This document shows positions 1-64,000 of a stretch of DNA of 64,000 nt, in pieces. Below the pieces are notes generated by a model. That model was not told where the DNA came from, made no database searches, and saw nothing but the letters and a program-made list of their open reading frames with translations. Position 1 is the stretch's first letter. Each line of letters starts with the position of its first letter. Source of the DNA: Flavobacterium sp. LHD-80 (GTDB taxonomy: Bacteria; Bacteroidota; Bacteroidia; Flavobacteriales; Flavobacteriaceae); contig NZ_JAVFVS010000001.1 of the NCBI RefSeq assembly GCF_030929605.1, positions 620,001-684,000 on the forward strand. The letters are read 5' to 3'. Made by a program: the position numbers and the translations under genes.

Positions 1-272
1 TTTTCATTTTCAGAAAAAATCTCAACAACCGTTATAAATTCTCTGTCACCAATTTTATCACCATATTTTTTAGCCAATGCATTTCTTTCTTCTTCTGATA
101 CGCCTTTATTCATAGATTTGATTCTGCCTTCCTGTCCATATTTTTCAACTTGTTCCATCGTTACAATTTCATTGTTGATTATAATTATAGATTCAGGTTT
201 TTTTGCCACTTTATTTTGTGCGCAAAACGAATAGGAAATGATAAGAAGGACGAAACAAATTACTTTTTTCAT
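1..272 (-). CDS. Exported protein of unknown function (3' part outside window)
   Basis: The reading frame opens at an ATG at 272 and runs off the left edge of the window without a stop, giving about 90 residues. It begins with a short lysine n-region and a hydrophobic stretch (VICFVLLIISYSFCAQ), which is a typical signal peptide for a periplasmic or surface protein. The mature part starts with a lysine-rich stretch followed by a run of isoleucines (SIIIINNEIVTMEQ). Later residues are charged and show no motif I recognise. The small plus-strand ORF over the same bases is its antisense shadow. The gene is cut by the window edge, so family and length cannot be judged. Confidence 0.6.
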   Translation of the reverse strand, partial: MKKVICFVLLIISYSFCAQNKVAKKPESIIIINNEIVTMEQVEKYGQEGRIKSMNKGVSEEERNALAKKYGDKIGDREFITVVEIFSENE

Positions 273-361
273 AGTGGTATTTTTAGTTTTTTTATAAATA
301 TAGGATTTTATAGAATAAAAAAACTAATTGCTTCAAAAATAGAAGTGAAGGTGCAATCTAT

Positions 362-1466
362 TTAACATTTTAATTTGGAGAATGTTTTTTTCTGTTCCGA
401 ATGTTTAAGAAGAAATTCTGCTATAATTTCCATTTCATCAGATGTAAAACTTCCTTTAAAGTATTTGATGTAAGGTATTAATTCGGTTAAAGTCAAAATT
501 TTTGCAAACTGAAATTCCTCAACTGGTTTGTTATTAGTAAAGACAATAATATTTTTGATTGGAATTTTTCGATCGCCCCAGTGCTGCCGGGCAAAATTCC
601 AATTCCGTTTTGTTTTCTTTTCAGATAACAATTTATAGAGTGCAAAATTGGATCTAAGAATCTGTTCTACAGGCGAACGTAAATCTAAATTATTGATTGA
701 TTTGTCGCTCCAATTTTTGGTTTCGATTAAAAAAATGCCGGCTGTCGAAATCAATAAATGATCAATCTGAATGGAATGAATACTGTCGTTATTGGCTTTA
801 TTGCGGATTGGCGGACTAAAGCTACAACAAAAGTCGTTTATCAAAATAAAATCGTCAGAGAGTATTCGAAGCGTTTTCTCGACTTTTTGTTCGCCAAGAG
901 CGCCGTAAATAGTTTTATTCAGATTTTCAATTATTTCCTTTTTTTTTCTCGAATGCCGCTAAATCGGTATGACAGCTTTCGGTTATGGCGTCTTGAAAAT
1001 TTGCAGAAAGGTATTCGAAACGTTTATTTTTTTCAGAAAGTAGTTTTTTTGCCTGATAATCGAAAAGTTTAATTTTATATTGAAATTCGAGCTGTGCATA
1101 CCAAAATTTTGAACAAATTATAAGGTTTAGCCAATAGTCTTTTATTGTTGGGATGATTCTAGATTTGGTTTCGGGCAAATTTTCAATTTCCTGATTATAA
1201 TCATCAAGTTGTTGTCTTAGCCGTTCTTCAAGCTCATTTTTATTTTGGGGAATCGCTGTGGTTAGTTCTGAAATTTCTGTTTCGAGCGCTGTTTTTTCAT
1301 CCTGCATAAACAGCGTATGATCGGCGATAATTTCTTGTTGGTGAAATTGATAATTTTTACGAAAATTAATCAATTCATTTAACGTGTGAAATTCGTCAAC
1401 ATTATATCTGACTAAGTTTAATTGTATAGCATTCAGACATCCAATTGTGTTATAAACTCTACACAT
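362..1466 (-). pseudogene. NERD-domain (nuclease-related) protein split by a frameshift
   Basis: Two adjacent minus-strand frames belong to one protein. The upstream frame (1466 to 927, 179 aa) is charged and helical and ends just after a lysine run. The downstream frame carries the NERD signature, including GALGEQKVEKTL, the IQIDHLL strand and the IETKNW motif. Dropping one A from the A9 run at 939-947 joins them into one frame of about 367 aa with no intervening stop. NERD domains are distant relatives of Holliday-junction/restriction-type nucleases and often occur in single-gene accessory loci. The break could be a real mutation, slippage-based phase variation, recoding or a sequencing error in the homopolymer. 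The role is unknown. Confidence 0.7.
939..947 (-). repeat. A9 homopolymer at the NERD frameshift
   Basis: Nine T on the plus strand (nine A in the coding sense) sit exactly where the reading frame must shift to join the two halves of the NERD protein. Eight A would restore a single frame. Tracts of this length are prone to slippage in replication, transcription and sequencing. Confidence 0.7.
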
Positions 1467-1509
1467 ATTCTTTTTCGATTAGCGGTCATAAGATATATTA
1501 GATAGATGT

Positions 1510-1971
1510 TTAGGGCTTCATTTTCGATAATTCAACTTCAAGCCGGTCAAAGTTTTCTTCGTTTTTATCGACAACGTAAGGTTTTAGTTTCTGGCATTCT
1601 TCAACAGTTTCAAAAAGCATTTTAAAAACGACTTTTGTCTGATTTTCGGCAACAGTTTCAAATGTTGCCAAGATTTGAAAAAGTGGTTTCGAATGACGTT
1701 TCCATGCGATAAGATTTGGTCTGTCAATTTTTATAAATTCACATTCATTGGCATAATTTCCCACTTCTGGGCCATGCATAATGAACTCCCATTTTCCGCC
1801 TTCGCAAAAGTCGAATTCATTAAAAGTATTGGTGAAGCCTTTTGGTCCCCACCATTTTTTTAAATGATCAGGATCGCTCCAGGCTTTAAAAACCAGTTCC
1901 TGTGGAAAATTCAGAATTCGTGTCGTAACAATTTCTGATTCTGGCGTTGTTATGATGATTTCTGATTTCAT
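1510..1971 (-). CDS. SRPBCC/AHSA1-family protein
   Basis: This 153-aa protein has the START-like fold of the AHSA1 (activator of Hsp90 ATPase homologue 1-like) family. The diagnostic N-terminal half reads RILNFPQELVFKAWSDP followed by LKKWWGPKGFT, and the later strand GGKWEFIMHGP is also typical. Bacterial members bind small hydrophobic ligands and are often annotated as SRPBCC domain proteins. A specific substrate is not known and cannot be read from the sequence. Length is normal for the family. There is no signal peptide, so it should be cytoplasmic. It is transcribed in the same direction as its neighbours with gaps of about 35-45 bp. Confidence 0.85.
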   Translation of the reverse strand: MKSEIIITTPESEIVTTRILNFPQELVFKAWSDPDHLKKWWGPKGFTNTFNEFDFCEGGKWEFIMHGPEVGNYANECEFIKIDRPNLIAWKRHSKPLFQILATFETVAENQTKVVFKMLFETVEECQKLKPYVVDKNEENFDRLEVELSKMKP

Positions 1972-2004
1972 TTTTTTATTTAGTCATTAAATGTTTTTAG
2001 ATAA

Positions 2005-2472
2005 TTATATTTTTTCCAAATTATCCCATTCGTATTCAATTTTATTGATTTTAATGTAGTACGGAATTAATAATAAAAGCTCTAATCGAATAGGAATATG
2101 CCCGTCTCCAGTAGTAAATGGAAGTATAAACATTGATGCGATGCAAATAACAACTCCAATGATTGCATCGATTTTGGCAATTGATATTGCATTTGCTTTT
2201 TCGAACCAAAGTGAATATGCGGCATAACCTTTTAAAGTCATCACTGCAATGATAAAAAGCCCAATTCCAGAATATGCAGTGTTAGTTTCAAAGCCGTATA
2301 ACGATAGGTTAACATTTGTGGAAAAAGCACTTGCAATTATTGTACCCAGCCCGCAAACAGACATAAACATAAAAATCCAGCAGAATGTTTTAATCCACCA
2401 CGGAAGTAGTTTTCTTCTGATGATTCCTGTTTTTTCAAATTCGTCAAATTGGCTTTGTAGTTCTTCACTCAT
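2005..2472 (-). CDS. Small multipass membrane protein of unknown function
   Basis: This 155-aa protein has about four hydrophobic segments. The first begins near residue 25 (WWIKTFCWIFMFMSVCGLG), the next lies near IGLFIIAVMTLKGYAAY, the third is IDAIIGVVICIASMFIL and the last is LELLLLIPYYI. The short N-terminus is acidic and glutamine-rich and the C-terminus is charged, as expected of an inner-membrane protein with cytoplasmic tails. I do not recognise a family. It stands 33 bp upstream of the AHSA1-like gene on the same strand and may share its transcript. Confidence 0.7.
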   Translation of the reverse strand: MSEELQSQFDEFEKTGIIRRKLLPWWIKTFCWIFMFMSVCGLGTIIASAFSTNVNLSLYGFETNTAYSGIGLFIIAVMTLKGYAAYSLWFEKANAISIAKIDAIIGVVICIASMFILPFTTGDGHIPIRLELLLLIPYYIKINKIEYEWDNLEKI

Positions 2473-2592
2473 GTTTTTTTGTTTTTGGTTTTTAGTAAAT
2501 GGTTTTGGGATATAAGGGCGAGTATTTTATTGGAAGTAAAATAGTAAAACGCGAAAGATTTATTTATGTAAAGATAAAAAGAAACTCCTTTA

Positions 2593-3861
2593 TTACGACG
2601 AAATGTCGTTTTTGGCATTTATTTTTTTTACAACCCATGGCAAAGTAAGTCCCTGGCCAATAATAGTGATAAGTACAACTGCCACCGAAATAAAAATAAT
2701 AGCATTTCGTTGCGGAAAAGGAGTTCCATCTTCTAGAGATTTTGGTAAACCCAATGCAATTGCTAGCGAAACAATACCACGCATTCCGGACCATGCAATA
2801 ATAAAACTGTTTTTTGAATCGAGTAAAGCATGTTCGCTTACTTTTCGTTTTTTCTTGCTGTTTTTTAGATAGGCTTTTTGCAAATTTATTTTTTGCAGAA
2901 ATATCCTCACCATTCTGGTTAATAAAGCGACGATTGTGATTATTAAAGCATAGCCAATGTATGGCAGAATCATTCCGTCGTCGATATCTTTTAAAACGTA
3001 TCTAAAATTAAGTCCGATTAAGATAAAAATTAATCCGTTAAGCAAAAAGATGATCACGTCCCAAAGACTTTTAGAATTGGTTCTTAATTTTTCTGGCAAA
3101 ATTTTGTTGCTTAAACGAGCCATCGCCAAACCTAAAAATACAACAGCAATTACGCCCGAAACATGTAAATGCTCTGCAATAAGATACGTTACAAATGGCA
3201 TTAAAAGCATAAAACTGACCGTGACGTTAATGTTGTTTCGGACTTTCGTTAAAATAAAAGCTAAGATCTTGCCCATAACAAAACCGACTAAAAAGCCACC
3301 CCCAAGCAAAAACATGAATTGAAACGTAGCTTTCCAAAGAATAAAAACAGATCCCATGACCGCGGCTACGGCAAAACGATACGCAACTAACGCAGATGCA
3401 TCATTAATAAGACTTTCGCCTTCGAGTATTGTTAATGTTTTTTCTGGAATATCAAGGCCTCTTGTTATGTTTATTGCCGCAACTGCATCGGTGGCGGAAA
3501 GAATTGCGCCAAGAACAAATGACAAAGGCCAGCTCATGCCGGGAATCATATAATGCGAAACCACAGCAATCCAAAATGTGGTTAGAAAAACTAGCGGAAT
3601 AGCTAATGTGCTTATCGTGCTGAGATTTGTTTTAAAATGTTTTGGAGAAATATTAAACGATGCGTCATACAACAACGGAGGCAAAAATATCAGGAAAATA
3701 ATTTCAGGATTAATCTCAATTTCATTCATAGTTGGGATAAATCCGATTGCAACTCCAACAATTACCAAAAGAATAGGGAAGGGCAGTTTTGATTTTTCAG
3801 CAAAAGCCGAAATACCAATTACAATGGCTAATATGAAAATGATTATGGTGTAGTTTTCCAT
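2593..3861 (-). CDS. CPA1-family Na+/H+ antiporter
   Basis: This 422-aa protein has about twelve hydrophobic segments and the signatures of the cation:proton antiporter-1 family (NhaP/NHE type). The ion-binding region reads LSATDAVAA, the partner helix contains GESLINDASALV, and a later conserved element is WSGMRGIVSLAIAL. The family exchanges Na+ or K+ for protons across the inner membrane for pH and sodium homeostasis. There is no long C-terminal regulatory domain, so this is the short bacterial form. It is flanked by an unknown gene and a small membrane protein on the same strand. Cation specificity cannot be inferred from sequence alone. Confidence 0.9.
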   Translation of the reverse strand: MENYTIIIFILAIVIGISAFAEKSKLPFPILLVIVGVAIGFIPTMNEIEINPEIIFLIFLPPLLYDASFNISPKHFKTNLSTISTLAIPLVFLTTFWIAVVSHYMIPGMSWPLSFVLGAILSATDAVAAINITRGLDIPEKTLTILEGESLINDASALVAYRFAVAAVMGSVFILWKATFQFMFLLGGGFLVGFVMGKILAFILTKVRNNINVTVSFMLLMPFVTYLIAEHLHVSGVIAVVFLGLAMARLSNKILPEKLRTNSKSLWDVIIFLLNGLIFILIGLNFRYVLKDIDDGMILPYIGYALIITIVALLTRMVRIFLQKINLQKAYLKNSKKKRKVSEHALLDSKNSFIIAWSGMRGIVSLAIALGLPKSLEDGTPFPQRNAIIFISVAVVLITIIGQGLTLPWVVKKINAKNDISS

Positions 3862-3900
3862 TGTGCAGATATACTAGATTTATTTTATTTGGTTGTCATT

Positions 3901-4266
3901 TTATTTGAATCCCTTTCTCCACAATAAAAATTCTTCATTGTCCGTACAAGACATCGAAGAAATAAAATTATCAAAATTGAAATTATCATATTTTGATATT
4001 ATATCATAAACTGTTTCAAATTCTTTGGCGCCATGTGGAATTAGACACCCTGAATTTTTGCCTAGTAACGCTAGCCAAACATCAGGTGCGAAAGGTCCGT
4101 CATCTGTATTTATTAATTTTATTTCTTCAATATCCTTCCATAAAATTTCTTCGGTTTTTCTCTCTGGATGCTCAACTCTAATAAATCCTTTATTAATTGT
4201 AATTGAAAAAAAATCTTCAGGATTTTTTGGTTTTGGCTTTCCAAATATTTTTTCAAGTATTCCCAT
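3901..4266 (-). CDS. Conserved small cytoplasmic protein, function unknown
   Basis: The start is placed at the ATG at 4266 (MGILEKIFGKPKPK); a frame two codons longer would need a TTG. The product is 121 aa, without signal peptide or membrane segment. A lysine/proline-rich N-terminus is followed by a likely beta-rich core (ILWKDIEEIKLINTDDG, then DVWLALLGKNSGCLIPHGA). This resembles small proteins seen in toxin-immunity or housekeeping contexts, but the similarity is too weak to name. It is the last gene before the dnaK promoter region and points away from dnaK. Confidence 0.65.
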   Translation of the reverse strand: MGILEKIFGKPKPKNPEDFFSITINKGFIRVEHPERKTEEILWKDIEEIKLINTDDGPFAPDVWLALLGKNSGCLIPHGAKEFETVYDIISKYDNFNFDNFISSMSCTDNEEFLLWRKGFK

Positions 4267-4430
4267 TTTCAATAGATTATTTTATTTTGAAAATTCGTTT
4301 ATGTTTAATTAATTTTTATCTCAAATATAATTTTTATTCAGTAAAAAAGAAGTTTGTATAACTTATAACTTGCTTATTATGATGTACAAACAGAAAATAA
4401 ATCTAAAATAATGACAGCTAAAATATAGTT

Positions 4431-4503
4431 ATGCCACGTTTGTCAGGTATGTAGAATGTCATGTTGTCAGATGATTTTTAGTGTGTCGACATGAAAACTG
4501 ACA
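4431..4503 (+). promoter_or_regulatory. Repeated TGTCAG elements upstream of dnaK
   Basis: Three copies of a six-base motif precede dnaK: TGTCAG at 4441-4446, TGTCAG at 4465-4470, and the inverted CTGACA at 4498-4503. The first copy is part of a longer string, TGCCACGTTTGTCAG. All lie upstream of the -24/-12-like element, where an activator of sigma54 would bind. I infer a stress-regulator binding region. No protein is known from this sequence to bind it. Confidence 0.45.
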
Positions 4504-4523
4504 ATTTTATTTAGTTTTTTATA

Positions 4524-4540
4524 TTGGCACAAAGATTGAC
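4524..4540 (+). promoter_or_regulatory. Sigma54-like (-24/-12) promoter of dnaK
   Basis: TTGGCAC followed by five bases and TTGAC matches the sigma54 consensus (TTGGCAC-N5-TTGC) at all but one key base: GA replaces GC at the -12 element, with the proper ten-base spacing from GG. A start near 4551 would leave a leader of about 40 nt. No TAnnTTTG box of the usual flavobacterial type is apparent between this site and the start codon. Confidence 0.45.
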
Positions 4541-4590
4541 TTATGCCACCTGAGTTAATAAAATTAAATCAAAAATTAAATATATAAAAA

Positions 4591-6474
4591 ATGGGTAAAA
4601 TAATCGGAATTGACTTAGGTACGACGAACTCTTGTGTTTCTGTAATGGAAGGTAACGAAGCAGTTGTTATCCCTAACGCAGAAGGAAAAAGAACTACACC
4701 ATCTATCATCGCTTTTGTTGAAGGTGGCGAAATTAAAGTAGGTGATCCTGCAAAAAGACAAGCAGTAACGAATCCTACAAAAACGATTGCTTCTATTAAA
4801 CGTTTTATGGGACACACTTTTGCTGAAACTCAAGATGAGGCAAAAAGAGTTCCTTACAGTGTTGTAAAAGGTGACAACAATACGCCACGTGTGGATATTG
4901 ACGGTCGTTTATACACTGCTCAAGAATTGTCTGCAATGACACTTCAAAAAATGAAAAAAACTGCTGAAGACTATTTAGGTCAAACTGTAACTGAAGCGGT
5001 TATTACTGTTCCTGCTTACTTTAACGATGCGCAACGTCAAGCTACAAAAGAAGCTGGTGAAATCGCTGGTCTTAAAGTTATGCGTATCATCAACGAGCCA
5101 ACTGCTGCTGCACTTGCTTACGGATTAGATAAAAAAGGAACTGATCAAAAAATTGCTGTTTACGATTTAGGTGGAGGTACTTTTGATATCTCTGTTCTTG
5201 AATTAGGAGACGGTGTATTTGAAGTATTATCTACAAATGGTGATACTCACTTAGGTGGTGATGATTTTGACCAAGTTATTATTGACTGGTTAGCTGACGA
5301 ATTCAAAGCTGAAGAAGGTATTGATTTACGTTTAGATCCAATGTCATTACAGCGTTTGAAAGAAGCTGCTGAGAAAGCTAAGATTGAATTATCATCTTCT
5401 GCTGAAACAGAAATCAACTTACCGTACGTAACTGCTACTGCTTCTGGACCAAAACACTTAGTGAAAAAATTATCTAGAGCTAAATTTGAGCAATTATCTG
5501 ATTCTTTAGTAAAACGTTCTATGGAGCCAGTTGCTAAAGCATTAAAAGATGCAGGTTTATCTACATCTGATATCGACGAAGTAATCCTTGTAGGAGGTTC
5601 TACTCGTATGCCAAGAATCGCTGACGAAGTTGAAAAATTCTTCGGTAAAAAAGCATCTAAAGGTGTTAACCCTGATGAGGTTGTTGCTATTGGAGCTGCT
5701 ATTCAAGGTGGAGTTTTATCTGGAGATGTAAAAGATGTATTGTTACTTGACGTAACGCCTCTTTCTTTAGGTATCGAAACTATGGGTGGTGTTATGACTG
5801 TTCTTATCGAAGCTAACACAACTATCCCAACTAAAAAATCTCAAGTATTCTCTACTGCATCTGATTCTCAGCCATCTGTTGAGCTTCACGTATTGCAAGG
5901 AGCTAGAGCAATGGCTGCAGATAACAAAACTATCGGTCGTTTCCACTTAGATGGTATTCCACCAGCACCAAGAGGAGTGCCTCAAATCGAGGTTTCTTTT
6001 GATATTGATGCAAATGGTATCATCAAAGTAACTGCTACTGATAAAGGAACTGGAAAATCTCACGATATCCGTATCGAAGCTTCTTCTGGATTAACAGCTG
6101 ATGAAATCGAAAAAATGAAGCAAGATGCTGAGGCTAATGCTGAATCTGATAAAATTGCAAAAGAAAGAGCTGAGAAATTGAACGAAGCTGACAGTACTAT
6201 CTTCCAAACTGAATCTCAATTGAAAGAGTTAGGAGATAAATTGACAGACGATCAAAAAACAGCTATCGAATATGCTTTAACTGAATTGAGAATGGCTCAC
6301 CAATCTCAAGATCTTGATGCAATCCAAAAAGGATTAGACAATGTAAATGCAGCTTGGAAAACAGCTACAGAAGCAATGTACGCTCAAGGTGGTGAACAAG
6401 GTCAACAAGCTGCTCCACAACAAGAGCAATCTGGAGACAATGTTGAAGACGTTGAATTCGAAGAAGTAAAATAA
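4591..6474 (+). CDS. dnaK: Molecular chaperone DnaK (Hsp70)
   Basis: This 627-aa protein is a full-length Hsp70. The N-terminal ATPase domain starts with GIDLGTTNS and carries DLGGGTFD near residue 193 and [10 protein letters not shown] near 333. The substrate-binding domain begins around 385 with [17 protein letters not shown]. The helical lid is followed by a Gln-rich linker (near 604-616) and the conserved acidic end DVEFEEVK. DnaK binds exposed hydrophobic peptides and releases them in an ATP cycle driven by DnaJ and GrpE. Those partners are not in this window, so dnaK stands alone here. It is followed by a strong hairpin terminator. Codon use is clean and highly adapted, as expected of an abundant protein. 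Confidence 0.98.
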
Positions 6475-6518
6475 TTCTTTAGTATTAAGAAATTAGTACA
6501 AAGTATTAAGATAGAAAG

Positions 6519-6545
6519 CCGAGTCAGAAATGACTCGGTTTTTTT
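6519..6545 (+). terminator. Rho-independent terminator of dnaK
   Basis: A perfect 8-bp stem CCGAGTCA/TGACTCGG closes over the loop GAAA and is followed by a run of seven T. It lies 44 bp after the dnaK stop codon. Confidence 0.85.
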
Positions 6546-6644
6546 ATGATTAAAATTGAAGTTTTGAGATTAAAAAATACTCCTTTAGGTGTATAGGAGC
6601 GAATTTATGTGTTACATACTTTTGGCAATTAAAAAACAAAACCT

Positions 6645-7484
6645 ATGAAAATCAAAATCTCAAAAAAAACAATTTGCATTATTTCATTAATCTCTTTTTT
6701 TTCTTTTTCTTCCTGCGACGCATTGGATGAGTTAGATGATTCAGTAGATGAGGCTGTTGATGAAATGCTTGGAATTTCGGCTCTTTCTGAAGATTTAAGC
6801 AAGACAAGCAGTAATTATAATGTTATCTCTGATATCGTAATAAATAATAAGCTTATTGGAAGTTCAGAAACTAAAATGACATTGCCTTCAAATGTTCCGG
6901 CTTCTTACACTAAAAAAAGATATACATTGTCAGGAAGTGTATGGAGCAGTACAACAGCAACATATTCTGGAACTATTCCAAGATCTATGTTTAATAAAGC
7001 TTCAAATACAGTTAAAATTTCAGTACTGAATAATACGTCAACTGTTTATGTAAATAATGCTAGCGTTTCTCTAAGTTCGACAGGAGGAACTGGCGGTACA
7101 GGAGGAACTGGTGGTACAGGCACCACTGAAAGCACATTGGTTGAAAAAGATGTTGAGGGTAAAGGGTATGAACTAAAAACGTTTTCTTTTACTGTTCCAT
7201 CTGGAGTTAAAAGTATGGTTGTTAAAACTACAGAGCCAACAGGCGCTCATAGAAATATGGCTGATTTATTTGTGCGAAAAGGTAGTGCTCCAATTGTAGC
7301 AGGCCCTAAACCGCCTACGTATTTGCCTAAATATTCTTGGACTGCAGATTATTATAGTATAGAACCAAATCGAACAAGTGAAGTCTGTACCATTCCTAAT
7401 CCACAAGCGGGGACATGGTATGTAGGACTTTATGGTTATAATGATTCTTTTAATTCCCGTGTAACGATAACCATCAAAAAATAA
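6645..7484 (+). CDS. Surface or periplasmic lipoprotein with Gly-Thr linker
   Basis: This 279-aa protein begins with a lipoprotein signal ending FSSC (Cys24), followed by an acidic stretch that is a plausible export tether for flavobacterial outer-surface lipoproteins. An N-terminal domain of about 120 residues is joined by a GGTGGTGGTGGTG linker (near 146-158) to a C-terminal beta-rich domain of about 120 residues. The second domain resembles the PPC (bacterial pre-peptidase C-terminal) fold, with PSGVKSMVVKT, a DLFVRKG strand and TWYVGLYGYN near the end. PPC-like domains usually accompany secreted enzymes, but no catalytic domain is present. The function is unknown. It stands alone between two similar terminators. 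Confidence 0.8.
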   Translation: MKIKISKKTICIISLISFFSFSSCDALDELDDSVDEAVDEMLGISALSEDLSKTSSNYNVISDIVINNKLIGSSETKMTLPSNVPASYTKKRYTLSGSVWSSTTATYSGTIPRSMFNKASNTVKISVLNNTSTVYVNNASVSLSSTGGTGGTGGTGGTGTTESTLVEKDVEGKGYELKTFSFTVPSGVKSMVVKTTEPTGAHRNMADLFVRKGSAPIVAGPKPPTYLPKYSWTADYYSIEPNRTSEVCTIPNPQAGTWYVGLYGYNDSFNSRVTITIKK

Positions 7485-7547
7485 TCAAAATCTATATTGA
7501 ATTAAGTAGTAAATACATTAATTTTTTAAGTTGTAAACGGAACAGAA

Positions 7548-7571
7548 CCGAGTCAGTAATGATTCGGTTTT
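7548..7571 (+). terminator. Terminator-like hairpin after the lipoprotein gene
   Basis: CCGAGTCA, loop GTAA and TGATTCGG form an 8-bp stem with one G-T pair, followed by a short T run. The left arm is identical to that of the dnaK terminator about 1 kb upstream. Confidence 0.6.
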
Positions 7572-7657
7572 GATGTTTTTAAGAATTCAACAAACTGACA
7601 ATTGTCATTTCCCATTCAAAATCTTTTTCGTAATATTACTATTGTAAATTTTCATGA

Positions 7658-8731
7658 ATGAGAAAGATAAAATACAAGAAAGGACGTAAACTGCAGCACA
7701 CCACTTTAGAGTACACAGGATCTCATAAAGATTTTCAGACAGAGATGCAGCTTTTTGTATATGACGATGCAGATGTTGTGGAGTATGAGAAGTTTACAGT
7801 AGCGGCATTAAATTCATGTTTTGATTACACTAAAAATAACTGGCTCAATATTCACGGTTTAAATGATATCAATCTAATTAAAATCATTGGGCAACATTTT
7901 AAGCTCGATGATTTTTTACTTGCCGATATTTTAAACACAACAAAAAGAACTAAACTCGAAGAACAAAAAGATGTTTTGTTTTTTAATATTAAATCACTTT
8001 TGCCATCAGAATCTTCAGATGATCTAAAAGTAGAACAGTTAAGTTTTATTTTGAAAGACGGAATTCTTATTTCTTTTCAGGAAAAGCGAAGTGATTTCTT
8101 TACGCATGTTAGAGAACGTTTACGCACCCATGCAGGAATAGTAAGAACAAAAAAAGTAGATTATTTGCTTTATTTATTGCTAGATGCCGTAATGGAAAAC
8201 TTTTATATTACGATTGAAGATGAAGAAGATAATATTGAAGAACTGATTAATTTGACTAAGAAAGGTGCAGATCCTGTAATTTTGGAGAAAATTGAAAACC
8301 ACCGTGATAATTTTAATTTCTTAAAACGTTCTATTGTATCACTTAGAGATTCATTGTATTATTTGAAAACGATTAAAGATGATGATGAAAATAACGGTCT
8401 TATTCGAAAAGATACATTTAATTTCTTTATCAGATTACATCAAAAGAGTTTAGAGCTTTTAGAACAGATTGAGTCCGATATGAGTTCATTGGAAAGTGCT
8501 TCAAATTTTTATTTTTCAGAGCAAAGCCGAAAAATGAATGAAATCATGAAAACCTTGACTATTATTTCTGCCATTTTTATTCCGTTGACATTTATAGTTG
8601 GAGTTTACGGAATGAATTTCGATTACATGCCAGAGCTTCGTGCTAAAAATGGCTATTTTATAGTCATGGGCATTATGTTTTTATTAGTTGTAGGGTTGAT
8701 AGTATATTTTAAGAAAAGACGTTGGTTCTAA
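7658..8731 (+). CDS. corA: CorA-family magnesium/cobalt transporter
   Basis: This 357-aa protein has the CorA plan: a large charged cytoplasmic N-terminal domain with a long helical stalk, then two C-terminal membrane helices. The signature GMN occurs as VYGMNFDYMPEL after the first helix (IISAIFIPLTFIVGVYG), and the last helix (IMFLLVVGLIVYF) ends with a basic tail. CorA forms a pentameric channel that imports Mg2+ (also Co2+ or Ni2+) and is gated by intracellular Mg2+. Length and domain order are normal. It precedes pta by 50 bp on the same strand and could be cotranscribed, although a functional link is not obvious. Confidence 0.93.
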   Translation: MRKIKYKKGRKLQHTTLEYTGSHKDFQTEMQLFVYDDADVVEYEKFTVAALNSCFDYTKNNWLNIHGLNDINLIKIIGQHFKLDDFLLADILNTTKRTKLEEQKDVLFFNIKSLLPSESSDDLKVEQLSFILKDGILISFQEKRSDFFTHVRERLRTHAGIVRTKKVDYLLYLLLDAVMENFYITIEDEEDNIEELINLTKKGADPVILEKIENHRDNFNFLKRSIVSLRDSLYYLKTIKDDDENNGLIRKDTFNFFIRLHQKSLELLEQIESDMSSLESASNFYFSEQSRKMNEIMKTLTIISAIFIPLTFIVGVYGMNFDYMPELRAKNGYFIVMGIMFLLVVGLIVYFKKRRWF

Positions 8732-8781
8732 CGTTCTTTTATTTTTATAAAACAGTAAGGAATAGTTTCAAAATATAAATT

Positions 8782-10875
8782 ATGAGTAAAGCGATATACA
8801 TTGCCACAAGTGATCATAATAGCGGTAAATCTATAATTACCCTTGGTTTAATGAGTATTTTGTTAGGCAAAACGGCAAAAGTAGGTTATTTTAGACCCAT
8901 TGTAGAAGATTTTGTAGACGGCGAACAAGACAATCATATTGAAACGGTTTTGTCACATTTTAACCTTGATATTAAGTTTGAAGATGCTTATGCAATCACA
9001 AAAAGCAAACTGATCAAGAAAAAGAATAAAGGCAAAATAGGAGAGGTTTTAGATTTAATTATCGAAAAATATAAAAAGCTTGAAGAACGTTTTGATTTTG
9101 TTTTAGTTGAAGGAACAAGCTTTACTGGTGAAGGAACTTCAATCGAACTAGATTTGAATGTTTTAATCGCAAAAAACCTTGGAATCCCAACTATAATTAT
9201 CGGTTCCGGCGTTGGAAAAACCTTAGAAGAATTAGTTGATAGTTTGTATTTAGTGTACGATTCTTTCAAAGTAAAAGAAGTTGAGGTTTTATCGGTTTTT
9301 GCCAATAAAGTACAGCCAGAAAACATCAGCCTAGTAACTAAAAGTCTTCAAAAAAGTCTTCCACCAAATGTTTTGGTAAATACCATTCCACTGATATCAA
9401 GTTTAAACAATCCTACAATGCAGGAAATTGTAAATGAGCTAGATGCTAAAGTTTTGTTTGGTGAAAACTACTTAAATAACGAAATTGGACATTACAGCGT
9501 GGGGGCGATGCAACTGCATAATTATTTGGTGCACCTTCATAATAATGCGCTTGTAATTACGCCTGGAGATCGTTCAGATATTATTTTAGGCGCTTTGCAG
9601 GCAAATGAATCGGTTAATTATCCAACTATTTCAGGAATCATTTTAACTGGAAATATTGTTCCTGAAGAAAGTATTTTAAAACTTATTGAAGGACTTTCGG
9701 CTATTGTTCCAATTATTGCTGTTGATGGCGGAACGTATAACATCACAAACAAAATAGGTTCTATAAAATCGGAAATTTACGCTACTAATACGCATAAAAT
9801 TGAAACCTCGATTAGTACTTTCGAAAAATATGTTGATATAGAATCCTTGTCACAAAGAGCAATCACATTTGTAGCCGAAGGTATGACGCCAAAAATGTTC
9901 CAGTACAATATGGTGAAAAGAGCCAAACAGCATCGTAAACATATTGTACTTCCAGAAGGAAATGATGACCGAATTATCACAGCAGCATCAAGATTGATGG
10001 ATATGGATGTGGTTGATATTTCAATCATTGGAGATAAAAAACAAATTGAGAGTAAAGTTGCTGAACTCGGAATTAGCCTAGATTTTTCGAAAGTACAGAT
10101 TATCAATCCAAAAGAATCAGAGCTTTTTGAGGATTATGCTAATACTTATTATGAGCTTAGAAAAGCTAAGAATATAAGTATAACCATGGCAAGAGATCTA
10201 ATGGAAGATGTTTCGTATTTTGGAACTATGATGGTTTATAAAGGTCATGCAGACGGAATGGTTTCTGGAGCGGCACATACTACACAGCATACAATTTTAC
10301 CAGCACTTCAATTCATCAAAACAAAACCGAATTCATCAGTCGTTTCATCTGTATTTTTCATGTGTTTGGAAGATAGAGTTTCTGTTTTTGGAGATTGTGC
10401 CATCAATCCAAATCCAACAGCTGAACAATTGGCAGAAATTGCAATTTCATCGGCAGAGTCAAGTTCTGCTTTTGGTATAGAACCAAAAATTGCCATGCTT
10501 TCTTATTCTTCTGGAGCTTCAGGAAAAGGTGATGAAGTTGATAAAGTAAGAACAGCGACCGAAATTGTAAAACAAAAACGTCCCGATTTAAAAATCGAAG
10601 GCCCAATTCAATATGATGCTGCTGTCGATCGTGCAGTTGGAAAAAGCAAAATGCCAGATTCTGAAGTAGCAGGACAAGCAAGTGTGCTTATTTTCCCAGA
10701 TTTAAATACAGGAAATAATACCTATAAGGCCGTACAAAGAGAAACCGGAGCTTTGGCAATTGGGCCAATGCTTCAAGGTTTAAACAAGCCAGTAAACGAT
10801 TTAAGCCGAGGCTGTACAGTTGACGATATTATCAATACTGTTGTTATTACGGCAATTCAAGCGCAAGGATTATAA
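8782..10875 (+). CDS. pta: Phosphate acetyltransferase
   Basis: This 697-aa protein is the long form of Pta, which converts acetyl-CoA and phosphate to acetyl phosphate and CoA. The N-terminal domain is P-loop-like and resembles dethiobiotin synthetase (IATSDHNSGKS at 7-17). A DRTGG-type regulatory domain follows, with ITPGDRSDIILGAL near 254. The catalytic PTA domain starts near 375 (KHIVLPEGNDDRI) and contains YSSGASGKGDEVDKV and QYDAAVDRAVG. It lies 145 bp upstream of ackA in the usual pathway order, so the two enzymes link acetyl-CoA to acetate and ATP. Confidence 0.97.
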   Translation: MSKAIYIATSDHNSGKSIITLGLMSILLGKTAKVGYFRPIVEDFVDGEQDNHIETVLSHFNLDIKFEDAYAITKSKLIKKKNKGKIGEVLDLIIEKYKKLEERFDFVLVEGTSFTGEGTSIELDLNVLIAKNLGIPTIIIGSGVGKTLEELVDSLYLVYDSFKVKEVEVLSVFANKVQPENISLVTKSLQKSLPPNVLVNTIPLISSLNNPTMQEIVNELDAKVLFGENYLNNEIGHYSVGAMQLHNYLVHLHNNALVITPGDRSDIILGALQANESVNYPTISGIILTGNIVPEESILKLIEGLSAIVPIIAVDGGTYNITNKIGSIKSEIYATNTHKIETSISTFEKYVDIESLSQRAITFVAEGMTPKMFQYNMVKRAKQHRKHIVLPEGNDDRIITAASRLMDMDVVDISIIGDKKQIESKVAELGISLDFSKVQIINPKESELFEDYANTYYELRKAKNISITMARDLMEDVSYFGTMMVYKGHADGMVSGAAHTTQHTILPALQFIKTKPNSSVVSSVFFMCLEDRVSVFGDCAINPNPTAEQLAEIAISSAESSSAFGIEPKIAMLSYSSGASGKGDEVDKVRTATEIVKQKRPDLKIEGPIQYDAAVDRAVGKSKMPDSEVAGQASVLIFPDLNTGNNTYKAVQRETGALAIGPMLQGLNKPVNDLSRGCTVDDIINTVVITAIQAQGL

Positions 10876-10977
10876 TTAATTGTAAATTATGAATGTTAAT
10901 TGTGAATTTATACTTTGTCTTGAAAATTGCTTTAATTTCAATCTAAATAAATTATAAAAATAAGTCTCAAAAAAAAA

Positions 10978-11010
10978 CTTAGAATCTTAGCGACTTAGGA
11001 CCTTAGCAAC
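10978..11010. repeat. 8-nt-period CTTAG array between pta and ackA
   Basis: Four consecutive octamers share CTTAG and then vary: CTTAGAAT, CTTAGCGA, CTTAGGAC, CTTAGCAA. The same period and the same first octamer recur at 47512, so this is a dispersed intergenic element rather than chance. It lies 11-43 bp before the ackA start codon, so it would be in the leader of any pta-ackA transcript. Confidence 0.65.
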
Positions 11011-11020
11011 TTTAAAAAAA

Positions 11021-12205
11021 ATGAAAATACTAATTATAAACTCAGGAAGTTCATCTATTAAATATCAATTAATGATTATGCCGGAGAACGAAGTAATTTG
11101 TTCGGGTATGATTGACAGAATTGGTTTAGAAACTTCAAATGTTACATTTAAAACAGCATCAAATTCGATTGAAGAATTACTTCCAATTCCTAATCACAAA
11201 GTTGGTTTGCAAAAAGTGGCTACTATGCTTTTAGATGCCGAAAAAGGCGTAATCAAATCTACTTCTGAAATTGCTGCAGTTGGGCATCGCGTGGTACATG
11301 GGGGAAGCGACTTTAGTGATACAGTAAAAATCGATGAGAAAGTAAAATCAAAAATAAAACAGCTTTTTGAGTTGGCGCCGCTTCATAATCCTGCAAATTT
11401 AGAAGGAATTAATGTTGCTGAAGAGATATTCAGTTCGGCTGAACAAATTGCCGTTTTTGATACGGCTTTTCATCAGACCATGCCAGAAGTGGCTTATAAA
11501 TATGCGATTCCAAATTATCTTTTAACAGAAAACAAAGTTCGTGTTTATGGTTTTCACGGAACAAGTCACAAATACGTTTCTGAAAAAGCGATTAGATTTC
11601 TAGAAAAGCATTCAAAAATAATAACCATTCACTTAGGAAATGGATGTAGTATGGCTGCTATTAAAGATGGGAAATGTATTGATACATCAATGGGATTTTC
11701 ACCTTCAAATGGTTTAATTATGGGAACGCGTGCGGGTGACATTGATCAGTCAGTGGTTTTTTATATGATAAAAAATCTTGGATATACGCCAGACGAAGTA
11801 AATGCAGTTTTACTAAAACAAAGTGGAATGCTTGGTCTTACAGGTTACAGCGATCTTCGTGATATTGAATCAGAAGCTGAAAAAGGAAATAAAGACTGCC
11901 AATTGGCTTTATTGATGAATGCTTACCGAATCAAAAAAACAATTGGTGCTTACACTGCAGCGCTGAATGGCTTGGATGCAATTGTCTTTACAGCTGGAAT
12001 TGGTGAAAATTCTTCTTATATGCGTCAATTAGTTTGTACTGATATGGATTATTTTGGAATTGAAATTGATTCAGAAAAAAATCAAATTCGTTCAAAAGAA
12101 GTTAGAGAAATCAATAAAGCTAATTCAAGAGCTAAAGTTTTGGTTGTTCCAACAGATGAAGAATATGAAATTGCTAATCAAGTTTATCAATTACTTAACA
12201 ATTAA
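11021..12205 (+). CDS. ackA: Acetate kinase
   Basis: This 394-aa protein has the acetokinase signatures: IINSGSSSIKYQL at the N-terminus, GHRVVHGG near residue 89, the FHGTSHKY segment near 181, TIHLGNGCS near 204 and FTAGIGEN near 326. It interconverts acetyl phosphate plus ADP with acetate plus ATP and is the partner of Pta encoded just upstream. Length is normal. It is followed by a terminator hairpin at 12230. Acetyl phosphate made here can also donate phosphate to response regulators, but no such link is visible locally. Confidence 0.97.
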   Translation: MKILIINSGSSSIKYQLMIMPENEVICSGMIDRIGLETSNVTFKTASNSIEELLPIPNHKVGLQKVATMLLDAEKGVIKSTSEIAAVGHRVVHGGSDFSDTVKIDEKVKSKIKQLFELAPLHNPANLEGINVAEEIFSSAEQIAVFDTAFHQTMPEVAYKYAIPNYLLTENKVRVYGFHGTSHKYVSEKAIRFLEKHSKIITIHLGNGCSMAAIKDGKCIDTSMGFSPSNGLIMGTRAGDIDQSVVFYMIKNLGYTPDEVNAVLLKQSGMLGLTGYSDLRDIESEAEKGNKDCQLALLMNAYRIKKTIGAYTAALNGLDAIVFTAGIGENSSYMRQLVCTDMDYFGIEIDSEKNQIRSKEVREINKANSRAKVLVVPTDEEYEIANQVYQLLNN

Positions 12206-12229
12206 GATTTAAACCAAATTTACTTAACA

Positions 12230-12256
12230 AAGCTTCTCGGCAGAGAGGCTTTTTTT
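12230..12256 (+). terminator. Terminator of ackA
   Basis: AAGCTTCTC pairs with GAGAGGCTT (one mismatch) across the loop GGCA, and a run of seven T follows. It separates ackA from the regulator gene. Confidence 0.75.
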
Positions 12257-12275
12257 ACGCCTAAAAATTAAATAT

Positions 12276-15053
12276 TTGTCAGTACCTTTGAAGATAAAAC
12301 CGAATATCTTGAAATCGATACTTTTAAAACTAGTTTTCTTCTTTTTCATTGCTTCGCATCTACAAGCACAAGAATTACTTCCTTTTGTTGAAAATTATAA
12401 TAAATCAGATTATCAGGGCGATAATCAAATCTGGAACATTGCTCAAGGCCAGGATAGAGCCATGTATTTTGCTAATAATCATTATTTATTGCGATATGAT
12501 GGCGTTGTTTGGGAAAAATATTCTTTGCCCAATAAAACAATTATTCGATCCATATTAATTGAAGGTGACCGAATTTATTCTGGTTCTTACAAAGAATTTG
12601 GGTATTGGTATAGAAAAGATGGTAAAATGAATTACGTTTCTATCACCAAAAATCTGCGTTTGTTCGATGAAAAAGACAATGAAGAAATCTGGAAAATTTT
12701 CAGATTTAATGGTTCTCTCTATTTTCAGTCTTTCAATGATGTTTTTATTTATGATGGAAAACATATTAAAAAAATCAAATTCCCTTTTCTAATATCATAC
12801 TGTTTTGTTGTTGACCAAAATCTCTATGTAGCTTCTGTTGACAAAGGTATTTTTAGAATGAACGGCTCAAAAATTGCAAACCCGAAAGGTTGGAATATTC
12901 TAAAAAATACCGTTGTTCACGCGATCGAAAAGTACAATGGTAAAACCTATATTTTCACTCATAAACGCGGGATTTTTATTGTTGAAAAAAATGGATTGAC
13001 GGCTTGGAACAATCCGTTAAACGAAACTTTGAAAGGAACGGGAATTAATGTTGCAAAGTTTATCAAGAATAATAAATTGGTTATTGGAACAGGAAATAAA
13101 GGTGTTTTTGTTTATGATTTTAGTACTCAAACTTTTAAAAACATAGACCGAAATAATGTTTTAATGAACAATTCGGTTTTATGCATTGGTTTTGATAAAG
13201 AAGAAGATTTATGGCTCGGACTTGATAACGGACTTGCTCATGTTGAGGTAAATTCTCCAATTTCATTTTTTTATGACAATTCAGGGATTTTAGGTTCCGT
13301 TTACTCGGTCGCAACTATTGATAAAGGATATCTAATTGCATCAAATCATGGTATTTTTGAATTTGATTCGGGTAATTTTAAAATGTTGCCAAATACGCAA
13401 GGGCAGGGCTGGAATATTACTAAAATTGGCAATAAATATGTTATAGGTCATAACGACGGAACTTTCTGTTATGAAAATGGTGCTCTGACAAAAATTAATG
13501 ATGTCAGTGGAGGATGGAATTTATCAAAAAGTATTATTAATGATACGTACTTTCAATCCACTTATAGTGGTATTTTAGTTTATAACAACGCTTCAAATTT
13601 GGGTGAAAGTACAAAGTTTAATGATCTTTCAAAACCAATAAAATATGTTGCTCAAAACAAACGAAATGAAATTTGGGCAGCAGATAATTACCGCGGATTA
13701 TATAGAGTCCTTTTTGATGGCAATTTTAAAACGACAAAAGTTGAAAATATCACGCAGCAAAGTAAAATAGAAAATGACTTTGGCGTTAAGATTTTTGAGT
13801 TTAGAGAAGAGATTCTTTTTTTAATAAACAATGTTTGGTACACATTCAATTCAATTACAAATAAATTAGAAGAGAATGAATTGTTCAATACCAACTTTAA
13901 AAATATATCTGATGTTGTTGCAATCGATGAAAACCATTTTATAGTCCTTCAAGAAGGAATCTTGTACCATATTTACGCAAACGGAAATAAGTTTGTATGG
14001 AATATGATTCAGGAGAAATATTATAAAGGGAAATTAATTAATGAAAACCTGCGCATCTTTAAAAGCAAAAATCATTATTTAATGAATCTTGATGATGGTT
14101 TTATTTCGTTGCAACTTTCTTATGAAAACAAACAAAATAAAGGAGTAAAAGTTGAAGCGTATAGCAATAATATATTGTTGCCAAATGAAGGCAAAATAAA
14201 ACACAATACTGAATTACGTATTAACGTGATTTCCGGCATTTATGGAGCAAGCAAGCCAAATTTATTTTACAAGATAAATGGAAGTAAAAATTACATTCCA
14301 ATTTCTAATGGAACAATTGTCTTGAACAACCTAAACAGTGGTTTTCATTCTGTCGAAATTTTTAAGCACGACGGAGCCAATTATGATAATGTTGCAACAT
14401 TTGAATTCAAGGTTGCACAGCCTTGGTATTTTTCATTTTGGATGATTTTGCTTTACTTGTTAGTAGTTGGAGCCGTTTTATTCTTTTATTACAAATGGAA
14501 TAAGCTTCGATACACACAAAAATTAAAACTGCAGGCGGAAGAATTGAAACATCAGCGTGAAATTCTCGAAATGGAATTGAAGAAGGAGAATGAACTAAAC
14601 GTTCAGGAATACGAGAAGCATATTTTAGAATTGGAACTTCAGACAAAATCATCAGAAGTTGCAGGAAAATCATTGTCTATTGCCAAGCAAAGTGAAATGA
14701 TTGAGAATATTCAAAATATTCTGGATTCTGAAAAAGATTTTAATAAGCTCAAAAGCGAAATCAAAAAAGCAATTAAGATTAATGAAGTTAACAAACACGA
14801 ATGGGAGATTTTTGAAACAAATCTGAATCAAATCCACAATGAGTTTATTATTAATCTTTCGAAAAAATATCCAAACCTAACTCCAAAGGATATAAAGCTG
14901 TGTGTTTATCTAAAAATGAATCTTTCGTCAAAAGAAATTGCTCCTATGATGAATATCTCTTTTAGAGGTGTAGAATTACACAGATATCGCTTGAGAAAGA
15001 AGCTAAACCTGACACAAGATGAAAACCTATCAAAATTTTTATTAACTGTGTAA
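12276..15053 (+). CDS. Membrane-spanning PUL regulator (propeller, Y_Y_Y, LuxR-like HTH)
   Basis: This protein of about 925 aa has a signal-like N-terminus ending HLQAQ, then about 650 residues of two-component-regulator-propeller-type repeats (for example DLWLGLDNGLAHVEV and EIWAADNYRGLYRV). A Y_Y_Y-type domain precedes one membrane helix near residue 715-735. A long charged coiled coil and a C-terminal HTH follow (LTPKDIKLCVYLKMNLSSKEIA, then a recognition helix). There is no kinase or receiver domain, so it should sense glycan fragments in the periplasm and bind DNA directly, like SusR-type regulators. Only TTG starts are available. The TTG at 12309 gives a tighter signal peptide than 12276 and lies after a TACCTTTG box. 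It controls, by position, the downstream SusC/SusD operon. Confidence 0.88.
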   Translation: MSVPLKIKPNILKSILLKLVFFFFIASHLQAQELLPFVENYNKSDYQGDNQIWNIAQGQDRAMYFANNHYLLRYDGVVWEKYSLPNKTIIRSILIEGDRIYSGSYKEFGYWYRKDGKMNYVSITKNLRLFDEKDNEEIWKIFRFNGSLYFQSFNDVFIYDGKHIKKIKFPFLISYCFVVDQNLYVASVDKGIFRMNGSKIANPKGWNILKNTVVHAIEKYNGKTYIFTHKRGIFIVEKNGLTAWNNPLNETLKGTGINVAKFIKNNKLVIGTGNKGVFVYDFSTQTFKNIDRNNVLMNNSVLCIGFDKEEDLWLGLDNGLAHVEVNSPISFFYDNSGILGSVYSVATIDKGYLIASNHGIFEFDSGNFKMLPNTQGQGWNITKIGNKYVIGHNDGTFCYENGALTKINDVSGGWNLSKSIINDTYFQSTYSGILVYNNASNLGESTKFNDLSKPIKYVAQNKRNEIWAADNYRGLYRVLFDGNFKTTKVENITQQSKIENDFGVKIFEFREEILFLINNVWYTFNSITNKLEENELFNTNFKNISDVVAIDENHFIVLQEGILYHIYANGNKFVWNMIQEKYYKGKLINENLRIFKSKNHYLMNLDDGFISLQLSYENKQNKGVKVEAYSNNILLPNEGKIKHNTELRINVISGIYGASKPNLFYKINGSKNYIPISNGTIVLNNLNSGFHSVEIFKHDGANYDNVATFEFKVAQPWYFSFWMILLYLLVVGAVLFFYYKWNKLRYTQKLKLQAEELKHQREILEMELKKENELNVQEYEKHILELELQTKSSEVAGKSLSIAKQSEMIENIQNILDSEKDFNKLKSEIKKAIKINEVNKHEWEIFETNLNQIHNEFIINLSKKYPNLTPKDIKLCVYLKMNLSSKEIAPMMNISFRGVELHRYRLRKKLNLTQDENLSKFLLTV
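12283..12290 (+). promoter_or_regulatory. Possible -7 promoter box of the PUL regulator
   Basis: TACCTTTG fits the Bacteroidetes -7 consensus TAnnTTTG. No good TTTG is found at the expected -33 spacing. If real, transcription would begin near 12297 and favour the TTG at 12309 as the start codon. Confidence 0.35.
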
Positions 15054-15124
15054 GATTTGACATTGAATTTTAAAGATCTTATATTTTTTCAATCCTTTTT
15101 TTATATAATTCCAATACATCATTA

Positions 15125-15216
15125 CTACATCATAAGGTTATGTTAAAGAAAATAAATTAACATTTACAGTGTTGATTATTAGCGGTATACAAAAGGTTTT
15201 TAACATAATGATGTAG
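15125..15216. promoter_or_regulatory. Inverted repeat between regulator gene and susC
   Basis: CTACATCAT-AAGG-TTATGTTAAA at 15125-15147 is the near-exact reverse complement of TTTAACATAATGATGTAG at 15199-15216, apart from a bulge. Further half-sites GTAGTA and TACTAC follow at about 15221-15246. The region is the only intergenic space before susC and would suit an operator of the adjacent regulator; it could also fold as an attenuator. Confidence 0.45.
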
Positions 15217-15297
15217 CTATGTAGTAGTGTGAATTGATGTACTACAACGTTGTAATTGTTTAATTTGGCTCTACTAACTTAAACGATTACATACTGT

Positions 15298-18200
15298 ATG
15301 AAAAATTTTATTTTTAGCTTTTTAGCGCTATTGCTGCTTCCGGCTTATATGTCTGGACAAGCAATTAAAGGAAAAGTAGTAGACGGCAGCGGGATGGGAG
15401 TACCAGGAGCGGTTATCAGTGCTTCGAATTCCAGAACAACTGCTGATGCTGACTTCGACGGTAATTTTACAATCAATGCCAAAGAAGGTGAGATTTTAAA
15501 AATCTCAATGTTGGGTTTCGACGCTATTTCTGTACCAGCAACGTTAACTCCAATGCGAATCACCTTAAAAGAATCTGATGACACCGCTTTAAAAGAAGTT
15601 GTTGTAATTGGATACGGAACCAGAAAAAAGGTCGATAATACTACAGCAATTTCTTCAATCAAAGCAGAGGAAATTACAAAAACTAAAGTGATAAATGCTT
15701 CTCAGGCTATTCAAGGTAAAGCTGCTGGGGTACAAGTTACTTCTTCAGATTTGCCAGGAAGTACACCATCTGTTGTTATTAGAGGTCTAGGAACAGCTTT
15801 AGGAGGAAGAACACCTCTTTATATCGTTGACGGAATGGCAACGGAGAACATTAATAATATCAACACTAATGATATTACTTCGTATGACATTTTAAAAGAT
15901 GCATCTGCATTAGCGATCTATGGTACAAGAGCTGCAAATGGAGTTATCATTATTACTACTAAAAAAGGTAAAGGCGATAAAGTTTCTGTTGAATTTGAAA
16001 GCTTTGGAGGTATTAGAACACCGCTTAAAAAAGTAAAAATGGCTGGAAGTAATAAATTTGCATATTACACAAATTCAGCTTTACAGTCAACTACTTTTTC
16101 TCAAGATCAGCCTGTTAATACAGATTGGTTTGATGAGATTACTAGAACAGGAAGTTATACTCAAAATAACGTATCTGTTTCAGGAGCTACTGAAAGCATA
16201 AAATATTTCTTCAGTTTAGGAAACTATCAAGAAGATGCAATTTTAAATGGTCTTAATTACGGACGTACAACATTTAGAAATAATAATGAGTTCAAAATTT
16301 CAAAGAAATTAACTTTAACTCAAAATTTTAGTTTAACATCAACTAAATCTGCACCAAAACCGTTGTCAGCATTTACTAATGCGTACAAACAATCACCTAT
16401 TGTTCCTGTATTTTTTCCTGATGGAAAATATGGAGTTTCTCGTGTTGGAGATAATGGATTTGCAAGCGAAACAGGAAGTTCAATCAACAATGTTGGAAAC
16501 CCGGTTGCACAGTTAGATTTTTATGATGAGCAACAAAGAAGTGTTTTTTTACAAGGAGGTCTAAAATTAGATTATGAAATTTTGCCATCTTTAAAATTTA
16601 CTTCACAATATAACGGAGAATATTATACTTGGAAACAATATAACTTCGACGATACAAAAAATATCTGGTTAGCTGCAAACCCAAATAAGGTTGCTAGTGA
16701 TTATGAAAAAGAATTTCCTAATGCAAATATCAATTTATTGACAAAAGGAAGAGAAGATTATTACAATTGGAGTTTGTCAAACTACTTGACTTACAATAAA
16801 GTATTTAACGAAATTCACGATATCGAAGTTACTGCTGGTATTGAGACATATGTTAAAGGTGCAAGAGAAAAATTGACTATAAAAAGAAAGAATGTAAATT
16901 CTGATTCTAATTATTGGTCTTTAAAAGATGTTGAATATGCTACAAATGTAACTAGTTATAAAGACGAGCTTTTCAATGAAACTAAATTAGCATCATATTT
17001 AGGTCGTTTTCAATATAAATTGATGGACAGATACTTATTGACTGGAACAGTTAGACGTGATGGTTCTTCAAATTTTGGAAAAGATTATCGTTGGGGAACT
17101 TTCCCGGCTTTTGGAGCAGGATGGATTATTACTAAAGAAAAATTCATGGCTGATGTAAAAGGAATCAATTTATTGAAATTAAGAGGAAGCTGGGGTAAAT
17201 TAGGAAATCAGAATGTTCCACTTAACAGTCAAGGATATACTTCAGGTTTAAATGCTTATTTGGGAGGTTCTATTTTGAATGAAGGTACAACTATTAGTTC
17301 TCAAATTGATCCAAGTTTATCTTGGGAGATTACAGAAGAAGTATCTGCAGGTTTAGATTTTGAACTTTTAGACAGTAGATTAAAAGGAACTTTTGATGTG
17401 TATGATAAAAACACAAACAACGTAATTTTAAATACAAAACCTTATTTTACATCTGGAATTACAGCTGCATCGCCAGCACACGTAGGAGAAGTATCTAACA
17501 AAGGATATGAAATCTCATTACGTTGGGATGATAAAATTGGTGAAAATTTCAGCTACTATATTGGCGGTAACTTTTCAAACAACAAAAACGAGCTAACTGG
17601 TTTAAAAGATGTTGTTTTATCTCCAGTAATTGGCGGTGGTTTAGGAAATGGTCAGGATACAAAATTACTTGATAACACTACTGTGGGGCAACCATTAGGA
17701 AGTTTTTACATCTACGAATATGCTGGTTTTGATCCAGCAAATGGAAAAATGTTGTACTACAATGCAGCAGGAGATAAAGTAACTCAAGATGCTTTAAGTG
17801 CGACAGCTGATAAAAAATATGTAGGTTCTAGTTTGCCAAAATCTAACTACGGAGTTTCTTTAGGATTCGTTTACAAAAACTTTGATTTTTCTGTTGATGG
17901 ATATGGTACTGCGGGAGCAAAAGTTTACAATGGTAAAAAAGCACAACGATTTTTTGGTGAAAATATTGAAAACTCAATTGCTACAGATTTCTGGACACCA
18001 AATAATTTGACAGCTTCAAATCCGGCACCATTTAATCAAGTACCAGTTGCTTCTACTTATTACTTAGAGTCTGGTGATTTCTTTAGAGTAAACAACATTA
18101 CTGTAGGATACAAATTGCCATTGCAAGGAGACAGTTTTGTAAGCGCATGTAGAATCTATGTAAATGCTATTAATCCATTTATTACACAAAAATTCTCAGG

Positions 18201-18312
18201 ATTCTCTCCAGAGCTAAATGGTGATGGAAATCCTTACGGAACTCAGGGAGTAGAGCTGGATGCTTATCCAACTTTAAGATCATTTGTAATTGGTGCTAAT
18301 TTAAAATTTTAA
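15298..18312 (+). CDS. susC: SusC-family TonB-dependent outer-membrane glycan transporter
   Basis: This 1004-aa protein has the SusC/RagA plan: signal peptide ending MSGQ, a carboxypeptidase-regulatory-like domain (residues ~20-90), a TonB box-like EVVVIGYG near 100, a plug with GKAAGVQV and TPLYIVDGM, and a C-terminal beta barrel ending in VIGANLKF with the terminal Phe expected of barrels. It imports oligosaccharides through the outer membrane using TonB energy and works with the SusD lipoprotein encoded 4 bp downstream. Paired glycosidases to the right define the substrate. It has the normal length of the family. Confidence 0.96.
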   Translation: MKNFIFSFLALLLLPAYMSGQAIKGKVVDGSGMGVPGAVISASNSRTTADADFDGNFTINAKEGEILKISMLGFDAISVPATLTPMRITLKESDDTALKEVVVIGYGTRKKVDNTTAISSIKAEEITKTKVINASQAIQGKAAGVQVTSSDLPGSTPSVVIRGLGTALGGRTPLYIVDGMATENINNINTNDITSYDILKDASALAIYGTRAANGVIIITTKKGKGDKVSVEFESFGGIRTPLKKVKMAGSNKFAYYTNSALQSTTFSQDQPVNTDWFDEITRTGSYTQNNVSVSGATESIKYFFSLGNYQEDAILNGLNYGRTTFRNNNEFKISKKLTLTQNFSLTSTKSAPKPLSAFTNAYKQSPIVPVFFPDGKYGVSRVGDNGFASETGSSINNVGNPVAQLDFYDEQQRSVFLQGGLKLDYEILPSLKFTSQYNGEYYTWKQYNFDDTKNIWLAANPNKVASDYEKEFPNANINLLTKGREDYYNWSLSNYLTYNKVFNEIHDIEVTAGIETYVKGAREKLTIKRKNVNSDSNYWSLKDVEYATNVTSYKDELFNETKLASYLGRFQYKLMDRYLLTGTVRRDGSSNFGKDYRWGTFPAFGAGWIITKEKFMADVKGINLLKLRGSWGKLGNQNVPLNSQGYTSGLNAYLGGSILNEGTTISSQIDPSLSWEITEEVSAGLDFELLDSRLKGTFDVYDKNTNNVILNTKPYFTSGITAASPAHVGEVSNKGYEISLRWDDKIGENFSYYIGGNFSNNKNELTGLKDVVLSPVIGGGLGNGQDTKLLDNTTVGQPLGSFYIYEYAGFDPANGKMLYYNAAGDKVTQDALSATADKKYVGSSLPKSNYGVSLGFVYKNFDFSVDGYGTAGAKVYNGKKAQRFFGENIENSIATDFWTPNNLTASNPAPFNQVPVASTYYLESGDFFRVNNITVGYKLPLQGDSFVSACRIYVNAINPFITQKFSGFSPELNGDGNPYGTQGVELDAYPTLRSFVIGANLKF

Positions 18313-18316
18313 TAAG

Positions 18317-19771
18317 ATGAAAAAGATATATATAGCATCGTTTGTATTATCAGCGTTCTTTTTTACAGGATGTGCAGACGATTATTTAGACGTAGATCAA
18401 ACAGAATCTATTTCGACCGGCGATGTGGAGCTGTTTAATAATGATGCTGGTGCAGCTCAGTTTGTAACAGCAATTTATAACAAGTTTTTAAATTGGGATA
18501 TGACCTCTTTTGGGTGGATCGGTTTATCAAGTATTACATCTGATGATGCTGATAAAGGTTCTTCTGCAGGTGATACAGGAACGGATAAAGATGTATTAGA
18601 CGCTTTGACTTACAATGCTTCTAATCCTTCTGCAGAAAGCACATTTATTGCTAATTATGATGGAATCAATAGATGTAATCAGGCTTTAAATATGCTTCCT
18701 AAATTAGATAAAGTTGATGCTAATTTAAGAAACAGATTAGCAGGTGAAGCTAAGTTTATGAGAGCCTTTATGTATTTTACTTTAGTAAAATGTTACGGAG
18801 GTGTACCAATTGTTGATCATTTACCAGTTCCGGGTTCAGATGCAGATAGAATCATGCAGTTAACACGTAAATCGACAGCAGAAGTTTATGCTTTTATTGA
18901 AGCTGACTTAGATGATGCTATTGCAGCATTGCCTGAAAAAACGGCTTATTCAGCAAATGAAAAATCAAGAGTTTCGAAAGGTGCTGCTTATGCTTTATTA
19001 GCAAAAGTTAGTTTATACCAAAAGAAATGGCAGCAAGTAATTGACAATTGTAATAAAGTTACGGGTTATGCTATTGTAAGTGATTATGCATCACAGTATA
19101 AAGCGACAGGAAAGTTTGACTCTGAGTCTATTTTCGAAATCTATGCACAAGGGGCTGTACCTGCAAAAGGAATTGAAGGTTATTCTAATACGCAAGGTGC
19201 TCGTGGTACAGGAGGCTGGGGCTGGGGCTTTAATACGCCATCTCAAAGTTTAGTAAATGCTTACGAGGCTGGTGATGTTAGAAAAGCAGCAACAATCATC
19301 TTCAGAGGACAAACTTTATATGATGGTAGAGTAGTGCCAAATACAGTTGAAAACGAAAGATACAACTACAAAGCATATTCATCTGCCTATACAGATGCGT
19401 GGGAAACAGATGTTGATATTAAATATTTAAGATATGCTGAAGTTTTATTAATGAAAGCGGAAGCATCAAATGAATTAGGACAAACTTCTGCTGCGATTCT
19501 ATTATTGAATCAAATCAGAAACAGAGCTGGATTAGGAAATACAGCGGCAAGTTCTCAAGCTGATGTTAGAACTGCAATCTGGAAAGAAAGAAGAGTAGAA
19601 ATGGCTTTTGAGCATGACAGATTCTTTGATTTAGTTCGTACAGGTCAAGCTAAAGCTGCTTTTGCAGTTGATGGCAAAACTTTTACAGAAGGTAAAAATG
19701 AGTTATTCCCAATTCCGGCATCTTTCATTAAACAGGCTGGTGGTTTATCAGCTCAAAATCCTGGTTACTAA
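18317..19771 (+). CDS. susD: SusD/RagB-family glycan-binding lipoprotein
   Basis: This 484-aa protein begins with a lipoprotein signal ending FFTGC (Cys near 19) and has the helical SusD/RagB fold. Typical features are NAIYNKFLNWD, the TPR-like region ALLAKVSLYQKKWQQVIDNC and the C-terminal RYAEVLLMKAEASNELG, IRNRAGL and WKERRVEMAFEHDRFFDLVR. SusD sits on the lid of SusC and captures oligosaccharide before transport. Only four bases separate it from susC, so translation is coupled. The LamG lipoprotein follows 19 bp later in the same operon. Confidence 0.96.
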   Translation: MKKIYIASFVLSAFFFTGCADDYLDVDQTESISTGDVELFNNDAGAAQFVTAIYNKFLNWDMTSFGWIGLSSITSDDADKGSSAGDTGTDKDVLDALTYNASNPSAESTFIANYDGINRCNQALNMLPKLDKVDANLRNRLAGEAKFMRAFMYFTLVKCYGGVPIVDHLPVPGSDADRIMQLTRKSTAEVYAFIEADLDDAIAALPEKTAYSANEKSRVSKGAAYALLAKVSLYQKKWQQVIDNCNKVTGYAIVSDYASQYKATGKFDSESIFEIYAQGAVPAKGIEGYSNTQGARGTGGWGWGFNTPSQSLVNAYEAGDVRKAATIIFRGQTLYDGRVVPNTVENERYNYKAYSSAYTDAWETDVDIKYLRYAEVLLMKAEASNELGQTSAAILLLNQIRNRAGLGNTAASSQADVRTAIWKERRVEMAFEHDRFFDLVRTGQAKAAFAVDGKTFTEGKNELFPIPASFIKQAGGLSAQNPGY

Positions 19772-19790
19772 TCCTTAAAAACTAATTAAA

Positions 19791-20768
19791 ATGAAAAAAA
19801 ATAAATCTATTTTATTACTTTCTTTTGCTTTGGCTTCGCAAATTTTTGTAAGCTGTGAGGATAGTATAGATAAAGTTAACAGTCCAATTCCATACGAGTC
19901 AATTGGCGGTTACGAGAATTCTGATGATATCGCACCAACACATTTAGTCTCTAAATTCAGTTTTGATGGTAATTTAAATGACAGTAAAAGCAATATTACT
20001 GGTCTTGAAGGTACAAATGTTGCTTATGCTAATGGTGTAAAAGGAAATGCTTATCAAGGTTCAAGCTCCGTTGCTCGATATGCTATAGGAAATGCTACTT
20101 CAAAAATTACATCTTTAAATGATTACTCGATTTCATTTTGGATGAATACTGCTAACACAGTTCCTGATGGTGGAAGTCCAGGGCAAGGAAAAGGAGCACA
20201 AGGTATTTTTTCAATTGTCAGACCAATGGAATTTTGGGGAGGAATTAATTTGTTTTTAGAAAACCCAGATAGTGCCAATCCAAATAGATTAAGATTAAAA
20301 CTTGGAGTTGAAAACGGAAGAGCCGGAGTAGCATGGAGAGGGCAAAGTGTGATTGTAAACCTTGACAATAGCTTAAATACTTGGTTGCATATTGTTCTTG
20401 CATATGATTCAAAAACTAGTACTATGAATTGTTATACTAATGGTGTAAAAAGTGCTAATGTTGGCGGTTTTCCATTTGCTCCTGCGAACGGTGTTGTTGG
20501 TACAGCTATATGGTATGCTGACGATCCAGGAACTTATGACAATGTTAAAAATGCTCCTAAGTATGGCACTTTTCAAATGGTAGGAACCAATGGTAAAGTT
20601 GTTTTTGGAAACCATCAGTTTGAAACAACACCTCCATTAAATAATGGTTCTCAACAAGATTGGGCAACTAGTTATGCAGGATTGATGGATGAATTCAGGA
20701 TTTATGACGCAGCGCTTTCAAGTAATGAAGTTTCTGCTCTTTATAAATTAGAAAAAGATAAGAGATAA
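19791..20768 (+). CDS. LamG-like surface glycan-binding lipoprotein
   Basis: This 325-aa protein has a lipoprotein signal ending FVSCEDS followed by a short tether and one concanavalin-like (LamG/pentraxin) domain of about 260 residues. The domain shows KFSFDGNLNDSKSN, YSISFWMNTAN, WLHIVLAYDSKT and the closing AGLMDEFRIYDAALSSNEV, all typical of LamG-like lectin domains. No catalytic residues are evident. Its place directly after susD matches the position of surface glycan-binding proteins in many PULs, so I infer it helps hold the substrate glycan on the cell surface. A terminator follows, and the hydrolases begin after it. Confidence 0.88.
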   Translation: MKKNKSILLLSFALASQIFVSCEDSIDKVNSPIPYESIGGYENSDDIAPTHLVSKFSFDGNLNDSKSNITGLEGTNVAYANGVKGNAYQGSSSVARYAIGNATSKITSLNDYSISFWMNTANTVPDGGSPGQGKGAQGIFSIVRPMEFWGGINLFLENPDSANPNRLRLKLGVENGRAGVAWRGQSVIVNLDNSLNTWLHIVLAYDSKTSTMNCYTNGVKSANVGGFPFAPANGVVGTAIWYADDPGTYDNVKNAPKYGTFQMVGTNGKVVFGNHQFETTPPLNNGSQQDWATSYAGLMDEFRIYDAALSSNEVSALYKLEKDKR

Positions 20769-20780
20769 AATTTTTATGAA

Positions 20781-20814
20781 TACACCTAGAGTAATTATCT
20801 AGGTGTATTTTTTA
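20781..20814 (+). terminator. Terminator-like hairpin after the LamG gene
   Basis: TACACCTAGA pairs perfectly with TCTAGGTGTA over the loop GTAATTA and runs into a T tract. It may reduce, rather than end, transcription into the downstream hydrolases. Confidence 0.75.
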
Positions 20815-20840
20815 GTAATTCTTAATAAGAAATTGATATA

Positions 20841-22229
20841 ATGAAGATAGGTTTATATATTATAATGTTTTTGGGAGCTGTGACTTCTTGTTCTTCTTCT
20901 ACACCAAATGAAGGTAATAGTGGAGGAACTCCGTTGCCAACAAATCCAACAACTCCAACAAAAACTTTGACTGATACCGAAGCAATGGATCAGGTTCAAA
21001 AAGATGCAATAAAATATTTTTGGGATTATGCTGATCCTAATTCAAAATTGGCAAGAGAAAGATATCTTACAGAAGATCCTAGTTTTGAGTCTAATATTAT
21101 AACTACGGGAGGTTCTGGGTTTGGATTAATGAGTATCGTTGTAGGCGTAGAAAGAGGTTTTTTGCCAAGAGCTGAAGCTGTTTCTAGACTTACTACGGCA
21201 TTAACTTTCCTAGAAAATGCTGATCGTTTTCACGGTGCATGGCCACATTGGATGGACAATAAAGCGGGAAAAGTTATACCATTTGGAACAAAAGACAATG
21301 GTGGAGATTTAGTTGAAACTTCTTTCGTTTGTCAAGCTTTAATCACGATTAGAGAATATTTTAAAAACGGAAGCACTTCTGAAAAAGCATTAGCTACTAA
21401 AGCTGATGAACTTTGGAAAGGTGTTGAATGGGATTGGTATACAAAAGGAGAAAATGCTCTGTATTGGCACTGGTCACCAAATTATGGCTGGGAAATGAAC
21501 TTCAAATTGGAAGGCTACAATGAATGTTTAATTACGTATGTAATGGCAGCTTCATCTCCAACACATCCAATTTCTGCAGAAGCTTATCATCAAGCTTGGG
21601 CTAGAAATGGCGCTATTGTAAACGGAGGATCTCAATATGGAATTCCGGTTGTTTTAAGTTATAACGGAGCAGTAGGAAATGTTGGTCCAATGTTCTGGTC
21701 ACATTATTCTTATTTAGGTTTAGATCCAACTACATTAAAAGATAAATACGCAGATTATTGGCAGTTAACGCAGAATCATGCTAAAATCATGGTTCAATAT
21801 AGTATTGCTAACCCAAAAGGATTTAAGGATTATTCAGATAAATGCTGGGGATTAACAGCAAGTTATACACGAAATCCTGATGGAACAACTGGTTATACAG
21901 CACATCAGCCAAATAATGACAACGGAGTTATTTCTCCAACAGCCGCTTTATCATCGTTTCCTTATGCGCCAACTGAAGCAATGAAGTTTTTGCATTATTT
22001 ATATGATGATAATAGAGCAAAACTTGTTGGAATTGCAGGACCTTATGACGCATTTTCGCCTCAATACAATTGGGTAACGGCTCGTTATTTAGCAATCGAT
22101 CAAGGGACTATTGCACCAATGATTGAAAACTACCGTAGCGGTTTGTTATGGAGTTTGTTTATGAATGCATCAGATACAAAACAAGGTTTGAAAAAACTTG
22201 GTTTTACATCAGGTAAATACGGAATTTAA
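20841..22229 (+). CDS. GH144-type endo-beta-1,2-glucanase candidate (glucoamylase-family protein)
   Basis: This 462-aa lipoprotein has a signal ending VTSC and a Thr/Pro-rich linker up to about residue 40. It is followed by an (alpha/alpha)6-barrel domain of the 'Glycoamylase' Pfam type. Recognisable segments are DAIKYFWDYADP, the glycine-rich TGGSGFGLMSIVVGVERGF, the DRFHGAWPHWMD region, NGGDLVETSFVCQAL and NYGWEMNFKLEGYNECL. Bacteroidetes members are called putative glucoamylases, but the characterised GH144 enzymes hydrolyse beta-1,2-glucan. The GH3 gene two positions downstream supports that reading. The lipidated N-terminus suggests action at the outer membrane or in the periplasm, cutting long glucan to sophoro-oligosaccharides. 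The GH144 assignment is from memory of family features. Confidence 0.78.
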   Translation: MKIGLYIIMFLGAVTSCSSSTPNEGNSGGTPLPTNPTTPTKTLTDTEAMDQVQKDAIKYFWDYADPNSKLARERYLTEDPSFESNIITTGGSGFGLMSIVVGVERGFLPRAEAVSRLTTALTFLENADRFHGAWPHWMDNKAGKVIPFGTKDNGGDLVETSFVCQALITIREYFKNGSTSEKALATKADELWKGVEWDWYTKGENALYWHWSPNYGWEMNFKLEGYNECLITYVMAASSPTHPISAEAYHQAWARNGAIVNGGSQYGIPVVLSYNGAVGNVGPMFWSHYSYLGLDPTTLKDKYADYWQLTQNHAKIMVQYSIANPKGFKDYSDKCWGLTASYTRNPDGTTGYTAHQPNNDNGVISPTAALSSFPYAPTEAMKFLHYLYDDNRAKLVGIAGPYDAFSPQYNWVTARYLAIDQGTIAPMIENYRSGLLWSLFMNASDTKQGLKKLGFTSGKYGI

Positions 22230-22239
22230 TTACATCTAA

Positions 22240-22953
22240 ATGAAATTTAAAGTAACGCTTCTAATTGTATTATTTTCGGTATTTGGTTTTTCCCAAACCG
22301 AAACAACAGGTAAAATCAATACAATTGTAATGTCAAAGTATGAACTTGGTTATGCTTTGTACAAGCCACTAAATACTAAGGGAAAGAAGCCTTTAATAGT
22401 TTTTATTTCAGGAGATGGAGAAAAAGGAACTGATATTTCAAAAGTAAAAATTCACGGTCCTTTTAATTATTTAAAAACACATCAATTAGATGCCTATGTT
22501 TTGGCTCCGCAATGCAAAGAAGATGAAAATTGGGATATAGAATCAATTTATCAGCTGATCTTAAAAATTCAGAAAGAAAACAAAATTGATTCAGACAGAA
22601 TATATGTAACAGGTTTAAGTTCTGGCGGATGGGCCACTTGGAATTTAGCGCTTTCCTATCCAGATATGTTTGCAGCGGTCGTGCCTATTGCCGGCTTTGT
22701 AGATTTGATTCCGTTAGAAGGTGCTTGTAAAATTGCTAATATTCCCACCAGAATTTTTCACGGTTTATTAGACGATGTAGTAAATGTTGATTATGCGATT
22801 ACCATTTACAAAGAATTAAAAAAATGCAATGCAAAAGATGTAAAGCTTACCATTTTTGATGACGCTGGACATAATAGCTGGACGCGAGTTTATGATAATC
22901 ACGAAATCTACGACTGGATGTTGCAGCAGAAAAAAATGAATACAAACAAATAA
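22240..22953 (+). CDS. Secreted alpha/beta hydrolase (esterase-like)
   Basis: This 237-aa protein has a signal peptide ending FGFSQ and an alpha/beta-hydrolase fold of the PHB-depolymerase/prolyl-oligopeptidase type. The nucleophile elbow is GLSSGGW (Ser near residue 127), the acid is probably the Asp in LLDDVVNVD and the base is His in AGHNSW. It starts 11 bp after the GH144 gene and ends 11 bp before the GH3 gene, so it belongs to the glycan operon. In that place an esterase that removes acyl groups such as succinyl or acetyl from the glucan is the most useful reading, though a peptidase or lactonase cannot be excluded. Confidence 0.82.
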   Translation: MKFKVTLLIVLFSVFGFSQTETTGKINTIVMSKYELGYALYKPLNTKGKKPLIVFISGDGEKGTDISKVKIHGPFNYLKTHQLDAYVLAPQCKEDENWDIESIYQLILKIQKENKIDSDRIYVTGLSSGGWATWNLALSYPDMFAAVVPIAGFVDLIPLEGACKIANIPTRIFHGLLDDVVNVDYAITIYKELKKCNAKDVKLTIFDDAGHNSWTRVYDNHEIYDWMLQQKKMNTNK

Positions 22954-22963
22954 ATAAATTATA

Positions 22964-25264
22964 ATGAAAAACAAATTAGTCTTACTTTTTTTAGGATGTG
23001 CTGTTTTGGGTTATGCTCAAAAAAAGAGCACAAAAAGTACAGTGAAAATTAAACCTAAGTCAGAGTTTGTGGCAGAGTTAATGTCAAAAATGACATTAGA
23101 AGAAAAATTAGGACAGTTGAATTTACCAACATCTGGTGATATTACAACTGGTCAGGCAAATAGTTCAAATGTTGCAAAAAATATTGCTGAAGGTAAAGTA
23201 GGCGGTTTGTTCAATATTAAATCAGTACAAAAAATTAAAGAAGTACAGAAAATTGCTGTTGAAAAAAGCCGTTTAAGAATTCCTTTGCTTTTTGGTATGG
23301 ACGTTATTCACGGTTACGAAACAACATTCCCAATTCCGTTAGGATTATCTTGTACTTGGGATATGGCTTTAATTGAAAGAAGCGCCCAAATTGCTGCTAA
23401 AGAAGCAAGTGCTGACGGAATCAACTGGACGTTTTCTCCAATGGTTGATATTTCTCGTGATCCACGTTGGGGAAGAGTTTCTGAAGGTTCTGGAGAAGAC
23501 CCTTATTTAGGAAGCCAAATTGCAAAAGCAATGGTTAACGGATATCAGCAACATGATCTTTCAAAAAACAGTTCAATTTTAGCTTGTGTGAAACACTTCG
23601 CATTGTATGGTGCGCCAGAAGCTGGACGTGATTACAACACAGTTGACATGAGTCATATCAGAATGTTCAATGACTATTTCCCTCCTTACAAAGCAGCGGT
23701 TGATGCTGGAGTAGGTTCAGTTATGGCATCTTTTAATGAAATTGATGGAATTCCAGCAACTGGAAACAAATGGTTAATGACAGATGTTTTAAGAAAGCAA
23801 TGGGGTTTTAAAGGTTTCGTAGTAACCGATTTTACAGGAATTCCTGAAATGATCGAGCACGGAATGGGAAATCTTCAAGATGTTTCGGCTTTGGCTTTGA
23901 ATGCTGGTGTTGAAATGGATATGGTTGGTGAAGGTTTCTTAGGAACTTTGAAAAAATCATTAGACGAAAAAAGAGTTTCTATCGAAACGATTGACAATGC
24001 TGTTAAACTTATTTTGGAAGCAAAATATGATTTAGGATTGTTCCAAGATCCATACAAATATTGTGATGAAAAAAGAGCGAAAACTGAAATCTTCACAATG
24101 GATAGCAGAAAGGAAGCACGTCAAATTGCAGCTCAATCATTGGTTTTACTAAAAAATAAAAACCAATTATTGCCTCTTAAAAAATCAGGAACAATTGGTT
24201 TAATTGGACCATTGGCAGATGCTAAAGAAAATATGCCGGGAACTTGGAGTGTGGCTACTAAAATGGAAAATGCTGTTTCATTATTAGCAGGAATTAAAGA
24301 AGTTGCTGGAGCAGGAACAAAAGTTTTATATGCAAAAGGAAGTAATTTAGATTACGATGAAACTTTTGAAACGAACGCAACAATGTTTGGAAAAACATTA
24401 CACCGTGACGGTCGTTCAAAAGAAGAATTATTGGCAGAAGCTTTAAAAGTGGCTGAACAATCTGATGTTATTGTTGCGGCTTTAGGAGAATCAGCAGAAA
24501 TGAGTGGAGAATCTAGCAGCCGTACAAATTTGCAGATTCCACAAGCGCAAAAAGACCTATTAAATGCTTTATTAAAAACAGGAAAACCAGTTGTTGTTGT
24601 TTTATTTGACGGACGTCCATTAGTTATTACTGATGAAGAAAAAACAGTTCCTGCGATCTTAAATGCTTGGTTTGCTGGTACAGAAGCAGGTTATGCAATC
24701 GCTGATGTTTTATTTGGAGATGTAAATCCTTCTGGAAAATTAACTTCTACTTTTCCAAGAAGTGTAGGTCAATTACCAATTTATTATGCGCACAAAAATA
24801 CAGGAAGACCGCTTTCTAATACAGAAGGTAAATTCGAAAAATTCAGATCAAATTATATTGACGAAAGAAACGAGCCATTATTCCCATTCGGATTTGGTTT
24901 AAGCTACACGACTTTTGATTATTCAAACCTTAAAATTTCTTCTGATAAAATGAATTTCAGCGGAAAATTAAAAGTAACAGTTGATGTAACAAATACAGGA
25001 AACTTTGACGGAAAAGAAACAGTTCAATTATACATCAGAGATTTAGTTGGTTCAGTAACTAGACCAGTTAGAGAATTGAAAGGTTTCCAAAAAATAGCAC
25101 TTAAAAAAGGTGAAAAACAAACAGTTAGTTTTGACATTACTGTTGAAGATTTAAAATTTTATAACTCTGATTTGCAATTCGCAGCAGAGCCTGGACAGTT
25201 TGATATTTTCGTTGGAGGAAATTCAGCTGCCGACAAGAAAGTTAGTTTCGAGTTAACTAAATAG
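22964..25264 (+). CDS. bglX: GH3 beta-glucosidase (BglX-like)
   Basis: This 766-aa exported protein has a signal peptide ending GYAQ and the full GH3 plan. The N-terminal TIM barrel includes MDVIHGYETTFPIPLG, FSPMVDISRDPRWGR, VKHFALYGAPEAGRDYN and the nucleophile segment FVVTDFTG. The alpha/beta sandwich domain holds AALGESAEMSGESSSR, and the C-terminal fibronectin-like domain starts with LFPFGFGLSYT. It should release glucose from the non-reducing end of oligosaccharides in the periplasm. Next to a GH144 gene, beta-1,2-linked substrates are likely, although many BglX enzymes are broader. A terminator follows 21 bp after the stop. Confidence 0.95.
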   Translation: MKNKLVLLFLGCAVLGYAQKKSTKSTVKIKPKSEFVAELMSKMTLEEKLGQLNLPTSGDITTGQANSSNVAKNIAEGKVGGLFNIKSVQKIKEVQKIAVEKSRLRIPLLFGMDVIHGYETTFPIPLGLSCTWDMALIERSAQIAAKEASADGINWTFSPMVDISRDPRWGRVSEGSGEDPYLGSQIAKAMVNGYQQHDLSKNSSILACVKHFALYGAPEAGRDYNTVDMSHIRMFNDYFPPYKAAVDAGVGSVMASFNEIDGIPATGNKWLMTDVLRKQWGFKGFVVTDFTGIPEMIEHGMGNLQDVSALALNAGVEMDMVGEGFLGTLKKSLDEKRVSIETIDNAVKLILEAKYDLGLFQDPYKYCDEKRAKTEIFTMDSRKEARQIAAQSLVLLKNKNQLLPLKKSGTIGLIGPLADAKENMPGTWSVATKMENAVSLLAGIKEVAGAGTKVLYAKGSNLDYDETFETNATMFGKTLHRDGRSKEELLAEALKVAEQSDVIVAALGESAEMSGESSSRTNLQIPQAQKDLLNALLKTGKPVVVVLFDGRPLVITDEEKTVPAILNAWFAGTEAGYAIADVLFGDVNPSGKLTSTFPRSVGQLPIYYAHKNTGRPLSNTEGKFEKFRSNYIDERNEPLFPFGFGLSYTTFDYSNLKISSDKMNFSGKLKVTVDVTNTGNFDGKETVQLYIRDLVGSVTRPVRELKGFQKIALKKGEKQTVSFDITVEDLKFYNSDLQFAAEPGQFDIFVGGNSAADKKVSFELTK

Positions 25265-25285
25265 TTGGTTTATTGGTTAGTTAAG

Positions 25286-25311
25286 AGCCCTTCATATGGA
25301 GGGCTTTTTTT
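25286..25311 (+). terminator. Terminator of the glycan operon
   Basis: AGCCCT pairs with AGGGCT over TTCATATGG-type loop bases and is followed by seven T. It lies 21 bp after bglX and ends the first hydrolase transcript. Confidence 0.8.
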
Positions 25312-25345
25312 CTAAAATAAAGATTCTCTTTTTAAAATTTCATCT

Positions 25346-26128
25346 ATGAATATTCTCAAAATATCTCGCGTTCTTTCTTTAATGTTAGTAGCGGTTTTCG
25401 CTTCCTGCAATGTGCAGAAAAATGCAATTGTAGCGCACAGAGGAGCGTGGAAGAAAAATAGTTTTCCTGAAAATTCGATTGCTTCTTTAAGACATGCCAT
25501 TGATTTAAAATTGCCGGGATCAGAATTTGACGTTTGGCGTACAGCCGATGATTCACTGGTAATTAATCACGATGCACATTTTAATAAATTGTTGATCGAG
25601 CAAACCAATTATTCCGATTTGATAAAGTTTAAATTATCTAACGGAGAAAAGCTCCCAACGCTTTATGAATATATTGCAGAAGGAATAAAAAACAATAAAC
25701 ACACGCTGTTGGTTTGCGAAATTAAACCTTCAGAAATAAGCAAAGAACGAGGAAAAGAAACGGCTATAAAAACGGTTGAAACAATCAAAAAACTAAAAGC
25801 AGATAAAAAGATTTGTTATATAAGTTTTGACTACGATATTCTAAAGCAAATTAGAGCAATAGATTCAAAAACAAATCTTCAATACCTGGAAGGAAATAAA
25901 TCTCCAATTGAAGTTAAAGCCGATAAAATTAATGGTGTTGATTATCATTACTCGGTTTTCAAAAAACATCCTGACTGGATAAAAGAAGCAAAGGACATCA
26001 AAATTATTTTGAATGCTTGGACCGTAAATGAAGCTACTGATATGGATTGGCTTATTGATCAAAAATTCGATTATATCACTACAAATGAACCTGAACTTTT
26101 AAAGGAAAGATTAAACATAAAAAAGTAA
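25346..26128 (+). CDS. Lipoprotein glycerophosphodiester phosphodiesterase
   Basis: This 260-aa protein has a lipoprotein signal ending VFASC and a GDPD TIM barrel. The catalytic landmarks are present: AHRGAWKKNSFPENS with the first His-Arg pair, the metal-binding Glu and Asp in GSEFDVW, and the second His in INHDAHF. A later Glu lies in LLVCEIKP. Such enzymes release sn-glycerol 3-phosphate from glycerophosphodiesters. Being outside the cytoplasm and between GH3 and GH43-like genes, it may remove phosphoglycerol groups from imported glycans, or simply scavenge glycerophosphodiesters. The start at 25346 is the ATG nearest the signal peptide. Confidence 0.9.
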   Translation: MNILKISRVLSLMLVAVFASCNVQKNAIVAHRGAWKKNSFPENSIASLRHAIDLKLPGSEFDVWRTADDSLVINHDAHFNKLLIEQTNYSDLIKFKLSNGEKLPTLYEYIAEGIKNNKHTLLVCEIKPSEISKERGKETAIKTVETIKKLKADKKICYISFDYDILKQIRAIDSKTNLQYLEGNKSPIEVKADKINGVDYHYSVFKKHPDWIKEAKDIKIILNAWTVNEATDMDWLIDQKFDYITTNEPELLKERLNIKK

Positions 26129-26159
26129 TCGTTTTTCCTTTACAAATACAAACCAAATC

Positions 26160-28085
26160 ATGAAAAAAATATATAAACAACTGAGATTGCCAGTCGTATT
26201 GTTTTTGATCGTTTTCAATAACAGTATTTTGGCTCAAAATGCAAGTGGAAAAACAGAATGGTTTGACCCTGCTAAACCTGCAACGACTTATTGTAATCCT
26301 ATTAATATTGGCTACAATTTCACGACTTACAATCATAACGGAATTCCGTATTCACGCCGTTCAAGTGCCGATCCGGTAATTATTACTTATAAAGGCGAAT
26401 ATTATTTGTTTGCTACAAATCAAGCAGGTTTCTTTTGGAGTAAAGACATGTCAAATTGGAATTTCGTTTACGGAAGCTTTCAAAGACAACCGGGCGATGA
26501 CGACCAGTGTGCACCAGCTGCGTGGGTGGTAAATGATACTTTATTTTACGTTGGTTCTACTTGGAAAAGAGATCATCCAATCTGGAAAACGGCTGATCCA
26601 AAATCAGGGAGATGGACACGCCACGTTGATAAAGCAATGCTGCCAACTTGGGATCCAGCAATCTTTCAAGATGATGACAAAAAAGTATATATGTATTATG
26701 GATCAAGCGGAAAATTACCTCTTGTCGGTGTAGAAGTAGATTATAATACGTGGCTTCCAAAAGGAAATCAAGCCGATTATGCGACGTTGTATAAAGCAAC
26801 AGAAGTAGAAGACATCCAGAAACCTTACGGGCAAATTAAAGACGTTGCAATTCTAGATCCATCAGCTCATGGATGGGAGCGTTTTGGTCCAAATAATGAT
26901 ATGGAGCCAGCGCCTTGGGGAAATTTCATTGAAGGAGCTTGGATGACCAAACATAACGGAAAATATTATATGCAATATGGCGCGCCAGCAACCGAATTTA
27001 AAGGTTATGCAAATGGCGTTCATGTTGCTGATAATCCGTTAGGGCCTTTTAAGTATCAAAAACACAATCCGATGTCGTACAAACCTGGCGGATTTGTAAT
27101 TGGAGCGGGACACGGAAATACTTTTGCAGATAATTATGGAAATTATTGGAATACTGGAACATGCAAAATCTCAATTAAAGACCGTTTTGAACGTCGTATT
27201 GATATGTTTCCTGCTGGATTTGATAAAGATGACGTAATGTATTCTATTACAGCTTACGGAGACTTTCCAATCGTCCTTCCAACTGGCGAGCGCGATCAGA
27301 CAAAAGGTGCTTCATCTGGATGGATGTTGCTTTCGTACAAAAAGCCTGTAACAGTTTCTTCATTTGAAGAATGCATGGAAGTAGAAACACACAGAATGGA
27401 CAACGGAGGCAAAAAAGTCTATGAGAAATTTTGTTACGGAGCAGAAAACCTTACCGATGAAAATATCCAAACGTATTGGTCTGCTAAAACAAGTAATCCT
27501 GGTGAATGGCTTCAACTCGATTTGGGCAGAAAAATGGAAATAAAGGCGCTACAGATCAATTATGCTGATCATAAAGCCACACAGTACAATAAAGCAATGG
27601 ATATTTATTATCAATACAAAATATTCATGTCTGATGATGCTGTAAACTGGACTTTGGTTGTCGATAAATCTAAAAATGATAAAGATGTGCCTCATGATTA
27701 TGTAGAGCTTACAAAATCAATTAAAGCGCGTTACATCAAAATGGAAAACATTCATAATGCATCTGGATTGTTTGCGATTTCTGATTTCAGAGTTTTTGGA
27801 AATGGATTGGCAGAAAAACCGAAAGCTGTTGCTTCATTTAAAGTAGACAGAAATAAAACAGATTCAAGAAATGCAATGATTTCGTGGAAAAAACAAAATG
27901 ATGCCGTTGGATACAATATTTATTACGGAATTGCTCCTGATAAATTGTACAACAGTATTATGGTTTATGGCGAGAATTCATATGATTTTAGAGGACTGGA
28001 TAAAGGAACAAAATATTATTTCACAATTGAACCTTTTAATGAAAACGGCATTGGAGCAAGAAATAAGCTTATTGAAGTAAAATAA
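26160..28085 (+). CDS. GH43-like glycosidase with F5/8C and FN3 domains
   Basis: This 641-aa exported protein has a signal ending ILAQ, then a five-bladed propeller domain (residues ~40-390) of the GH43 type. The likely general base Asp lies in RRSSADPVI, the second Asp in LPTWDPAIFQDDD, and the general acid Glu in FIEGAWMTKHNGKYY. A discoidin (F5/8 type C, CBM32-like) domain follows (~410-555, with ENIQTYWSAKTSNPGEWLQLDLG). A fibronectin type III domain ends the protein. GH43 enzymes usually cleave arabinosides or xylosides, yet members with this layout have varied targets. It follows the GDPD gene by 31 bp and could act on a side chain of the same glycan. Confidence 0.87.
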   Translation: MKKIYKQLRLPVVLFLIVFNNSILAQNASGKTEWFDPAKPATTYCNPINIGYNFTTYNHNGIPYSRRSSADPVIITYKGEYYLFATNQAGFFWSKDMSNWNFVYGSFQRQPGDDDQCAPAAWVVNDTLFYVGSTWKRDHPIWKTADPKSGRWTRHVDKAMLPTWDPAIFQDDDKKVYMYYGSSGKLPLVGVEVDYNTWLPKGNQADYATLYKATEVEDIQKPYGQIKDVAILDPSAHGWERFGPNNDMEPAPWGNFIEGAWMTKHNGKYYMQYGAPATEFKGYANGVHVADNPLGPFKYQKHNPMSYKPGGFVIGAGHGNTFADNYGNYWNTGTCKISIKDRFERRIDMFPAGFDKDDVMYSITAYGDFPIVLPTGERDQTKGASSGWMLLSYKKPVTVSSFEECMEVETHRMDNGGKKVYEKFCYGAENLTDENIQTYWSAKTSNPGEWLQLDLGRKMEIKALQINYADHKATQYNKAMDIYYQYKIFMSDDAVNWTLVVDKSKNDKDVPHDYVELTKSIKARYIKMENIHNASGLFAISDFRVFGNGLAEKPKAVASFKVDRNKTDSRNAMISWKKQNDAVGYNIYYGIAPDKLYNSIMVYGENSYDFRGLDKGTKYYFTIEPFNENGIGARNKLIEVK

Positions 28086-28154
28086 GTTTATTGGTCTGAA
28101 AAATAGTTCAAAACTATATACTTTAGTGCATTTCGTTTTCAGCTTCTAAAAGTT

Positions 28155-28220
28155 TTTAACCGCAAATTGCACAAATTCACACAAATTAATTTGCGAAAAT
28201 TTGTGTGATTTGTGGTTAAA
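28155..28220. repeat. Palindromic CACAAATT intergenic element
   Basis: Left arm 28155-28177 pairs with right arm 28198-28220 with three mismatches in 23. Both arms contain TTTAACC and CACAAATT. The rest of the 28086-28436 gap holds no gene that I can support. Similar elements occur at 45354 and 49234. Confidence 0.7.
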
Positions 28221-28436
28221 TTAAGCTTTAAAATCTTGCAGATTTTAAGTCTGTTGACCAAACCTATGAACTTCAAGTTTGCAATGGTTTAGTTTATTAA
28301 AAATCATAAAGACTCTGATTATAAATTTAAGGATTTGTAATTGGAGTTTTTTTTTGCGAAAAGGTTGCGAAAAAACTCTGACAGATGTAAAGAATTTTGT
28401 TCCTTTGTGATAACCCAAAAAAATGCTATAAAAACT

Positions 28437-29828
28437 ATGAAAAAAACGATTCTTTTAACTGCTTTAGTTTTAAATGGATTGACCGCGTCCTTTGCTCAGT
28501 CAAATGATGAAAAAAACATTAAATTATTCTATAAAAAAGCTTTAACCGAAGCTAAATGTTATTCTTGGTTAGAATATCTTTCAAATGATATTGGAAGCCG
28601 TTTATCTGGATCAAAAGGTGCAGCAGAAGGCGTAGAATACACTAAAAGACAATTAGAAAGTTTAGGCCTTGATAAAGTCTATTTGCAAGAAGTTATGGTT
28701 CCTCACTGGGTTCGCGGTGAAAAGGAAACAGCTTTTATTTTAGATGGAAAAGTAAAAACGGCTGTGCCAATTTGTGCATTAGGAGCTTCTGTTGCAACCC
28801 CAAAAGCAGGAATTACTGCAGAAGTAATCGAAGTACAAAGTCTTGACGAATTAAAAACACTTGGCGATAAAGTAAAAGGTAAAATTGTGTTTTTTAACAG
28901 ACCAATGAATCCTGAAAACGTTGGGACTTTTAATTCTTATTCTGAAGCAGGAGATCAAAGAAGAAGTGGTGCAAAAGAAGCAGCGAAACTTGGAGCAGTT
29001 GGTGCAATTGTGCGTTCGTTAAACTTACGTTTAGATGATTTTCCGCATGCTGGAAATCAAAGCTATGGCGATTTGCCAAAAGAACAATATATTCCAGCAG
29101 CTGCAATTAGTACAAATGGTGCTGAGTTATTGAGTAAAACATTAAAAGCAAATCCAACTATAAAATTGTATTTCAAACAATCATGCGAAACATTGCCAGA
29201 TGTATTGTCATACAATGTTATCGGAGAATTAAAAGGAACAGTTACGCCGGAGAACATTATTGTTGTTGGCGGACACTTGGATTCTTGGGATTTAGCTGAT
29301 GGTTCTCATGATGATGGAGCAGGAGTAGTGCAAAGTATGGAGGTAGTTCGTATTTTGAAAAACCTAAACTACAAACCAAAAAATACAATTCGCGTTGTTT
29401 TGTTTATGAATGAAGAAAACGGAGGAAAAGGCGGTGCGAAATATGAAGAAGTTTCAAAACAAAAGAACGAGAATCATATTTTTGCTTTAGAAAGTGATTC
29501 TGGCGGATTTACACCACGAGGATTTTCAATCGAAGCTGATGATGCAAACTTCAAAAAACTGCAAGAATACAAGTCTCTTTTTGAGCCTTATTTAATTCAC
29601 AATTTTACAAAAGGACACGCAGGATCAGATATTGAGCATTTAACTTCAAAAACGATTGTTAAAGCTGGTTTACAGCCAGATTCACAACGTTACTTTGATT
29701 ATCACCACGCGGCAAATGATAAATTTGATGCAATCAATAAAAGAGAATTAGAGCTTGGTGCAGCAACAATGACATCATTAATCTATTTAGTTGATCAAAA
29801 CGGAATTACGCTTCCAACAGCAAACTAA
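28437..29828 (+). CDS. Exported M28-family metallopeptidase
   Basis: The start is set at the ATG at 28437, which gives MKKTILLTALVLNGLTASFAQ, a normal signal peptide; the longer frame from 28341 adds 32 unlike residues. The 463-aa protein has a protease-associated insert (residues ~130-270) and a C-terminal di-zinc domain. Metal and catalytic residues are visible in VVGGHLDSWD, SHDDGAG, MNEENGGKG, ALESDSGG and FDYHHAANDKFD. It resembles carboxypeptidase Q/aminopeptidase-type M28 enzymes that trim peptides in the periplasm. It stands alone, between the PUL and a convergent gene, separated by a bidirectional terminator. Confidence 0.93.
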   Translation: MKKTILLTALVLNGLTASFAQSNDEKNIKLFYKKALTEAKCYSWLEYLSNDIGSRLSGSKGAAEGVEYTKRQLESLGLDKVYLQEVMVPHWVRGEKETAFILDGKVKTAVPICALGASVATPKAGITAEVIEVQSLDELKTLGDKVKGKIVFFNRPMNPENVGTFNSYSEAGDQRRSGAKEAAKLGAVGAIVRSLNLRLDDFPHAGNQSYGDLPKEQYIPAAAISTNGAELLSKTLKANPTIKLYFKQSCETLPDVLSYNVIGELKGTVTPENIIVVGGHLDSWDLADGSHDDGAGVVQSMEVVRILKNLNYKPKNTIRVVLFMNEENGGKGGAKYEEVSKQKNENHIFALESDSGGFTPRGFSIEADDANFKKLQEYKSLFEPYLIHNFTKGHAGSDIEHLTSKTIVKAGLQPDSQRYFDYHHAANDKFDAINKRELELGAATMTSLIYLVDQNGITLPTAN

Positions 29829-29847
29829 ATATCAATATAATTGAAAT

Positions 29848-29881
29848 AAAAAAGCTATGAGTTTTTGCTCATAGCTTTTTT
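29848..29881. terminator. Bidirectional terminator
   Basis: GCTATGAG and CTCATAGC form a perfect 8-bp stem with A runs on the left and T runs on the right. It lies between two convergent genes and can end both transcripts. Confidence 0.85.
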
Positions 29882-29900
29882 GCTTTTATAGTGTGTATGT

Positions 29901-30578
29901 TTAATAAGTATCAATCACAGTTTTTAATAAATTAGAATTGGCAAGATCTACAGGTGCTACAACTTTTTCATCTAACGGAATTTCATTTCCATACCTTTCT
30001 TTTACAATTTTCTGAACTCTTTCATCAGTTAAATTAAAATCTTTTAGTTGTTTGAGTTTTGACAATTCGATGCCGGCAGCGTTTTTATATATTTTCCAAA
30101 CCAATTCAGAACAATAAATTCTAGTATCCGTCCATTCAAAGTAAGCATCATATTCTTTGCCGTTAAATTGCTGACTGTAATCTTTCATTTTTTGCAAAGA
30201 TACAGGAGTTAAAACTTCAGTTGCATTTTTCAATCTTTTTACAAGATATTTATTGTCTTTCCCATGCTGAATCCAATCTTCTAAACGAGTTAATTTTACA
30301 GGCTGAACGGCTTCAAAAACAAATAAATCTCCGTTCATTTTATAAATAATGCCACAATGTGAAAATTTAGAATTTGTGGCAATTCGAACCGCTTCGCATT
30401 GAGGAGATTGTGAGGTCTGAAAAATAATATCGCCATCCTGAATTTTCTCAAAAGCTACATTTTCAATCTTTTTACCCGAAAATGGATTATTTGGAAAAAC
30501 TTTCATTGTAACAAAAAGCGCGCACCCAAAACTGAGTAAAAAAGTAATAATAAGAAAAAGGTATTTTGGTCTTTTCAT
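29901..30578 (-). CDS. YiiX-like permuted NlpC/P60 cysteine hydrolase
   Basis: This 225-aa protein has one N-terminal hydrophobic anchor (YLFLIITFLLSFGCALFV) and then a permuted papain-like domain. The catalytic His is in NSKFSHCGI and the Cys in IYCSELVW, in the His-before-Cys order of YiiX/YebB-like proteins. QDGDIIFQTSQSP at the start of the domain is also typical. The family is thought to hydrolyse amide or ester bonds in lipids or cell-wall peptides, though the substrate is mostly unknown. It is convergent with the M28 gene and has about 120 bp to the outer-membrane protein gene upstream. Confidence 0.85.
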   Translation of the reverse strand: MKRPKYLFLIITFLLSFGCALFVTMKVFPNNPFSGKKIENVAFEKIQDGDIIFQTSQSPQCEAVRIATNSKFSHCGIIYKMNGDLFVFEAVQPVKLTRLEDWIQHGKDNKYLVKRLKNATEVLTPVSLQKMKDYSQQFNGKEYDAYFEWTDTRIYCSELVWKIYKNAAGIELSKLKQLKDFNLTDERVQKIVKERYGNEIPLDEKVVAPVDLANSNLLKTVIDTY

Positions 30579-30642
30579 GTTTAAATTTTAAAAATTAAAA
30601 GTATAATTTATTCTTTAGTTTTCATCCGGAATTAACATAAAC

Positions 30643-30680
30643 AAAAAAGCAGAATCTCAAATGAATGAAATTCTGCTTTT
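30643..30680 (-). terminator. Terminator of the outer-membrane protein gene
   Basis: GCAGAAT and ATTCTGC form a stem with flanking A and T runs, reading on the minus strand 20 bp after the stop of the gene at 30700-31605. Confidence 0.65.
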
Positions 30681-30699
30681 AATATTGTAATAAAACCTT

Positions 30700-31605
30700 T
30701 TAGATTCTGAAAATTCCTCCAACCGCAATAATTCGTTGAAAATACGTAAAGTGTTGAGAAGCTTTATCTTCATTGCTTACCGTAGTTTTGATATCCTGCA
30801 TGTCAATATAGCCACCTTTCAATTCTCCTTGAACATAGAAGTGTTTGAAAAAAGTAATGTTTAGACCTGCTTTTGCAGAAATGCCATAACCAGAAACATG
30901 AAAATCATCGTGACGTTCTTTGCCTAAAAGAGTTGTATTGGTTTTTGGATATAAAACTCCCGCACCAAGACCTTCAGTTAAGTTGATTTGGACTTTATCA
31001 ATATTTGGCAATCCAAACCATTTAGAAATATCATCAAATCGCGCAACTTCAGTATTAATGTAATTCAAACCATCTGTATGTTCGTACATTAAAAAAGCTG
31101 GACCATTTGGTGGCATAATACCATTCTCATAACCACCTTCCTGAGCACCACCTTGAGACATATCTACAGGTGTATTATTGTAAGTTCCATTGTAAATTGA
31201 GCCAGGATCATTTGCAGGCAAATTGATGTTTCCAGTCACATTTGCAATTTGATTCTGTGTCATTACATATTTCATGTGGTCAACACCAATTGTAACACTG
31301 TAATGATCACTAAAAAAATAACCTAATCTTAAATTTGTCTGAGGAATTGTCATATTTGCAGGATTAATATAATCTACATGCCATCCTTTTGGTTTGTCAT
31401 GAGCTTCCATATTATCAACCGTAAAGTTGTAATCCTTACCTCTAAAGTTTACATCAGATTTTGAGTAACTTTCTCTATTTCCACCCCACATAACAAAGAA
31501 TTTTCCTTTATTGTGTGCAGCGTATTTTTGTACTGGTATTTCTTCCTGAGCAAATGTGTTTAAAGAAACACAAGCCAGAAGGAAAAATAAAATTTTTGTT
31601 TTCAA
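30700..31605 (-). CDS. Putative outer-membrane beta-barrel protein
   Basis: This 301-aa protein has a signal peptide (LFFLLACVSLNTFAQEE). The only start before it is a TTG at 31605, since a stop lies four codons upstream and no ATG is available. The rest is rich in alternating aromatic strands (for example NLRLGYFFSDHYSVTIGVDHMKY, FYVQGELKGGYIDM) and ends in GGIFRI, as expected of a small beta barrel. A long glycine/asparagine-rich loop lies in the middle. No family name can be given. It directly follows kdsA with 20 bp between, so it may be cotranscribed with the LPS precursor gene. Confidence 0.75.
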   Translation of the reverse strand: MKTKILFFLLACVSLNTFAQEEIPVQKYAAHNKGKFFVMWGGNRESYSKSDVNFRGKDYNFTVDNMEAHDKPKGWHVDYINPANMTIPQTNLRLGYFFSDHYSVTIGVDHMKYVMTQNQIANVTGNINLPANDPGSIYNGTYNNTPVDMSQGGAQEGGYENGIMPPNGPAFLMYEHTDGLNYINTEVARFDDISKWFGLPNIDKVQINLTEGLGAGVLYPKTNTTLLGKERHDDFHVSGYGISAKAGLNITFFKHFYVQGELKGGYIDMQDIKTTVSNEDKASQHFTYFQRIIAVGGIFRI

Positions 31606-31625
31606 AGAACTTGAGTATTATAAAT

Positions 31626-32444
31626 TTAGAATGAGTTAACTGTTTTTCTGATAGCAACTAATTTGGTCATCAAGCCTTCAAAATAGTCTAAATGAAGCAT
31701 ATTAGCACCGTCGCTTTTTGCATTTGCAGGATCAAAATGTGTTTCGATAAAAATACCATCAACGCCAACAGCAATACCGGCTTTAGCAACTGTTTCGATC
31801 ATATCTGGTCTTCCTCCAGTTACACCTGCTGTTTGATTTGGCTGTTGTAAAGAATGTGTTACATCTAAAACCGTAGATGCATATTGTTGCATAGTAGGAA
31901 TTCCTCTAAAATCAACAATCATGTCTTGGTACCCAAACATCGTCCCGCGATCTGTAACCATAACATTTTCATTATTACAGTCTAAAACTTTTTGAACCGC
32001 ATGTTTCATGCTTTCCGGACTCATAAACTGCCCTTTTTTCAAGTTTACCACTTTTCCAGTATTTGCAGCTGCCACAACAAGATCTGTCTGGCGAACTAAA
32101 AATGCAGGAATTTGTAAAACATCAACATATTGAGCTGCCATGTCAGCATCTTCATTTGTGTGAATATCAGTAACCGTTGGAACGTGAAAAGTCTCCGAAA
32201 CTTTTCTTAAAATTTTTAAAGCTTTTTCATCGCCAATTCCAGAAAAACTGTCAATTCTAGAACGGTTAGCTTTTTTAAAAGATCCTTTAAATACATAAGG
32301 AATCTGAAGTTTGTCGGTAATACCAACTAATTTTTCAGCAATTCTTAGTGCCATTTCTTCTCCTTCGATCGCGCAAGGCCCCGCCAATAAAAAGAAATTT
32401 CCGCTGTCAGTATGCTTAATTTGTGGAATATGTTGTATGTTCAT
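31626..32444 (-). CDS. kdsA: 3-deoxy-8-phosphooctulonate synthase
   Basis: This 272-aa protein condenses phosphoenolpyruvate with arabinose 5-phosphate to KDO 8-phosphate, the first step to the KDO of lipopolysaccharide. The signature FFLLAGPCAIEGEEMA is near residue 18, YVFKGSFKKANRSR near 50, and TDRGTMFGY and GGRPDMIETVAKAG are present. Length is normal for KdsA, and the absence of a DAHP-synthase N-terminal regulatory part separates it from AroG-type paralogues. A TACCTTTG promoter box lies 21 bp upstream. Confidence 0.95.
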   Translation of the reverse strand: MNIQHIPQIKHTDSGNFFLLAGPCAIEGEEMALRIAEKLVGITDKLQIPYVFKGSFKKANRSRIDSFSGIGDEKALKILRKVSETFHVPTVTDIHTNEDADMAAQYVDVLQIPAFLVRQTDLVVAAANTGKVVNLKKGQFMSPESMKHAVQKVLDCNNENVMVTDRGTMFGYQDMIVDFRGIPTMQQYASTVLDVTHSLQQPNQTAGVTGGRPDMIETVAKAGIAVGVDGIFIETHFDPANAKSDGANMLHLDYFEGLMTKLVAIRKTVNSF

Positions 32445-32464
32445 AATATGATTTTTTGACAGTG

Positions 32465-32472
32465 CAAAGGTA
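32465..32472 (-). promoter_or_regulatory. -7 promoter box of kdsA
   Basis: TACCTTTG (minus strand) fits the Bacteroidetes -7 consensus and lies 21 bp before the start codon. A -33 TTTG at standard spacing is not apparent. Confidence 0.5.
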
Positions 32473-32519
32473 GTTATGATTTATGAATAGCTGATGAAGA
32501 TTTAAGTTTTTTTTAAGAA

Positions 32520-32671
32520 CCCCGATAGCTATCGGGGCTACTATCCGCTGTAATCTTTTTCTCTAAAACCTTTTTTTATTGGTCTTTGCAGGAGCTTCCG
32601 TTGGTCGCTCTGCAAAAACCATAAAAAATAGGTTTTCTCAAAAAAGGATTTCCGCTACTATCAGGGCTAGG
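32520..32671. repeat. ~150-bp intergenic palindromic element
   Basis: The element begins with the perfect 18-bp palindrome CCCCGATAGCTATCGGGG (32520-32537). Its core is a long imperfect stem in which AAAACC...TTTGCAGGAGC (32566-32595) pairs with GCTCTGCAAAAACC...GGTTTT (about 32607-32636). It ends with TTTCCGCTACTATCAGGGCT, echoing CTACTATCCGCT at the left. It has no coding potential and resembles a REP/MITE-like repeat. Confidence 0.65.
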
Positions 32672-32698
32672 AGTTTAGTGGAATTATGAGAAATTAAG

Positions 32699-33121
32699 TT
32701 AATTAAAAGTTTGAATAATTTCTTTTCGTGAGTTTATTTTTGCTTCAATTTCTTCTAGCGCTTCTTCTGCAGGAATTCTGTTTGCAATTGTTTTTATGAT
32801 TAAAAAATCATCAGAAGAAATTGCTCTAATCTCGCAGTATTTTTTTTTATTTTGCTGAATGATCAATTCCTTAATATCATCCAGTTTTATCCTTTTTTTT
32901 ATTTTTATAAAGCCAAAAGGCGAAATATAAATTCCTGAAATTATTTCATTTCCTTTTAATTTAACGGAATTAGAAATATTTAGGAAAATTAAAATGAAAT
33001 AAACCCATATTACTTTTTCGAAAAAATCAGAATGAAAATCAAAGAACAGCCCAATTATTGGAGCTGAAATAAATAGCAAATAAAATATCGGATGTATTAA
33101 TTCTTCTTTATTTAATGTCAT
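32699..33121 (-). CDS. Small membrane protein of unknown function
   Basis: This 140-aa protein has two hydrophobic segments near the N-terminus (HPIFYLLFISAPIIGLFFDF and VIWVYFILIFLNI) and then a soluble beta-rich part (ISGIYISPFGFIKIKKRIKLDDIKELII) with a PH-like flavour. It ends in a charged tail. The pattern of two membrane segments followed by a small PH-type domain is common in uncharacterised Bacteroidetes proteins. No function is known. It stands between an arylamine acetyltransferase gene and a repeat element. Confidence 0.65.
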   Translation of the reverse strand: MTLNKEELIHPIFYLLFISAPIIGLFFDFHSDFFEKVIWVYFILIFLNISNSVKLKGNEIISGIYISPFGFIKIKKRIKLDDIKELIIQQNKKKYCEIRAISSDDFLIIKTIANRIPAEEALEEIEAKINSRKEIIQTFN

Positions 33122-33149
33122 ACTATTTCATTTTTCAAATTTCTTAGAT

Positions 33150-33944
33150 TTACAAATCTTTCAAATTAAACTCAGTTTCAAGAATACTTTTCAAATCATC
33201 ATTTTCAAACGGAGCAACTTCGGTTTTGCCATTTATTATAGACTTCACTGAATTTTTAAACAATATTTTTTTACCTAATGGATTCTGTAAAACCACAATT
33301 AAGTTTTGAGTAAAAAAAGAATCCGGATGTGAGTAATTATAATAATTGGCAGGTTTAAAATCAATCCATCTTTGAGGAGAAAGATTAAATGAATACAAAT
33401 TAGACCATTCTTTTCCAACTAAAATTTGAAGCAAATATTCGTCATCCTCAGTTTTGATTAAAATAAAAGTATCAGAATCATGCTGAATTTCCTTTCCAGT
33501 TTCACTGAGTTTTAAAGGTTCCCGAATACTATTACCGCCAAAACCCAAATCAATCAAATAATCTTCATTTTCGATTGTTGCAATAATACCAAAATGAGTT
33601 TTAGCATTTTCTCCTGGATTCACCATTGGCCTTGCCGCAATATAATAATGCGGAATCCCGATTTCCTGTAGCGCTAATGAAAATATTCCATTAATCTGAT
33701 AACAATATCCACCACGATTTTTATTAACGATTTGATCTACAATATCGTCACCAGCGAGCGAAATAATTTTGCCAGCTTGAACATCTATATTTTCAAAAGG
33801 AACAGAAAATAATTGAGATTGCATTAGTTTTTTGATTCCTGCAAAATTTAATTCGATTTCTCCCGAAAAATTGATTCGGTTTAAATATTGCTGTAAATTG
33901 AAACTTGAAGCTTCAATTTTATATTGATCTTTTGATTGTGTCAT
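33150..33944 (-). CDS. Arylamine N-acetyltransferase
   Basis: This 264-aa protein has the NAT Cys-His-Asp triad: Cys in NRGGYCYQ near residue 71, His in KTHFG near 109, and Asp in YLIDLGFGG near 125. The N-terminal YLNRINFSGE and VPFENIDVQ are also typical. The enzyme transfers acetyl from acetyl-CoA to arylamines or hydrazines. Its natural substrate in this organism is unknown. Length is normal. It is followed 28 bp later on the minus strand by the small membrane protein. Confidence 0.93.
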   Translation of the reverse strand: MTQSKDQYKIEASSFNLQQYLNRINFSGEIELNFAGIKKLMQSQLFSVPFENIDVQAGKIISLAGDDIVDQIVNKNRGGYCYQINGIFSLALQEIGIPHYYIAARPMVNPGENAKTHFGIIATIENEDYLIDLGFGGNSIREPLKLSETGKEIQHDSDTFILIKTEDDEYLLQILVGKEWSNLYSFNLSPQRWIDFKPANYYNYSHPDSFFTQNLIVVLQNPLGKKILFKNSVKSIINGKTEVAPFENDDLKSILETEFNLKDL

Positions 33945-34094
33945 TGTAACTTAATTTTGATCGTTTCTGCGTGAAACTTTGAATTAATAGCATAATAAAA
34001 ATATGCTTATGGTAAAGTTACAACTTCGCGAGGTTTGAATTTGATTTTTTTTCGTCTTTATGAAAGAAGAATAAGTTCAAGTTAGCGATAAAGA

Positions 34095-34409
34095 TTATTT
34101 CTCGTAAGATCGTTTAATAAAATATTGAACTATAATAACAATGATAAGAATTAATGTAAACAAAAACGAAAAGAAAATTATTCCCATCATTCCCATTCCG
34201 CATCTAAAAGTTTCTTCTTGGAGATTTTCGTTGAAATTATATGAAGCCACAGAACAAGCCAATATTGTTAATACAAATTGTAATATCAAACTGAATAGTG
34301 AAATAGTTCCCAATTTAAATGAAATACTCTCTGCAATAGCTTTTCTTCCAAAAATAAGCTGAAAAAATAAAGGTGAAAGAATTAAAATAAATGGAGATAT
34401 ACCGTACAT
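34095..34409 (-). CDS. Small hydrophobic membrane protein
   Basis: This 104-aa protein is mostly hydrophobic, with three segments: ISPFILILSPLFFQLIF, LGTISLFSLILQFVLTILACSV and MGMMGIIFFSFLFTLILIIVIIV. It ends in a basic tail (KRSYEK), which suggests a cytoplasmic C-terminus. The neighbouring lipoprotein gene starts the same strand and lies 30 bp upstream. No family was recognised. Codon use matches the neighbours, and the antisense frame is shorter and unlike a protein. Confidence 0.55.
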   Translation of the reverse strand: MYGISPFILILSPLFFQLIFGRKAIAESISFKLGTISLFSLILQFVLTILACSVASYNFNENLQEETFRCGMGMMGIIFFSFLFTLILIIVIIVQYFIKRSYEK

Positions 34410-34439
34410 ATTAGATGGTTGGTTTTTTATTTATGAATT

Positions 34440-34892
34440 TTACTCTTTCTTCAATCCCAATCCCATCGGAACCATTAAAATTCCTTTTTCATAAACATTT
34501 AAATAAAGCGTAATAGGTTTCTTTTGACCTTCCCAAGTCAGTTCGTAAACGTTTAAAAATCCAGCTCCCATATCGCTTCTTTTTGTTGGAAAAGGACAAC
34601 AAGTTTCTAAGCGTTTGTAGGTGATTTTTTCTCCGTTTGGACCAGTAAGAGCGTTAAGGAAACGCGTTTCGTTCAAGGTTTCGTCTTTGGTATTTCTGTA
34701 AAAAATATTTACCGGATAATCAGGATCGTAGCCGTATTTTTTGTCTTTGGCAAAAAGTGTAATGGCAAACGTATTGTCTTTCTTCAGTATTAGATCAGGT
34801 GCATTATCATCTACATTTTTCAATGTCGATTTGGTGCTAATGCAGGAAGTCGCACTGATTAATAAAATTAAAAAGAAGAATATTTTTTTCAT
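34440..34892 (-). CDS. Lipoprotein of unknown function
   Basis: The start is set at the ATG at 34892 (MKKIFFFLILLISATSC), which gives a clean lipoprotein signal; the longer frame adds eight residues with no merit. The 150-aa product has a beta-rich mature part with YPVNIFYRNTKDET, a cysteine pair in LETCCPFPTKR and VYELTWEGQKKPITLYLNVYEKG. I do not recognise a family. It lies on the same strand as a small membrane protein downstream. Confidence 0.7.
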   Translation of the reverse strand: MKKIFFFLILLISATSCISTKSTLKNVDDNAPDLILKKDNTFAITLFAKDKKYGYDPDYPVNIFYRNTKDETLNETRFLNALTGPNGEKITYKRLETCCPFPTKRSDMGAGFLNVYELTWEGQKKPITLYLNVYEKGILMVPMGLGLKKE

Positions 34893-34996
34893 GGTTTTTA
34901 TAGTTTGGTCATGCAAATTTAAAAGGTTTTTTAGTCACTTCTAAGAGCTATCAGATAAATGATTCTAAAGATTTAAAATGTAGAAATCTATTAAAG

Positions 34997-35674
34997 TTAT
35001 TCAGCCTTTTTTGGATTCAGTTTTAATATTCCAATTACAATCAGATATTGTGCCACAAGATACGTCAGCATAATAAAAAAAGAACTTTTTTCAATTGGCG
35101 CATAAAATTTGTTTACGGCCAAAATACTGTCGGAAAGCACAAACACAATTGCTCCAGAAAAAACATATAAATTCCCAGGTTTCTTCCAAATCAAATAACC
35201 GTTATAAGCAAACAAAAGCATTATTGAAATGACACTTGCATATACAATTACTGGAATTTTTAAATCGCCTAGTGATGGCAATAAAACAGATAACATTCCG
35301 ATTAAATACAGGCCAATAAAAACACTTCCAATTCCGAACAAAACTAAATTTCTTTTGATTTCGCCTTTGTTTTGCTTGTTGAATAACACACAATATGTGA
35401 CGTGTGAAATTAGAAAAGCGACTAATCCTAAAATAAAATAGATTTCGCCCAAATCTGTAAAAAGCAAAATGACATCACCAATCCATGAAAACAGCAAAGC
35501 AAGAAGCAAGATGTTTTTTGTTGGAAAATTTCGGTAAAAATAGACTCCAAAAGTCAATAACGGAATCAGAATTGGCTTTAAAAATAAGTCTAAGTTTTCG
35601 TAGCCTAAAAATATGATAAGAAGATAAACGAAGCTAAATGCGCTAAAGATTTTAAAGTAAGTTGCGTTTCTCAT
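34997..35674 (-). CDS. Lysoplasmalogenase (YhhN/TMEM86 family)
   Basis: This 225-aa protein has about eight hydrophobic segments and the YhhN/TMEM86 features: an early FLKPILIPLLTFGVYFYRN, LLFSWIGDVILLF and VFVLSDSILAVNKFY near the end, each with a conserved polar residue that marks the active site. The family hydrolyses the vinyl-ether bond of lysoplasmalogens in the membrane. The start overlaps the stop of the upstream desaturase gene by ATGA, so translation is coupled. Together they suggest ether-lipid breakdown. Confidence 0.87.
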   Translation of the reverse strand: MRNATYFKIFSAFSFVYLLIIFLGYENLDLFLKPILIPLLTFGVYFYRNFPTKNILLLALLFSWIGDVILLFTDLGEIYFILGLVAFLISHVTYCVLFNKQNKGEIKRNLVLFGIGSVFIGLYLIGMLSVLLPSLGDLKIPVIVYASVISIMLLFAYNGYLIWKKPGNLYVFSGAIVFVLSDSILAVNKFYAPIEKSSFFIMLTYLVAQYLIVIGILKLNPKKAE

Positions 35675-36954
35675 AAATGGTTCAATAAATTAGCAGTTTG
35701 GGTAATTGGTTTTTTAAAATCTATAGTAACAAAGTAAATTGTGGTAAGGAAGGATAAAGCCAAATAGGCTATAATGATATAATTGCCTGCTGGAAAAATA
35801 GTGTTTAAACCAAACCAGTCACCATAATACGATATGATTCCGATCACAACGCCAAAACGAAGTCCTTCCCAAAAAATGGCATATCTGTTTTTATCCATCA
35901 ATTCCGTATAACTGTAAATTGTTATCAGGATAAAAAAGCCATAGACAAAGATATTTGGCAGTCCAATTTCAGCAATATTGTCAAATAAATAGCTCACAAA
36001 CAAAAGAGTGATTAACATTTGGGTTAAAGACCAATAAATGAGTTTTTGAGAGTTTTGCGTACCATATTTGTCAAAAGCAAAAACATTTTCAATTTTGTTT
36101 ACGGGATATTTCTCTTCGAAATTTTCAGGGCGCCAGCCTGTTGGTTTAAACCAGATGGTAAGTTTGTCTTTCCAATTTTCAGCGCGCCATGCATCTTTAA
36201 TAAGTAAAGTCAAATGTTGAAAATTAATCTTTACAGGATTCCAAGTATTTGCTGGTCTTGTAATTCCAAAAACAGGCGGAACATCATCTAATTCGGCTTG
36301 GAAAGTTCCGAAAAGCTTGTCCCAAAAAATAAAAATCTGTGAGTGGTTTTTATCTAGATATTCTGGATTTATAGCATGATGCACACGATGGTGTGAAGGT
36401 GTAACGATAATATGCTCCAGAAATCCCATTTTTTTGATGTGTTTGGTATGATACCAAAACTGTAAAAACAAATGAAGTGGCAACGTAATAGCGATTACAG
36501 AAGCTGGAACCCCAAGAAGCGCTGCAGGAATCAACAAAAATGTAAAAAGATTAACTAAACTCGCAATGGGCTGACGAAGCGCACAGGCCAGATTAAATTC
36601 TTCACTGCTGTGATGAATCGCATGTTTATTCCAAAGAAAATTGATTTGATGTGCCAGTCGATGGCTCCAATAACCATAAAAATCAATGACAAAAAAGGCG
36701 ATGAAATAGGAGAGAACACTCGGCTCTAAATGCTGTAAAGCAATTTTTGAAACCAGCCATTCATACGAAAGAAAAGTGATGCTTAAACCCAAAACGTCTT
36801 TAACGGAATTGGTAATTCCGGAACTGATACTCGATACGCTGTCGATTAAAGGCGCGGTATCGTTTTTTTTATAAATGCCATATAACTTCTCGATTATGAT
36901 TAAAGTTAAAAAAACCGGCATGGCAATAATTAGTATTTTTCCGTATTCTTCCAT
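35671..36954 (-). CDS. Sterol desaturase/fatty-acid-hydroxylase family membrane protein
   Basis: This 427-aa membrane protein has the eight-histidine di-iron motif of the family: HRLAHQ, NKHAIHHSSEEFN and later SHHRVHH. The catalytic domain spans residues ~85-230, with membrane segments on both sides and a further helical C-terminal part. The layout resembles alkylglycerol monooxygenase (TMEM195), which cleaves the O-alkyl bond of ether lipids, more than short sterol desaturases. It overlaps the lysoplasmalogenase gene downstream by 4 bp. A C-4 sterol or fatty-acid hydroxylase remains possible. Confidence 0.85.
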   Translation of the reverse strand: MEEYGKILIIAMPVFLTLIIIEKLYGIYKKNDTAPLIDSVSSISSGITNSVKDVLGLSITFLSYEWLVSKIALQHLEPSVLSYFIAFFVIDFYGYWSHRLAHQINFLWNKHAIHHSSEEFNLACALRQPIASLVNLFTFLLIPAALLGVPASVIAITLPLHLFLQFWYHTKHIKKMGFLEHIIVTPSHHRVHHAINPEYLDKNHSQIFIFWDKLFGTFQAELDDVPPVFGITRPANTWNPVKINFQHLTLLIKDAWRAENWKDKLTIWFKPTGWRPENFEEKYPVNKIENVFAFDKYGTQNSQKLIYWSLTQMLITLLFVSYLFDNIAEIGLPNIFVYGFFILITIYSYTELMDKNRYAIFWEGLRFGVVIGIISYYGDWFGLNTIFPAGNYIIIAYLALSFLTTIYFVTIDFKKPITQTANLLNHL

Positions 36955-36955
36955 A

Positions 36956-37006
36956 AAAAAAGCATTCTATTTTATTCAAATATAAAATAAAATAGAATGC
37001 TTTTTG
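36956..37006 (-). terminator. Terminator of clpS
   Basis: A long perfect stem, AAAAAGCATTCTATTTTATT with AATAAAATAGAATGCTTTTT, closes over a CAAATATAA-type loop. Read on the minus strand it ends the clpS transcript 13 bp after the stop. It also overlaps the start region of the desaturase gene. Confidence 0.8.
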
Positions 37007-37018
37007 AATTATTTGCGA

Positions 37019-37294
37019 TTAAACAATTTCTGCGCTTAATCCGGCATCTAAAAGTTGTAAGCATTGCGGTTTTAACTTGTCCAGCGGACCCGTTTTTACG
37101 GTGCATTTTCCGTTGTAATGTACAATCAAGGAGCATTGTTCTGCCTGTTCTGCAGTGTGGTTGCAAACGCGCATCAAAGTATCAATTACGTGATCAAAAG
37201 TGTTTACATCATCATTATAAACAATAATTTCGTTATTGAAAACTGTTGCTTCCTTTTCGCGAACTCTTTCTCTTACTTTTTCTTTAGTACTCAT
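37019..37294 (-). CDS. clpS: ATP-dependent Clp protease adaptor ClpS
   Basis: This 91-aa protein has the ClpS core: the NDDVNTFDHVIDTLMRVC segment that forms the ClpA-docking and N-degron pocket, followed by AEQCSLIVHYNGKCTVKTG. The N-terminus is a charged extension. ClpS delivers proteins with destabilising N-terminal residues to ClpAP/ClpCP protease. It follows prmA by 35 bp on the same strand, an arrangement that is conserved among Flavobacteria as far as I recall, so the two form an operon. The long hairpin downstream ends it. Confidence 0.93.
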   Translation of the reverse strand: MSTKEKVRERVREKEATVFNNEIIVYNDDVNTFDHVIDTLMRVCNHTAEQAEQCSLIVHYNGKCTVKTGPLDKLKPQCLQLLDAGLSAEIV

Positions 37295-37329
37295 CTTGTC
37301 TAGTTTTTGTACTTGTAATTAACTTATAA

Positions 37330-38163
37330 CTAATTTACGTATTTTAATGAAACCCAATTGTTGCGCTGAAGCTTTTTAACATACGTCAGCCCTTTTTCAA
37401 CGCAAGAAGCATCAATAAACGGAATATCTTCTTCATAAAAACCACTGAATAATATAATTCCTTTTGGGTTTAAAGAATCAACATAAGCCTGCATATCATT
37501 TAAAAGAATATTTCTGTTGATGTTGGCAATAATTAAATCGTATTTTTTTCCTGCCAATAAAGCTGCATCGCCTTCGTAAACGCTAATGTGTTTGCAATTA
37601 TTGCGTTCAGCATTTTCAATTGAATTCAAGTAGCACCAGTTGTCAATGTCAATTGCATCGATTGGTTCTGCGCCTTTCATTTCAGCCAAAATAGCTAAAA
37701 TTGCAGTTCCGCAACCTATATCAAGCGTTTTTAAACCTTTTACATCCATTTCAAGTAAATGTTGAATCATCATGTGAGTTGTCTCATGATGTCCGGTACC
37801 AAAACTCATTTTAGGTTCAATTAAAATATCAAATTCAGCATCCGTTTTTGGATGGAAAGGAGCGCGAACGTGGCATTTTCCATCAACGTCAATTGGTTCA
37901 AAATTCTTTTCCCATTCTTCGTTCCAGTTAACCTGATCAATTTCTTCAATGGTGTATTCAATTTTAAATTCTTCCGACTGTAAAATATAAATATCATCCA
38001 GGATATTCTCATCCCATAAATCTTTCTTCACAAAAGCCGAAATCCCATTTTCAGTTTCTGTAAAACTTTCAAATGCTTTTTCGCCCAATTCAGCCACTAA
38101 AATTTCTGACCCTAATTCTTTTGGTTCAATTGTAAAATGATATCCTAAATAGATGTTTGACAT
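37330..38163 (-). CDS. prmA: Ribosomal protein L11 methyltransferase
   Basis: This 277-aa protein trimethylates ribosomal protein L11 using S-adenosylmethionine. The SAM-binding domain has TLDIGCGTAILAIL near residue 144 and IIANINRNIL near 208. FGTGHHETTHMMI just before it is typical of PrmA. The N-terminal domain has the usual substrate-recognition fold. Length is slightly short of the E. coli protein but normal for Bacteroidetes. The gene is transcribed with clpS. Confidence 0.95.
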   Translation of the reverse strand: MSNIYLGYHFTIEPKELGSEILVAELGEKAFESFTETENGISAFVKKDLWDENILDDIYILQSEEFKIEYTIEEIDQVNWNEEWEKNFEPIDVDGKCHVRAPFHPKTDAEFDILIEPKMSFGTGHHETTHMMIQHLLEMDVKGLKTLDIGCGTAILAILAEMKGAEPIDAIDIDNWCYLNSIENAERNNCKHISVYEGDAALLAGKKYDLIIANINRNILLNDMQAYVDSLNPKGIILFSGFYEEDIPFIDASCVEKGLTYVKKLQRNNWVSLKYVN

Positions 38164-38177
38164 AAATAATTTTTTTG

Positions 38178-38185
38178 CAAAGGTA
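38178..38185 (-). promoter_or_regulatory. -7 promoter box of prmA-clpS
   Basis: TACCTTTG on the minus strand lies 15 bp before the prmA start codon and fits TAnnTTTG. No -33 TTTG at the right spacing is clear. Confidence 0.45.
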
Positions 38186-38253
38186 AGAATAGAAAGCAGA
38201 AGTAGCTTATAAATCTAAAAGAACATTAATAATTTAAGAATAATTTAAAACAT

Positions 38254-38288
38254 AAAAAAAAGCGTTTGCATCAGCAAACGCTTTTTTT
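38254..38288 (-). terminator. Terminator of tpiA
   Basis: GCGTTTGC, loop ATCA and GCAAACGC form a perfect stem flanked by A8 and T7, so the hairpin works on either strand. It lies about 30 bp after the tpiA stop. Confidence 0.85.
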
Positions 38289-38319
38289 ATAATGAGATTT
38301 CAAAATCTAAAATCTAAAA

Positions 38320-39072
38320 TTAGATAGCTGTTACGATAGCTAAGAAATCATCTGCTTTTAAAGCAGCACCTCCAATTAAACCACCATCTACGTCTGGTTT
38401 AGAGAAAATTTCTTTAGCGTTGTCTGGTTTTACAGAACCACCGTATAAAATAGAAACTTCATCAGCGATGTCAGCTCCAAAAGCTTTACGGATAGTTTCT
38501 CTGATAAATTCATGCATTTCTTGCGCTTGCTCTGGTGAAGCAGTTTCTCCAGTTCCAATAGCCCAAACTGGCTCATAAGCCAAAACAATTTTAGACCAAG
38601 ATTCTTTTGCAATATGGAAAACACCATCACGCAATTGGTTTTCAACAATGTTGAAGTGATTTCCAGACTGACGGTCTTTTAATTCTTCTCCAAAACAGAA
38701 AATAACAGTCATGTCATGTTTCAAAGCTGTATCAACTTTGTTAGCGATTAATGCATCAGTTTCGTGGAAAATAGCTCTACGCTCTGAGTGGCCTAGAATT
38801 ACAGTATTAACACCAATACTTGTCAACATATCTGCAGAAATTTCTCCTGTAAAAGCACCGCCTTCAGCTTGGTGAACATTTTGGGCAGAAACTCCAATAG
38901 TTGTATTTTTTACTTTTGCAGCTGCTGCTTGTAAGTTTACAAATGTAGGCGCTACAATAACTTGTGCAGTTGTTTGTGCTGGTATTTTAGTGATTAACTC
39001 GCTTAATAATTCTTCAGTCTGTGCTGCGTTTTTATGCATTTTCCAGTTTCCTGCAACAATCTTTTTTCTCAT
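38320..39072 (-). CDS. tpiA: Triosephosphate isomerase
   Basis: This 250-aa protein has all landmarks of the glycolytic enzyme: AGNWKMHK at the N-terminus, LGHSERR with the catalytic His near residue 97, AYEPVWAIGTGETASP with the catalytic Glu near 167 and flexible loop, and ILYGGSVKPDN near 211. It interconverts dihydroxyacetone phosphate and glyceraldehyde 3-phosphate. It follows the TlpA-like gene by about 49 bp on the same strand and probably shares its promoter. Confidence 0.98.
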   Translation of the reverse strand: MRKKIVAGNWKMHKNAAQTEELLSELITKIPAQTTAQVIVAPTFVNLQAAAAKVKNTTIGVSAQNVHQAEGGAFTGEISADMLTSIGVNTVILGHSERRAIFHETDALIANKVDTALKHDMTVIFCFGEELKDRQSGNHFNIVENQLRDGVFHIAKESWSKIVLAYEPVWAIGTGETASPEQAQEMHEFIRETIRKAFGADIADEVSILYGGSVKPDNAKEIFSKPDVDGGLIGGAALKADDFLAIVTAI

Positions 39073-39121
39073 TTTGGTAGTTTTTATTATTCTTTTAATT
39101 TTTTGTTTTTGCGGTAATTTA

Positions 39122-39622
39122 TTAAGCTTGTTTTAAACTTTTTAAAGCTTCGTTGATTTTATCAAAATCAGTTTCGATGGCACGGTAAAGAACGATTTTT
39201 CCTGTTTTGTCAATGATAATGTATCTCGGAATCCAGTCTAAATCAATTGCTTTTCCAAAAAGACCTTTCATACCGTCATTCATCATATAGTGATCGCCTT
39301 TTAATTCGTGTTTTTCAATTCCAGCTTTCCATTTGTCAGCTGTTTTATCAGCCGAAATGAATAAATAAGAAACATCTGGATTATTAGCTTGAAGTTCTTT
39401 TACTTTTGGCATTGCTTTTACGCAGTCCCCACACCAAGAAGCCCAAACTTCGATAACCAAAGTTTTTCCTTTGTATTTTTTTAAAATGCTTTTGAATGCA
39501 ACTTGACTATCATCTGTTGCTAATAATTTTTCAGACAAAGCTTCTTTTGAAAATTCTTTTTTCTGTGCCTGAGAACATGAAAATGTAATAAATGCAATAA
39601 CAACTAGGGCTAACTGTTTCAT
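39122..39622 (-). CDS. TlpA-like thioredoxin-fold lipoprotein
   Basis: The start is set at the ATG at 39622, giving MKQLALVVIAFITFSCSQAQ; the longer frame begins 27 residues earlier in the promoter. The 166-aa product has a lipoprotein-like signal and one thioredoxin domain with the active site WASWCGDCVKAMP near residue 65-77 and the cis-Pro region DWIPRYIIID. It is a periplasmic thiol-disulfide oxidoreductase or peroxiredoxin-type reductant of the TlpA/ResA group. The good TTTG-N18-TAACTTTG promoter upstream supports the shorter start. Confidence 0.88.
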   Translation of the reverse strand: MKQLALVVIAFITFSCSQAQKKEFSKEALSEKLLATDDSQVAFKSILKKYKGKTLVIEVWASWCGDCVKAMPKVKELQANNPDVSYLFISADKTADKWKAGIEKHELKGDHYMMNDGMKGLFGKAIDLDWIPRYIIIDKTGKIVLYRAIETDFDKINEALKSLKQA

Positions 39623-39660
39623 ATTATATTTTAAATTAATTTTATTAAGTACTGAATTCA

Positions 39661-39690
39661 CAAAGTTAAACAAACAAATTGAATGCCAAA
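39661..39690 (-). promoter_or_regulatory. Promoter of the TlpA-like gene and tpiA
   Basis: On the minus strand TTTG, 18 bases and TAACTTTG match the Bacteroidetes -33/-7 consensus (TTTG-N17-23-TAnnTTTG) in full. It lies 39 bp before the start codon and inside the rejected longer ORF. Confidence 0.65.
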
Positions 39691-39900
39691 TGGAGATTAA
39701 CAAAATTTGAAGACTCGTTTGTTTTGTAACAATTCGTTAAATTTTGGTTAGAAAAAAGAGAGTGAAATCGTAATAGTAGCTGAGCAAATCTGACAACTTT
39801 TCAATATTTCTTTTTTAAAGAAGAAAAAAAGCTTAAAAATTTAATTTTAAAAGCGGTTTATGACAATAAAAAACGTCGTGATTTTGTTTTTTTAGGAAAC

Positions 39901-39932
39901 AAAAAAGGAACTTAATTTAAGTTCCTTTTTTA
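39901..39932 (-). terminator. Terminator of the small lipoprotein gene
   Basis: AAAAAAGGAACTTAA and TTTAAGTTCCTTTTTT form a perfect stem with A and T flanks, directly after the gene that ends at 39936 on the minus strand. Confidence 0.8.
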
Positions 39933-39935
39933 TAT

Positions 39936-40391
39936 TTAAATTTTTGTATCGACTAAAATTTTAAAAACTCCTCGGGTTTTATCTAATTGGTAGGTTGCAC
40001 TTTTAACTTGAAAGTCTTTATATTCTGTATGTGAGCACTTATCGTTGATTCTGGTTGCTTGGACATGGAATTCAAAGATGTTTTTTCCGGCAATATTTAC
40101 AGAATAATTTACAGTTTCGGTTTTCCAGCCTATAGTTCCTATCGTTATTACATTGTAATTATTCTCAGAGATAAAATTGTATTCAATGTTTTTACTAGAA
40201 TCATCTAAGTTTTTTACTGTAATGTCATTGCTTTTGTAAGTGCCGTTAGTAAATAAATTTTCTCCAGTTGTTTTGTCTACAAGCTCAAAAGAAAAACCTT
40301 CTGGAGGAGTAAAACAAAGTTCTGCATCATTACTGCATCCAAAATTAAGAAAAGCAAACAGGATAAAAATAAACTTGAAAAGTGTTTTCAT
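39936..40391 (-). CDS. Small lipoprotein of unknown function
   Basis: This 151-aa protein has a lipoprotein signal ending LNFGCSND. The mature part is rich in beta strands and asparagine (GFSFELVDKTTGENLFTNGTY, YNFISENNYNVITIGTIGW) and has cysteine and histidine in KCSHTEYKD. No family was recognised. It may be an accessory insertion in an otherwise conserved gene order around tpiA, because its neighbours on both sides are common flavobacterial genes. A possible -7 box TACATTTG lies at 40418-40425 on the minus strand. Confidence 0.7.
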   Translation of the reverse strand: MKTLFKFIFILFAFLNFGCSNDAELCFTPPEGFSFELVDKTTGENLFTNGTYKSNDITVKNLDDSSKNIEYNFISENNYNVITIGTIGWKTETVNYSVNIAGKNIFEFHVQATRINDKCSHTEYKDFQVKSATYQLDKTRGVFKILVDTKI

Positions 40392-40455
40392 AAATAGATA
40401 ATTAGTTTTGTTGCTTTCAAATGTAAGAATATTATTTACATTTTTAATATGATTG

Positions 40456-41112
40456 TTACTTCAAATCATAATTTCCATTTGCCCATTTTTTACTCGGAGC
40501 AATCCATAAATCTAAAGCTTTGTATAAAAAACCGTGTTTTAGACCTGTATTAAGCTCAATTTCTTCGAAATGATTGATTTTAAGTTTTGAAGTTTCTTTT
40601 CTTTTAATTGCCGAAACGCCATAAACATCTGATTTTTCGTAAATGGTCAGAATGTTTCCGCAGAAATTAATATCTGGAAATTCTTGAATATCTACATCTC
40701 TAAAACAGCCAATAAAAACAAAATTCATATCGGGATTGGCAACAAAAGTCGAAACAAATTGTGCGATATAACCACCTTTTGAAGTTCCAATTACTGTAAT
40801 ATGGTTGGGAGGAATGCCTTGTTTAAGAAGTTTTTTAACCTGTTTTGCTATTTTTTCAGCATAATCATAAACATCCGTATTGTTCTTTCTGATTTCACTG
40901 TAAACAATAAAGTTATCTTTTCTAAAAGAAGTCAAAATCTCGTTGTATTCAGCTTTTCCATATTCGGGATGAGGAACATTTAGCGGATTTTGCTCTATGT
41001 ATGCATTGTGGAGAAAGAAAATATAACGTTGGTCTTTGTTGATTTGAGCAGAAATTTGAATGCTAAAGAAAGTAATAAATAATAGAATAGCAACTCTTGA
41101 AAATTGGGTCAT
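40456..41112 (-). CDS. Exported alpha/beta-hydrolase-like protein
   Basis: This 218-aa protein has a signal peptide ending ISAQ and an alpha/beta-hydrolase-like core. The nucleophile elbow is probably GTSKGGY (Ser near residue 109), preceded by HITVIGTSKGG. The early HNAYIEQNPLNV and the C-terminal ETSKLKINHFEEIELNTGLKHGFLYK, with a likely catalytic His near the end, fit the family. The substrate is unknown. It has a potential TATATTTG box at 41145-41152 on the minus strand. Confidence 0.72.
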   Translation of the reverse strand: MTQFSRVAILLFITFFSIQISAQINKDQRYIFFLHNAYIEQNPLNVPHPEYGKAEYNEILTSFRKDNFIVYSEIRKNNTDVYDYAEKIAKQVKKLLKQGIPPNHITVIGTSKGGYIAQFVSTFVANPDMNFVFIGCFRDVDIQEFPDINFCGNILTIYEKSDVYGVSAIKRKETSKLKINHFEEIELNTGLKHGFLYKALDLWIAPSKKWANGNYDLK

Positions 41113-41196
41113 AATTTAAATTGGTTTTGGAATAGTTTATAAACCAAATATAAACTAACAATTATTGAATTTATTATTTTTCTTACGAAATAAAAA

Positions 41197-41226
41197 CGCC
41201 AATATTTCTAGAAAAGAATATTGGCG
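41197..41226 (-). terminator. Terminator of the DoxX-like gene
   Basis: CGCCAATATT and AATATTGGCG pair over about ten bases, with an A run before it on the plus strand. It lies 27 bp after the stop at 41253 on the minus strand. Confidence 0.65.
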
Positions 41227-41252
41227 CTTAGTAAAATTATTTGTTTATGTTT

Positions 41253-42374
41253 TTAAATACCATAAGCAACATCAGATAATTTCAAATCATCAACATCATT
41301 ATAATGTACTTTTTGAACAATAGTTCCTTTGTGTATAACTACAATGCTTGGGTTTGCTCTTTCAACTGTTTTTAAAGCTGTTGCATCACAGAAATAGAAA
41401 TCAACATTCAAACCATATTGTTTTTTTGCTTTCGCAATTTCTTCAGGTCCAGAAGCTGTCATTCCAATTACTTTATAGCCTTTTGCTTTTGCATCAGCTT
41501 CCACTTTTGCTAATTTTTTCATTCCCTCAGGATTTGACAAAGCCAAATCGTAAGTTACAAAAACTAATAATTTTGGTTCTTGTAATAATTCTGCTTTGTA
41601 ATCAGAATCATCTTTAGTCATAGTGAAATCGTGAATTGGCGGAACATATCCTTCTGTAATCACTTTGTCTTTTCTATCAACAAAAGTGGCGCCTTCCGGA
41701 ATATTCATTAAATCTTTTTCGGTAAATTCTTTATCAACTCCGTTTACTTTGTAGATAAAAATCATTTCTACAACCGATTTTGGAGCACCTTCAGGAATTT
41801 CCATTCCTTTTTCAATATTCGTTCCCACTTTATACGGACGGAAATCTTTTATCGGATTATGATTTAAAACCCAAACAGCCATAAAAACACATAAAACAAT
41901 GCTGATTAAAGTCAATATATTAGTAACCATTTTTGAAAATAATGGCTTAACTAATTTTTTATTGATGAATAAAATTATAATAAAGAAAAGTAAAACAACA
42001 TCTTTTGTGAATGATTGCCAAGGTGTTAAGTGTAAAGCATCTCCAAAACAACCGCAATCTTTTACGACATCAAAATAAGCCGAGTAGAAGGTAAGAAACG
42101 TAAAGAAAACGATTAAAAGCAATAAAGCCCAAATTGTCAATTTAGATTTATAGCCAACCAATAACATTACGCCCAAAACAACTTCTAAAATCACTAAAAA
42201 GATAGCTAATCCTAAAGCTAATGGTTCTAAAAACGGCATATTAAAAACCGGTTCGCTGAAATATTCTGCTAATTTATAAGAGAAACCAACAGGATCGTTC
42301 AATTTGATTAATCCTGAAATGATAAATAAAACACCGACAAATAATCGGGAGAATTGAGTAATGATGTTTTTCAT
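41253..42374 (-). CDS. DoxX/MauE-type membrane protein with thioredoxin-like C-terminus
   Basis: This 373-aa protein has four N-terminal membrane helices of the DoxX/MauE type with VLFIISGLIKLNDP near the start and the cysteine motif KDCGCFGDAL near residue 107. A fifth helix (ILTLISIVLCVFMAVW) leads to a periplasmic domain. Its C-terminal part (LLVFVTYDLA onward) resembles a thioredoxin/peroxiredoxin fold but has no CxxC; a lone Cys is in YFCDATAL. Homologues are annotated as BT_3928-family proteins. They probably take part in redox or thiol chemistry at the inner membrane. It follows the DUF1599 gene by about 70 bp. Confidence 0.83.
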   Translation of the reverse strand: MKNIITQFSRLFVGVLFIISGLIKLNDPVGFSYKLAEYFSEPVFNMPFLEPLALGLAIFLVILEVVLGVMLLVGYKSKLTIWALLLLIVFFTFLTFYSAYFDVVKDCGCFGDALHLTPWQSFTKDVVLLFFIIILFINKKLVKPLFSKMVTNILTLISIVLCVFMAVWVLNHNPIKDFRPYKVGTNIEKGMEIPEGAPKSVVEMIFIYKVNGVDKEFTEKDLMNIPEGATFVDRKDKVITEGYVPPIHDFTMTKDDSDYKAELLQEPKLLVFVTYDLALSNPEGMKKLAKVEADAKAKGYKVIGMTASGPEEIAKAKKQYGLNVDFYFCDATALKTVERANPSIVVIHKGTIVQKVHYNDVDDLKLSDVAYGI

Positions 42375-42443
42375 GGGGAATATTTAAAATTTAAACTCCA
42401 ATTTTATAGTTGGAATTTGGGATTTTATTTTTTGGAATTTGAT

Positions 42444-42983
42444 TTATTTGATAGGATTAAGAATCAGAGCAAAAACAGCATAATTAATCATATCCTGATA
42501 ATTAGCATCGATTCCTTCAGAAACTAAAGTTGCGCCTTTGTTATCTTCAATTTGCTTTACGCGAAGTAATTTCTGCAAAATCAAATCAGTTAAAGAACTC
42601 ACGCGCATATCACGCCACGCTTCTCCGTAATCGTGATTTTTGGCTTCCATTAAATCTTTTGTAAGTTTAACTTTCGCATCATACAATTCAGTTGCTTTTT
42701 CTACGTCAAGATCGGGCTGATCAACAACGCCCAATTCAAGCTGAATTAAAGCCATAATAGAATAATTGATAATTCCGATAAATTCTCCTTTTTCATCTTC
42801 ATCAACTTTACGGACATCGTTTTCCTGTAAACTTCTGATTCGTTGTGCTTTTATGAAAATTTGATCGGTCAATGACGGAAGTCTTAAAATTCTCCACGCA
42901 CTGCCGTAATCTTTCATTTTATTGATAAATAAAGTTCGGCAAACCTTAATTACATTATCAAATTCAAGGGAAGTATTCTTCAT
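42444..42983 (-). CDS. DUF1599-family protein
   Basis: This 179-aa protein is made of two similar halves. The first contains KMKDYGSAWRILRLPSLTDQ and IKAQRIRS, the second KNHDYGEAWRDMRVSSLTDL and QKLLRVKQ, and each ends in an INYS/INYA hydrophobic strand. The half-repeat with DYGxAWR is the DUF1599 signature. The function is unknown; a nucleotide-binding or NTP pyrophosphatase-like role is possible but unproven. It is divergent from folP, a gene pair I believe is common in Bacteroidetes. Confidence 0.88.
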   Translation of the reverse strand: MKNTSLEFDNVIKVCRTLFINKMKDYGSAWRILRLPSLTDQIFIKAQRIRSLQENDVRKVDEDEKGEFIGIINYSIMALIQLELGVVDQPDLDVEKATELYDAKVKLTKDLMEAKNHDYGEAWRDMRVSSLTDLILQKLLRVKQIEDNKGATLVSEGIDANYQDMINYAVFALILNPIK

Positions 42984-43012
42984 TTATTGCTGTATATTTG
43001 CTTAAATTTTTT

Positions 43013-43043
43013 CAAAAATAAGGATTAAATTAAAGAGTTTCAA
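43013..43043 (-). promoter_or_regulatory. Possible promoter of the DUF1599-DoxX operon
   Basis: On the minus strand TTG, about 20 bases and TATTTTTG fit the Bacteroidetes consensus, 30 bp before the start codon. The -33 element lies in a TTTCAAGTTT repeat. Confidence 0.4.
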
Positions 43044-43116
43044 GTTTAAGGTTTTCTTTGTTTCAAGTTTTTTCTAAACAAAGTGTTAACGGTGATAACT
43101 TGAAACTAAAAAAAAT

Positions 43117-43210
43117 GTTTCAAGTTTCAGGTTTGCTTTGCCAGTTCGGCTTTTAGCCTCGGGTCAAGTTCTTGAACTTACGCAATCTGCGTGAACTTGA
43201 AACTTGAAAC
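43117..43210. repeat. TTTCAAGTTTC inverted repeat before folP
   Basis: GTTTCAAGTTTCAGGTT at 43117-43133 is almost the reverse complement of AACTTGAAACTTGAAAC at 43194-43210, and shorter copies of TTTCAAGTTT occur at about 43038-43070 and 43216. The 43021-43229 gap holds these repeats and no gene. Confidence 0.65.
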
Positions 43211-43229
43211 AAATAAAACTTGAAACAAA

Positions 43230-44054
43230 ATGCTGATTAACTGCAAAGGCGAACTTATAGATTTATCGATTCCTAAAGTAATGGGAATTTTGAATGTTAC
43301 GCCAAATTCTTTCTTTGATGGAGGAAAATATAAAAACGAAGACGAGATTATTTCTCAGGTTGATAAAATGATTTCTGAAGGCGCAACATTTATTGATATT
43401 GGTGCTTACTCAAGCAAACCAAGCGCCGAATTTGTTTCGGAGCAAGAAGAAATTGAGCGAATTGTTCCAGCCATCAAATTAATTTTAAAGCATTTTCCAG
43501 AAGCGTTATTATCGATTGATACTTTCAGGGCAGAAGTTGCAAAAGCAAGCATAGAAAGTGGTGCAACGATTATAAATGATATTTCGGCTGGAGAACTTGA
43601 CGATAAAATGTTTGATGTTATTGCAAAATATAACGTTCCGTACATTATGATGCACATGCGAGGTAATCCGCAGACGATGCAGAGTTTGACACAGTATGAT
43701 GATATTGTAAAAGAAATGCTCTTCTATTTTTCTGAAAAAGTAAAAAAAGCAAGAAGTTTAGGAATCAACGATTTGATTTTAGATCCAGGTTTCGGTTTCG
43801 CTAAAACTACCGATCAGAATTATGAAGTGATGCAGAAAATGGAACTTTTTAATCTTTTGGAATTACCTGTTTTAGCGGGTATTTCCAGAAAATCGATGAT
43901 TTATAAAACCCTTGACATTACGCCACAAGAAGCTTTAAACGGAACAACTTTTTTAAATACTATTGCTTTGACGAAAGGCGCTAAAATTCTTCGTGTGCAT
44001 GATGTTAAAGAAGCAGTGGAATGTGTGGCTTTGTATAATAAATTGAGTTTATAA
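43230..44054 (+). CDS. folP: Dihydropteroate synthase
   Basis: This 274-aa protein has the folate-pathway enzyme signatures: IMGILNVTPNSFFDGGKY near residue 18, the GATFIDIGAYSSKPS region near 51, SIDTFRAEVAKAS near 95, INDISAG, MMHMRGNPQTMQ and DPGFGFAKT. It joins p-aminobenzoate to 6-hydroxymethyl-7,8-dihydropterin diphosphate and is the target of sulfonamides. Length is normal. The gene is divergent from the DUF1599 operon across a repeat-rich 246-bp gap. Confidence 0.96.
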   Translation: MLINCKGELIDLSIPKVMGILNVTPNSFFDGGKYKNEDEIISQVDKMISEGATFIDIGAYSSKPSAEFVSEQEEIERIVPAIKLILKHFPEALLSIDTFRAEVAKASIESGATIINDISAGELDDKMFDVIAKYNVPYIMMHMRGNPQTMQSLTQYDDIVKEMLFYFSEKVKKARSLGINDLILDPGFGFAKTTDQNYEVMQKMELFNLLELPVLAGISRKSMIYKTLDITPQEALNGTTFLNTIALTKGAKILRVHDVKEAVECVALYNKLSL

Positions 44055-44074
44055 TAGAAATATTCGCTTGGTTT

Positions 44075-44174
44075 TGTCATTTCGACGAAGGAGAAATCAC
44101 ACTCGAAGCTCGACAAAGATTGGCGATTCTCTTTGGAGAATTACTAGTGTGATTTCTCCTTCGTCGAAATGACA
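44075..44174. repeat. 100-bp element with a perfect 29-bp stem
   Basis: Bases 44075-44103 are the exact reverse complement of 44146-44174 and contain GTCATTTCGACGAAGGAG. The 42-base loop holds CGAAGCTCGACAAAG and a small inner hairpin (GATTCTCTTTGGAGAAT). It lies between folP and the next gene. It could end folP transcription, but its length and GC content suggest a dispersed palindromic repeat or MITE. Confidence 0.75.
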
Positions 44175-44202
44175 TACTTTGTGTTTTTAAAAACAAATAA
44201 AA

Positions 44203-44835
44203 ATGAAATACGTTACCATAATCATCACTTTCCTTTTTTTCTCTTGCGGAGAAAAAAAGGACGTTTTACTTCCAAAATCAAACGTAACAATTGTAAAAGA
44301 CGTTCAGGATCATTCGCCAATTTATATCTTCTTCAAAACGGAAGGAAAAGATACAATTGCAGATGTAAATAGAAAAAATAGCATCATCTCAACGAATTGG
44401 ATTTTCAATATTGACAAACGTTTGCCTTTAAAATTGGTAATTCCGGAAGTAATGAAATTGCAGGATAAAAAGCGAGCCGATAGCGCACATAAAAATGAAA
44501 ATGCCGAAAACTATTATTCCTACGCTGATTCAATCGGGAAGAATTTAGCTTTTTTGCCTTTCACGAAAGTGTATTATAAAATGGAGAAACCTAAATTTGG
44601 AGTAATAGTTTATTTCAAAAAAGATAATTCAGTTTTAGTAAAAGGTATACCAGTTAAAAGGGAAGAATTACAGAATTATTTAGATGGCTTAGATAGTGAT
44701 AAACCGAACAAGTATATGTTTTGTTTTAATAAAGATTTAGATTACGGAAGTTATATTGATAATGAAATTTTCATTGGAACATTAAAATTTCCAATCCCTT
44801 CACTGAATTTAGCAAATGAAGAATTCGTCTTTTAA
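44203..44835 (+). CDS. Lipoprotein of unknown function
   Basis: This 210-aa protein has a short lipoprotein signal ending FFSCGEKK. The mature part is polar and mixed alpha/beta, with SPIYIFFKTEGKDTIADVN, NWIFNIDKRLPLKLVIP, a lysine-rich helical stretch and a hydrophobic ending (IGTLKFPIPSLNLA). No family was recognised. It lies between folP and rlmH on the plus strand and converges with rlmH, 28 bp from its stop. Confidence 0.75.
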   Translation: MKYVTIIITFLFFSCGEKKDVLLPKSNVTIVKDVQDHSPIYIFFKTEGKDTIADVNRKNSIISTNWIFNIDKRLPLKLVIPEVMKLQDKKRADSAHKNENAENYYSYADSIGKNLAFLPFTKVYYKMEKPKFGVIVYFKKDNSVLVKGIPVKREELQNYLDGLDSDKPNKYMFCFNKDLDYGSYIDNEIFIGTLKFPIPSLNLANEEFVF

Positions 44836-44863
44836 ACTGAACACTAAAAACTGAATACTAATT

Positions 44864-45337
44864 TTATTGATGATGATAAGGTTCATTGCGTAAAATAGTA
44901 AACCCGCGATACAATTGTTCGATAAAAAATAAACGAACCATTTGGTGTGAAAATGTCATCAGCGAAAGCGAAACTTTTCCTTGTGCTTTTTTATAAACCG
45001 TTTCAGAAAATCCATAAGGACCACCAATTACGAAAACTAAAGTCTTTACACCTGAATTCATTTTCTTTTGCAATTCTTCTGAAAAACCAACGCTGGAAAA
45101 GTTTTTTCCGTTTTCATCCAATAAAATCAATTGATCAGTTGCTGAAAGTTTGGACAGAATCAATTCGCCTTCTTTTTCTTTCTGCTGACTTTCAGACAAA
45201 TTCTTTACATTTTTGATATCTGGAATAATCTCCAAATCAAATTTGATGTAAAACGACAAACGTTTGGTATAATCGTCAATCAAAGTCTGAAGCGATTTAT
45301 TATCTGTTTTGCCTATTGCGATTAGTTTGATGTTCAT
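44864..45337 (-). CDS. rlmH: 23S rRNA pseudouridine-1915 N3-methyltransferase RlmH
   Basis: The start is set at the ATG at 45337 (MNIKLIAIGKTDNK), which gives 157 aa, the normal length; a frame starting ten residues earlier has no support. The SPOUT-family motifs are visible: LILLDENGKNFSSVGF near residue 72, FVIGGPYGFSETVY near 103 and SLMTFSHQMVRLFFIEQLYRGFTIL at the C-terminal trefoil knot. The enzyme methylates pseudouridine at position 1915 of 23S rRNA in the assembled ribosome. Confidence 0.97.
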   Translation of the reverse strand: MNIKLIAIGKTDNKSLQTLIDDYTKRLSFYIKFDLEIIPDIKNVKNLSESQQKEKEGELILSKLSATDQLILLDENGKNFSSVGFSEELQKKMNSGVKTLVFVIGGPYGFSETVYKKAQGKVSLSLMTFSHQMVRLFFIEQLYRGFTILRNEPYHHQ

Positions 45338-45353
45338 ATGATTTTTTTTTCGG

Positions 45354-45381
45354 CACAAATTCCACAAATTTCCACAAATTT
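45354..45381. repeat. CACAAATT tandem half-element
   Basis: Three adjacent CACAAATT-type units occur just upstream of the rlmH start. They match one arm of the palindromes at 28155 and 49234 but the pairing arm is degenerate. Confidence 0.45.
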
Positions 45382-45430
45382 ATCAGTGTTAATCAGTTTA
45401 ATCCGCATAATCTGTGGGCTAATTTTAATT

Positions 45431-45733
45431 CTATTTTTTATTCTCAAAAACCGTTTCAAAATGTTCTACAACAGGAAAAGGTTCGTAATAATGATGTAAA
45501 ATCTTTTTCCATTCTAAATAGGCTTCAGAAGTTCTAAAACCTATTGTATGATCTTCAAGTGTATTCCAATCCACCAATAAAAGATATTTATTCTCGACTT
45601 CGATACATTTTTCCAAACGATGTCCTAAATAACCATTTATTGATGAAATGTATTGACTTGCTTTTGCAAAATCAGCTTCAAATGTTGATGCTAATTCTGG
45701 TTTTATAAAAAGATATACTGCTTCAAGAATCAT
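45431..45733 (-). CDS. ABM-type (antibiotic biosynthesis monooxygenase fold) protein
   Basis: This 100-aa protein has the ferredoxin-like dimeric alpha/beta-barrel fold of the ABM family: a first strand LEAVYLFIKPELASTFEADFA, a helix with SQYISSINGYLGHRLEKC and the later NKYLLLVDWNTLEDHTIGFR. The motif FRTSEAYLEWKKILH is typical. Members are small monooxygenases or degradative enzymes that work without metal cofactor, but many have no known substrate. It has no signal peptide. The gap to the adenosine deaminase gene holds a repeat. Confidence 0.82.
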   Translation of the reverse strand: MILEAVYLFIKPELASTFEADFAKASQYISSINGYLGHRLEKCIEVENKYLLLVDWNTLEDHTIGFRTSEAYLEWKKILHHYYEPFPVVEHFETVFENKK

Positions 45734-45761
45734 AATTAAATGAATTTTATCTGCTTGATCT

Positions 45762-45801
45762 GCTAAATCTGCGGGAAAAAATATACTCTCGCAGATTTAG
45801 C
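45762..45801. repeat. GCTAAATCTGCG palindrome
   Basis: GCTAAATCTGCG at 45762-45773 pairs perfectly with CGCAGATTTAGC at 45790-45801. Degenerate AAATCTG units continue to about 45890. The 161-bp gap contains no gene. Confidence 0.6.
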
Positions 45802-45894
45802 GAATTCAACAGATTTTATTTTTAATATTTTGGTATAAAAAATCTGCGTTTATCAGCTTAAATCTGTTTAAATCTGCGTGCAATCTCGTACAGA

Positions 45895-47310
45895 TTAGTT
45901 TTTAGAAAACTTCGCTTCAAAAATTTTAAAACGACTATCTAAATCTTTAATCAATTGTTTTTTAACCGATTCATCCTGAATAAAACTGTAATTAATGCTG
46001 TTATAAACATATTGTTTTATAGTCGCATATGAAACATCCTGATATCTTTTAGCCAATAAAACATATTGCTGCGTCATATTGCTTCTTAAAATTCCTGCGT
46101 CGTCTGTGCTGATTACAATTGGCACATTGAATTCTTTGTAAAGCGTAAACGGATGTCTGTTTTCTTTTACTTTCAAAATGAATTCGTTGCTCGTTAAATT
46201 AATCTCAATCGGAATATTATTTGTTGACATATGTTTCAATAAATCATACGAATTTGCCTCGTAAGCAATATCAACTCCATGGCCAATTCTATTGGCTCCG
46301 GCAATATAAATAGCGTCGTTAATATGCCACGTTAAATCTTCTGGCTGAACCAATCCTAAAGTCAGTTCACCCGCGTGAAGTGTATATTTTACATTCGGAA
46401 ATTTATCATGACAGTATTTAAACATTACCATATGAAGCCAATAATCTTTCATGGAAGTTTGTCCGTGTTCAGGAGAAACAATGTTCACACCCGCAGTCAA
46501 TTTACTTTCGCTTGACGAAATAAAAGCAATTACCAGATTTTTGAATAAATCTACCGGTTCCATAAAACGCAAAACAAAGTTTTGATAACGCATTGTAAAT
46601 TTGTCGTCATCAATTTTTAAGTCTTTGTGAAGTTTTGCTAAGAAATTGGTATTGAAATCTTCGGCGTATTTTTTAGCCTCTTTTTTCTGAAGCGATTTAT
46701 ACAATTCATCTAAAAGTTTCAAAACTGCTTTTTCATCTTTCTGCGTTGATGCTTGACGAAGTTTTACATTAAAATCAGTTAAATCTGAAACATTCATATC
46801 ACACGGAATGGTAGATAATTGTGTTTCGATGTAAGAAACATTTTCGGCAATGGCGCGCTTTTTCAATTCGAGCATTCCTTCTGCAAAATGCCCTGGAATA
46901 GTTGGTTCGAATTTCATAAACGAATCAAAAAACTGATCGTCAGACGGTACAGATCCATTGTAATCTTTGATCGACCAAGTCTGCATAATTTGCTGTTCAT
47001 AATACTCTAATTTTCCTTTTTCTTTAAGAGAGGAGAAGCTTTCCCAGTTTCCTTTTGCAGGTTTTGTTTTTGAAACTGCTAAGTTTTCTAAATTCAAATA
47101 AAAATTCTCAGAAATGGCTCTTTCTAAAAGTGGTTCTGCGTAAATTGATCCTGAAAAATGGTGGTGTAAATCGCCTCCTTTTGGCATTTGTTGAAAAAAA
47201 GCTGTTAAGAGAGCTTCATTATTTCTGATTTTTTCTAAATAACTTTCAGCAGTTTGAGAAAAGCCGATTTGTGCTATAAAAATACAGAAAAGCGTAATTA
47301 TCCTTGTCAT
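45895..47310 (-). CDS. Exported adenosine deaminase
   Basis: This 471-aa protein has a signal peptide ending GFSQ and an adenosine deaminase TIM barrel. The metal-binding HxH is in GGDLHHHFSGS near residue 50, a second His is in YTLHAGEL, the catalytic Glu region lies just before it, and the last metal-binding Asp is in VISTDDAGIL. ADGF-like secreted deaminases share this length and a longer N-terminal region than the cytosolic enzyme. It should convert adenosine to inosine in the periplasm or outside, as a first step of purine scavenging. Confidence 0.92.
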   Translation of the reverse strand: MTRIITLFCIFIAQIGFSQTAESYLEKIRNNEALLTAFFQQMPKGGDLHHHFSGSIYAEPLLERAISENFYLNLENLAVSKTKPAKGNWESFSSLKEKGKLEYYEQQIMQTWSIKDYNGSVPSDDQFFDSFMKFEPTIPGHFAEGMLELKKRAIAENVSYIETQLSTIPCDMNVSDLTDFNVKLRQASTQKDEKAVLKLLDELYKSLQKKEAKKYAEDFNTNFLAKLHKDLKIDDDKFTMRYQNFVLRFMEPVDLFKNLVIAFISSSESKLTAGVNIVSPEHGQTSMKDYWLHMVMFKYCHDKFPNVKYTLHAGELTLGLVQPEDLTWHINDAIYIAGANRIGHGVDIAYEANSYDLLKHMSTNNIPIEINLTSNEFILKVKENRHPFTLYKEFNVPIVISTDDAGILRSNMTQQYVLLAKRYQDVSYATIKQYVYNSINYSFIQDESVKKQLIKDLDSRFKIFEAKFSKN

Positions 47311-47331
47311 ACTCTAAGTTTAAATTACATG

Positions 47332-47339
47332 CAAATATA
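47332..47339 (-). promoter_or_regulatory. -7 promoter box of the adenosine deaminase gene
   Basis: TATATTTG on the minus strand fits TAnnTTTG and lies 22 bp before the start codon. No clear -33 TTTG is at the right distance. Confidence 0.4.
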
Positions 47340-47383
47340 CGAGTTTTCGGAGAGATTTGAAAATTGAATTTCGTTACGTTGAT

Positions 47384-47506
47384 TTAACCGCAAGGTACGC
47401 AAGGTTTTTTTCATATGCTAAATTCAATATAAACGCAAAGTTCGCAAAGCTTTGTATAAAAAAACTTTGCGAACTTTGCGTAATTCTTTGTGCACTTTGC
47501 GGTTAA
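47384..47506. repeat. CTTTGCG palindromic element
   Basis: A perfect 17-bp stem (47433-47449 with 47465-47481, core ACGCAAAGTTCGCAAAG) is nested in an outer pair TTAACCGCAAGG and CTTTGCGGTTAA. The arms consist of a repeated octamer of the form TTTGCGnA. Confidence 0.7.
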
Positions 47507-47511
47507 AAAAA

Positions 47512-47549
47512 CTTAGAATCTTAGCACCTCAGTATCTTAGAAGCTCAAG
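47512..47549. repeat. 8-nt-period CTTAG array
   Basis: CTTAGAAT, CTTAGCAC, CTCAGTAT and CTTAGAAG are consecutive octamers, continuing as CTCAAG into the 3' end of the GNAT gene. The first octamer is identical to that at 10978. Confidence 0.6.
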
Positions 47550-47829
47550 AAAAAAGTACATCACGAATTTCTTCAACCTTATCAAAAACGCTTTTTGCAA
47601 AAGGACAAAGCGGAATAATTTTTAAGTTGTTTGCTCTTGCATATTCTACCGAAGCCATAACTAATTTTTTACCAACACCTTTTCCATTAAATTCTGGACT
47701 AACTTCTGTATGGTCGATAATAAATTTTGAATCTCCTGCCCAAGTATAGGTCATTTTTCCAGCTTCTTTTCCGTCTTCAATTGCTTCAAAATAGCCTCTT
47801 CTTGTATCGTTTATTTGTTGAATTTCCAT
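47545..47829 (-). CDS. Small GNAT-family N-acetyltransferase
   Basis: This 94-aa protein is a minimal GNAT fold of the YidJ-like group. The acetyl-CoA pyrophosphate-binding loop is SPEFNGKGVGKKLV near residue 42-55, followed by SVEYARANNLKIIPLCPFAKSVFD. Members have no known substrate in most species. It starts 5 bp downstream of the OsmC-like gene on the minus strand, so it is the last gene of a pirin-OsmC-GNAT operon. Confidence 0.87.
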   Translation of the reverse strand: MEIQQINDTRRGYFEAIEDGKEAGKMTYTWAGDSKFIIDHTEVSPEFNGKGVGKKLVMASVEYARANNLKIIPLCPFAKSVFDKVEEIRDVLFS

Positions 47830-47834
47830 TGTAA

Positions 47835-48230
47835 TTATATTAATGTGGTTTTAATCTCGATTGAATGTGTTAGTGTTTTATGAATCGGACAGCTGTTTGC
47901 AATCGTTTCTAATCTTTGTCTTTGCGTTTCGTCAACTTCGCCGATTACTTCAATTCTTCTGGTAAATGAGGTGCAATTTCGCTCTGAATCTCTTTCAAAA
48001 TCAATTTTGATATTGATTTCTTCGACATTCCATTGCTTGCGATTAATGTACATTCTTAAAGTAATTAATGTGCAAGATGCTAATGATGAAGCCAAAAGTT
48101 CAGTAGGATTTAATCCTAAATTTTTTCCACCCAATTCCTGTGGTTCGTCTAAAATTAAAATATTTCCGCTTGCAGAAGTAATTTCCGTGCGATACAAACG
48201 CGTATCTATTTTTGCTGAAATTGTATCCAT
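47835..48230 (-). CDS. OsmC-family peroxiredoxin-like protein
   Basis: This 131-aa protein has the OsmC/Ohr fold with the two redox cysteines: one in SSLASCTLITLRMY near residue 53 and one in IANSCPIHKTL near 115. The GGKNLGLNPTELLASSL region is typical of OsmC-type proteins. The family reduces organic hydroperoxides or carries thiol chemistry. It is packed two bases downstream of the pirin gene. Confidence 0.9.
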   Translation of the reverse strand: MDTISAKIDTRLYRTEITSASGNILILDEPQELGGKNLGLNPTELLASSLASCTLITLRMYINRKQWNVEEINIKIDFERDSERNCTSFTRRIEVIGEVDETQRQRLETIANSCPIHKTLTHSIEIKTTLI

Positions 48231-48232
48231 AA

Positions 48233-49114
48233 TTATTTAATTCTTGGTTCAGGTAATGGAACGAATTCGGTTTCACCTGGAACTTTCGGGAAGGTTTGTT
48301 CTGTCCAGTCTTTTTTTGCTTTTTCGATTAATTCTTTATCCGAAGAAACAAAGTTCCAAAAGATAAAATGTTCTTCAGGAAAAGGCTGTCCGCCAAAGAT
48401 GTAAACGGTAGAGTTTTCTGAGATTTCAAACTCACAAAGAGAAGCTTCAGTTGTAATTAAAATTTGTCTCGGATCATAAACATGTTCGCCATTTTTAATA
48501 CTTCCTTCTAAAATATACAAACCACTTTCGCCGAATAAATGGCTTCCAATATTGATTTTCTTAGCTTCTTTGCTTTTAATTTCAATAAAATAAAGCGGAC
48601 TATAAACAGGAACTGGTGATTTTTTTCCGAAAGCTTCTCCAGCTATTAATTTGTATGAAACGCCATCTTCTTCCCAAGCCGGAATATCATCAGCTTCAAC
48701 GTGCGTAAAATTAGGATCCATTTGCTCTAATTCTTTTGGAAGCGCAACCCAAATCTGTAATCCGTGAAGCATTTTGTCTGAATGTCTTAAATATTCTGGT
48801 GTTCTTTCAGAATGTACAATTCCTTTTCCGGCTGTCATCCAGTTTACGGCGCCGGGTTTTATTTCTAATTCGGTTCCTAAACTATCACGGTGCATAATGC
48901 TTCCTTCAAACAAAAATGTCAATGTTGAAAGTCCGATATGCGGATGTGGCGGAACGTCCATATTTTCGTGATCACTTAAATGTGCAGGTCCCATATGATC
49001 GATAAATACAAATGGTCCTACGGCTCTTTTTTCACGGAAAGGCAATAAACGTCCAACCATAAAATTGCCAATATTGGCTGAGCGTTCTTCGATAATTAAA
49101 CTGATATTTGACAT
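48233..49114 (-). CDS. Pirin family protein
   Basis: This 293-aa bicupin has the pirin landmarks: RAVGPFVFIDHMGP near residue 30, the iron-binding PHPHIGLSTLTFLFEG near 55 and the later His and Glu in IMHRDSLGTELEIKPG. The C-terminal cupin carries FGGQPFPEEHFIFWNFV. Pirins bind iron and some act as quercetinases or regulators; the role of this one is unknown. It is the first gene of a three-gene operon and has a TAATTTTG promoter box 26 bp upstream. Confidence 0.93.
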   Translation of the reverse strand: MSNISLIIEERSANIGNFMVGRLLPFREKRAVGPFVFIDHMGPAHLSDHENMDVPPHPHIGLSTLTFLFEGSIMHRDSLGTELEIKPGAVNWMTAGKGIVHSERTPEYLRHSDKMLHGLQIWVALPKELEQMDPNFTHVEADDIPAWEEDGVSYKLIAGEAFGKKSPVPVYSPLYFIEIKSKEAKKINIGSHLFGESGLYILEGSIKNGEHVYDPRQILITTEASLCEFEISENSTVYIFGGQPFPEEHFIFWNFVSSDKELIEKAKKDWTEQTFPKVPGETEFVPLPEPRIK

Positions 49115-49139
49115 GTGGTATTTTGATTTGATTTGAAAA

Positions 49140-49147
49140 CAAAATTA
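49140..49147 (-). promoter_or_regulatory. -7 promoter box of the pirin operon
   Basis: TAATTTTG on the minus strand fits TAnnTTTG and lies 26 bp before the start codon. Confidence 0.45.
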
Positions 49148-49233
49148 CAGTTGTGATAGAAATCTGTAACTTAATTTAGATTAAGAAAAGTTGTTTTTGA
49201 AATTGTAACTATAAAAATAAGAAATAAAATAGA

Positions 49234-49290
49234 ACACGAATTGCACAAATTTCACAAATTCATTCGTGCCAATCTGTGAAATTTGTGTTT
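49234..49290. repeat. CACAAATT palindrome between alkC-like gene and pirin
   Basis: CACAAATTTCACA at 49244-49256 pairs perfectly with TGTGAAATTTGTG at 49275-49287. The outer bases extend the symmetry. It sits directly after the stop of the AlkC-like gene and may also act as its terminator. Confidence 0.7.
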
Positions 49291-49294
49291 ATTT

Positions 49295-50395
49295 TTAATT
49301 TATCAACTCAAATTCCAAAACTTCACTTTCTGTTCCATTAATAATAATCGATAATTGATGAATTCCAGTATGAAAAACTCTCGTCGTAATCAATTTAAAA
49401 GATTGATTTCTTTCAACTTTAGTCAATTGATTCGGATGATAAATTTTCTCACTGATTTTAAAGACTTTTTTCGCCAAATGTCCTTTTGCTTTTTTATAAT
49501 GAACCGCATATTCTAAACGAATTGTTTTTGCTTCTTCATTTTTATTATTTAAGTGAAATTGAAACTGTAAATAATCACCAATTTTTACAATTGGTGTTTT
49601 AATTTCAAAAGAAGAAAGTTCAATATTGGTGCTTTCTAAACCATAATGACTTAAAATTTCAGGATGGCCTTGTTTTAATAAAGTTCGGCATCCGTGTTTT
49701 ATAATTGCATCAGTTTCTTTTGTGTGCCCTTTCCATCTATTAGCAATTTCTAATACAATTTCTGGATTGTCTTTAACAATATCATTTAAATTATTTGCCA
49801 CACTTCTGCGAACATATTCTGAAGAATCATTTTTTAAATTTTCTAAAATTGGAAGAATAGAAGTTGGGTCTTTTTTAAGAAACGGAATCGCTATTGCCCA
49901 CGGTAATCTCGGGCGAGAACCTTCGCTGGCTAATCTTCGAACATGATGATTTTCATGTAAAGACCACTTTACCATTTCGTCAATCATTTTTTCTTTATAC
50001 TTTAAAATAAAAGGACGAACAGCAAATTCACAGCTTATAAACTGTGTGATAGAAACAAAAGCTTTTGCCGAAGTTTTAAAATCGTCTAAACCGTATATTT
50101 CGATATAATCAGCAAAAAAGATGAAAGCCAGATTGCTGTCTGTAAAGTTATTTTTCTTCAGATTTTCGATGATTTTATCAATCAAAGAAACAGCTTCTGG
50201 AAAATTTTGAGGCATAAATTGGTGAAACACAACTGTTGTATGTTTCATTCTTTCTTTCCATTCTTTTTGTGCAAAATCGCCTTCGTAAATGGCTTCAATA
50301 AATTTTTGTTTATTGAATATTGGATGTACTTCGGCGACAGCCTGACCAAATTTTTCGTAAAAAGAAACCGAATAAATATCTTTAATTAATCCCAT
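49295..50395 (-). CDS. alkC: AlkC-type DNA alkylation repair protein with Ig-like C-terminal domain
   Basis: This 366-aa protein starts with about 250 residues of HEAT-like helices, with ENHHVRRLASEGSRPRLPWA near residue 160 as the AlkC signature and ILENLKNDSSEYVRRSVANNLNDI after it. The last 100 residues are beta-rich (VKIGDYLQFQFHLNN, FHTGIHQLSIIING) and look like the Ig-like domain of the AlkC-beta form. AlkC excises N3-methyladenine and related cationic lesions without base flipping. The gene has a TATCTTTG box 21 bp upstream. The exact glycosylase subfamily is from memory. Confidence 0.75.
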   Translation of the reverse strand: MGLIKDIYSVSFYEKFGQAVAEVHPIFNKQKFIEAIYEGDFAQKEWKERMKHTTVVFHQFMPQNFPEAVSLIDKIIENLKKNNFTDSNLAFIFFADYIEIYGLDDFKTSAKAFVSITQFISCEFAVRPFILKYKEKMIDEMVKWSLHENHHVRRLASEGSRPRLPWAIAIPFLKKDPTSILPILENLKNDSSEYVRRSVANNLNDIVKDNPEIVLEIANRWKGHTKETDAIIKHGCRTLLKQGHPEILSHYGLESTNIELSSFEIKTPIVKIGDYLQFQFHLNNKNEEAKTIRLEYAVHYKKAKGHLAKKVFKISEKIYHPNQLTKVERNQSFKLITTRVFHTGIHQLSIIINGTESEVLEFELIN

Positions 50396-50415
50396 GATTT
50401 TGTTTAAATGAACCT

Positions 50416-50423
50416 CAAAGATA
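50416..50423 (-). promoter_or_regulatory. -7 promoter box of the AlkC-like gene
   Basis: TATCTTTG on the minus strand fits TAnnTTTG and lies 21 bp before the start codon; the -33 element is unclear. Confidence 0.4.
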
Positions 50424-50597
50424 TTTAATTGAATGCTTATTAACGGAGTAAGTTTTGTTAAGAATTGTAACTTTTTTTTCTGAATATCTTAATGGTTAAA
50501 AAAGAAAACTTTAATGTTTTGAAAATTTTTTCATGTTAAGTAAACTTTCAAATCCATAAAATATATCCTAATTTAGCATATTATTAAAAACAGAAAA

Positions 50598-51455
50598 ATG
50601 ATAAGCGAAGCGCAATTTCAGGCAGAATTACAACTTTTGATAAGCAATGCCATAAGAGAAGATGTTGGCCCGGGCGATTACAGTTCGTTGGCTTGTATTC
50701 CAGATACGGCTCACGGTCAGGCGAAATTATTGGTAAAAGATCAGGGAATTATTGCGGGTGTTGCCTTGGCGAAAATGATTTTCGAATTTGTTGACCCAAA
50801 ATTAAAAATAAAGACTTTTATCGAAGACGGAACGCATGTAGAATACGGAGATGTCGTTTTTGAAGTTTCGGGAAGTTCTCAGTCGATTTTAAAATCGGAA
50901 AGAGTGGTTTTGAATACCATGCAACGTATGTCGGCTATTGCAACAAAAACAAATCATTTGATGCAACTTTTAGACGGAACTGGCGCTAAAATATTAGATA
51001 CACGAAAAACAACCCCAAATTTTAGAGTGGCCGAAAAATGGGCAGTAAAAATTGGTGGAGGCGAAAATCACCGTTATGCGTTGTATGATATGATTATGTT
51101 GAAAGATAATCATATTGATTTTGCTGGCGGAATTACACTTGCAATAAAGAAAACAAAAGAGTTTTTAAAAGCCAATAATTTAGATTTAAAGATTATTGTT
51201 GAAGCTAGAAATCTTGACGAAATTCGTGAGATTTTGTTAAGCGACGGTGTGCACAGAATTTTGATCGATAACTTTAATTATGAAGATACTAAAAAAGCTG
51301 TGGATTTAATTGGTAAAAAATGCCAGACAGAATCTTCAGGAAATATCAACGAAAAAACCATTCGCGGGTACGGTCTTTGCGGAGTAAATTATATTTCTTC
51401 TGGAGCTTTGACGCATTCTGTTTATAATATGGATTTGAGCTTAAAAGCGTTTTAA
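50598..51455 (+). CDS. nadC: Nicotinate-nucleotide pyrophosphorylase (carboxylating)
   Basis: This 285-aa protein has the quinolinate phosphoribosyltransferase signatures: EDVGPGDYSSLACIP near residue 20, ILDTRKTTPNFRVAEKWAVKIGGG near 132 and DMIMLKDNHIDFAGG near 163. It makes nicotinate mononucleotide from quinolinate and PRPP in NAD synthesis. Length is normal. It starts after a 200-bp gap from the divergent AlkC-like gene and is followed 98 bp later by the YihY-family gene. Confidence 0.97.
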   Translation: MISEAQFQAELQLLISNAIREDVGPGDYSSLACIPDTAHGQAKLLVKDQGIIAGVALAKMIFEFVDPKLKIKTFIEDGTHVEYGDVVFEVSGSSQSILKSERVVLNTMQRMSAIATKTNHLMQLLDGTGAKILDTRKTTPNFRVAEKWAVKIGGGENHRYALYDMIMLKDNHIDFAGGITLAIKKTKEFLKANNLDLKIIVEARNLDEIREILLSDGVHRILIDNFNYEDTKKAVDLIGKKCQTESSGNINEKTIRGYGLCGVNYISSGALTHSVYNMDLSLKAF

Positions 51456-51509
51456 TAATTATAAATTGTTAATTATTAATTATTAATTATCAATTGTTGG
51501 TATTGAAAG

Positions 51510-51547
51510 TCTAAGAAGTCTAACGATCTAAAAGGTCTAAAATCTAA
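51510..51547. repeat. TCTAA array of 8-9-nt period
   Basis: TCTAAGAAG, TCTAACGA, TCTAAAAGG, TCTAAAA and TCTAAAA follow one another before the YihY gene start. The layout parallels the CTTAG arrays at 10978 and 47512. Confidence 0.5.
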
Positions 51548-51553
51548 AAAAAT

Positions 51554-52477
51554 ATGTCGCAAGAGATAGAAGCTCGGATTGAGAAACTGCCTGTGGTGCG
51601 CTCTTTAGCCCGACTTTTAAAGAAAATAAAATTGCCTTGGCTGGAAGGTTTTTCGCTGTATGATTTGATCGAAATGTACGTCATCGGAATTATTGACGGT
51701 GCATTTTCTTATCATGCGAGTGCGGTTTCTTTTAGCTTTTTTATGGCTTTATTTCCGTTTGCTTTATTTATTTTAAACTTAATTCCGTTTATCCCGATTG
51801 ATAATTTTCAGGATGATTTTCTGCAGTTTGTACAGCAAGGAGTTCCTCCAAATACGTACGATGCCATCAGTAAAATTATCAGTGATATTTTAAATAATAG
51901 TCATTCGGGATTATTATCGACCGGTTTTTTTCTGTCAATATTCTTAATGGCAAATGGAATTAACGGCATATTAAGTGGTTTTGAATCTTCCAAACATGTA
52001 TTTGATAAACGTGGATTTTTGCATCAATATCTAGTGGCGCTGGCGATTTCGCTTGTAATGACTATAATATTGTTTGTAACGGTAGCTACAATTGTCGTTT
52101 TTGAGGTATTTATTCAAAAAACAATCATTCAGGATGTGCTTAGTGATAGAATTCCGTTGATTATTTTGGGCCGATATTTGTTTGTTGTTTTAATGATTTT
52201 GATAACATCTTCAATATTATTGCGTTATGGTACAAAACAGTACAATAAAGTGCCTTTTATAAGCATTGGATCTGTTTTTACAACGGTCTTAATTGTTATA
52301 TCTTCGTTCTTTTTTGGGATTTGGGTTATAAAATTTTCAAAATATAACGAACTTTATGGTTCAATTGGGACATTATTAATTCTAATGTTTTACATTTGGA
52401 TAAACTGTATGATTCTGCTTTTAGGGTTCGAATTGAACGCTACAATCAGAAAATTAAAACAAAAAAAAAATAAATAA
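51554..52477 (+). CDS. YihY/BrkB-family inner-membrane protein
   Basis: This 307-aa protein has about six membrane segments and the family signature SYHASAVSFSFFMALFPFALF near residue 54. Later blocks are IFLMANGINGILSGF and SIGTLLILMFYIWINCMILLLGFELNA near the end. It was once misnamed ribonuclease BN in E. coli, but it is a membrane protein of unclear role, perhaps a transporter. It ends two bases before the DUF2147 gene starts, so the two are coupled. Confidence 0.93.
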   Translation: MSQEIEARIEKLPVVRSLARLLKKIKLPWLEGFSLYDLIEMYVIGIIDGAFSYHASAVSFSFFMALFPFALFILNLIPFIPIDNFQDDFLQFVQQGVPPNTYDAISKIISDILNNSHSGLLSTGFFLSIFLMANGINGILSGFESSKHVFDKRGFLHQYLVALAISLVMTIILFVTVATIVVFEVFIQKTIIQDVLSDRIPLIILGRYLFVVLMILITSSILLRYGTKQYNKVPFISIGSVFTTVLIVISSFFFGIWVIKFSKYNELYGSIGTLLILMFYIWINCMILLLGFELNATIRKLKQKKNK

Positions 52478-52479
52478 GT

Positions 52480-52905
52480 ATGAAAAATTTGATGCTAACT
52501 ATCGGAGTGTTCTTCTTTGCCCTGACCATGCAAAGTCAAAGTGTAATTGGAAAATGGAAAACAATTGACGACGAAACCGGAGAAGCAAAATCAGTCGTAG
52601 AAGTTTACGAAAAATCAGGAAAAGTTTACGGGAAAGTCGTAGAAATACTTCGTGAGAACCACAAAAAAGACGTTTGTTCAAAATGTGATGGAGCAGAAAA
52701 AAACAAGCCAATTCTAGGAATGATCATTATCAACGGACTTAAAAAAGACGGTTCAGAATATAACGGAGGAACAATTTTAGACCCAACAAACGGAAAAAAA
52801 TACAAATGTTATATCGAATTAGATTCTGCTGATAAATTAAAAGTTCGTGGTTACGTTGGGGTTTCTATCATGGGAAGAACACAATACTGGACACGAGTGA
52901 AATAA
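52480..52905 (+). CDS. DUF2147-family exported protein
   Basis: This 141-aa protein has a signal peptide ending MQSQ. It then has the DUF2147 pattern: VIGKWKTIDDETGEAKSVVEVY, a Cys-x2-Cys in DVCSKCDG, NGGTILDPTNGKKYKCYIELD and KVRGYVGVSIMGRTQYWTRV at the end. The family has a small beta-barrel fold and an unknown role. It sits between the YihY gene and the metallo-beta-lactamase gene, with 2 and 16 bp gaps. Confidence 0.92.
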   Translation: MKNLMLTIGVFFFALTMQSQSVIGKWKTIDDETGEAKSVVEVYEKSGKVYGKVVEILRENHKKDVCSKCDGAEKNKPILGMIIINGLKKDGSEYNGGTILDPTNGKKYKCYIELDSADKLKVRGYVGVSIMGRTQYWTRVK

Positions 52906-52921
52906 TTAATTCAAAAAATAC

Positions 52922-53665
52922 ATGCGAAAATTAGCTTCGATAATTTTATTCTTAGTTTTAACTGCAAATAGCTTTGGACAATCTAAGAATTCGCCATTAC
53001 AAATAAGTCATCTTAAGGGTGACTTTTATGTTTATAAAACGTTTCATGATTATAAAGGAACGCTGATTTCTGCCAATGCCATGTATCTTGTTACAGATAA
53101 AGGCGTTGTTTTGTTTGATGCTCCGTGGGATCAAACACAATTTCAACCTTTATTAGATTCAATAAAAGCTAAACATAATAAAGATGTGATAATGCTTTTT
53201 GCTACACACTCGCATGAAGACCGTGCGGGAGGTTTTGACTTTTACAGAAAAAAAGGAATTAAAACGTATTCAATTAAATTGACTGACGATATTCTAAAAA
53301 AGAAAAACGAACCTAGGGCTGAATTTATAACTCCAAATGACAAAACGTATACAGTTGGCCAGTATACTTTTGAAGTGTACTATCCGGGAAAAGGTCATGC
53401 ACCAGACAATATTGTAGTTTGGTTTGATAAAGAAAAAATACTTTATGGAGGCTGTTTTGTAAAAAGTGCCGATGCTCAGGATCTTGGTTATTTAGGTGAT
53501 GCTGATGTGAAAGAATGGAAGAAATCAATTGAAAAAGTGAAGTCAAAGTTTAAGAATCCAAAGTATATTATTCCGGGGCATGACGATTGGAAAAATATTG
53601 AATCTTTAAACCATACTTTGAAATTGGTTGATGAATATTTAGCCAAAACTTCGGAAAAAAAGTAA
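52922..53665 (+). CDS. Subclass B1 metallo-beta-lactamase
   Basis: This 247-aa protein has a signal peptide ending FGQ and all B1 zinc ligands: HSHEDRAGG supplies His116, His118 and Asp120, GKGHAPDNIVVW supplies His196, YGGCFVKS supplies Cys221 and PGHDDW supplies His263 (standard BBL numbering). It should hydrolyse beta-lactams, including carbapenems, in the periplasm. Flavobacterial chromosomal enzymes of this type include JOHN-1 and IND. The gene is in line with yihY, the DUF2147 gene and priA, without mobile elements, so it looks intrinsic. Confidence 0.93.
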   Translation: MRKLASIILFLVLTANSFGQSKNSPLQISHLKGDFYVYKTFHDYKGTLISANAMYLVTDKGVVLFDAPWDQTQFQPLLDSIKAKHNKDVIMLFATHSHEDRAGGFDFYRKKGIKTYSIKLTDDILKKKNEPRAEFITPNDKTYTVGQYTFEVYYPGKGHAPDNIVVWFDKEKILYGGCFVKSADAQDLGYLGDADVKEWKKSIEKVKSKFKNPKYIIPGHDDWKNIESLNHTLKLVDEYLAKTSEKK

Positions 53666-53691
53666 TTTTACAAATCATATAATTTATCTCC

Positions 53692-56142
53692 ATGTTTTTT
53701 GTCGAAGTTGTTTTACCGCTTTCTTTAGCTAAAACTTTTACGTATCGTGTTTCTGAGGCTGAATTCCATTTTATTAAAAAAGGAATGCGGGTTGCAGTGC
53801 CATTTGGTAAAAGCAAAATTTACACGGCATTGGTTATTGATTTGCATCAAAACGAGCCAAATTTGTACGAGGCTAAAGAAATCAATCAGATTTTAGATGA
53901 AAAACCAATTGCAACCGAGATACAAATTAAACATTGGCTTTGGGTTGCGAATTATTATATGTGCGGAATTGGCGATGTATATCGAGGTGCTTTTCCGACT
54001 GGATTATTATTAGAAAGTGAAACTATAATTTCGAATAAACCTGAAACTATTGTAAATGATTCTGAACTTTCAGATGATGAGTTTTTGATTTATGAAGCTT
54101 TACAACATCAAAGTTCCCTCAAAGTTCAAGACATAATTTCAATTTTAAATAAAAAAAATATTCTGCCGATTCTTCAGAAATTAATGGCAAAAGATATTAT
54201 TGTTTTAGAAGAAGAAATAAAAGAAAGTTACAAGCCGAAATTGGTTCGTTACGTAAAATTACATTCTCAATACGAAACAGATCAAGGTTTGGGGGAATTG
54301 CTTGACGTTTTGAAAAATGCTAATAAACAGAAAGAAATTGTTTTAGCTTATTTTCAGCTTTCAGCTTCAGAAAAAAAGCCTATTACAGTAAAAAAACTTA
54401 CGGAAGTTTCGAATGTGACATCGGCAGTTGTAAAAGCTTTGATAGAAAAAGAAATCTTCGAAGAGTATTATTTACAGCACGATCGCGTTTCTTTTGATGG
54501 AAAAGCTTCAGAAAAGCAATTGCAATTAAGCGATGCTCAAGAGACTGCTTTCAATGAAATTAAAAATAGTTTATTAGTAAATGAAGTTTGCCTGCTTCAC
54601 GGTGTTACGTCAAGCGGAAAAACAGAAATCTACATTAAATTAATTGAAGAATATTTGCAGACCGGAAAACAGATTTTGTATTTGCTTCCTGAAATTGCAC
54701 TGACTACTCAATTAGTTTCTCGTTTGAGGCTTCATTTTGGTGATAAAGTGGCGGTTTTTCATTCTAAATACAGCAATAATGAAAGAGTTGAAGTTTGGAA
54801 ACAAACCTTGGAAAATTCACCAAAAGCACAAATTGTAATAGGAGCAAGGTCGGCTTTGTTTTTGCCTTTTAATGATTTAGGATTATTAATTGTTGATGAA
54901 GAACATGAACAGACTTTTAAACAAACAGATCCTGCGCCAAGATATCATGCGAGAGACAGTGCGGTAGTTTTGGCTAATTTTCATAATGCCAAAGTTTTGT
55001 TAGGATCGGCAACTCCTAGTATTGAAACGTATTTTAATACACAAAATGATAAATACGGTTTAGTAACGCTTACAGAACGTTATAAAAATGTTCGCATGCC
55101 TGAAGTTGTTTTGGTTGATTTGAAAGACAAGCATTTCAGAAAAAGAATGACGGGGCATTTTAGTGATCTTTTAATTGAAGAAATTGCTGAAGCGTTGTCT
55201 TTGGGTGAACAAGTAATTTTGTTTCAAAACAGAAGAGGATATTCTCCTGTAATAGAATGTTTGACTTGCGGACACGTGCCTCATTGTCAACAATGCGATG
55301 TGAGTTTGACATTCCATAAATTTAAAAACCAATTGCGTTGTCATTATTGTGGATATTCGATTGCAAAACCAACGCATTGTCATAGTTGTTCCAGTATCGA
55401 TTTGACTACAAAAGGTTTTGGAACGGAGCAAATAGAGCAGGAGCTTGTTTCTCTTTTTCCAAAAGCCAAAACAGCAAGAATGGATCAGGATACAACACGA
55501 GGGAAATTTGGTTTCGAAAAAATCATCGATACTTTCAAAAATAGAGAAATTGATATTTTAGTCGGAACACAAATGCTGGCTAAAGGTTTGGATTTTGATA
55601 ATGTGAGTCTTGTCGGAATTATGAATGCCGATAATATGCTTCATCATCCGGATTTTAGAGCTTTTGAGCGCAGTTTTCAGATGATGACGCAGGTTGCAGG
55701 AAGAGCCGGAAGGTCTGAAAAACAAGGTAAAGTTGTGATTCAGACATACAATCCAAATCATAATACCATTCAGCAGGTTACGAATCATAATTATATAGGT
55801 ATGTATAAGGAGCAATTATACGATCGACAAATTTATAAATATCCGCCTTATTTCAGGATTATAAAACTTACTATCAAGCATAAAGATTTTGATAAGCTGA
55901 AAGAAGGTTCAATGTGGTTGTATCAGGTTTTGAGCCAAAATTTGAATATGCCGGTTTTAGGGCCGGAAGAACCAGCTATAAGCCGAATCAGAAATGAATA
56001 TATCAGAACTATATTAATTAAGATTCCGCAAAATCTGCATTTAGGAAACACAAAAAAAACTATTCAGAAAATGCTGAATAGTTTTGAAGCTGTTGCTCAA
56101 TACAGAGCTATAAAAGTTGTTGTGAATGTCGATTTTTATTAA
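53692..56142 (+). CDS. priA: Primosomal protein N' (replication restart helicase PriA)
   Basis: This 816-aa protein has the N-terminal DNA-binding domain, a Walker A motif GVTSSGKTEIYIKL near residue 304, the DEEH box in LIVDEEHEQTFKQ near 400, and the eight-cysteine zinc region (CLTCGH, CQQCD, CHYCG and CHSCS, near 523-563). Motifs V and VI (GTQMLAKGLDFDNV, TQVAGRAGR) follow. PriA reloads the replisome at collapsed forks. The stop codon overlaps that of the convergent LytTR gene by 4 bp. Confidence 0.97.
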   Translation: MFFVEVVLPLSLAKTFTYRVSEAEFHFIKKGMRVAVPFGKSKIYTALVIDLHQNEPNLYEAKEINQILDEKPIATEIQIKHWLWVANYYMCGIGDVYRGAFPTGLLLESETIISNKPETIVNDSELSDDEFLIYEALQHQSSLKVQDIISILNKKNILPILQKLMAKDIIVLEEEIKESYKPKLVRYVKLHSQYETDQGLGELLDVLKNANKQKEIVLAYFQLSASEKKPITVKKLTEVSNVTSAVVKALIEKEIFEEYYLQHDRVSFDGKASEKQLQLSDAQETAFNEIKNSLLVNEVCLLHGVTSSGKTEIYIKLIEEYLQTGKQILYLLPEIALTTQLVSRLRLHFGDKVAVFHSKYSNNERVEVWKQTLENSPKAQIVIGARSALFLPFNDLGLLIVDEEHEQTFKQTDPAPRYHARDSAVVLANFHNAKVLLGSATPSIETYFNTQNDKYGLVTLTERYKNVRMPEVVLVDLKDKHFRKRMTGHFSDLLIEEIAEALSLGEQVILFQNRRGYSPVIECLTCGHVPHCQQCDVSLTFHKFKNQLRCHYCGYSIAKPTHCHSCSSIDLTTKGFGTEQIEQELVSLFPKAKTARMDQDTTRGKFGFEKIIDTFKNREIDILVGTQMLAKGLDFDNVSLVGIMNADNMLHHPDFRAFERSFQMMTQVAGRAGRSEKQGKVVIQTYNPNHNTIQQVTNHNYIGMYKEQLYDRQIYKYPPYFRIIKLTIKHKDFDKLKEGSMWLYQVLSQNLNMPVLGPEEPAISRIRNEYIRTILIKIPQNLHLGNTKKTIQKMLNSFEAVAQYRAIKVVVNVDFY

Positions 56143-56837
56143 GACGAAGTAGATAATGCTTTAACTAAATCTTCTTTTTTGTTTCGGCTTAACGGAATTT
56201 TAGTGATTCCAATTTCTGCAAATTTACTATTGAAGCGTTCTACCTTATCAATATTAATAATATAGGACTTGTGCACACGAATAAATTTATCTTTTGATAA
56301 ATCATTTTCAAACGATTTCATTGTTGAAAGTACCAAATTGCTGTCATCTTCTGTAACCACTCTAACATAATCTCCAAATGCTTCAATCCATTTGATTTTG
56401 GCAGTAAAGATTTTTAGTTTTTTAAGGTTACTTTTAATGAAAATATGTTCGCCCTCTTCTTCTTTTACTTCTTTTTTAAGCAAATGCATGTCGATTGCCC
56501 TTTTAACAGAAGCATTGAATCGATCGACTGCAATTGGTTTTTGCAGATAATCGGTGGCATCATAATCAAAAGCTTTTAAAGCATACTCTGCTTTAGAAGT
56601 AATAAATATAATTTGCGGTTTTGATTTTAGTCCGTCAAGGAAGTCAAAACCGTTAATAACTGGCATTTCAATATCTAGAAATATTAAATCGATATTATTT
56701 AAAGAGATACAGCTTTTTGCTTCTATTGCATTAGAAAAATCCCCGATTAAGTGCAAACCAGGGTGATTATTAACTAATTTTGCAATAATGGTCCTCTGTA
56801 TAGAACTATCATCTACAACAACACAGTTTAGTTTCAT
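56139..56837 (-). CDS. LytTR-family response regulator
   Basis: This 232-aa protein has an N-terminal receiver domain with the phosphoacceptor Asp in DLIFLDIEMP near residue 56, TSK near 82 and a Lys in YLQKPIAVDRF. A LytTR DNA-binding domain follows, with IKWIEAFGDYVRVVTEDD and FIRVHKSYIINIDKVERF. No histidine kinase gene is next to it, so its sensor lies elsewhere. It overlaps priA tail to tail by 4 bp and is divergent from the ribosomal protein operon. Confidence 0.95.
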   Translation of the reverse strand: MKLNCVVVDDSSIQRTIIAKLVNNHPGLHLIGDFSNAIEAKSCISLNNIDLIFLDIEMPVINGFDFLDGLKSKPQIIFITSKAEYALKAFDYDATDYLQKPIAVDRFNASVKRAIDMHLLKKEVKEEEGEHIFIKSNLKKLKIFTAKIKWIEAFGDYVRVVTEDDSNLVLSTMKSFENDLSKDKFIRVHKSYIINIDKVERFNSKFAEIGITKIPLSRNKKEDLVKALSTSS

Positions 56838-56954
56838 AACATTTAAATTTAGAATAAATTCAGGATAGCATTAGTAAAAGTATTATTTTTTTTGTAAAAA
56901 AACCTAAACTGAGCATATATTTTTTGCAGTATGACGAATAAAAGCAAAAAAGTA

Positions 56955-56984
56955 TTGTTTGTTTAAAATTAATCATTACTTTTG
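56955..56984 (+). promoter_or_regulatory. Promoter of the rpsF-rpsR-rplI operon
   Basis: ATTG, about 19 bases and TACTTTTG fit the Bacteroidetes -33/-7 consensus; an alternative TTTG at 56958 leaves only 15. The start would fall near 56991, giving a leader of about 25 nt. Confidence 0.6.
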
Positions 56985-57015
56985 CACCCAATTTTAACAA
57001 ATAAATATTGTATTT

Positions 57016-57357
57016 ATGAATCATTATGAAACTGTTTTCATTTTAAATCCCGTTTTATCTGAGGTTCAGGTGAAGGAAACAGTAACGAAATTTGAAGAAT
57101 TTCTTACTAGTAGAGGAGCTGAAATGGTATCGAAAGAGGATTGGGGTCTTAAAAAAATGGCTTACGAAATCCAAAACAAAAAAAGTGGTTTTTACCATTT
57201 ATTCGAATTCAAAGTAGCTGGAGAAGTTCTTTTAGCTTTTGAAACTGAATTTAGACGTGACGAAAGAGTTATGCGTTTCTTAACTGTAAGTTTAGACAAA
57301 CATGCTATTTCATGGGCGGAGAGAAGAAGAGCTAAATTAAAATCTACTAAAGCGTAA
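57016..57357 (+). CDS. rpsF: 30S ribosomal protein S6
   Basis: This 113-aa protein is S6, with [21 protein letters not shown] at the N-terminus and [24 protein letters not shown] in the middle. It binds the central domain of 16S rRNA together with S18, whose gene lies 5 bp downstream. Length is normal and the codon use is adapted. It is the first gene of the ribosomal operon behind a good TAnnTTTG promoter. Confidence 0.98.
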
Positions 57358-57362
57358 TTATT

Positions 57363-57659
57363 ATGTCTACAATTGAGCAATCTGCAAAAGGAAAAAAAGA
57401 CGGAGATATCAGATATTTAACGCCTTTAAACATTGAAACTAACAAAACTAAAAAGTATTGCCGTTTCAAAAAATCAGGAATCAAATACATCGATTATAAA
57501 GATGCTGATTTCTTATTGAAATTCGTAAATGAGCAAGGAAAAATTCTTCCTCGTCGTTTAACTGGAACTTCATTAAAATACCAAAGAAAAGTTTCTGTAG
57601 CTGTAAAAAGAGCTCGTCACTTAGCTTTAATGCCATACGTGGCCGATTTATTAAAATAG
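57363..57659 (+). CDS. rpsR: 30S ribosomal protein S18
   Basis: This 98-aa protein is S18, with [24 protein letters not shown] and the conserved [30 protein letters not shown]. It forms a heterodimer with S6 on 16S rRNA. The gene is between rpsF and rplI in the usual order. Its N-terminal 20 residues are a polar extension common in Bacteroidetes. Confidence 0.98.
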
Positions 57660-57728
57660 TATAAAAAAAAATCTAGTCGCTGGTTTCTGTTTATCAGAAC
57701 CTAACTTCTAAAATATAAGGACAACAAC

Positions 57729-58169
57729 ATGGAAATTATTTTAAAACAAGACGTACAAAACTTAGGATTTAAAGATGATGTAGTATCTGTAAAACCTGGT
57801 TACGGTCGTAACTTTTTAATTCCTCAAGGTTTTGCTACTTTAGCAACTCCTTCTGCTAAAAAAGTTTTAGCTGAAAACCTAAAACAAAGAGCACATAAAG
57901 AAGCTAAAGTTGTTGCTGATGCTAAAGCATTAGCTGAAACTTTAAAAGCTCTTGAAATTAAACTTACAGCAAAAGCTGGTGGAGAGAAACTTTTTGGTTC
58001 TATCACGAATATTGATATCGCTGAGGCTTTAGAGAAATCTGGAAATGCTATCGATAGAAAATTCATCACTAGTGGTATCGTTAAACGTACTGGAAAATAC
58101 AATGCTTCAGTTCGTTTACACAGAGATGTAATCGTTGAATTAGCTTACGAAATTGTTGCTGAAAAGTAA
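57729..58169 (+). CDS. rplI: 50S ribosomal protein L9
   Basis: This 146-aa protein is L9, with IILKQDVQNLGFKDDVVSVKPGYGRNFLIPQG at the N-terminal domain, the long central helix (KKVLAENLKQRAHKEAKVVADAK) and a C-terminal RNA-binding domain (KLFGSITNIDIAEAL). It binds domain V of 23S rRNA near the L1 stalk. A 70-bp gap separates it from rpsR. A strong terminator follows. Confidence 0.98.
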   Translation: MEIILKQDVQNLGFKDDVVSVKPGYGRNFLIPQGFATLATPSAKKVLAENLKQRAHKEAKVVADAKALAETLKALEIKLTAKAGGEKLFGSITNIDIAEALEKSGNAIDRKFITSGIVKRTGKYNASVRLHRDVIVELAYEIVAEK

Positions 58170-58190
58170 TAGTTTTAAAAACTATACAAA

Positions 58191-58217
58191 AATCCCGATG
58201 AAAATCGGGATTTTTTT
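58191..58217 (+). terminator. Terminator of the ribosomal operon
   Basis: AATCCCGAT and ATCGGGATT form a perfect stem over a short GAAA-type loop and are followed by seven T. It lies 21 bp after the rplI stop. Confidence 0.85.
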
Positions 58218-58316
58218 GTTTAATAATATATTGATTAATAACAATTAGACTTATGGTTGGTAGTTTATAGCGTATTGCTTAAAGCTTGCAACGTAAAGCA
58301 TAAAGCCTAAAATAAA

Positions 58317-58790
58317 ATGAAATACGCAAGATTAACAAAAGAACAATTTGATGAGTTACATGCTGAATTTGCCAGCTTTTTAGCTACTCAGGCAATTGAT
58401 AAAGCAGAGTGGGATTCTCTTAAAGAAAATAAACCGGAAGTTGCTGAACAAGAATTAGATGTTTTTTCAGATTTGATATGGGAAGGTGTTTTGTCTAGAG
58501 CTGAATTCTTAGAGCATTTCTCAAAGAATCATATTTTCTTGTTTCAATGTTTTGAAACTCATGTACAGTCAATTGTATTGAAATCATTAGTTCCTGAAAC
58601 GGATTTTTTAACCCAGGAAGGTTTGCAATGGCTAAGCGACAATATGTTTACTGAAACTATTGAAATGAAAGTAGGTAAGAAAGTGTTCACGGAAGATCGT
58701 AATGCTTCTATTTTTGAATTGATTCAGCAGGGAGCTTTTTTAAGTGATGGACAATTGTTTAAACAGATCAATAGTATTATCGAATCTTAA
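58317..58790 (+). CDS. DUF6495-like protein of unknown function
   Basis: This 157-aa cytoplasmic protein is mostly helical, with KYARLTKEQFDELHAEFASFLATQ at the start, then LFQCFETHVQSIVLK, QWLSDNMFTETIEMKVGKK and FELIQQGAFLSDGQLFKQI at the end. It lacks signal and membrane segments. I associate it with the DUF6495 family that often follows rplI in Flavobacteria, from memory only. The function is unknown. Confidence 0.72.
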   Translation: MKYARLTKEQFDELHAEFASFLATQAIDKAEWDSLKENKPEVAEQELDVFSDLIWEGVLSRAEFLEHFSKNHIFLFQCFETHVQSIVLKSLVPETDFLTQEGLQWLSDNMFTETIEMKVGKKVFTEDRNASIFELIQQGAFLSDGQLFKQINSIIES

Positions 58791-58818
58791 ACAAACTTTT
58801 TTATTTTTAAATACTAGT

Positions 58819-58859
58819 AAAAGATTAAACAAACTTGGTTTAGATTGTTTAATCTTTTT
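58819..58859 (+). terminator. Terminator after the DUF6495-like gene
   Basis: AAAAGATTAAACAA and TTGTTTAATCTTTTT form a long perfect stem over ACTTGGTTTAGA. A partial second copy of TTTGTTTAATCTTT and AAACCAAG follows at about 58876-58912. Confidence 0.7.
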
Positions 58860-58860
58860 G

Positions 58861-60026
58861 TATTTTTTTAACATTTGTTTAATCTTTATTATTTTTTAAA
58901 CCAAGTAGTTTTACGTGTTTATTTCTTAATTCTCATAATTTTGTGATTTTCGTTATAAGATTACGGGTTTTGGGGCTTTGATTTGTTTTAATGTTAAAAT
59001 TCAATCGATTGAAATTAAATTATTGTAAGATAATACTTTAAAAAATAAAATTTAACACAAAACAAACGTTATTTTTACACTCATTATATAGTTACGGTTT
59101 TGCATTTAAAATGCGGTTTTTTCCTATGTTTTGGCGTGATTTGACCCTTTTTTCTGTTGCTGCCTTAGAAAAAAAATAAAATTATTTGATTGTATTTTGT
59201 TTTTATTTTCTATATTTTTGAAATAGAAATGTTAAACAAAACAGGTTGGTTTTTTATATAACAGTTGTTTCTTTATATTTTTACTATTGTTTTGTTTAAT
59301 GTTTAGGTAGAAGATAAATAATAGATTTATCAAGTTTTTTTAAGTAACTTAATTAGCCTGTATATGGAATTGACAATTACTCTCATTATCAAGTTTGCAT
59401 TAAGTGTTCAAGTTATTTTTATTTTATTTTTTGGCTCCTTTAATGCGTTAAGATTTGTTCGTCAAATTTCTTTTAATCCAATTTTAAATTCATTCCAAAA
59501 ATATAATTCTTGCATTAGTTTATTTTCAAACCCCAATCGGCGGCTTTGTTAATGAATAATGCTTTATCGTGTTTGTTATTTTGATAGATCCGATATTGAT
59601 TATTTAATTATATAACTGTTTCAATTTTTAGTATTTTCTAAATAAAAATCTTAGATAGTCTAATCAGCTACTTTTGATATTGAACCAGTAAAAAATTTAA
59701 AATTACCCCCCCCTTACATAACGTTAAAATTTTCTTTTATGAAAATTATGTTTCAAACAAATCACTTCGTCAGGAAGATTGGTCCAGATCAATATTTCCT
59801 AAACGTTTCGAGGGGTTTTATTCTTGATGGGTAAAAGCACTCTTTAGTATACATGAATATGTATCGCAGAATTTATTTTTTTTAATGAAATGAAGATTTA
59901 AAGTTCGGCCCCAAATGTTTTAAATTTCATTTTAACTATTTGAGTATTAATGTTTTTTAAAATTGCCTAAGCATACGTGCTTATCGCAACAGGTATTTTA
60001 TTGTCCATTTTCTAATCTTCCAAATT
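58861..60026. other. Long non-coding region upstream of the giant surface protein gene
   Basis: This 1.17-kb AT-rich stretch has no convincing gene. The only short ORF (59364-59552, 62 aa) has a hydrophobic start but atypical composition. Contents are a weak hairpin at about 59100-59115, a TACTTTTG box at 59669-59676, the C8 tract at 59706-59713 and a final 310-bp segment before the start codon. If the box is a promoter, the leader is over 300 nt. Confidence 0.5.
59706..59713. repeat. C8 homopolymer
   Basis: Eight C occur in a very AT-rich setting, 30 bp after the TACTTTTG box and 313 bp before the start codon of the surface protein. Tracts like this vary in length in other genomes and can alter expression; the position outside the coding frame would make it transcriptional. 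Confidence 0.75.
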
Positions 60027-63000
60027 ATGAAAAAAAATTTTACTTTTTGTGATCTCTACATTGAGAAGAGATTATTAGGGCTATTATTTTTATTTCTATT
60101 ATGCAGTAATGCTTTTGCACAGACTGTTTGTCGACCAGTGTCACAAACTAATAGTCAGGCGGGCTTATTGTGTATAGGCTTAGATGTAAACAGTCCTACT
60201 TTGGCCTATGATAATGATCCGGGCCTAACGACTTATGCAACTCTGCAAAATGCAGTCGGACTCCTTTGTATGGTCGAAGAGACCATGACATTGAACCAGA
60301 CCGTAAGAGCTGGAGATGAAATTGTACTTTATTTAGGTACAGGAAATGGTTTGCTTGATGTTGGACTGCTATCTAATGTCTCCATTCAGACTAAGCTTTC
60401 TGGTACAGACGTGGGTCCAAGAGTGGCGCTTAACAGTCCAGTTTTGAATTTAAGTTTATTATCAGGCAATGCTATTGGAGAAGTGAGATATACAGTTCCA
60501 GGTGATGCAAATCAAGTACAAATTCAAGTTGGCGGACTTTTAAGCCTTCTTGTAAACTTAAGAATTTACGACGTTCGTCTAGATTTTGCAAAACCTACCG
60601 TTACAGGAGGTTTGAATCAGACGATTTGTTCTGGAACTTCAACGACGTTAACCGCGACACCTGTTGCGGGAACAACATTAGCGTGGTATAATTCAGCATC
60701 TTCTACAACAGCATTAGCTACAGGAAATTCATATGTAACTCCTAGCTTAACTGCAAACACTACATATTATATTGGAGTAACTCGAGTAGGAGGTTGTGAA
60801 GGAAATAATCGTGTACCGGTTGTGGTTAATGTTTCTAATCCTGTGGCACCTGCAATTAGCACTTCTGGAACCGCAGTATGTTCGAGCGGTGCGACGCAGC
60901 AAACTACATTGTCTTTAATTAACCCAATTCCGGGTACAACTTACAATTGGTATTCAACGTCAAGTGGCGGTACAATATTAGCTTCTGGAAATTCCTATTC
61001 TCCAACAGTTCCTGTTGGAACAACTAGTTTTTACGTAGAAGCTGTTATAGGAAGCTGTATAAGTCCAACTAGAGCTCAAGTCGATGTAGTCTCTAATCCA
61101 GTTCCTGCGGCGGCTTCTGCATTGACGCAAAGTGTAACGATTCAATCAGGTCAAAATGCCACTTTGAGCGCAACAACATCTGAAGCAGGTGTAACACTAA
61201 ATTGGTACGATGTTGCAACGGGCGGTACAGCTATTGCAACAAATACTTCAACTTTTACAACACCTATATTAACTTCATCAAAAACCTACTACGTAGAAAC
61301 GCAAAGTGCAGCAGGAGGTTGTGTAAGCGCTTCAAGAGTTCCAATTACTGTAAATGTAATTACTACTCCACTAGGTGGGTGTTTACTGGCAAACAGCCAA
61401 CAAACAAGTTTAAACGGAATTTGCTTATTGTGCAGCAGTACAAATCCAGACAATTCTGTTGATGGAGATATTTCAACAGCAGCACGTTTGACTGTGCCAG
61501 TTGGTTTAATAAACGGATGGATTCAGCAAACATTGCAATTTAATAATCCAGGAAAAGCTGGTGATATTATAGATGTTGAATTAGAATTGCCTGGTGGCGT
61601 CCTTGATTTAAGTGTATTGAATTATATCAGTTTAGCGACATATAATGGAGCAACTTTTAATAATGATAGAATTTCTATAAATAATTTAGTAAGTGTTCAA
61701 TTATTAGGAGGAAATCGTTTTAGAGCAAGTATCACTGCAGGTGCAAATTTTGACCGAGTGGAGGTTCGCTTAGGCGGTTTAGCTTCAGTATTGACAAGTT
61801 TAGATATTTATCAAGCAAGTTATAGATATAGCGATCCAAATGTTACTGGAAATAAAATTATTTGCAGTGGACAAAATACAACACTAACTGCAGGCCTTGC
61901 TGTTGGAGAAACCGTTAATTGGTATTCTGCAGCCACAGGCGGTACTTCACTGGCAGGTACTGCAGCTTTTGTTACACCAAATTTAACAGCTGATACAACA
62001 TATTGGGCTGAAATTACTAGAAATGGCTGTGTAAACAGTGTACGTTTTGCAGTACCAATAACAGTTAACAATCCGGTTGCTGCAACACTTACGGCAGGTT
62101 CTTTAACTATTTGTGAAGGAAAGTCGGCAACCATTACTATTCAGTCTCCAGTTGCGGGAACAACTTATAATTGGTACGATGCCGCAACGGGTGGAAATTT
62201 ATTGTCTACAGGAACTTCTTTTTCAACACCAGTTTTAACAGGTTCAACAAATTATTATGTTGAATCAGTAATTGGAAGTTGTTCTAGTCCAACACGTACG
62301 CAAGCATCTGTTACTGTTAATCCGTCGCCTGCAGTACCAACTGTGGCTTCTTCAACAGTAATTATTCCTTCAGGACAAGTTGTTACTTTACAAGTTTCAA
62401 ACCCGATTGCAGGTGTCGCTTATGACTGGTACGATGTTGCAACAGGAGGAACAGCCTTAGTGACAGACAATCCGAGTTATACGCCAAGCCCAGCTTTAAC
62501 AGCAGATAAATCATTTTATATTGAAGCAAGAAGCACTTCAAATTGTGTTAGCGCATCAAGAGCAGTAATAAATGTTGTAGTAACGCCTGTGACACCAATT
62601 ACTTCTTGTTTACGAGCAATTTCGCAGGTAACTTCAAGAGGAGGATTGACAGGTTGTCTTCTTTGTTCGTCTGCTAATGATGGCTTTTCTGTTGATGCCG
62701 ATGACACAAATTTTGCGAGACTTTCAGTTCCGGTAGGATTAGTTGATGATTATATGCAACAAATGCTTACTTTTTCAACTTCAGGAAAAGCAGGAGATAT
62801 TATAGATGTTGAATTAGGAATTCCAGGCGGCATTGCTGATGTTAGTGCTCTATCCTATATAACTTTAAGAAGTTATAATGGAGGAACACCAAATGGTGAT
62901 CTAAATAATATTGGAGCATTAGTAAATGTTCAATTATTAGGAGGAGAACGTTTTAAAGCAAGCTTTGTGGCAGCTGGTGATTTTACGGCTGTAGAAATTC

Positions 63001-64000
63001 GATTAGGCGGAATCGCAACGTTGCTTACTAATTTAGATATCTATGGCGCTTCGTTCAGATATAAAGAAGCTACTATTACAGGTGCATCTTCGCCAATTTG
63101 TTCAGGTACATCTACACTTTTAACCGCATCAACTACAGCTGGTGATACAATCAATTGGTATGATGTTGCCAGCGGAGGTACAGCTTTGGCAACAAATACA
63201 GCTACTTATGACACAGGTAATTTAACTGCGTCAAAAACATATTATATTGAAGCTGTTCGTGGTGGAACTTGTATAAACAGTGTTCGCCAGCCAGTAACAG
63301 TAACCGTATTGCCTTTATCAGTTGAGGCAGATATTACTATCGCAAGTCCAATAGTATCGTCTTGTGCTGGAACGGCTGTTTTGGCTCCAACTTCTGGCTT
63401 AACTGGTGCACAGTTTAAATATTACACTGACCAGTCAAAAGCACAAGAAATCATCACAGGATCTACAGTTGCTGGACAAACAGGAGTAACTTTCTCAAAA
63501 GATGGATCAACTGGAGCGCTAACAATTAGCGGATTAGCTTCAGGCGCATCTTATACATATTATATCGCTGTCGGAAATGCAACAAGCTGTGACAATGCAG
63601 CAAATACGTTGAAGTCTGTTGTTGTTAATTTCCCAGCAACTTCTACAACTTTGGCTGTAACATCGCCATTAGTTGCCTGTGGAAGTGCGAACTTAAAAAA
63701 TGCAATTACCACATTGGATACAACGGGTAATACAACTTATACATTTTTTGATCCTTCAGATGTGGTTATGACAGATGAAGCGGCAATGAACATAATAATT
63801 AGTGGTGCTTACTCAATTCAGGCTCAAATCAACGGAGATGATTGTCCATCGGCAAAACAGCCAGTAACAGTGACAGTTAATCCGTTGCCAAGCTTGACAG
63901 TTGACCCTGCTCAATCTGTAGCTCAAGGTACAAATGTTACGCTAAATGCGATTTCAAACGGTACATTGGCTTGGTATGATCCACAGGGAGTTGCATTGGC
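60027..64000 (+). CDS. Giant repetitive surface protein with Ig-like domains (3' end outside window)
   Basis: The frame opens at ATG 60027 and stays open for 1324 codons to the window edge. A signal peptide ends near residue 32 (SNAFAQ). A module of about 155 residues occurs three times, at 35-190, 452-607 and 861-1017. Each copy begins with a Cys-led segment containing LLC and contains VQLLGG- or IQVGG-type strands. Copies 1 and 2 are each followed by three Ig-like domains of the CHU_C-associated type (WYDxATGGT, TYYVEA). Copy 3 is followed by one, then by different domains (YYIAVGNATSCDNAANT). Such proteins are usually type IX secreted adhesins with a sorting signal at the far C-terminus, which is not visible here. 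Confidence 0.88.
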   Translation, partial: MKKNFTFCDLYIEKRLLGLLFLFLLCSNAFAQTVCRPVSQTNSQAGLLCIGLDVNSPTLAYDNDPGLTTYATLQNAVGLLCMVEETMTLNQTVRAGDEIVLYLGTGNGLLDVGLLSNVSIQTKLSGTDVGPRVALNSPVLNLSLLSGNAIGEVRYTVPGDANQVQIQVGGLLSLLVNLRIYDVRLDFAKPTVTGGLNQTICSGTSTTLTATPVAGTTLAWYNSASSTTALATGNSYVTPSLTANTTYYIGVTRVGGCEGNNRVPVVVNVSNPVAPAISTSGTAVCSSGATQQTTLSLINPIPGTTYNWYSTSSGGTILASGNSYSPTVPVGTTSFYVEAVIGSCISPTRAQVDVVSNPVPAAASALTQSVTIQSGQNATLSATTSEAGVTLNWYDVATGGTAIATNTSTFTTPILTSSKTYYVETQSAAGGCVSASRVPITVNVITTPLGGCLLANSQQTSLNGICLLCSSTNPDNSVDGDISTAARLTVPVGLINGWIQQTLQFNNPGKAGDIIDVELELPGGVLDLSVLNYISLATYNGATFNNDRISINNLVSVQLLGGNRFRASITAGANFDRVEVRLGGLASVLTSLDIYQASYRYSDPNVTGNKIICSGQNTTLTAGLAVGETVNWYSAATGGTSLAGTAAFVTPNLTADTTYWAEITRNGCVNSVRFAVPITVNNPVAATLTAGSLTICEGKSATITIQSPVAGTTYNWYDAATGGNLLSTGTSFSTPVLTGSTNYYVESVIGSCSSPTRTQASVTVNPSPAVPTVASSTVIIPSGQVVTLQVSNPIAGVAYDWYDVATGGTALVTDNPSYTPSPALTADKSFYIEARSTSNCVSASRAVINVVVTPVTPITSCLRAISQVTSRGGLTGCLLCSSANDGFSVDADDTNFARLSVPVGLVDDYMQQMLTFSTSGKAGDIIDVELGIPGGIADVSALSYITLRSYNGGTPNGDLNNIGALVNVQLLGGERFKASFVAAGDFTAVEIRLGGIATLLTNLDIYGASFRYKEATITGASSPICSGTSTLLTASTTAGDTINWYDVASGGTALATNTATYDTGNLTASKTYYIEAVRGGTCINSVRQPVTVTVLPLSVEADITIASPIVSSCAGTAVLAPTSGLTGAQFKYYTDQSKAQEIITGSTVAGQTGVTFSKDGSTGALTISGLASGASYTYYIAVGNATSCDNAANTLKSVVVNFPATSTTLAVTSPLVACGSANLKNAITTLDTTGNTTYTFFDPSDVVMTDEAAMNIIISGAYSIQAQINGDDCPSAKQPVTVTVNPLPSLTVDPAQSVAQGTNVTLNAISNGTLAWYDPQGVAL

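Follow-up and report, generated by a model that had tools for sequence, protein, structure and literature searches.

Gene content of the locus

The window, a stretch of 64,000 nucleotides from the 4.96 Mb genome of Flavobacterium sp. LHD-80, holds between positions 12276 and 28085 a run of open reading frames (ORFs) that all lie on the + strand with short gaps between them. Pfam and NCBIfam profiles agreed with the ORF list of the window in revealing a SusC/SusD pair, glycan enzymes and a regulator on one strand, so the strand-consistent PUL described in an earlier note on this DNA is indeed present; the regulator, which lies inside the same span, was left unnamed there. The GH144 C-terminal parts of loci from the same genus match those of named Flavobacterium records, among them F. 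limi, F. stagni and F. aquariorum, without a difference, which places the DNA in Flavobacterium. The nine genes follow each other in the order regulator, SusC, SusD, LamG, GH144, alpha/beta hydrolase, GH3, glycerophosphodiesterase (GDPD) and GH43, and upstream of them lies, by our reading, an acetate kinase gene. The features are as follows.

12276..15053, + strand: regulator with a C-terminal LuxR-type HTH (PF00196 GerE at 868-916)
15298..18312, + strand: SusC-like TonB-dependent transporter (TIGR04056, 714 bits)
18317..19771, + strand: predicted SusD-like surface glycan-binding lipoprotein (PF07980, PF14322)
19791..20768, + strand: LamG-domain lipoprotein, likely a surface glycan binder (PF13385 Laminin_G_3)
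20841..22229, + strand: GH144 protein of the endo-beta-1,2-glucanase type with a lipoprotein-like signal (PF10091 'Glycoamylase', 253 bits; 525 bits to 5gzk)
22240..22953, + strand: exported alpha/beta hydrolase, candidate esterase (PF00326/PF02230)
22964..25264, + strand: predicted GH3 beta-glucosidase (NF011678 BglX, 954 bits; 1,090 bits to 5xxl)
25346..26128, + strand: exported GDPD, which sets this locus variant apart (PF03009, 87 bits; 258 bits to 7wwc)
26160..28085, + strand: GH43-like protein with F5/8 type C and fn3 domains (PF04616)
28341..29828, + strand: M28 peptidase, downstream neighbour of the PUL (PF04389)

The regulator appears SusR-like on reading, with one membrane helix and a long extracytoplasmic part. 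The M28 peptidase gene is found in 41 of the 78 Flavobacterium GH144 loci described below. Protein locations were read by eye from the N-termini: SusD and LamG (the latter with its lipid cysteine at position 22) carry acidic residues after the cysteine, as in surface lipoproteins, GH144 and GDPD have lipoprotein-like N-termini without a strong acidic signal, and ordinary signal peptides are seen on the esterase, GH3 and GH43. From these signals we infer import by SusC and removal of substituent groups in the periplasm.

Backbone enzymes

In the PDB the GH144 protein matches the C. pinensis endo-beta-1,2-glucanase CpSGL (5gzh) and its partner entry 5gzk (E about 1e-156; 524 and 525 bits, respectively), with an alignment that spans residues 34-457 of 462. 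The window protein shares with CpSGL the family, a near full-length match and the key acidic residues: in the printed alignment D152, D156, E159 and E228 correspond to D135, D139, E142 and E211 of CpSGL, which are discussed in PMC12102758. All four were invariant in 280/280 aligned proteins, short or low-scoring ORFs having been excluded before this and every other residue count. The GH3 protein scored 1,090 bits against 5xxl, a B. thetaiotaomicron beta-glucosidase that we take to be BT_3567; slightly higher scores went to two chains of JMB19063, to 5tf0 and to 9urf, with 3u48 likewise slightly above 5xxl, and 6r5i followed below (747 bits). Its D289 was invariant in 130/130 aligned proteins; the catalytic roles of this residue and of the invariant esterase, GDPD and GH43 residues given below are presumed from knowledge of the families. 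With these relatives and key residues, beta-1,2-glucan, the backbone proposed in the earlier note, is well supported as the predicted target of the GH144/GH3 pair.

Spread of GH144 loci

At an E limit of 1e-60, at which 'without GH144' means no match, GH144 was found in 105 of 397 family genomes and 189 of 398 Flavobacterium genomes. Neighbourhoods were taken from 60 of the 105 and 60 of the 189 genomes by match score and identity spread, a non-random choice in which two of the first 60 were Flavobacterium, and 80 further named loci were added as the best 80 of 520 confirmed. Dropping nine loci with identical GH144 C-terminal parts reduced the 200 to 191, each covering up to 10 kb on either side, some cut by contig ends.

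Quantification of the 78 Flavobacterium loci revealed the regulator, SusC, SusD and GH3 in 78/78 each, the esterase in 56, GH43 in 66, LamG in 39, GH97 in 31, GDPD in 27, a gene of the exonuclease/phosphatase family (EEP) in 4 and a sulfatase in 1. Of the 97 other loci, 70 have an esterase from the same group or a related one, 52 a sulfatase, 80 a GH144 pair, 48 GH43, 17 GH2, 17 EEP, 11 a calcineurin-like phosphoesterase and 1 GDPD. The earlier note had suggested looking for its gene set in other genomes; the gene order of the locus recurs in many of them, and the arrangement is thus more than chance. The smallest version is that of the Chryseobacterium group, in which SusC, SusD, GH144, the esterase and GH3 are present in 16/16 loci, GH43 in one, and GDPD and sulfatase in 0/16. 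The single GDPD locus outside named Flavobacterium (L241, Flavobacteriaceae) has the Flavobacterium-type gene order. One locus of the 191, L212 in a Flavobacterium MAG, carries both GDPD and a sulfatase.

GDPD is tied to the GH144 locus

GDPDs are recognised by the motif HR, E-x-D, H, E-x-K. The window protein matches the PF03009 profile and has the full set of motif residues, H31, R32, E60, D62, H75, E125 and K127, which were invariant in 29/29 aligned proteins. By reading, its N-terminus is lipoprotein-like with cysteine 21 (absent in one of nine aligned GDPDs), in agreement with the export proposed earlier. Its predicted structure was poor (pLDDT 59), and an sn-1/sn-3 reading of the pocket was dropped for this reason.

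We found a GDPD ortholog in 79/398 Flavobacterium genomes (at least 397 bits, 71-100% identity; the next match had 357 bits). All but one of these (78/79) also have GH144, and of the 209 genomes with no GH144 match one, 62% complete, has the ortholog (Fisher p about 8e-29, kinship ignored). In all 47 genomes for which the place of GH144 was listed (it was not for the other 31 of the 78), GDPD and GH144 share a contig and lie 3.2-4.7 kb apart. The gene directly follows GH3 in 28/28 loci and is followed by GH43 in 27/28, the remaining locus being cut by a contig end. GDPD is thus genetically tied to the GH144 locus in the genus Flavobacterium. It is also accessory, since 111 of the 189 GH144-containing Flavobacterium genomes are without the ortholog, and its 6 changes on a tree of the regulator (80 rows, quick method) point to repeated gain or loss. 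Two further GDPD genes lie elsewhere in the host genome.

Relatives of the GDPD are joined to glucanases

A search of 299 family genomes yielded 23 further members of the GDPD subfamily (L185-L207), one of them a paralog in the host. Ten of the 23 are fused to a GH16 domain (L185, L187, L191, L194-L197, L199, L201 and L203) and three adjoin a GH16 gene; L186 precedes a GH2 gene, L200 precedes an EEP gene, and eight have no SusD, GH16, GH2 or glucanase within their 1.5-kb flanks. Pfam confirmed the fusions in L185 and L194, the adjacent GH16 in L188 and L192, the upstream SusD in L195, two GH2 and two EEP genes, and the remaining neighbour and fusion calls were made by reading of the sequences. 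The GH16 fusions and neighbours indicate that this type of GDPD has repeatedly been joined to beta-glucan breakdown. In other Flavobacteriaceae the fusions sometimes have a SusD gene directly upstream and an EEP gene downstream; they represent another type of GDPD-bearing glucan PUL.

The best solved relative of the window GDPD is a Pedobacter terrae protein deposited as beta-1,3(4)-glucanase (7wwc/7ww4; 258 bits), listed without an accompanying publication in the excerpt of PMC12448869. Residues 22-255 of the GDPD align with the first 233 residues of this enzyme, which thus has an N-terminal GDPD-like part joined to a beta-1,3(4)-glucanase, whereas the window GDPD is a separate gene in a GH144 locus.

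Esterase, GH43 and other accessory genes

The candidate esterase residues S127, D178, D179 and H211 were invariant in 78/78 aligned proteins. The gene occurs in 24/27 Flavobacterium loci with GDPD and in 32/51 without (Fisher p 0.018, kinship ignored) and is a general companion of the locus, present also where GDPD is absent. We also considered the esterase and GDPD as one evolutionary unit; independent pairs on the regulator tree showed no trend, and the case is weak.

The acidic triad of GH43 (D71, D165, E258) was invariant in 111/111 aligned proteins. Its predicted model (pLDDT 75) has the five-bladed GH43 fold with Z about 21 to GH43 entries, and the fold search singled out no subfamily, 50 listed GH43-type entries lying within 2.5 Z units. 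We know of no role for GH43 on phosphoglycerol- or succinyl-bearing beta-1,2-glucans.

GH97 occurs in 31 Flavobacterium GH144 loci without GDPD (e.g., L177:13736-15820). The L177 protein resembles alpha-glucosidases like SusB (8wg0, 817 bits; the alpha-galactosidase 3a24 scores 212), and such an enzyme could cleave the alpha-1,6 linkage in beta-1,2-glucans that are alpha-cyclised, as described in PMC11842490. GH97 is present in 0/27 loci with GDPD versus 31/51 without. A functional mutual exclusion of the two genes is only suggestive: the labels follow the regulator tree, on which GH97 shows 13 changes, and six independent pairs gave 1-3 in the opposite direction and 0 in the same, a number at which significance is unreachable. 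None of the 191 loci combines any two of GDPD (28 loci), EEP (21) and the calcineurin-like phosphoesterase gene (11). GDPD and EEP are nonetheless not alternatives in general, because outside GH144 loci they adjoin, EEP standing directly after GDPD in L185 and L200. The 97 non-Flavobacterium loci include BD-FAE-type esterases in 37, calcineurin-like phosphoesterases in 11 and EEP genes in 17 (e.g., L042, L061, L093).

Source of the glucan and its substituents

Beta-1,2-glucan is known from the periplasmic and cyclic glucans of Proteobacteria. PF10091 would match a cyclic glucan synthase as well as GH144, and the only PF10091 gene of the host is the GH144 gene of the PUL; a search for MdoG/OpgG gave no match in the host genome and one in the control, E. 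coli. Since the host has neither opgG nor a second PF10091 gene, the glucan probably comes from other organisms, as had been proposed, and turnover of a glucan of the host's own is unlikely.

Cyclic beta-1,2-glucans may carry phosphoglycerol, succinyl or malonyl groups (PMC11071196), which bears out the chemistry given in the earlier note for the first two, and the substituents sit at C6 of glucose (PMC5072146). Osmoregulated periplasmic glucans (OPG) of E. coli bear phosphoethanolamine, succinyl and phosphoglycerol, the last derived from phosphatidylglycerol (PMC3818809), and succinyl is the most widely distributed OPG substituent (PMC4726272). The Bacillus subtilis enzyme GlpQ belongs to the GDPD family and has active-site residues of the same kinds. 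Its substrates are teichoic acid and lipid head groups, of which it strictly requires the sn-glycerol-3-phosphoryl form; GDPDs accept a broad range of alcohol moieties (PMC7086022). By contrast, phosphatidylglycerol has an sn-1 head group (PMC7086022), and the phosphoglycerol of Agrobacterium cyclic glucans is sn-1 too, going by a reference title in PMC5072146; the substituent expected for the window GDPD is therefore sn-1. If the GDPD is active on glucan, its stereospecificity must differ from that of GlpQ, and this mismatch is the sharpest test of the phosphoglycerol idea. The statement that the esterase and the GDPD remove exactly the succinyl and phosphoglycerol groups thus went too far, given GlpQ's sn-3 preference against the sn-1 substituent and the esterase in 32/51 loci without GDPD.

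Proposed function and alternatives

Judging from its genes, this is probably a cluster for eating foreign beta-1,2-glucans. In the reading that we favour, at a probability of roughly one half, the Flavobacterium PUL binds, imports and degrades the beta-1,2-glucans of other bacteria, stripping ester and glycerophosphoryl groups in the process. The glucan would be bound at the surface by SusD and LamG, cut by GH144 and imported by SusC. In the periplasm the alpha/beta hydrolase would then take off ester groups, most likely succinyl, and the GDPD glycerophosphoryl groups, a plausible step, after which GH3 would free glucose from the bared chain and GH43 may act on a further substituent. Against this explanation, GH43 is without a place in a beta-1,2-glucan model, the GDPD is accessory, GlpQ-type GDPDs are sn-3-specific when the reported substituent is sn-1, and 8/23 relatives lack a glucanase or SusD nearby.

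Alternatively, the target may be, in place of a periplasmic glucan, a heteropolysaccharide from a capsule, an exopolysaccharide or an algal glycan. It would have stretches of beta-1,2-linked glucose, branches of other sugars for GH43, esters and sn-3 glycerol phosphate; a normal GDPD could remove the last, which would take away the stereochemical difficulty (PMC7086022). GH43 in 66/78 Flavobacterium and 48/97 other loci, together with GH2 in 17/97 and sulfatase in 52/97 of the latter, is consistent with such a target, as are the unknown marine polysaccharide inferred for PULs with GH144 and sulfatase (Lapebie et al., 2019; PMC6499787) and the B. xylanisolvens GH35 encoded beside a GH144 gene, which is a beta-1,2-galactosidase (PMC11739564). 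However, the smallest locus (SusCD, GH144, esterase and GH3 in 16/16 Chryseobacterium-group loci) is without GH43 in 15/16, indicating that the core needs only glucan enzymes, and we regard a heteropolysaccharide as somewhat unlikely. Still less likely in our judgement is that the GDPD shares only the regulation of the PUL and acts on free glycerophosphodiesters from the lipid head groups of lysed cells. Its complete canonical active site, the breadth of GDPDs for the alcohol part (PMC7086022) and the eight of 23 subfamily members without SusD, GH16 or GH2 in their 1.5-kb flanks fit such a role, but the one slot kept in 28/28 loci, the company of GH144 in 78/79 genomes, the 13/23 relatives fused to or beside GH16 and the host's two other GDPD genes argue against it.

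The favoured reading, degradation of decorated foreign beta-1,2-glucan, can be extended tentatively, to a proposal that we think doubtful as a whole: that the GDPD subfamily is a dedicated sn-1-specific glucan phosphoglycerol hydrolase, opposite to GlpQ, and that GH144 PULs share one core to which interchangeable decoration kits are added. GDPD would then answer to phosphoglycerol, GH97 to the single alpha-1,6 linkage in alpha-cyclised beta-1,2-glucans, the sulfatase to the decoration in marine relatives, and other phosphoesterases would serve elsewhere. Were it true, the kit would reveal on which neighbours' periplasmic glucans a strain feeds.

Relation to known loci

GH144 PULs are abundant, and marine ones carry a sulfatase (PMC6499787), as in a Maribacter cluster with GH3, two GH144, susCD and sulfatase (PMC8072126). 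The PULs of Bacteroidetes, including the marine variant, have SusCD, GH144, GH3 and an inferred beta-1,2-glucan target in common with the window locus, which differs from them in its one GH144, the GDPD after GH3 and the lack of a sulfatase; the excerpts of these two descriptions do not mention a GDPD. Among the matches listed in the open-licence literature, and in the excerpts they gave, we found no published PUL with a GDPD and no occurrence of GDPD together with GH16, laminarin or SusD; nor did these matches include a paper on a PUL enzyme removing phosphoglycerol or succinyl from beta-1,2-glucan. The earlier claim that no described PUL pairs these functions hence needs dividing: GH144 PULs themselves are known and abundant, and the pairing with GDPD, which was not found in print, looks to be the new element. 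The two substituents on bacterial beta-1,2-glucans are chemically well known (PMC11071196). A locus linking GDPD to beta-1,2-glucan breakdown offers named enzyme candidates for testing, may supply tools with which to analyse glucans, and could give Flavobacterium a way to recycle envelope sugars of Proteobacteria.

Exchange and decay of single genes

Seven loci (L035, L137-L139, L160, L162 and L164) have SusC and SusD distant from those of the window (about 460-490 and 200-230 bits, against the usual 1,800-2,100 and 800-1,000), while their regulator and enzymes stay close, which points to an exchange of the uptake pair. In L140 and L236 the esterase gene is broken into two ORFs, and the GDPD match at G706:C1:4122655-4123335 contains a stop codon; both are cases of decay of single accessory genes.
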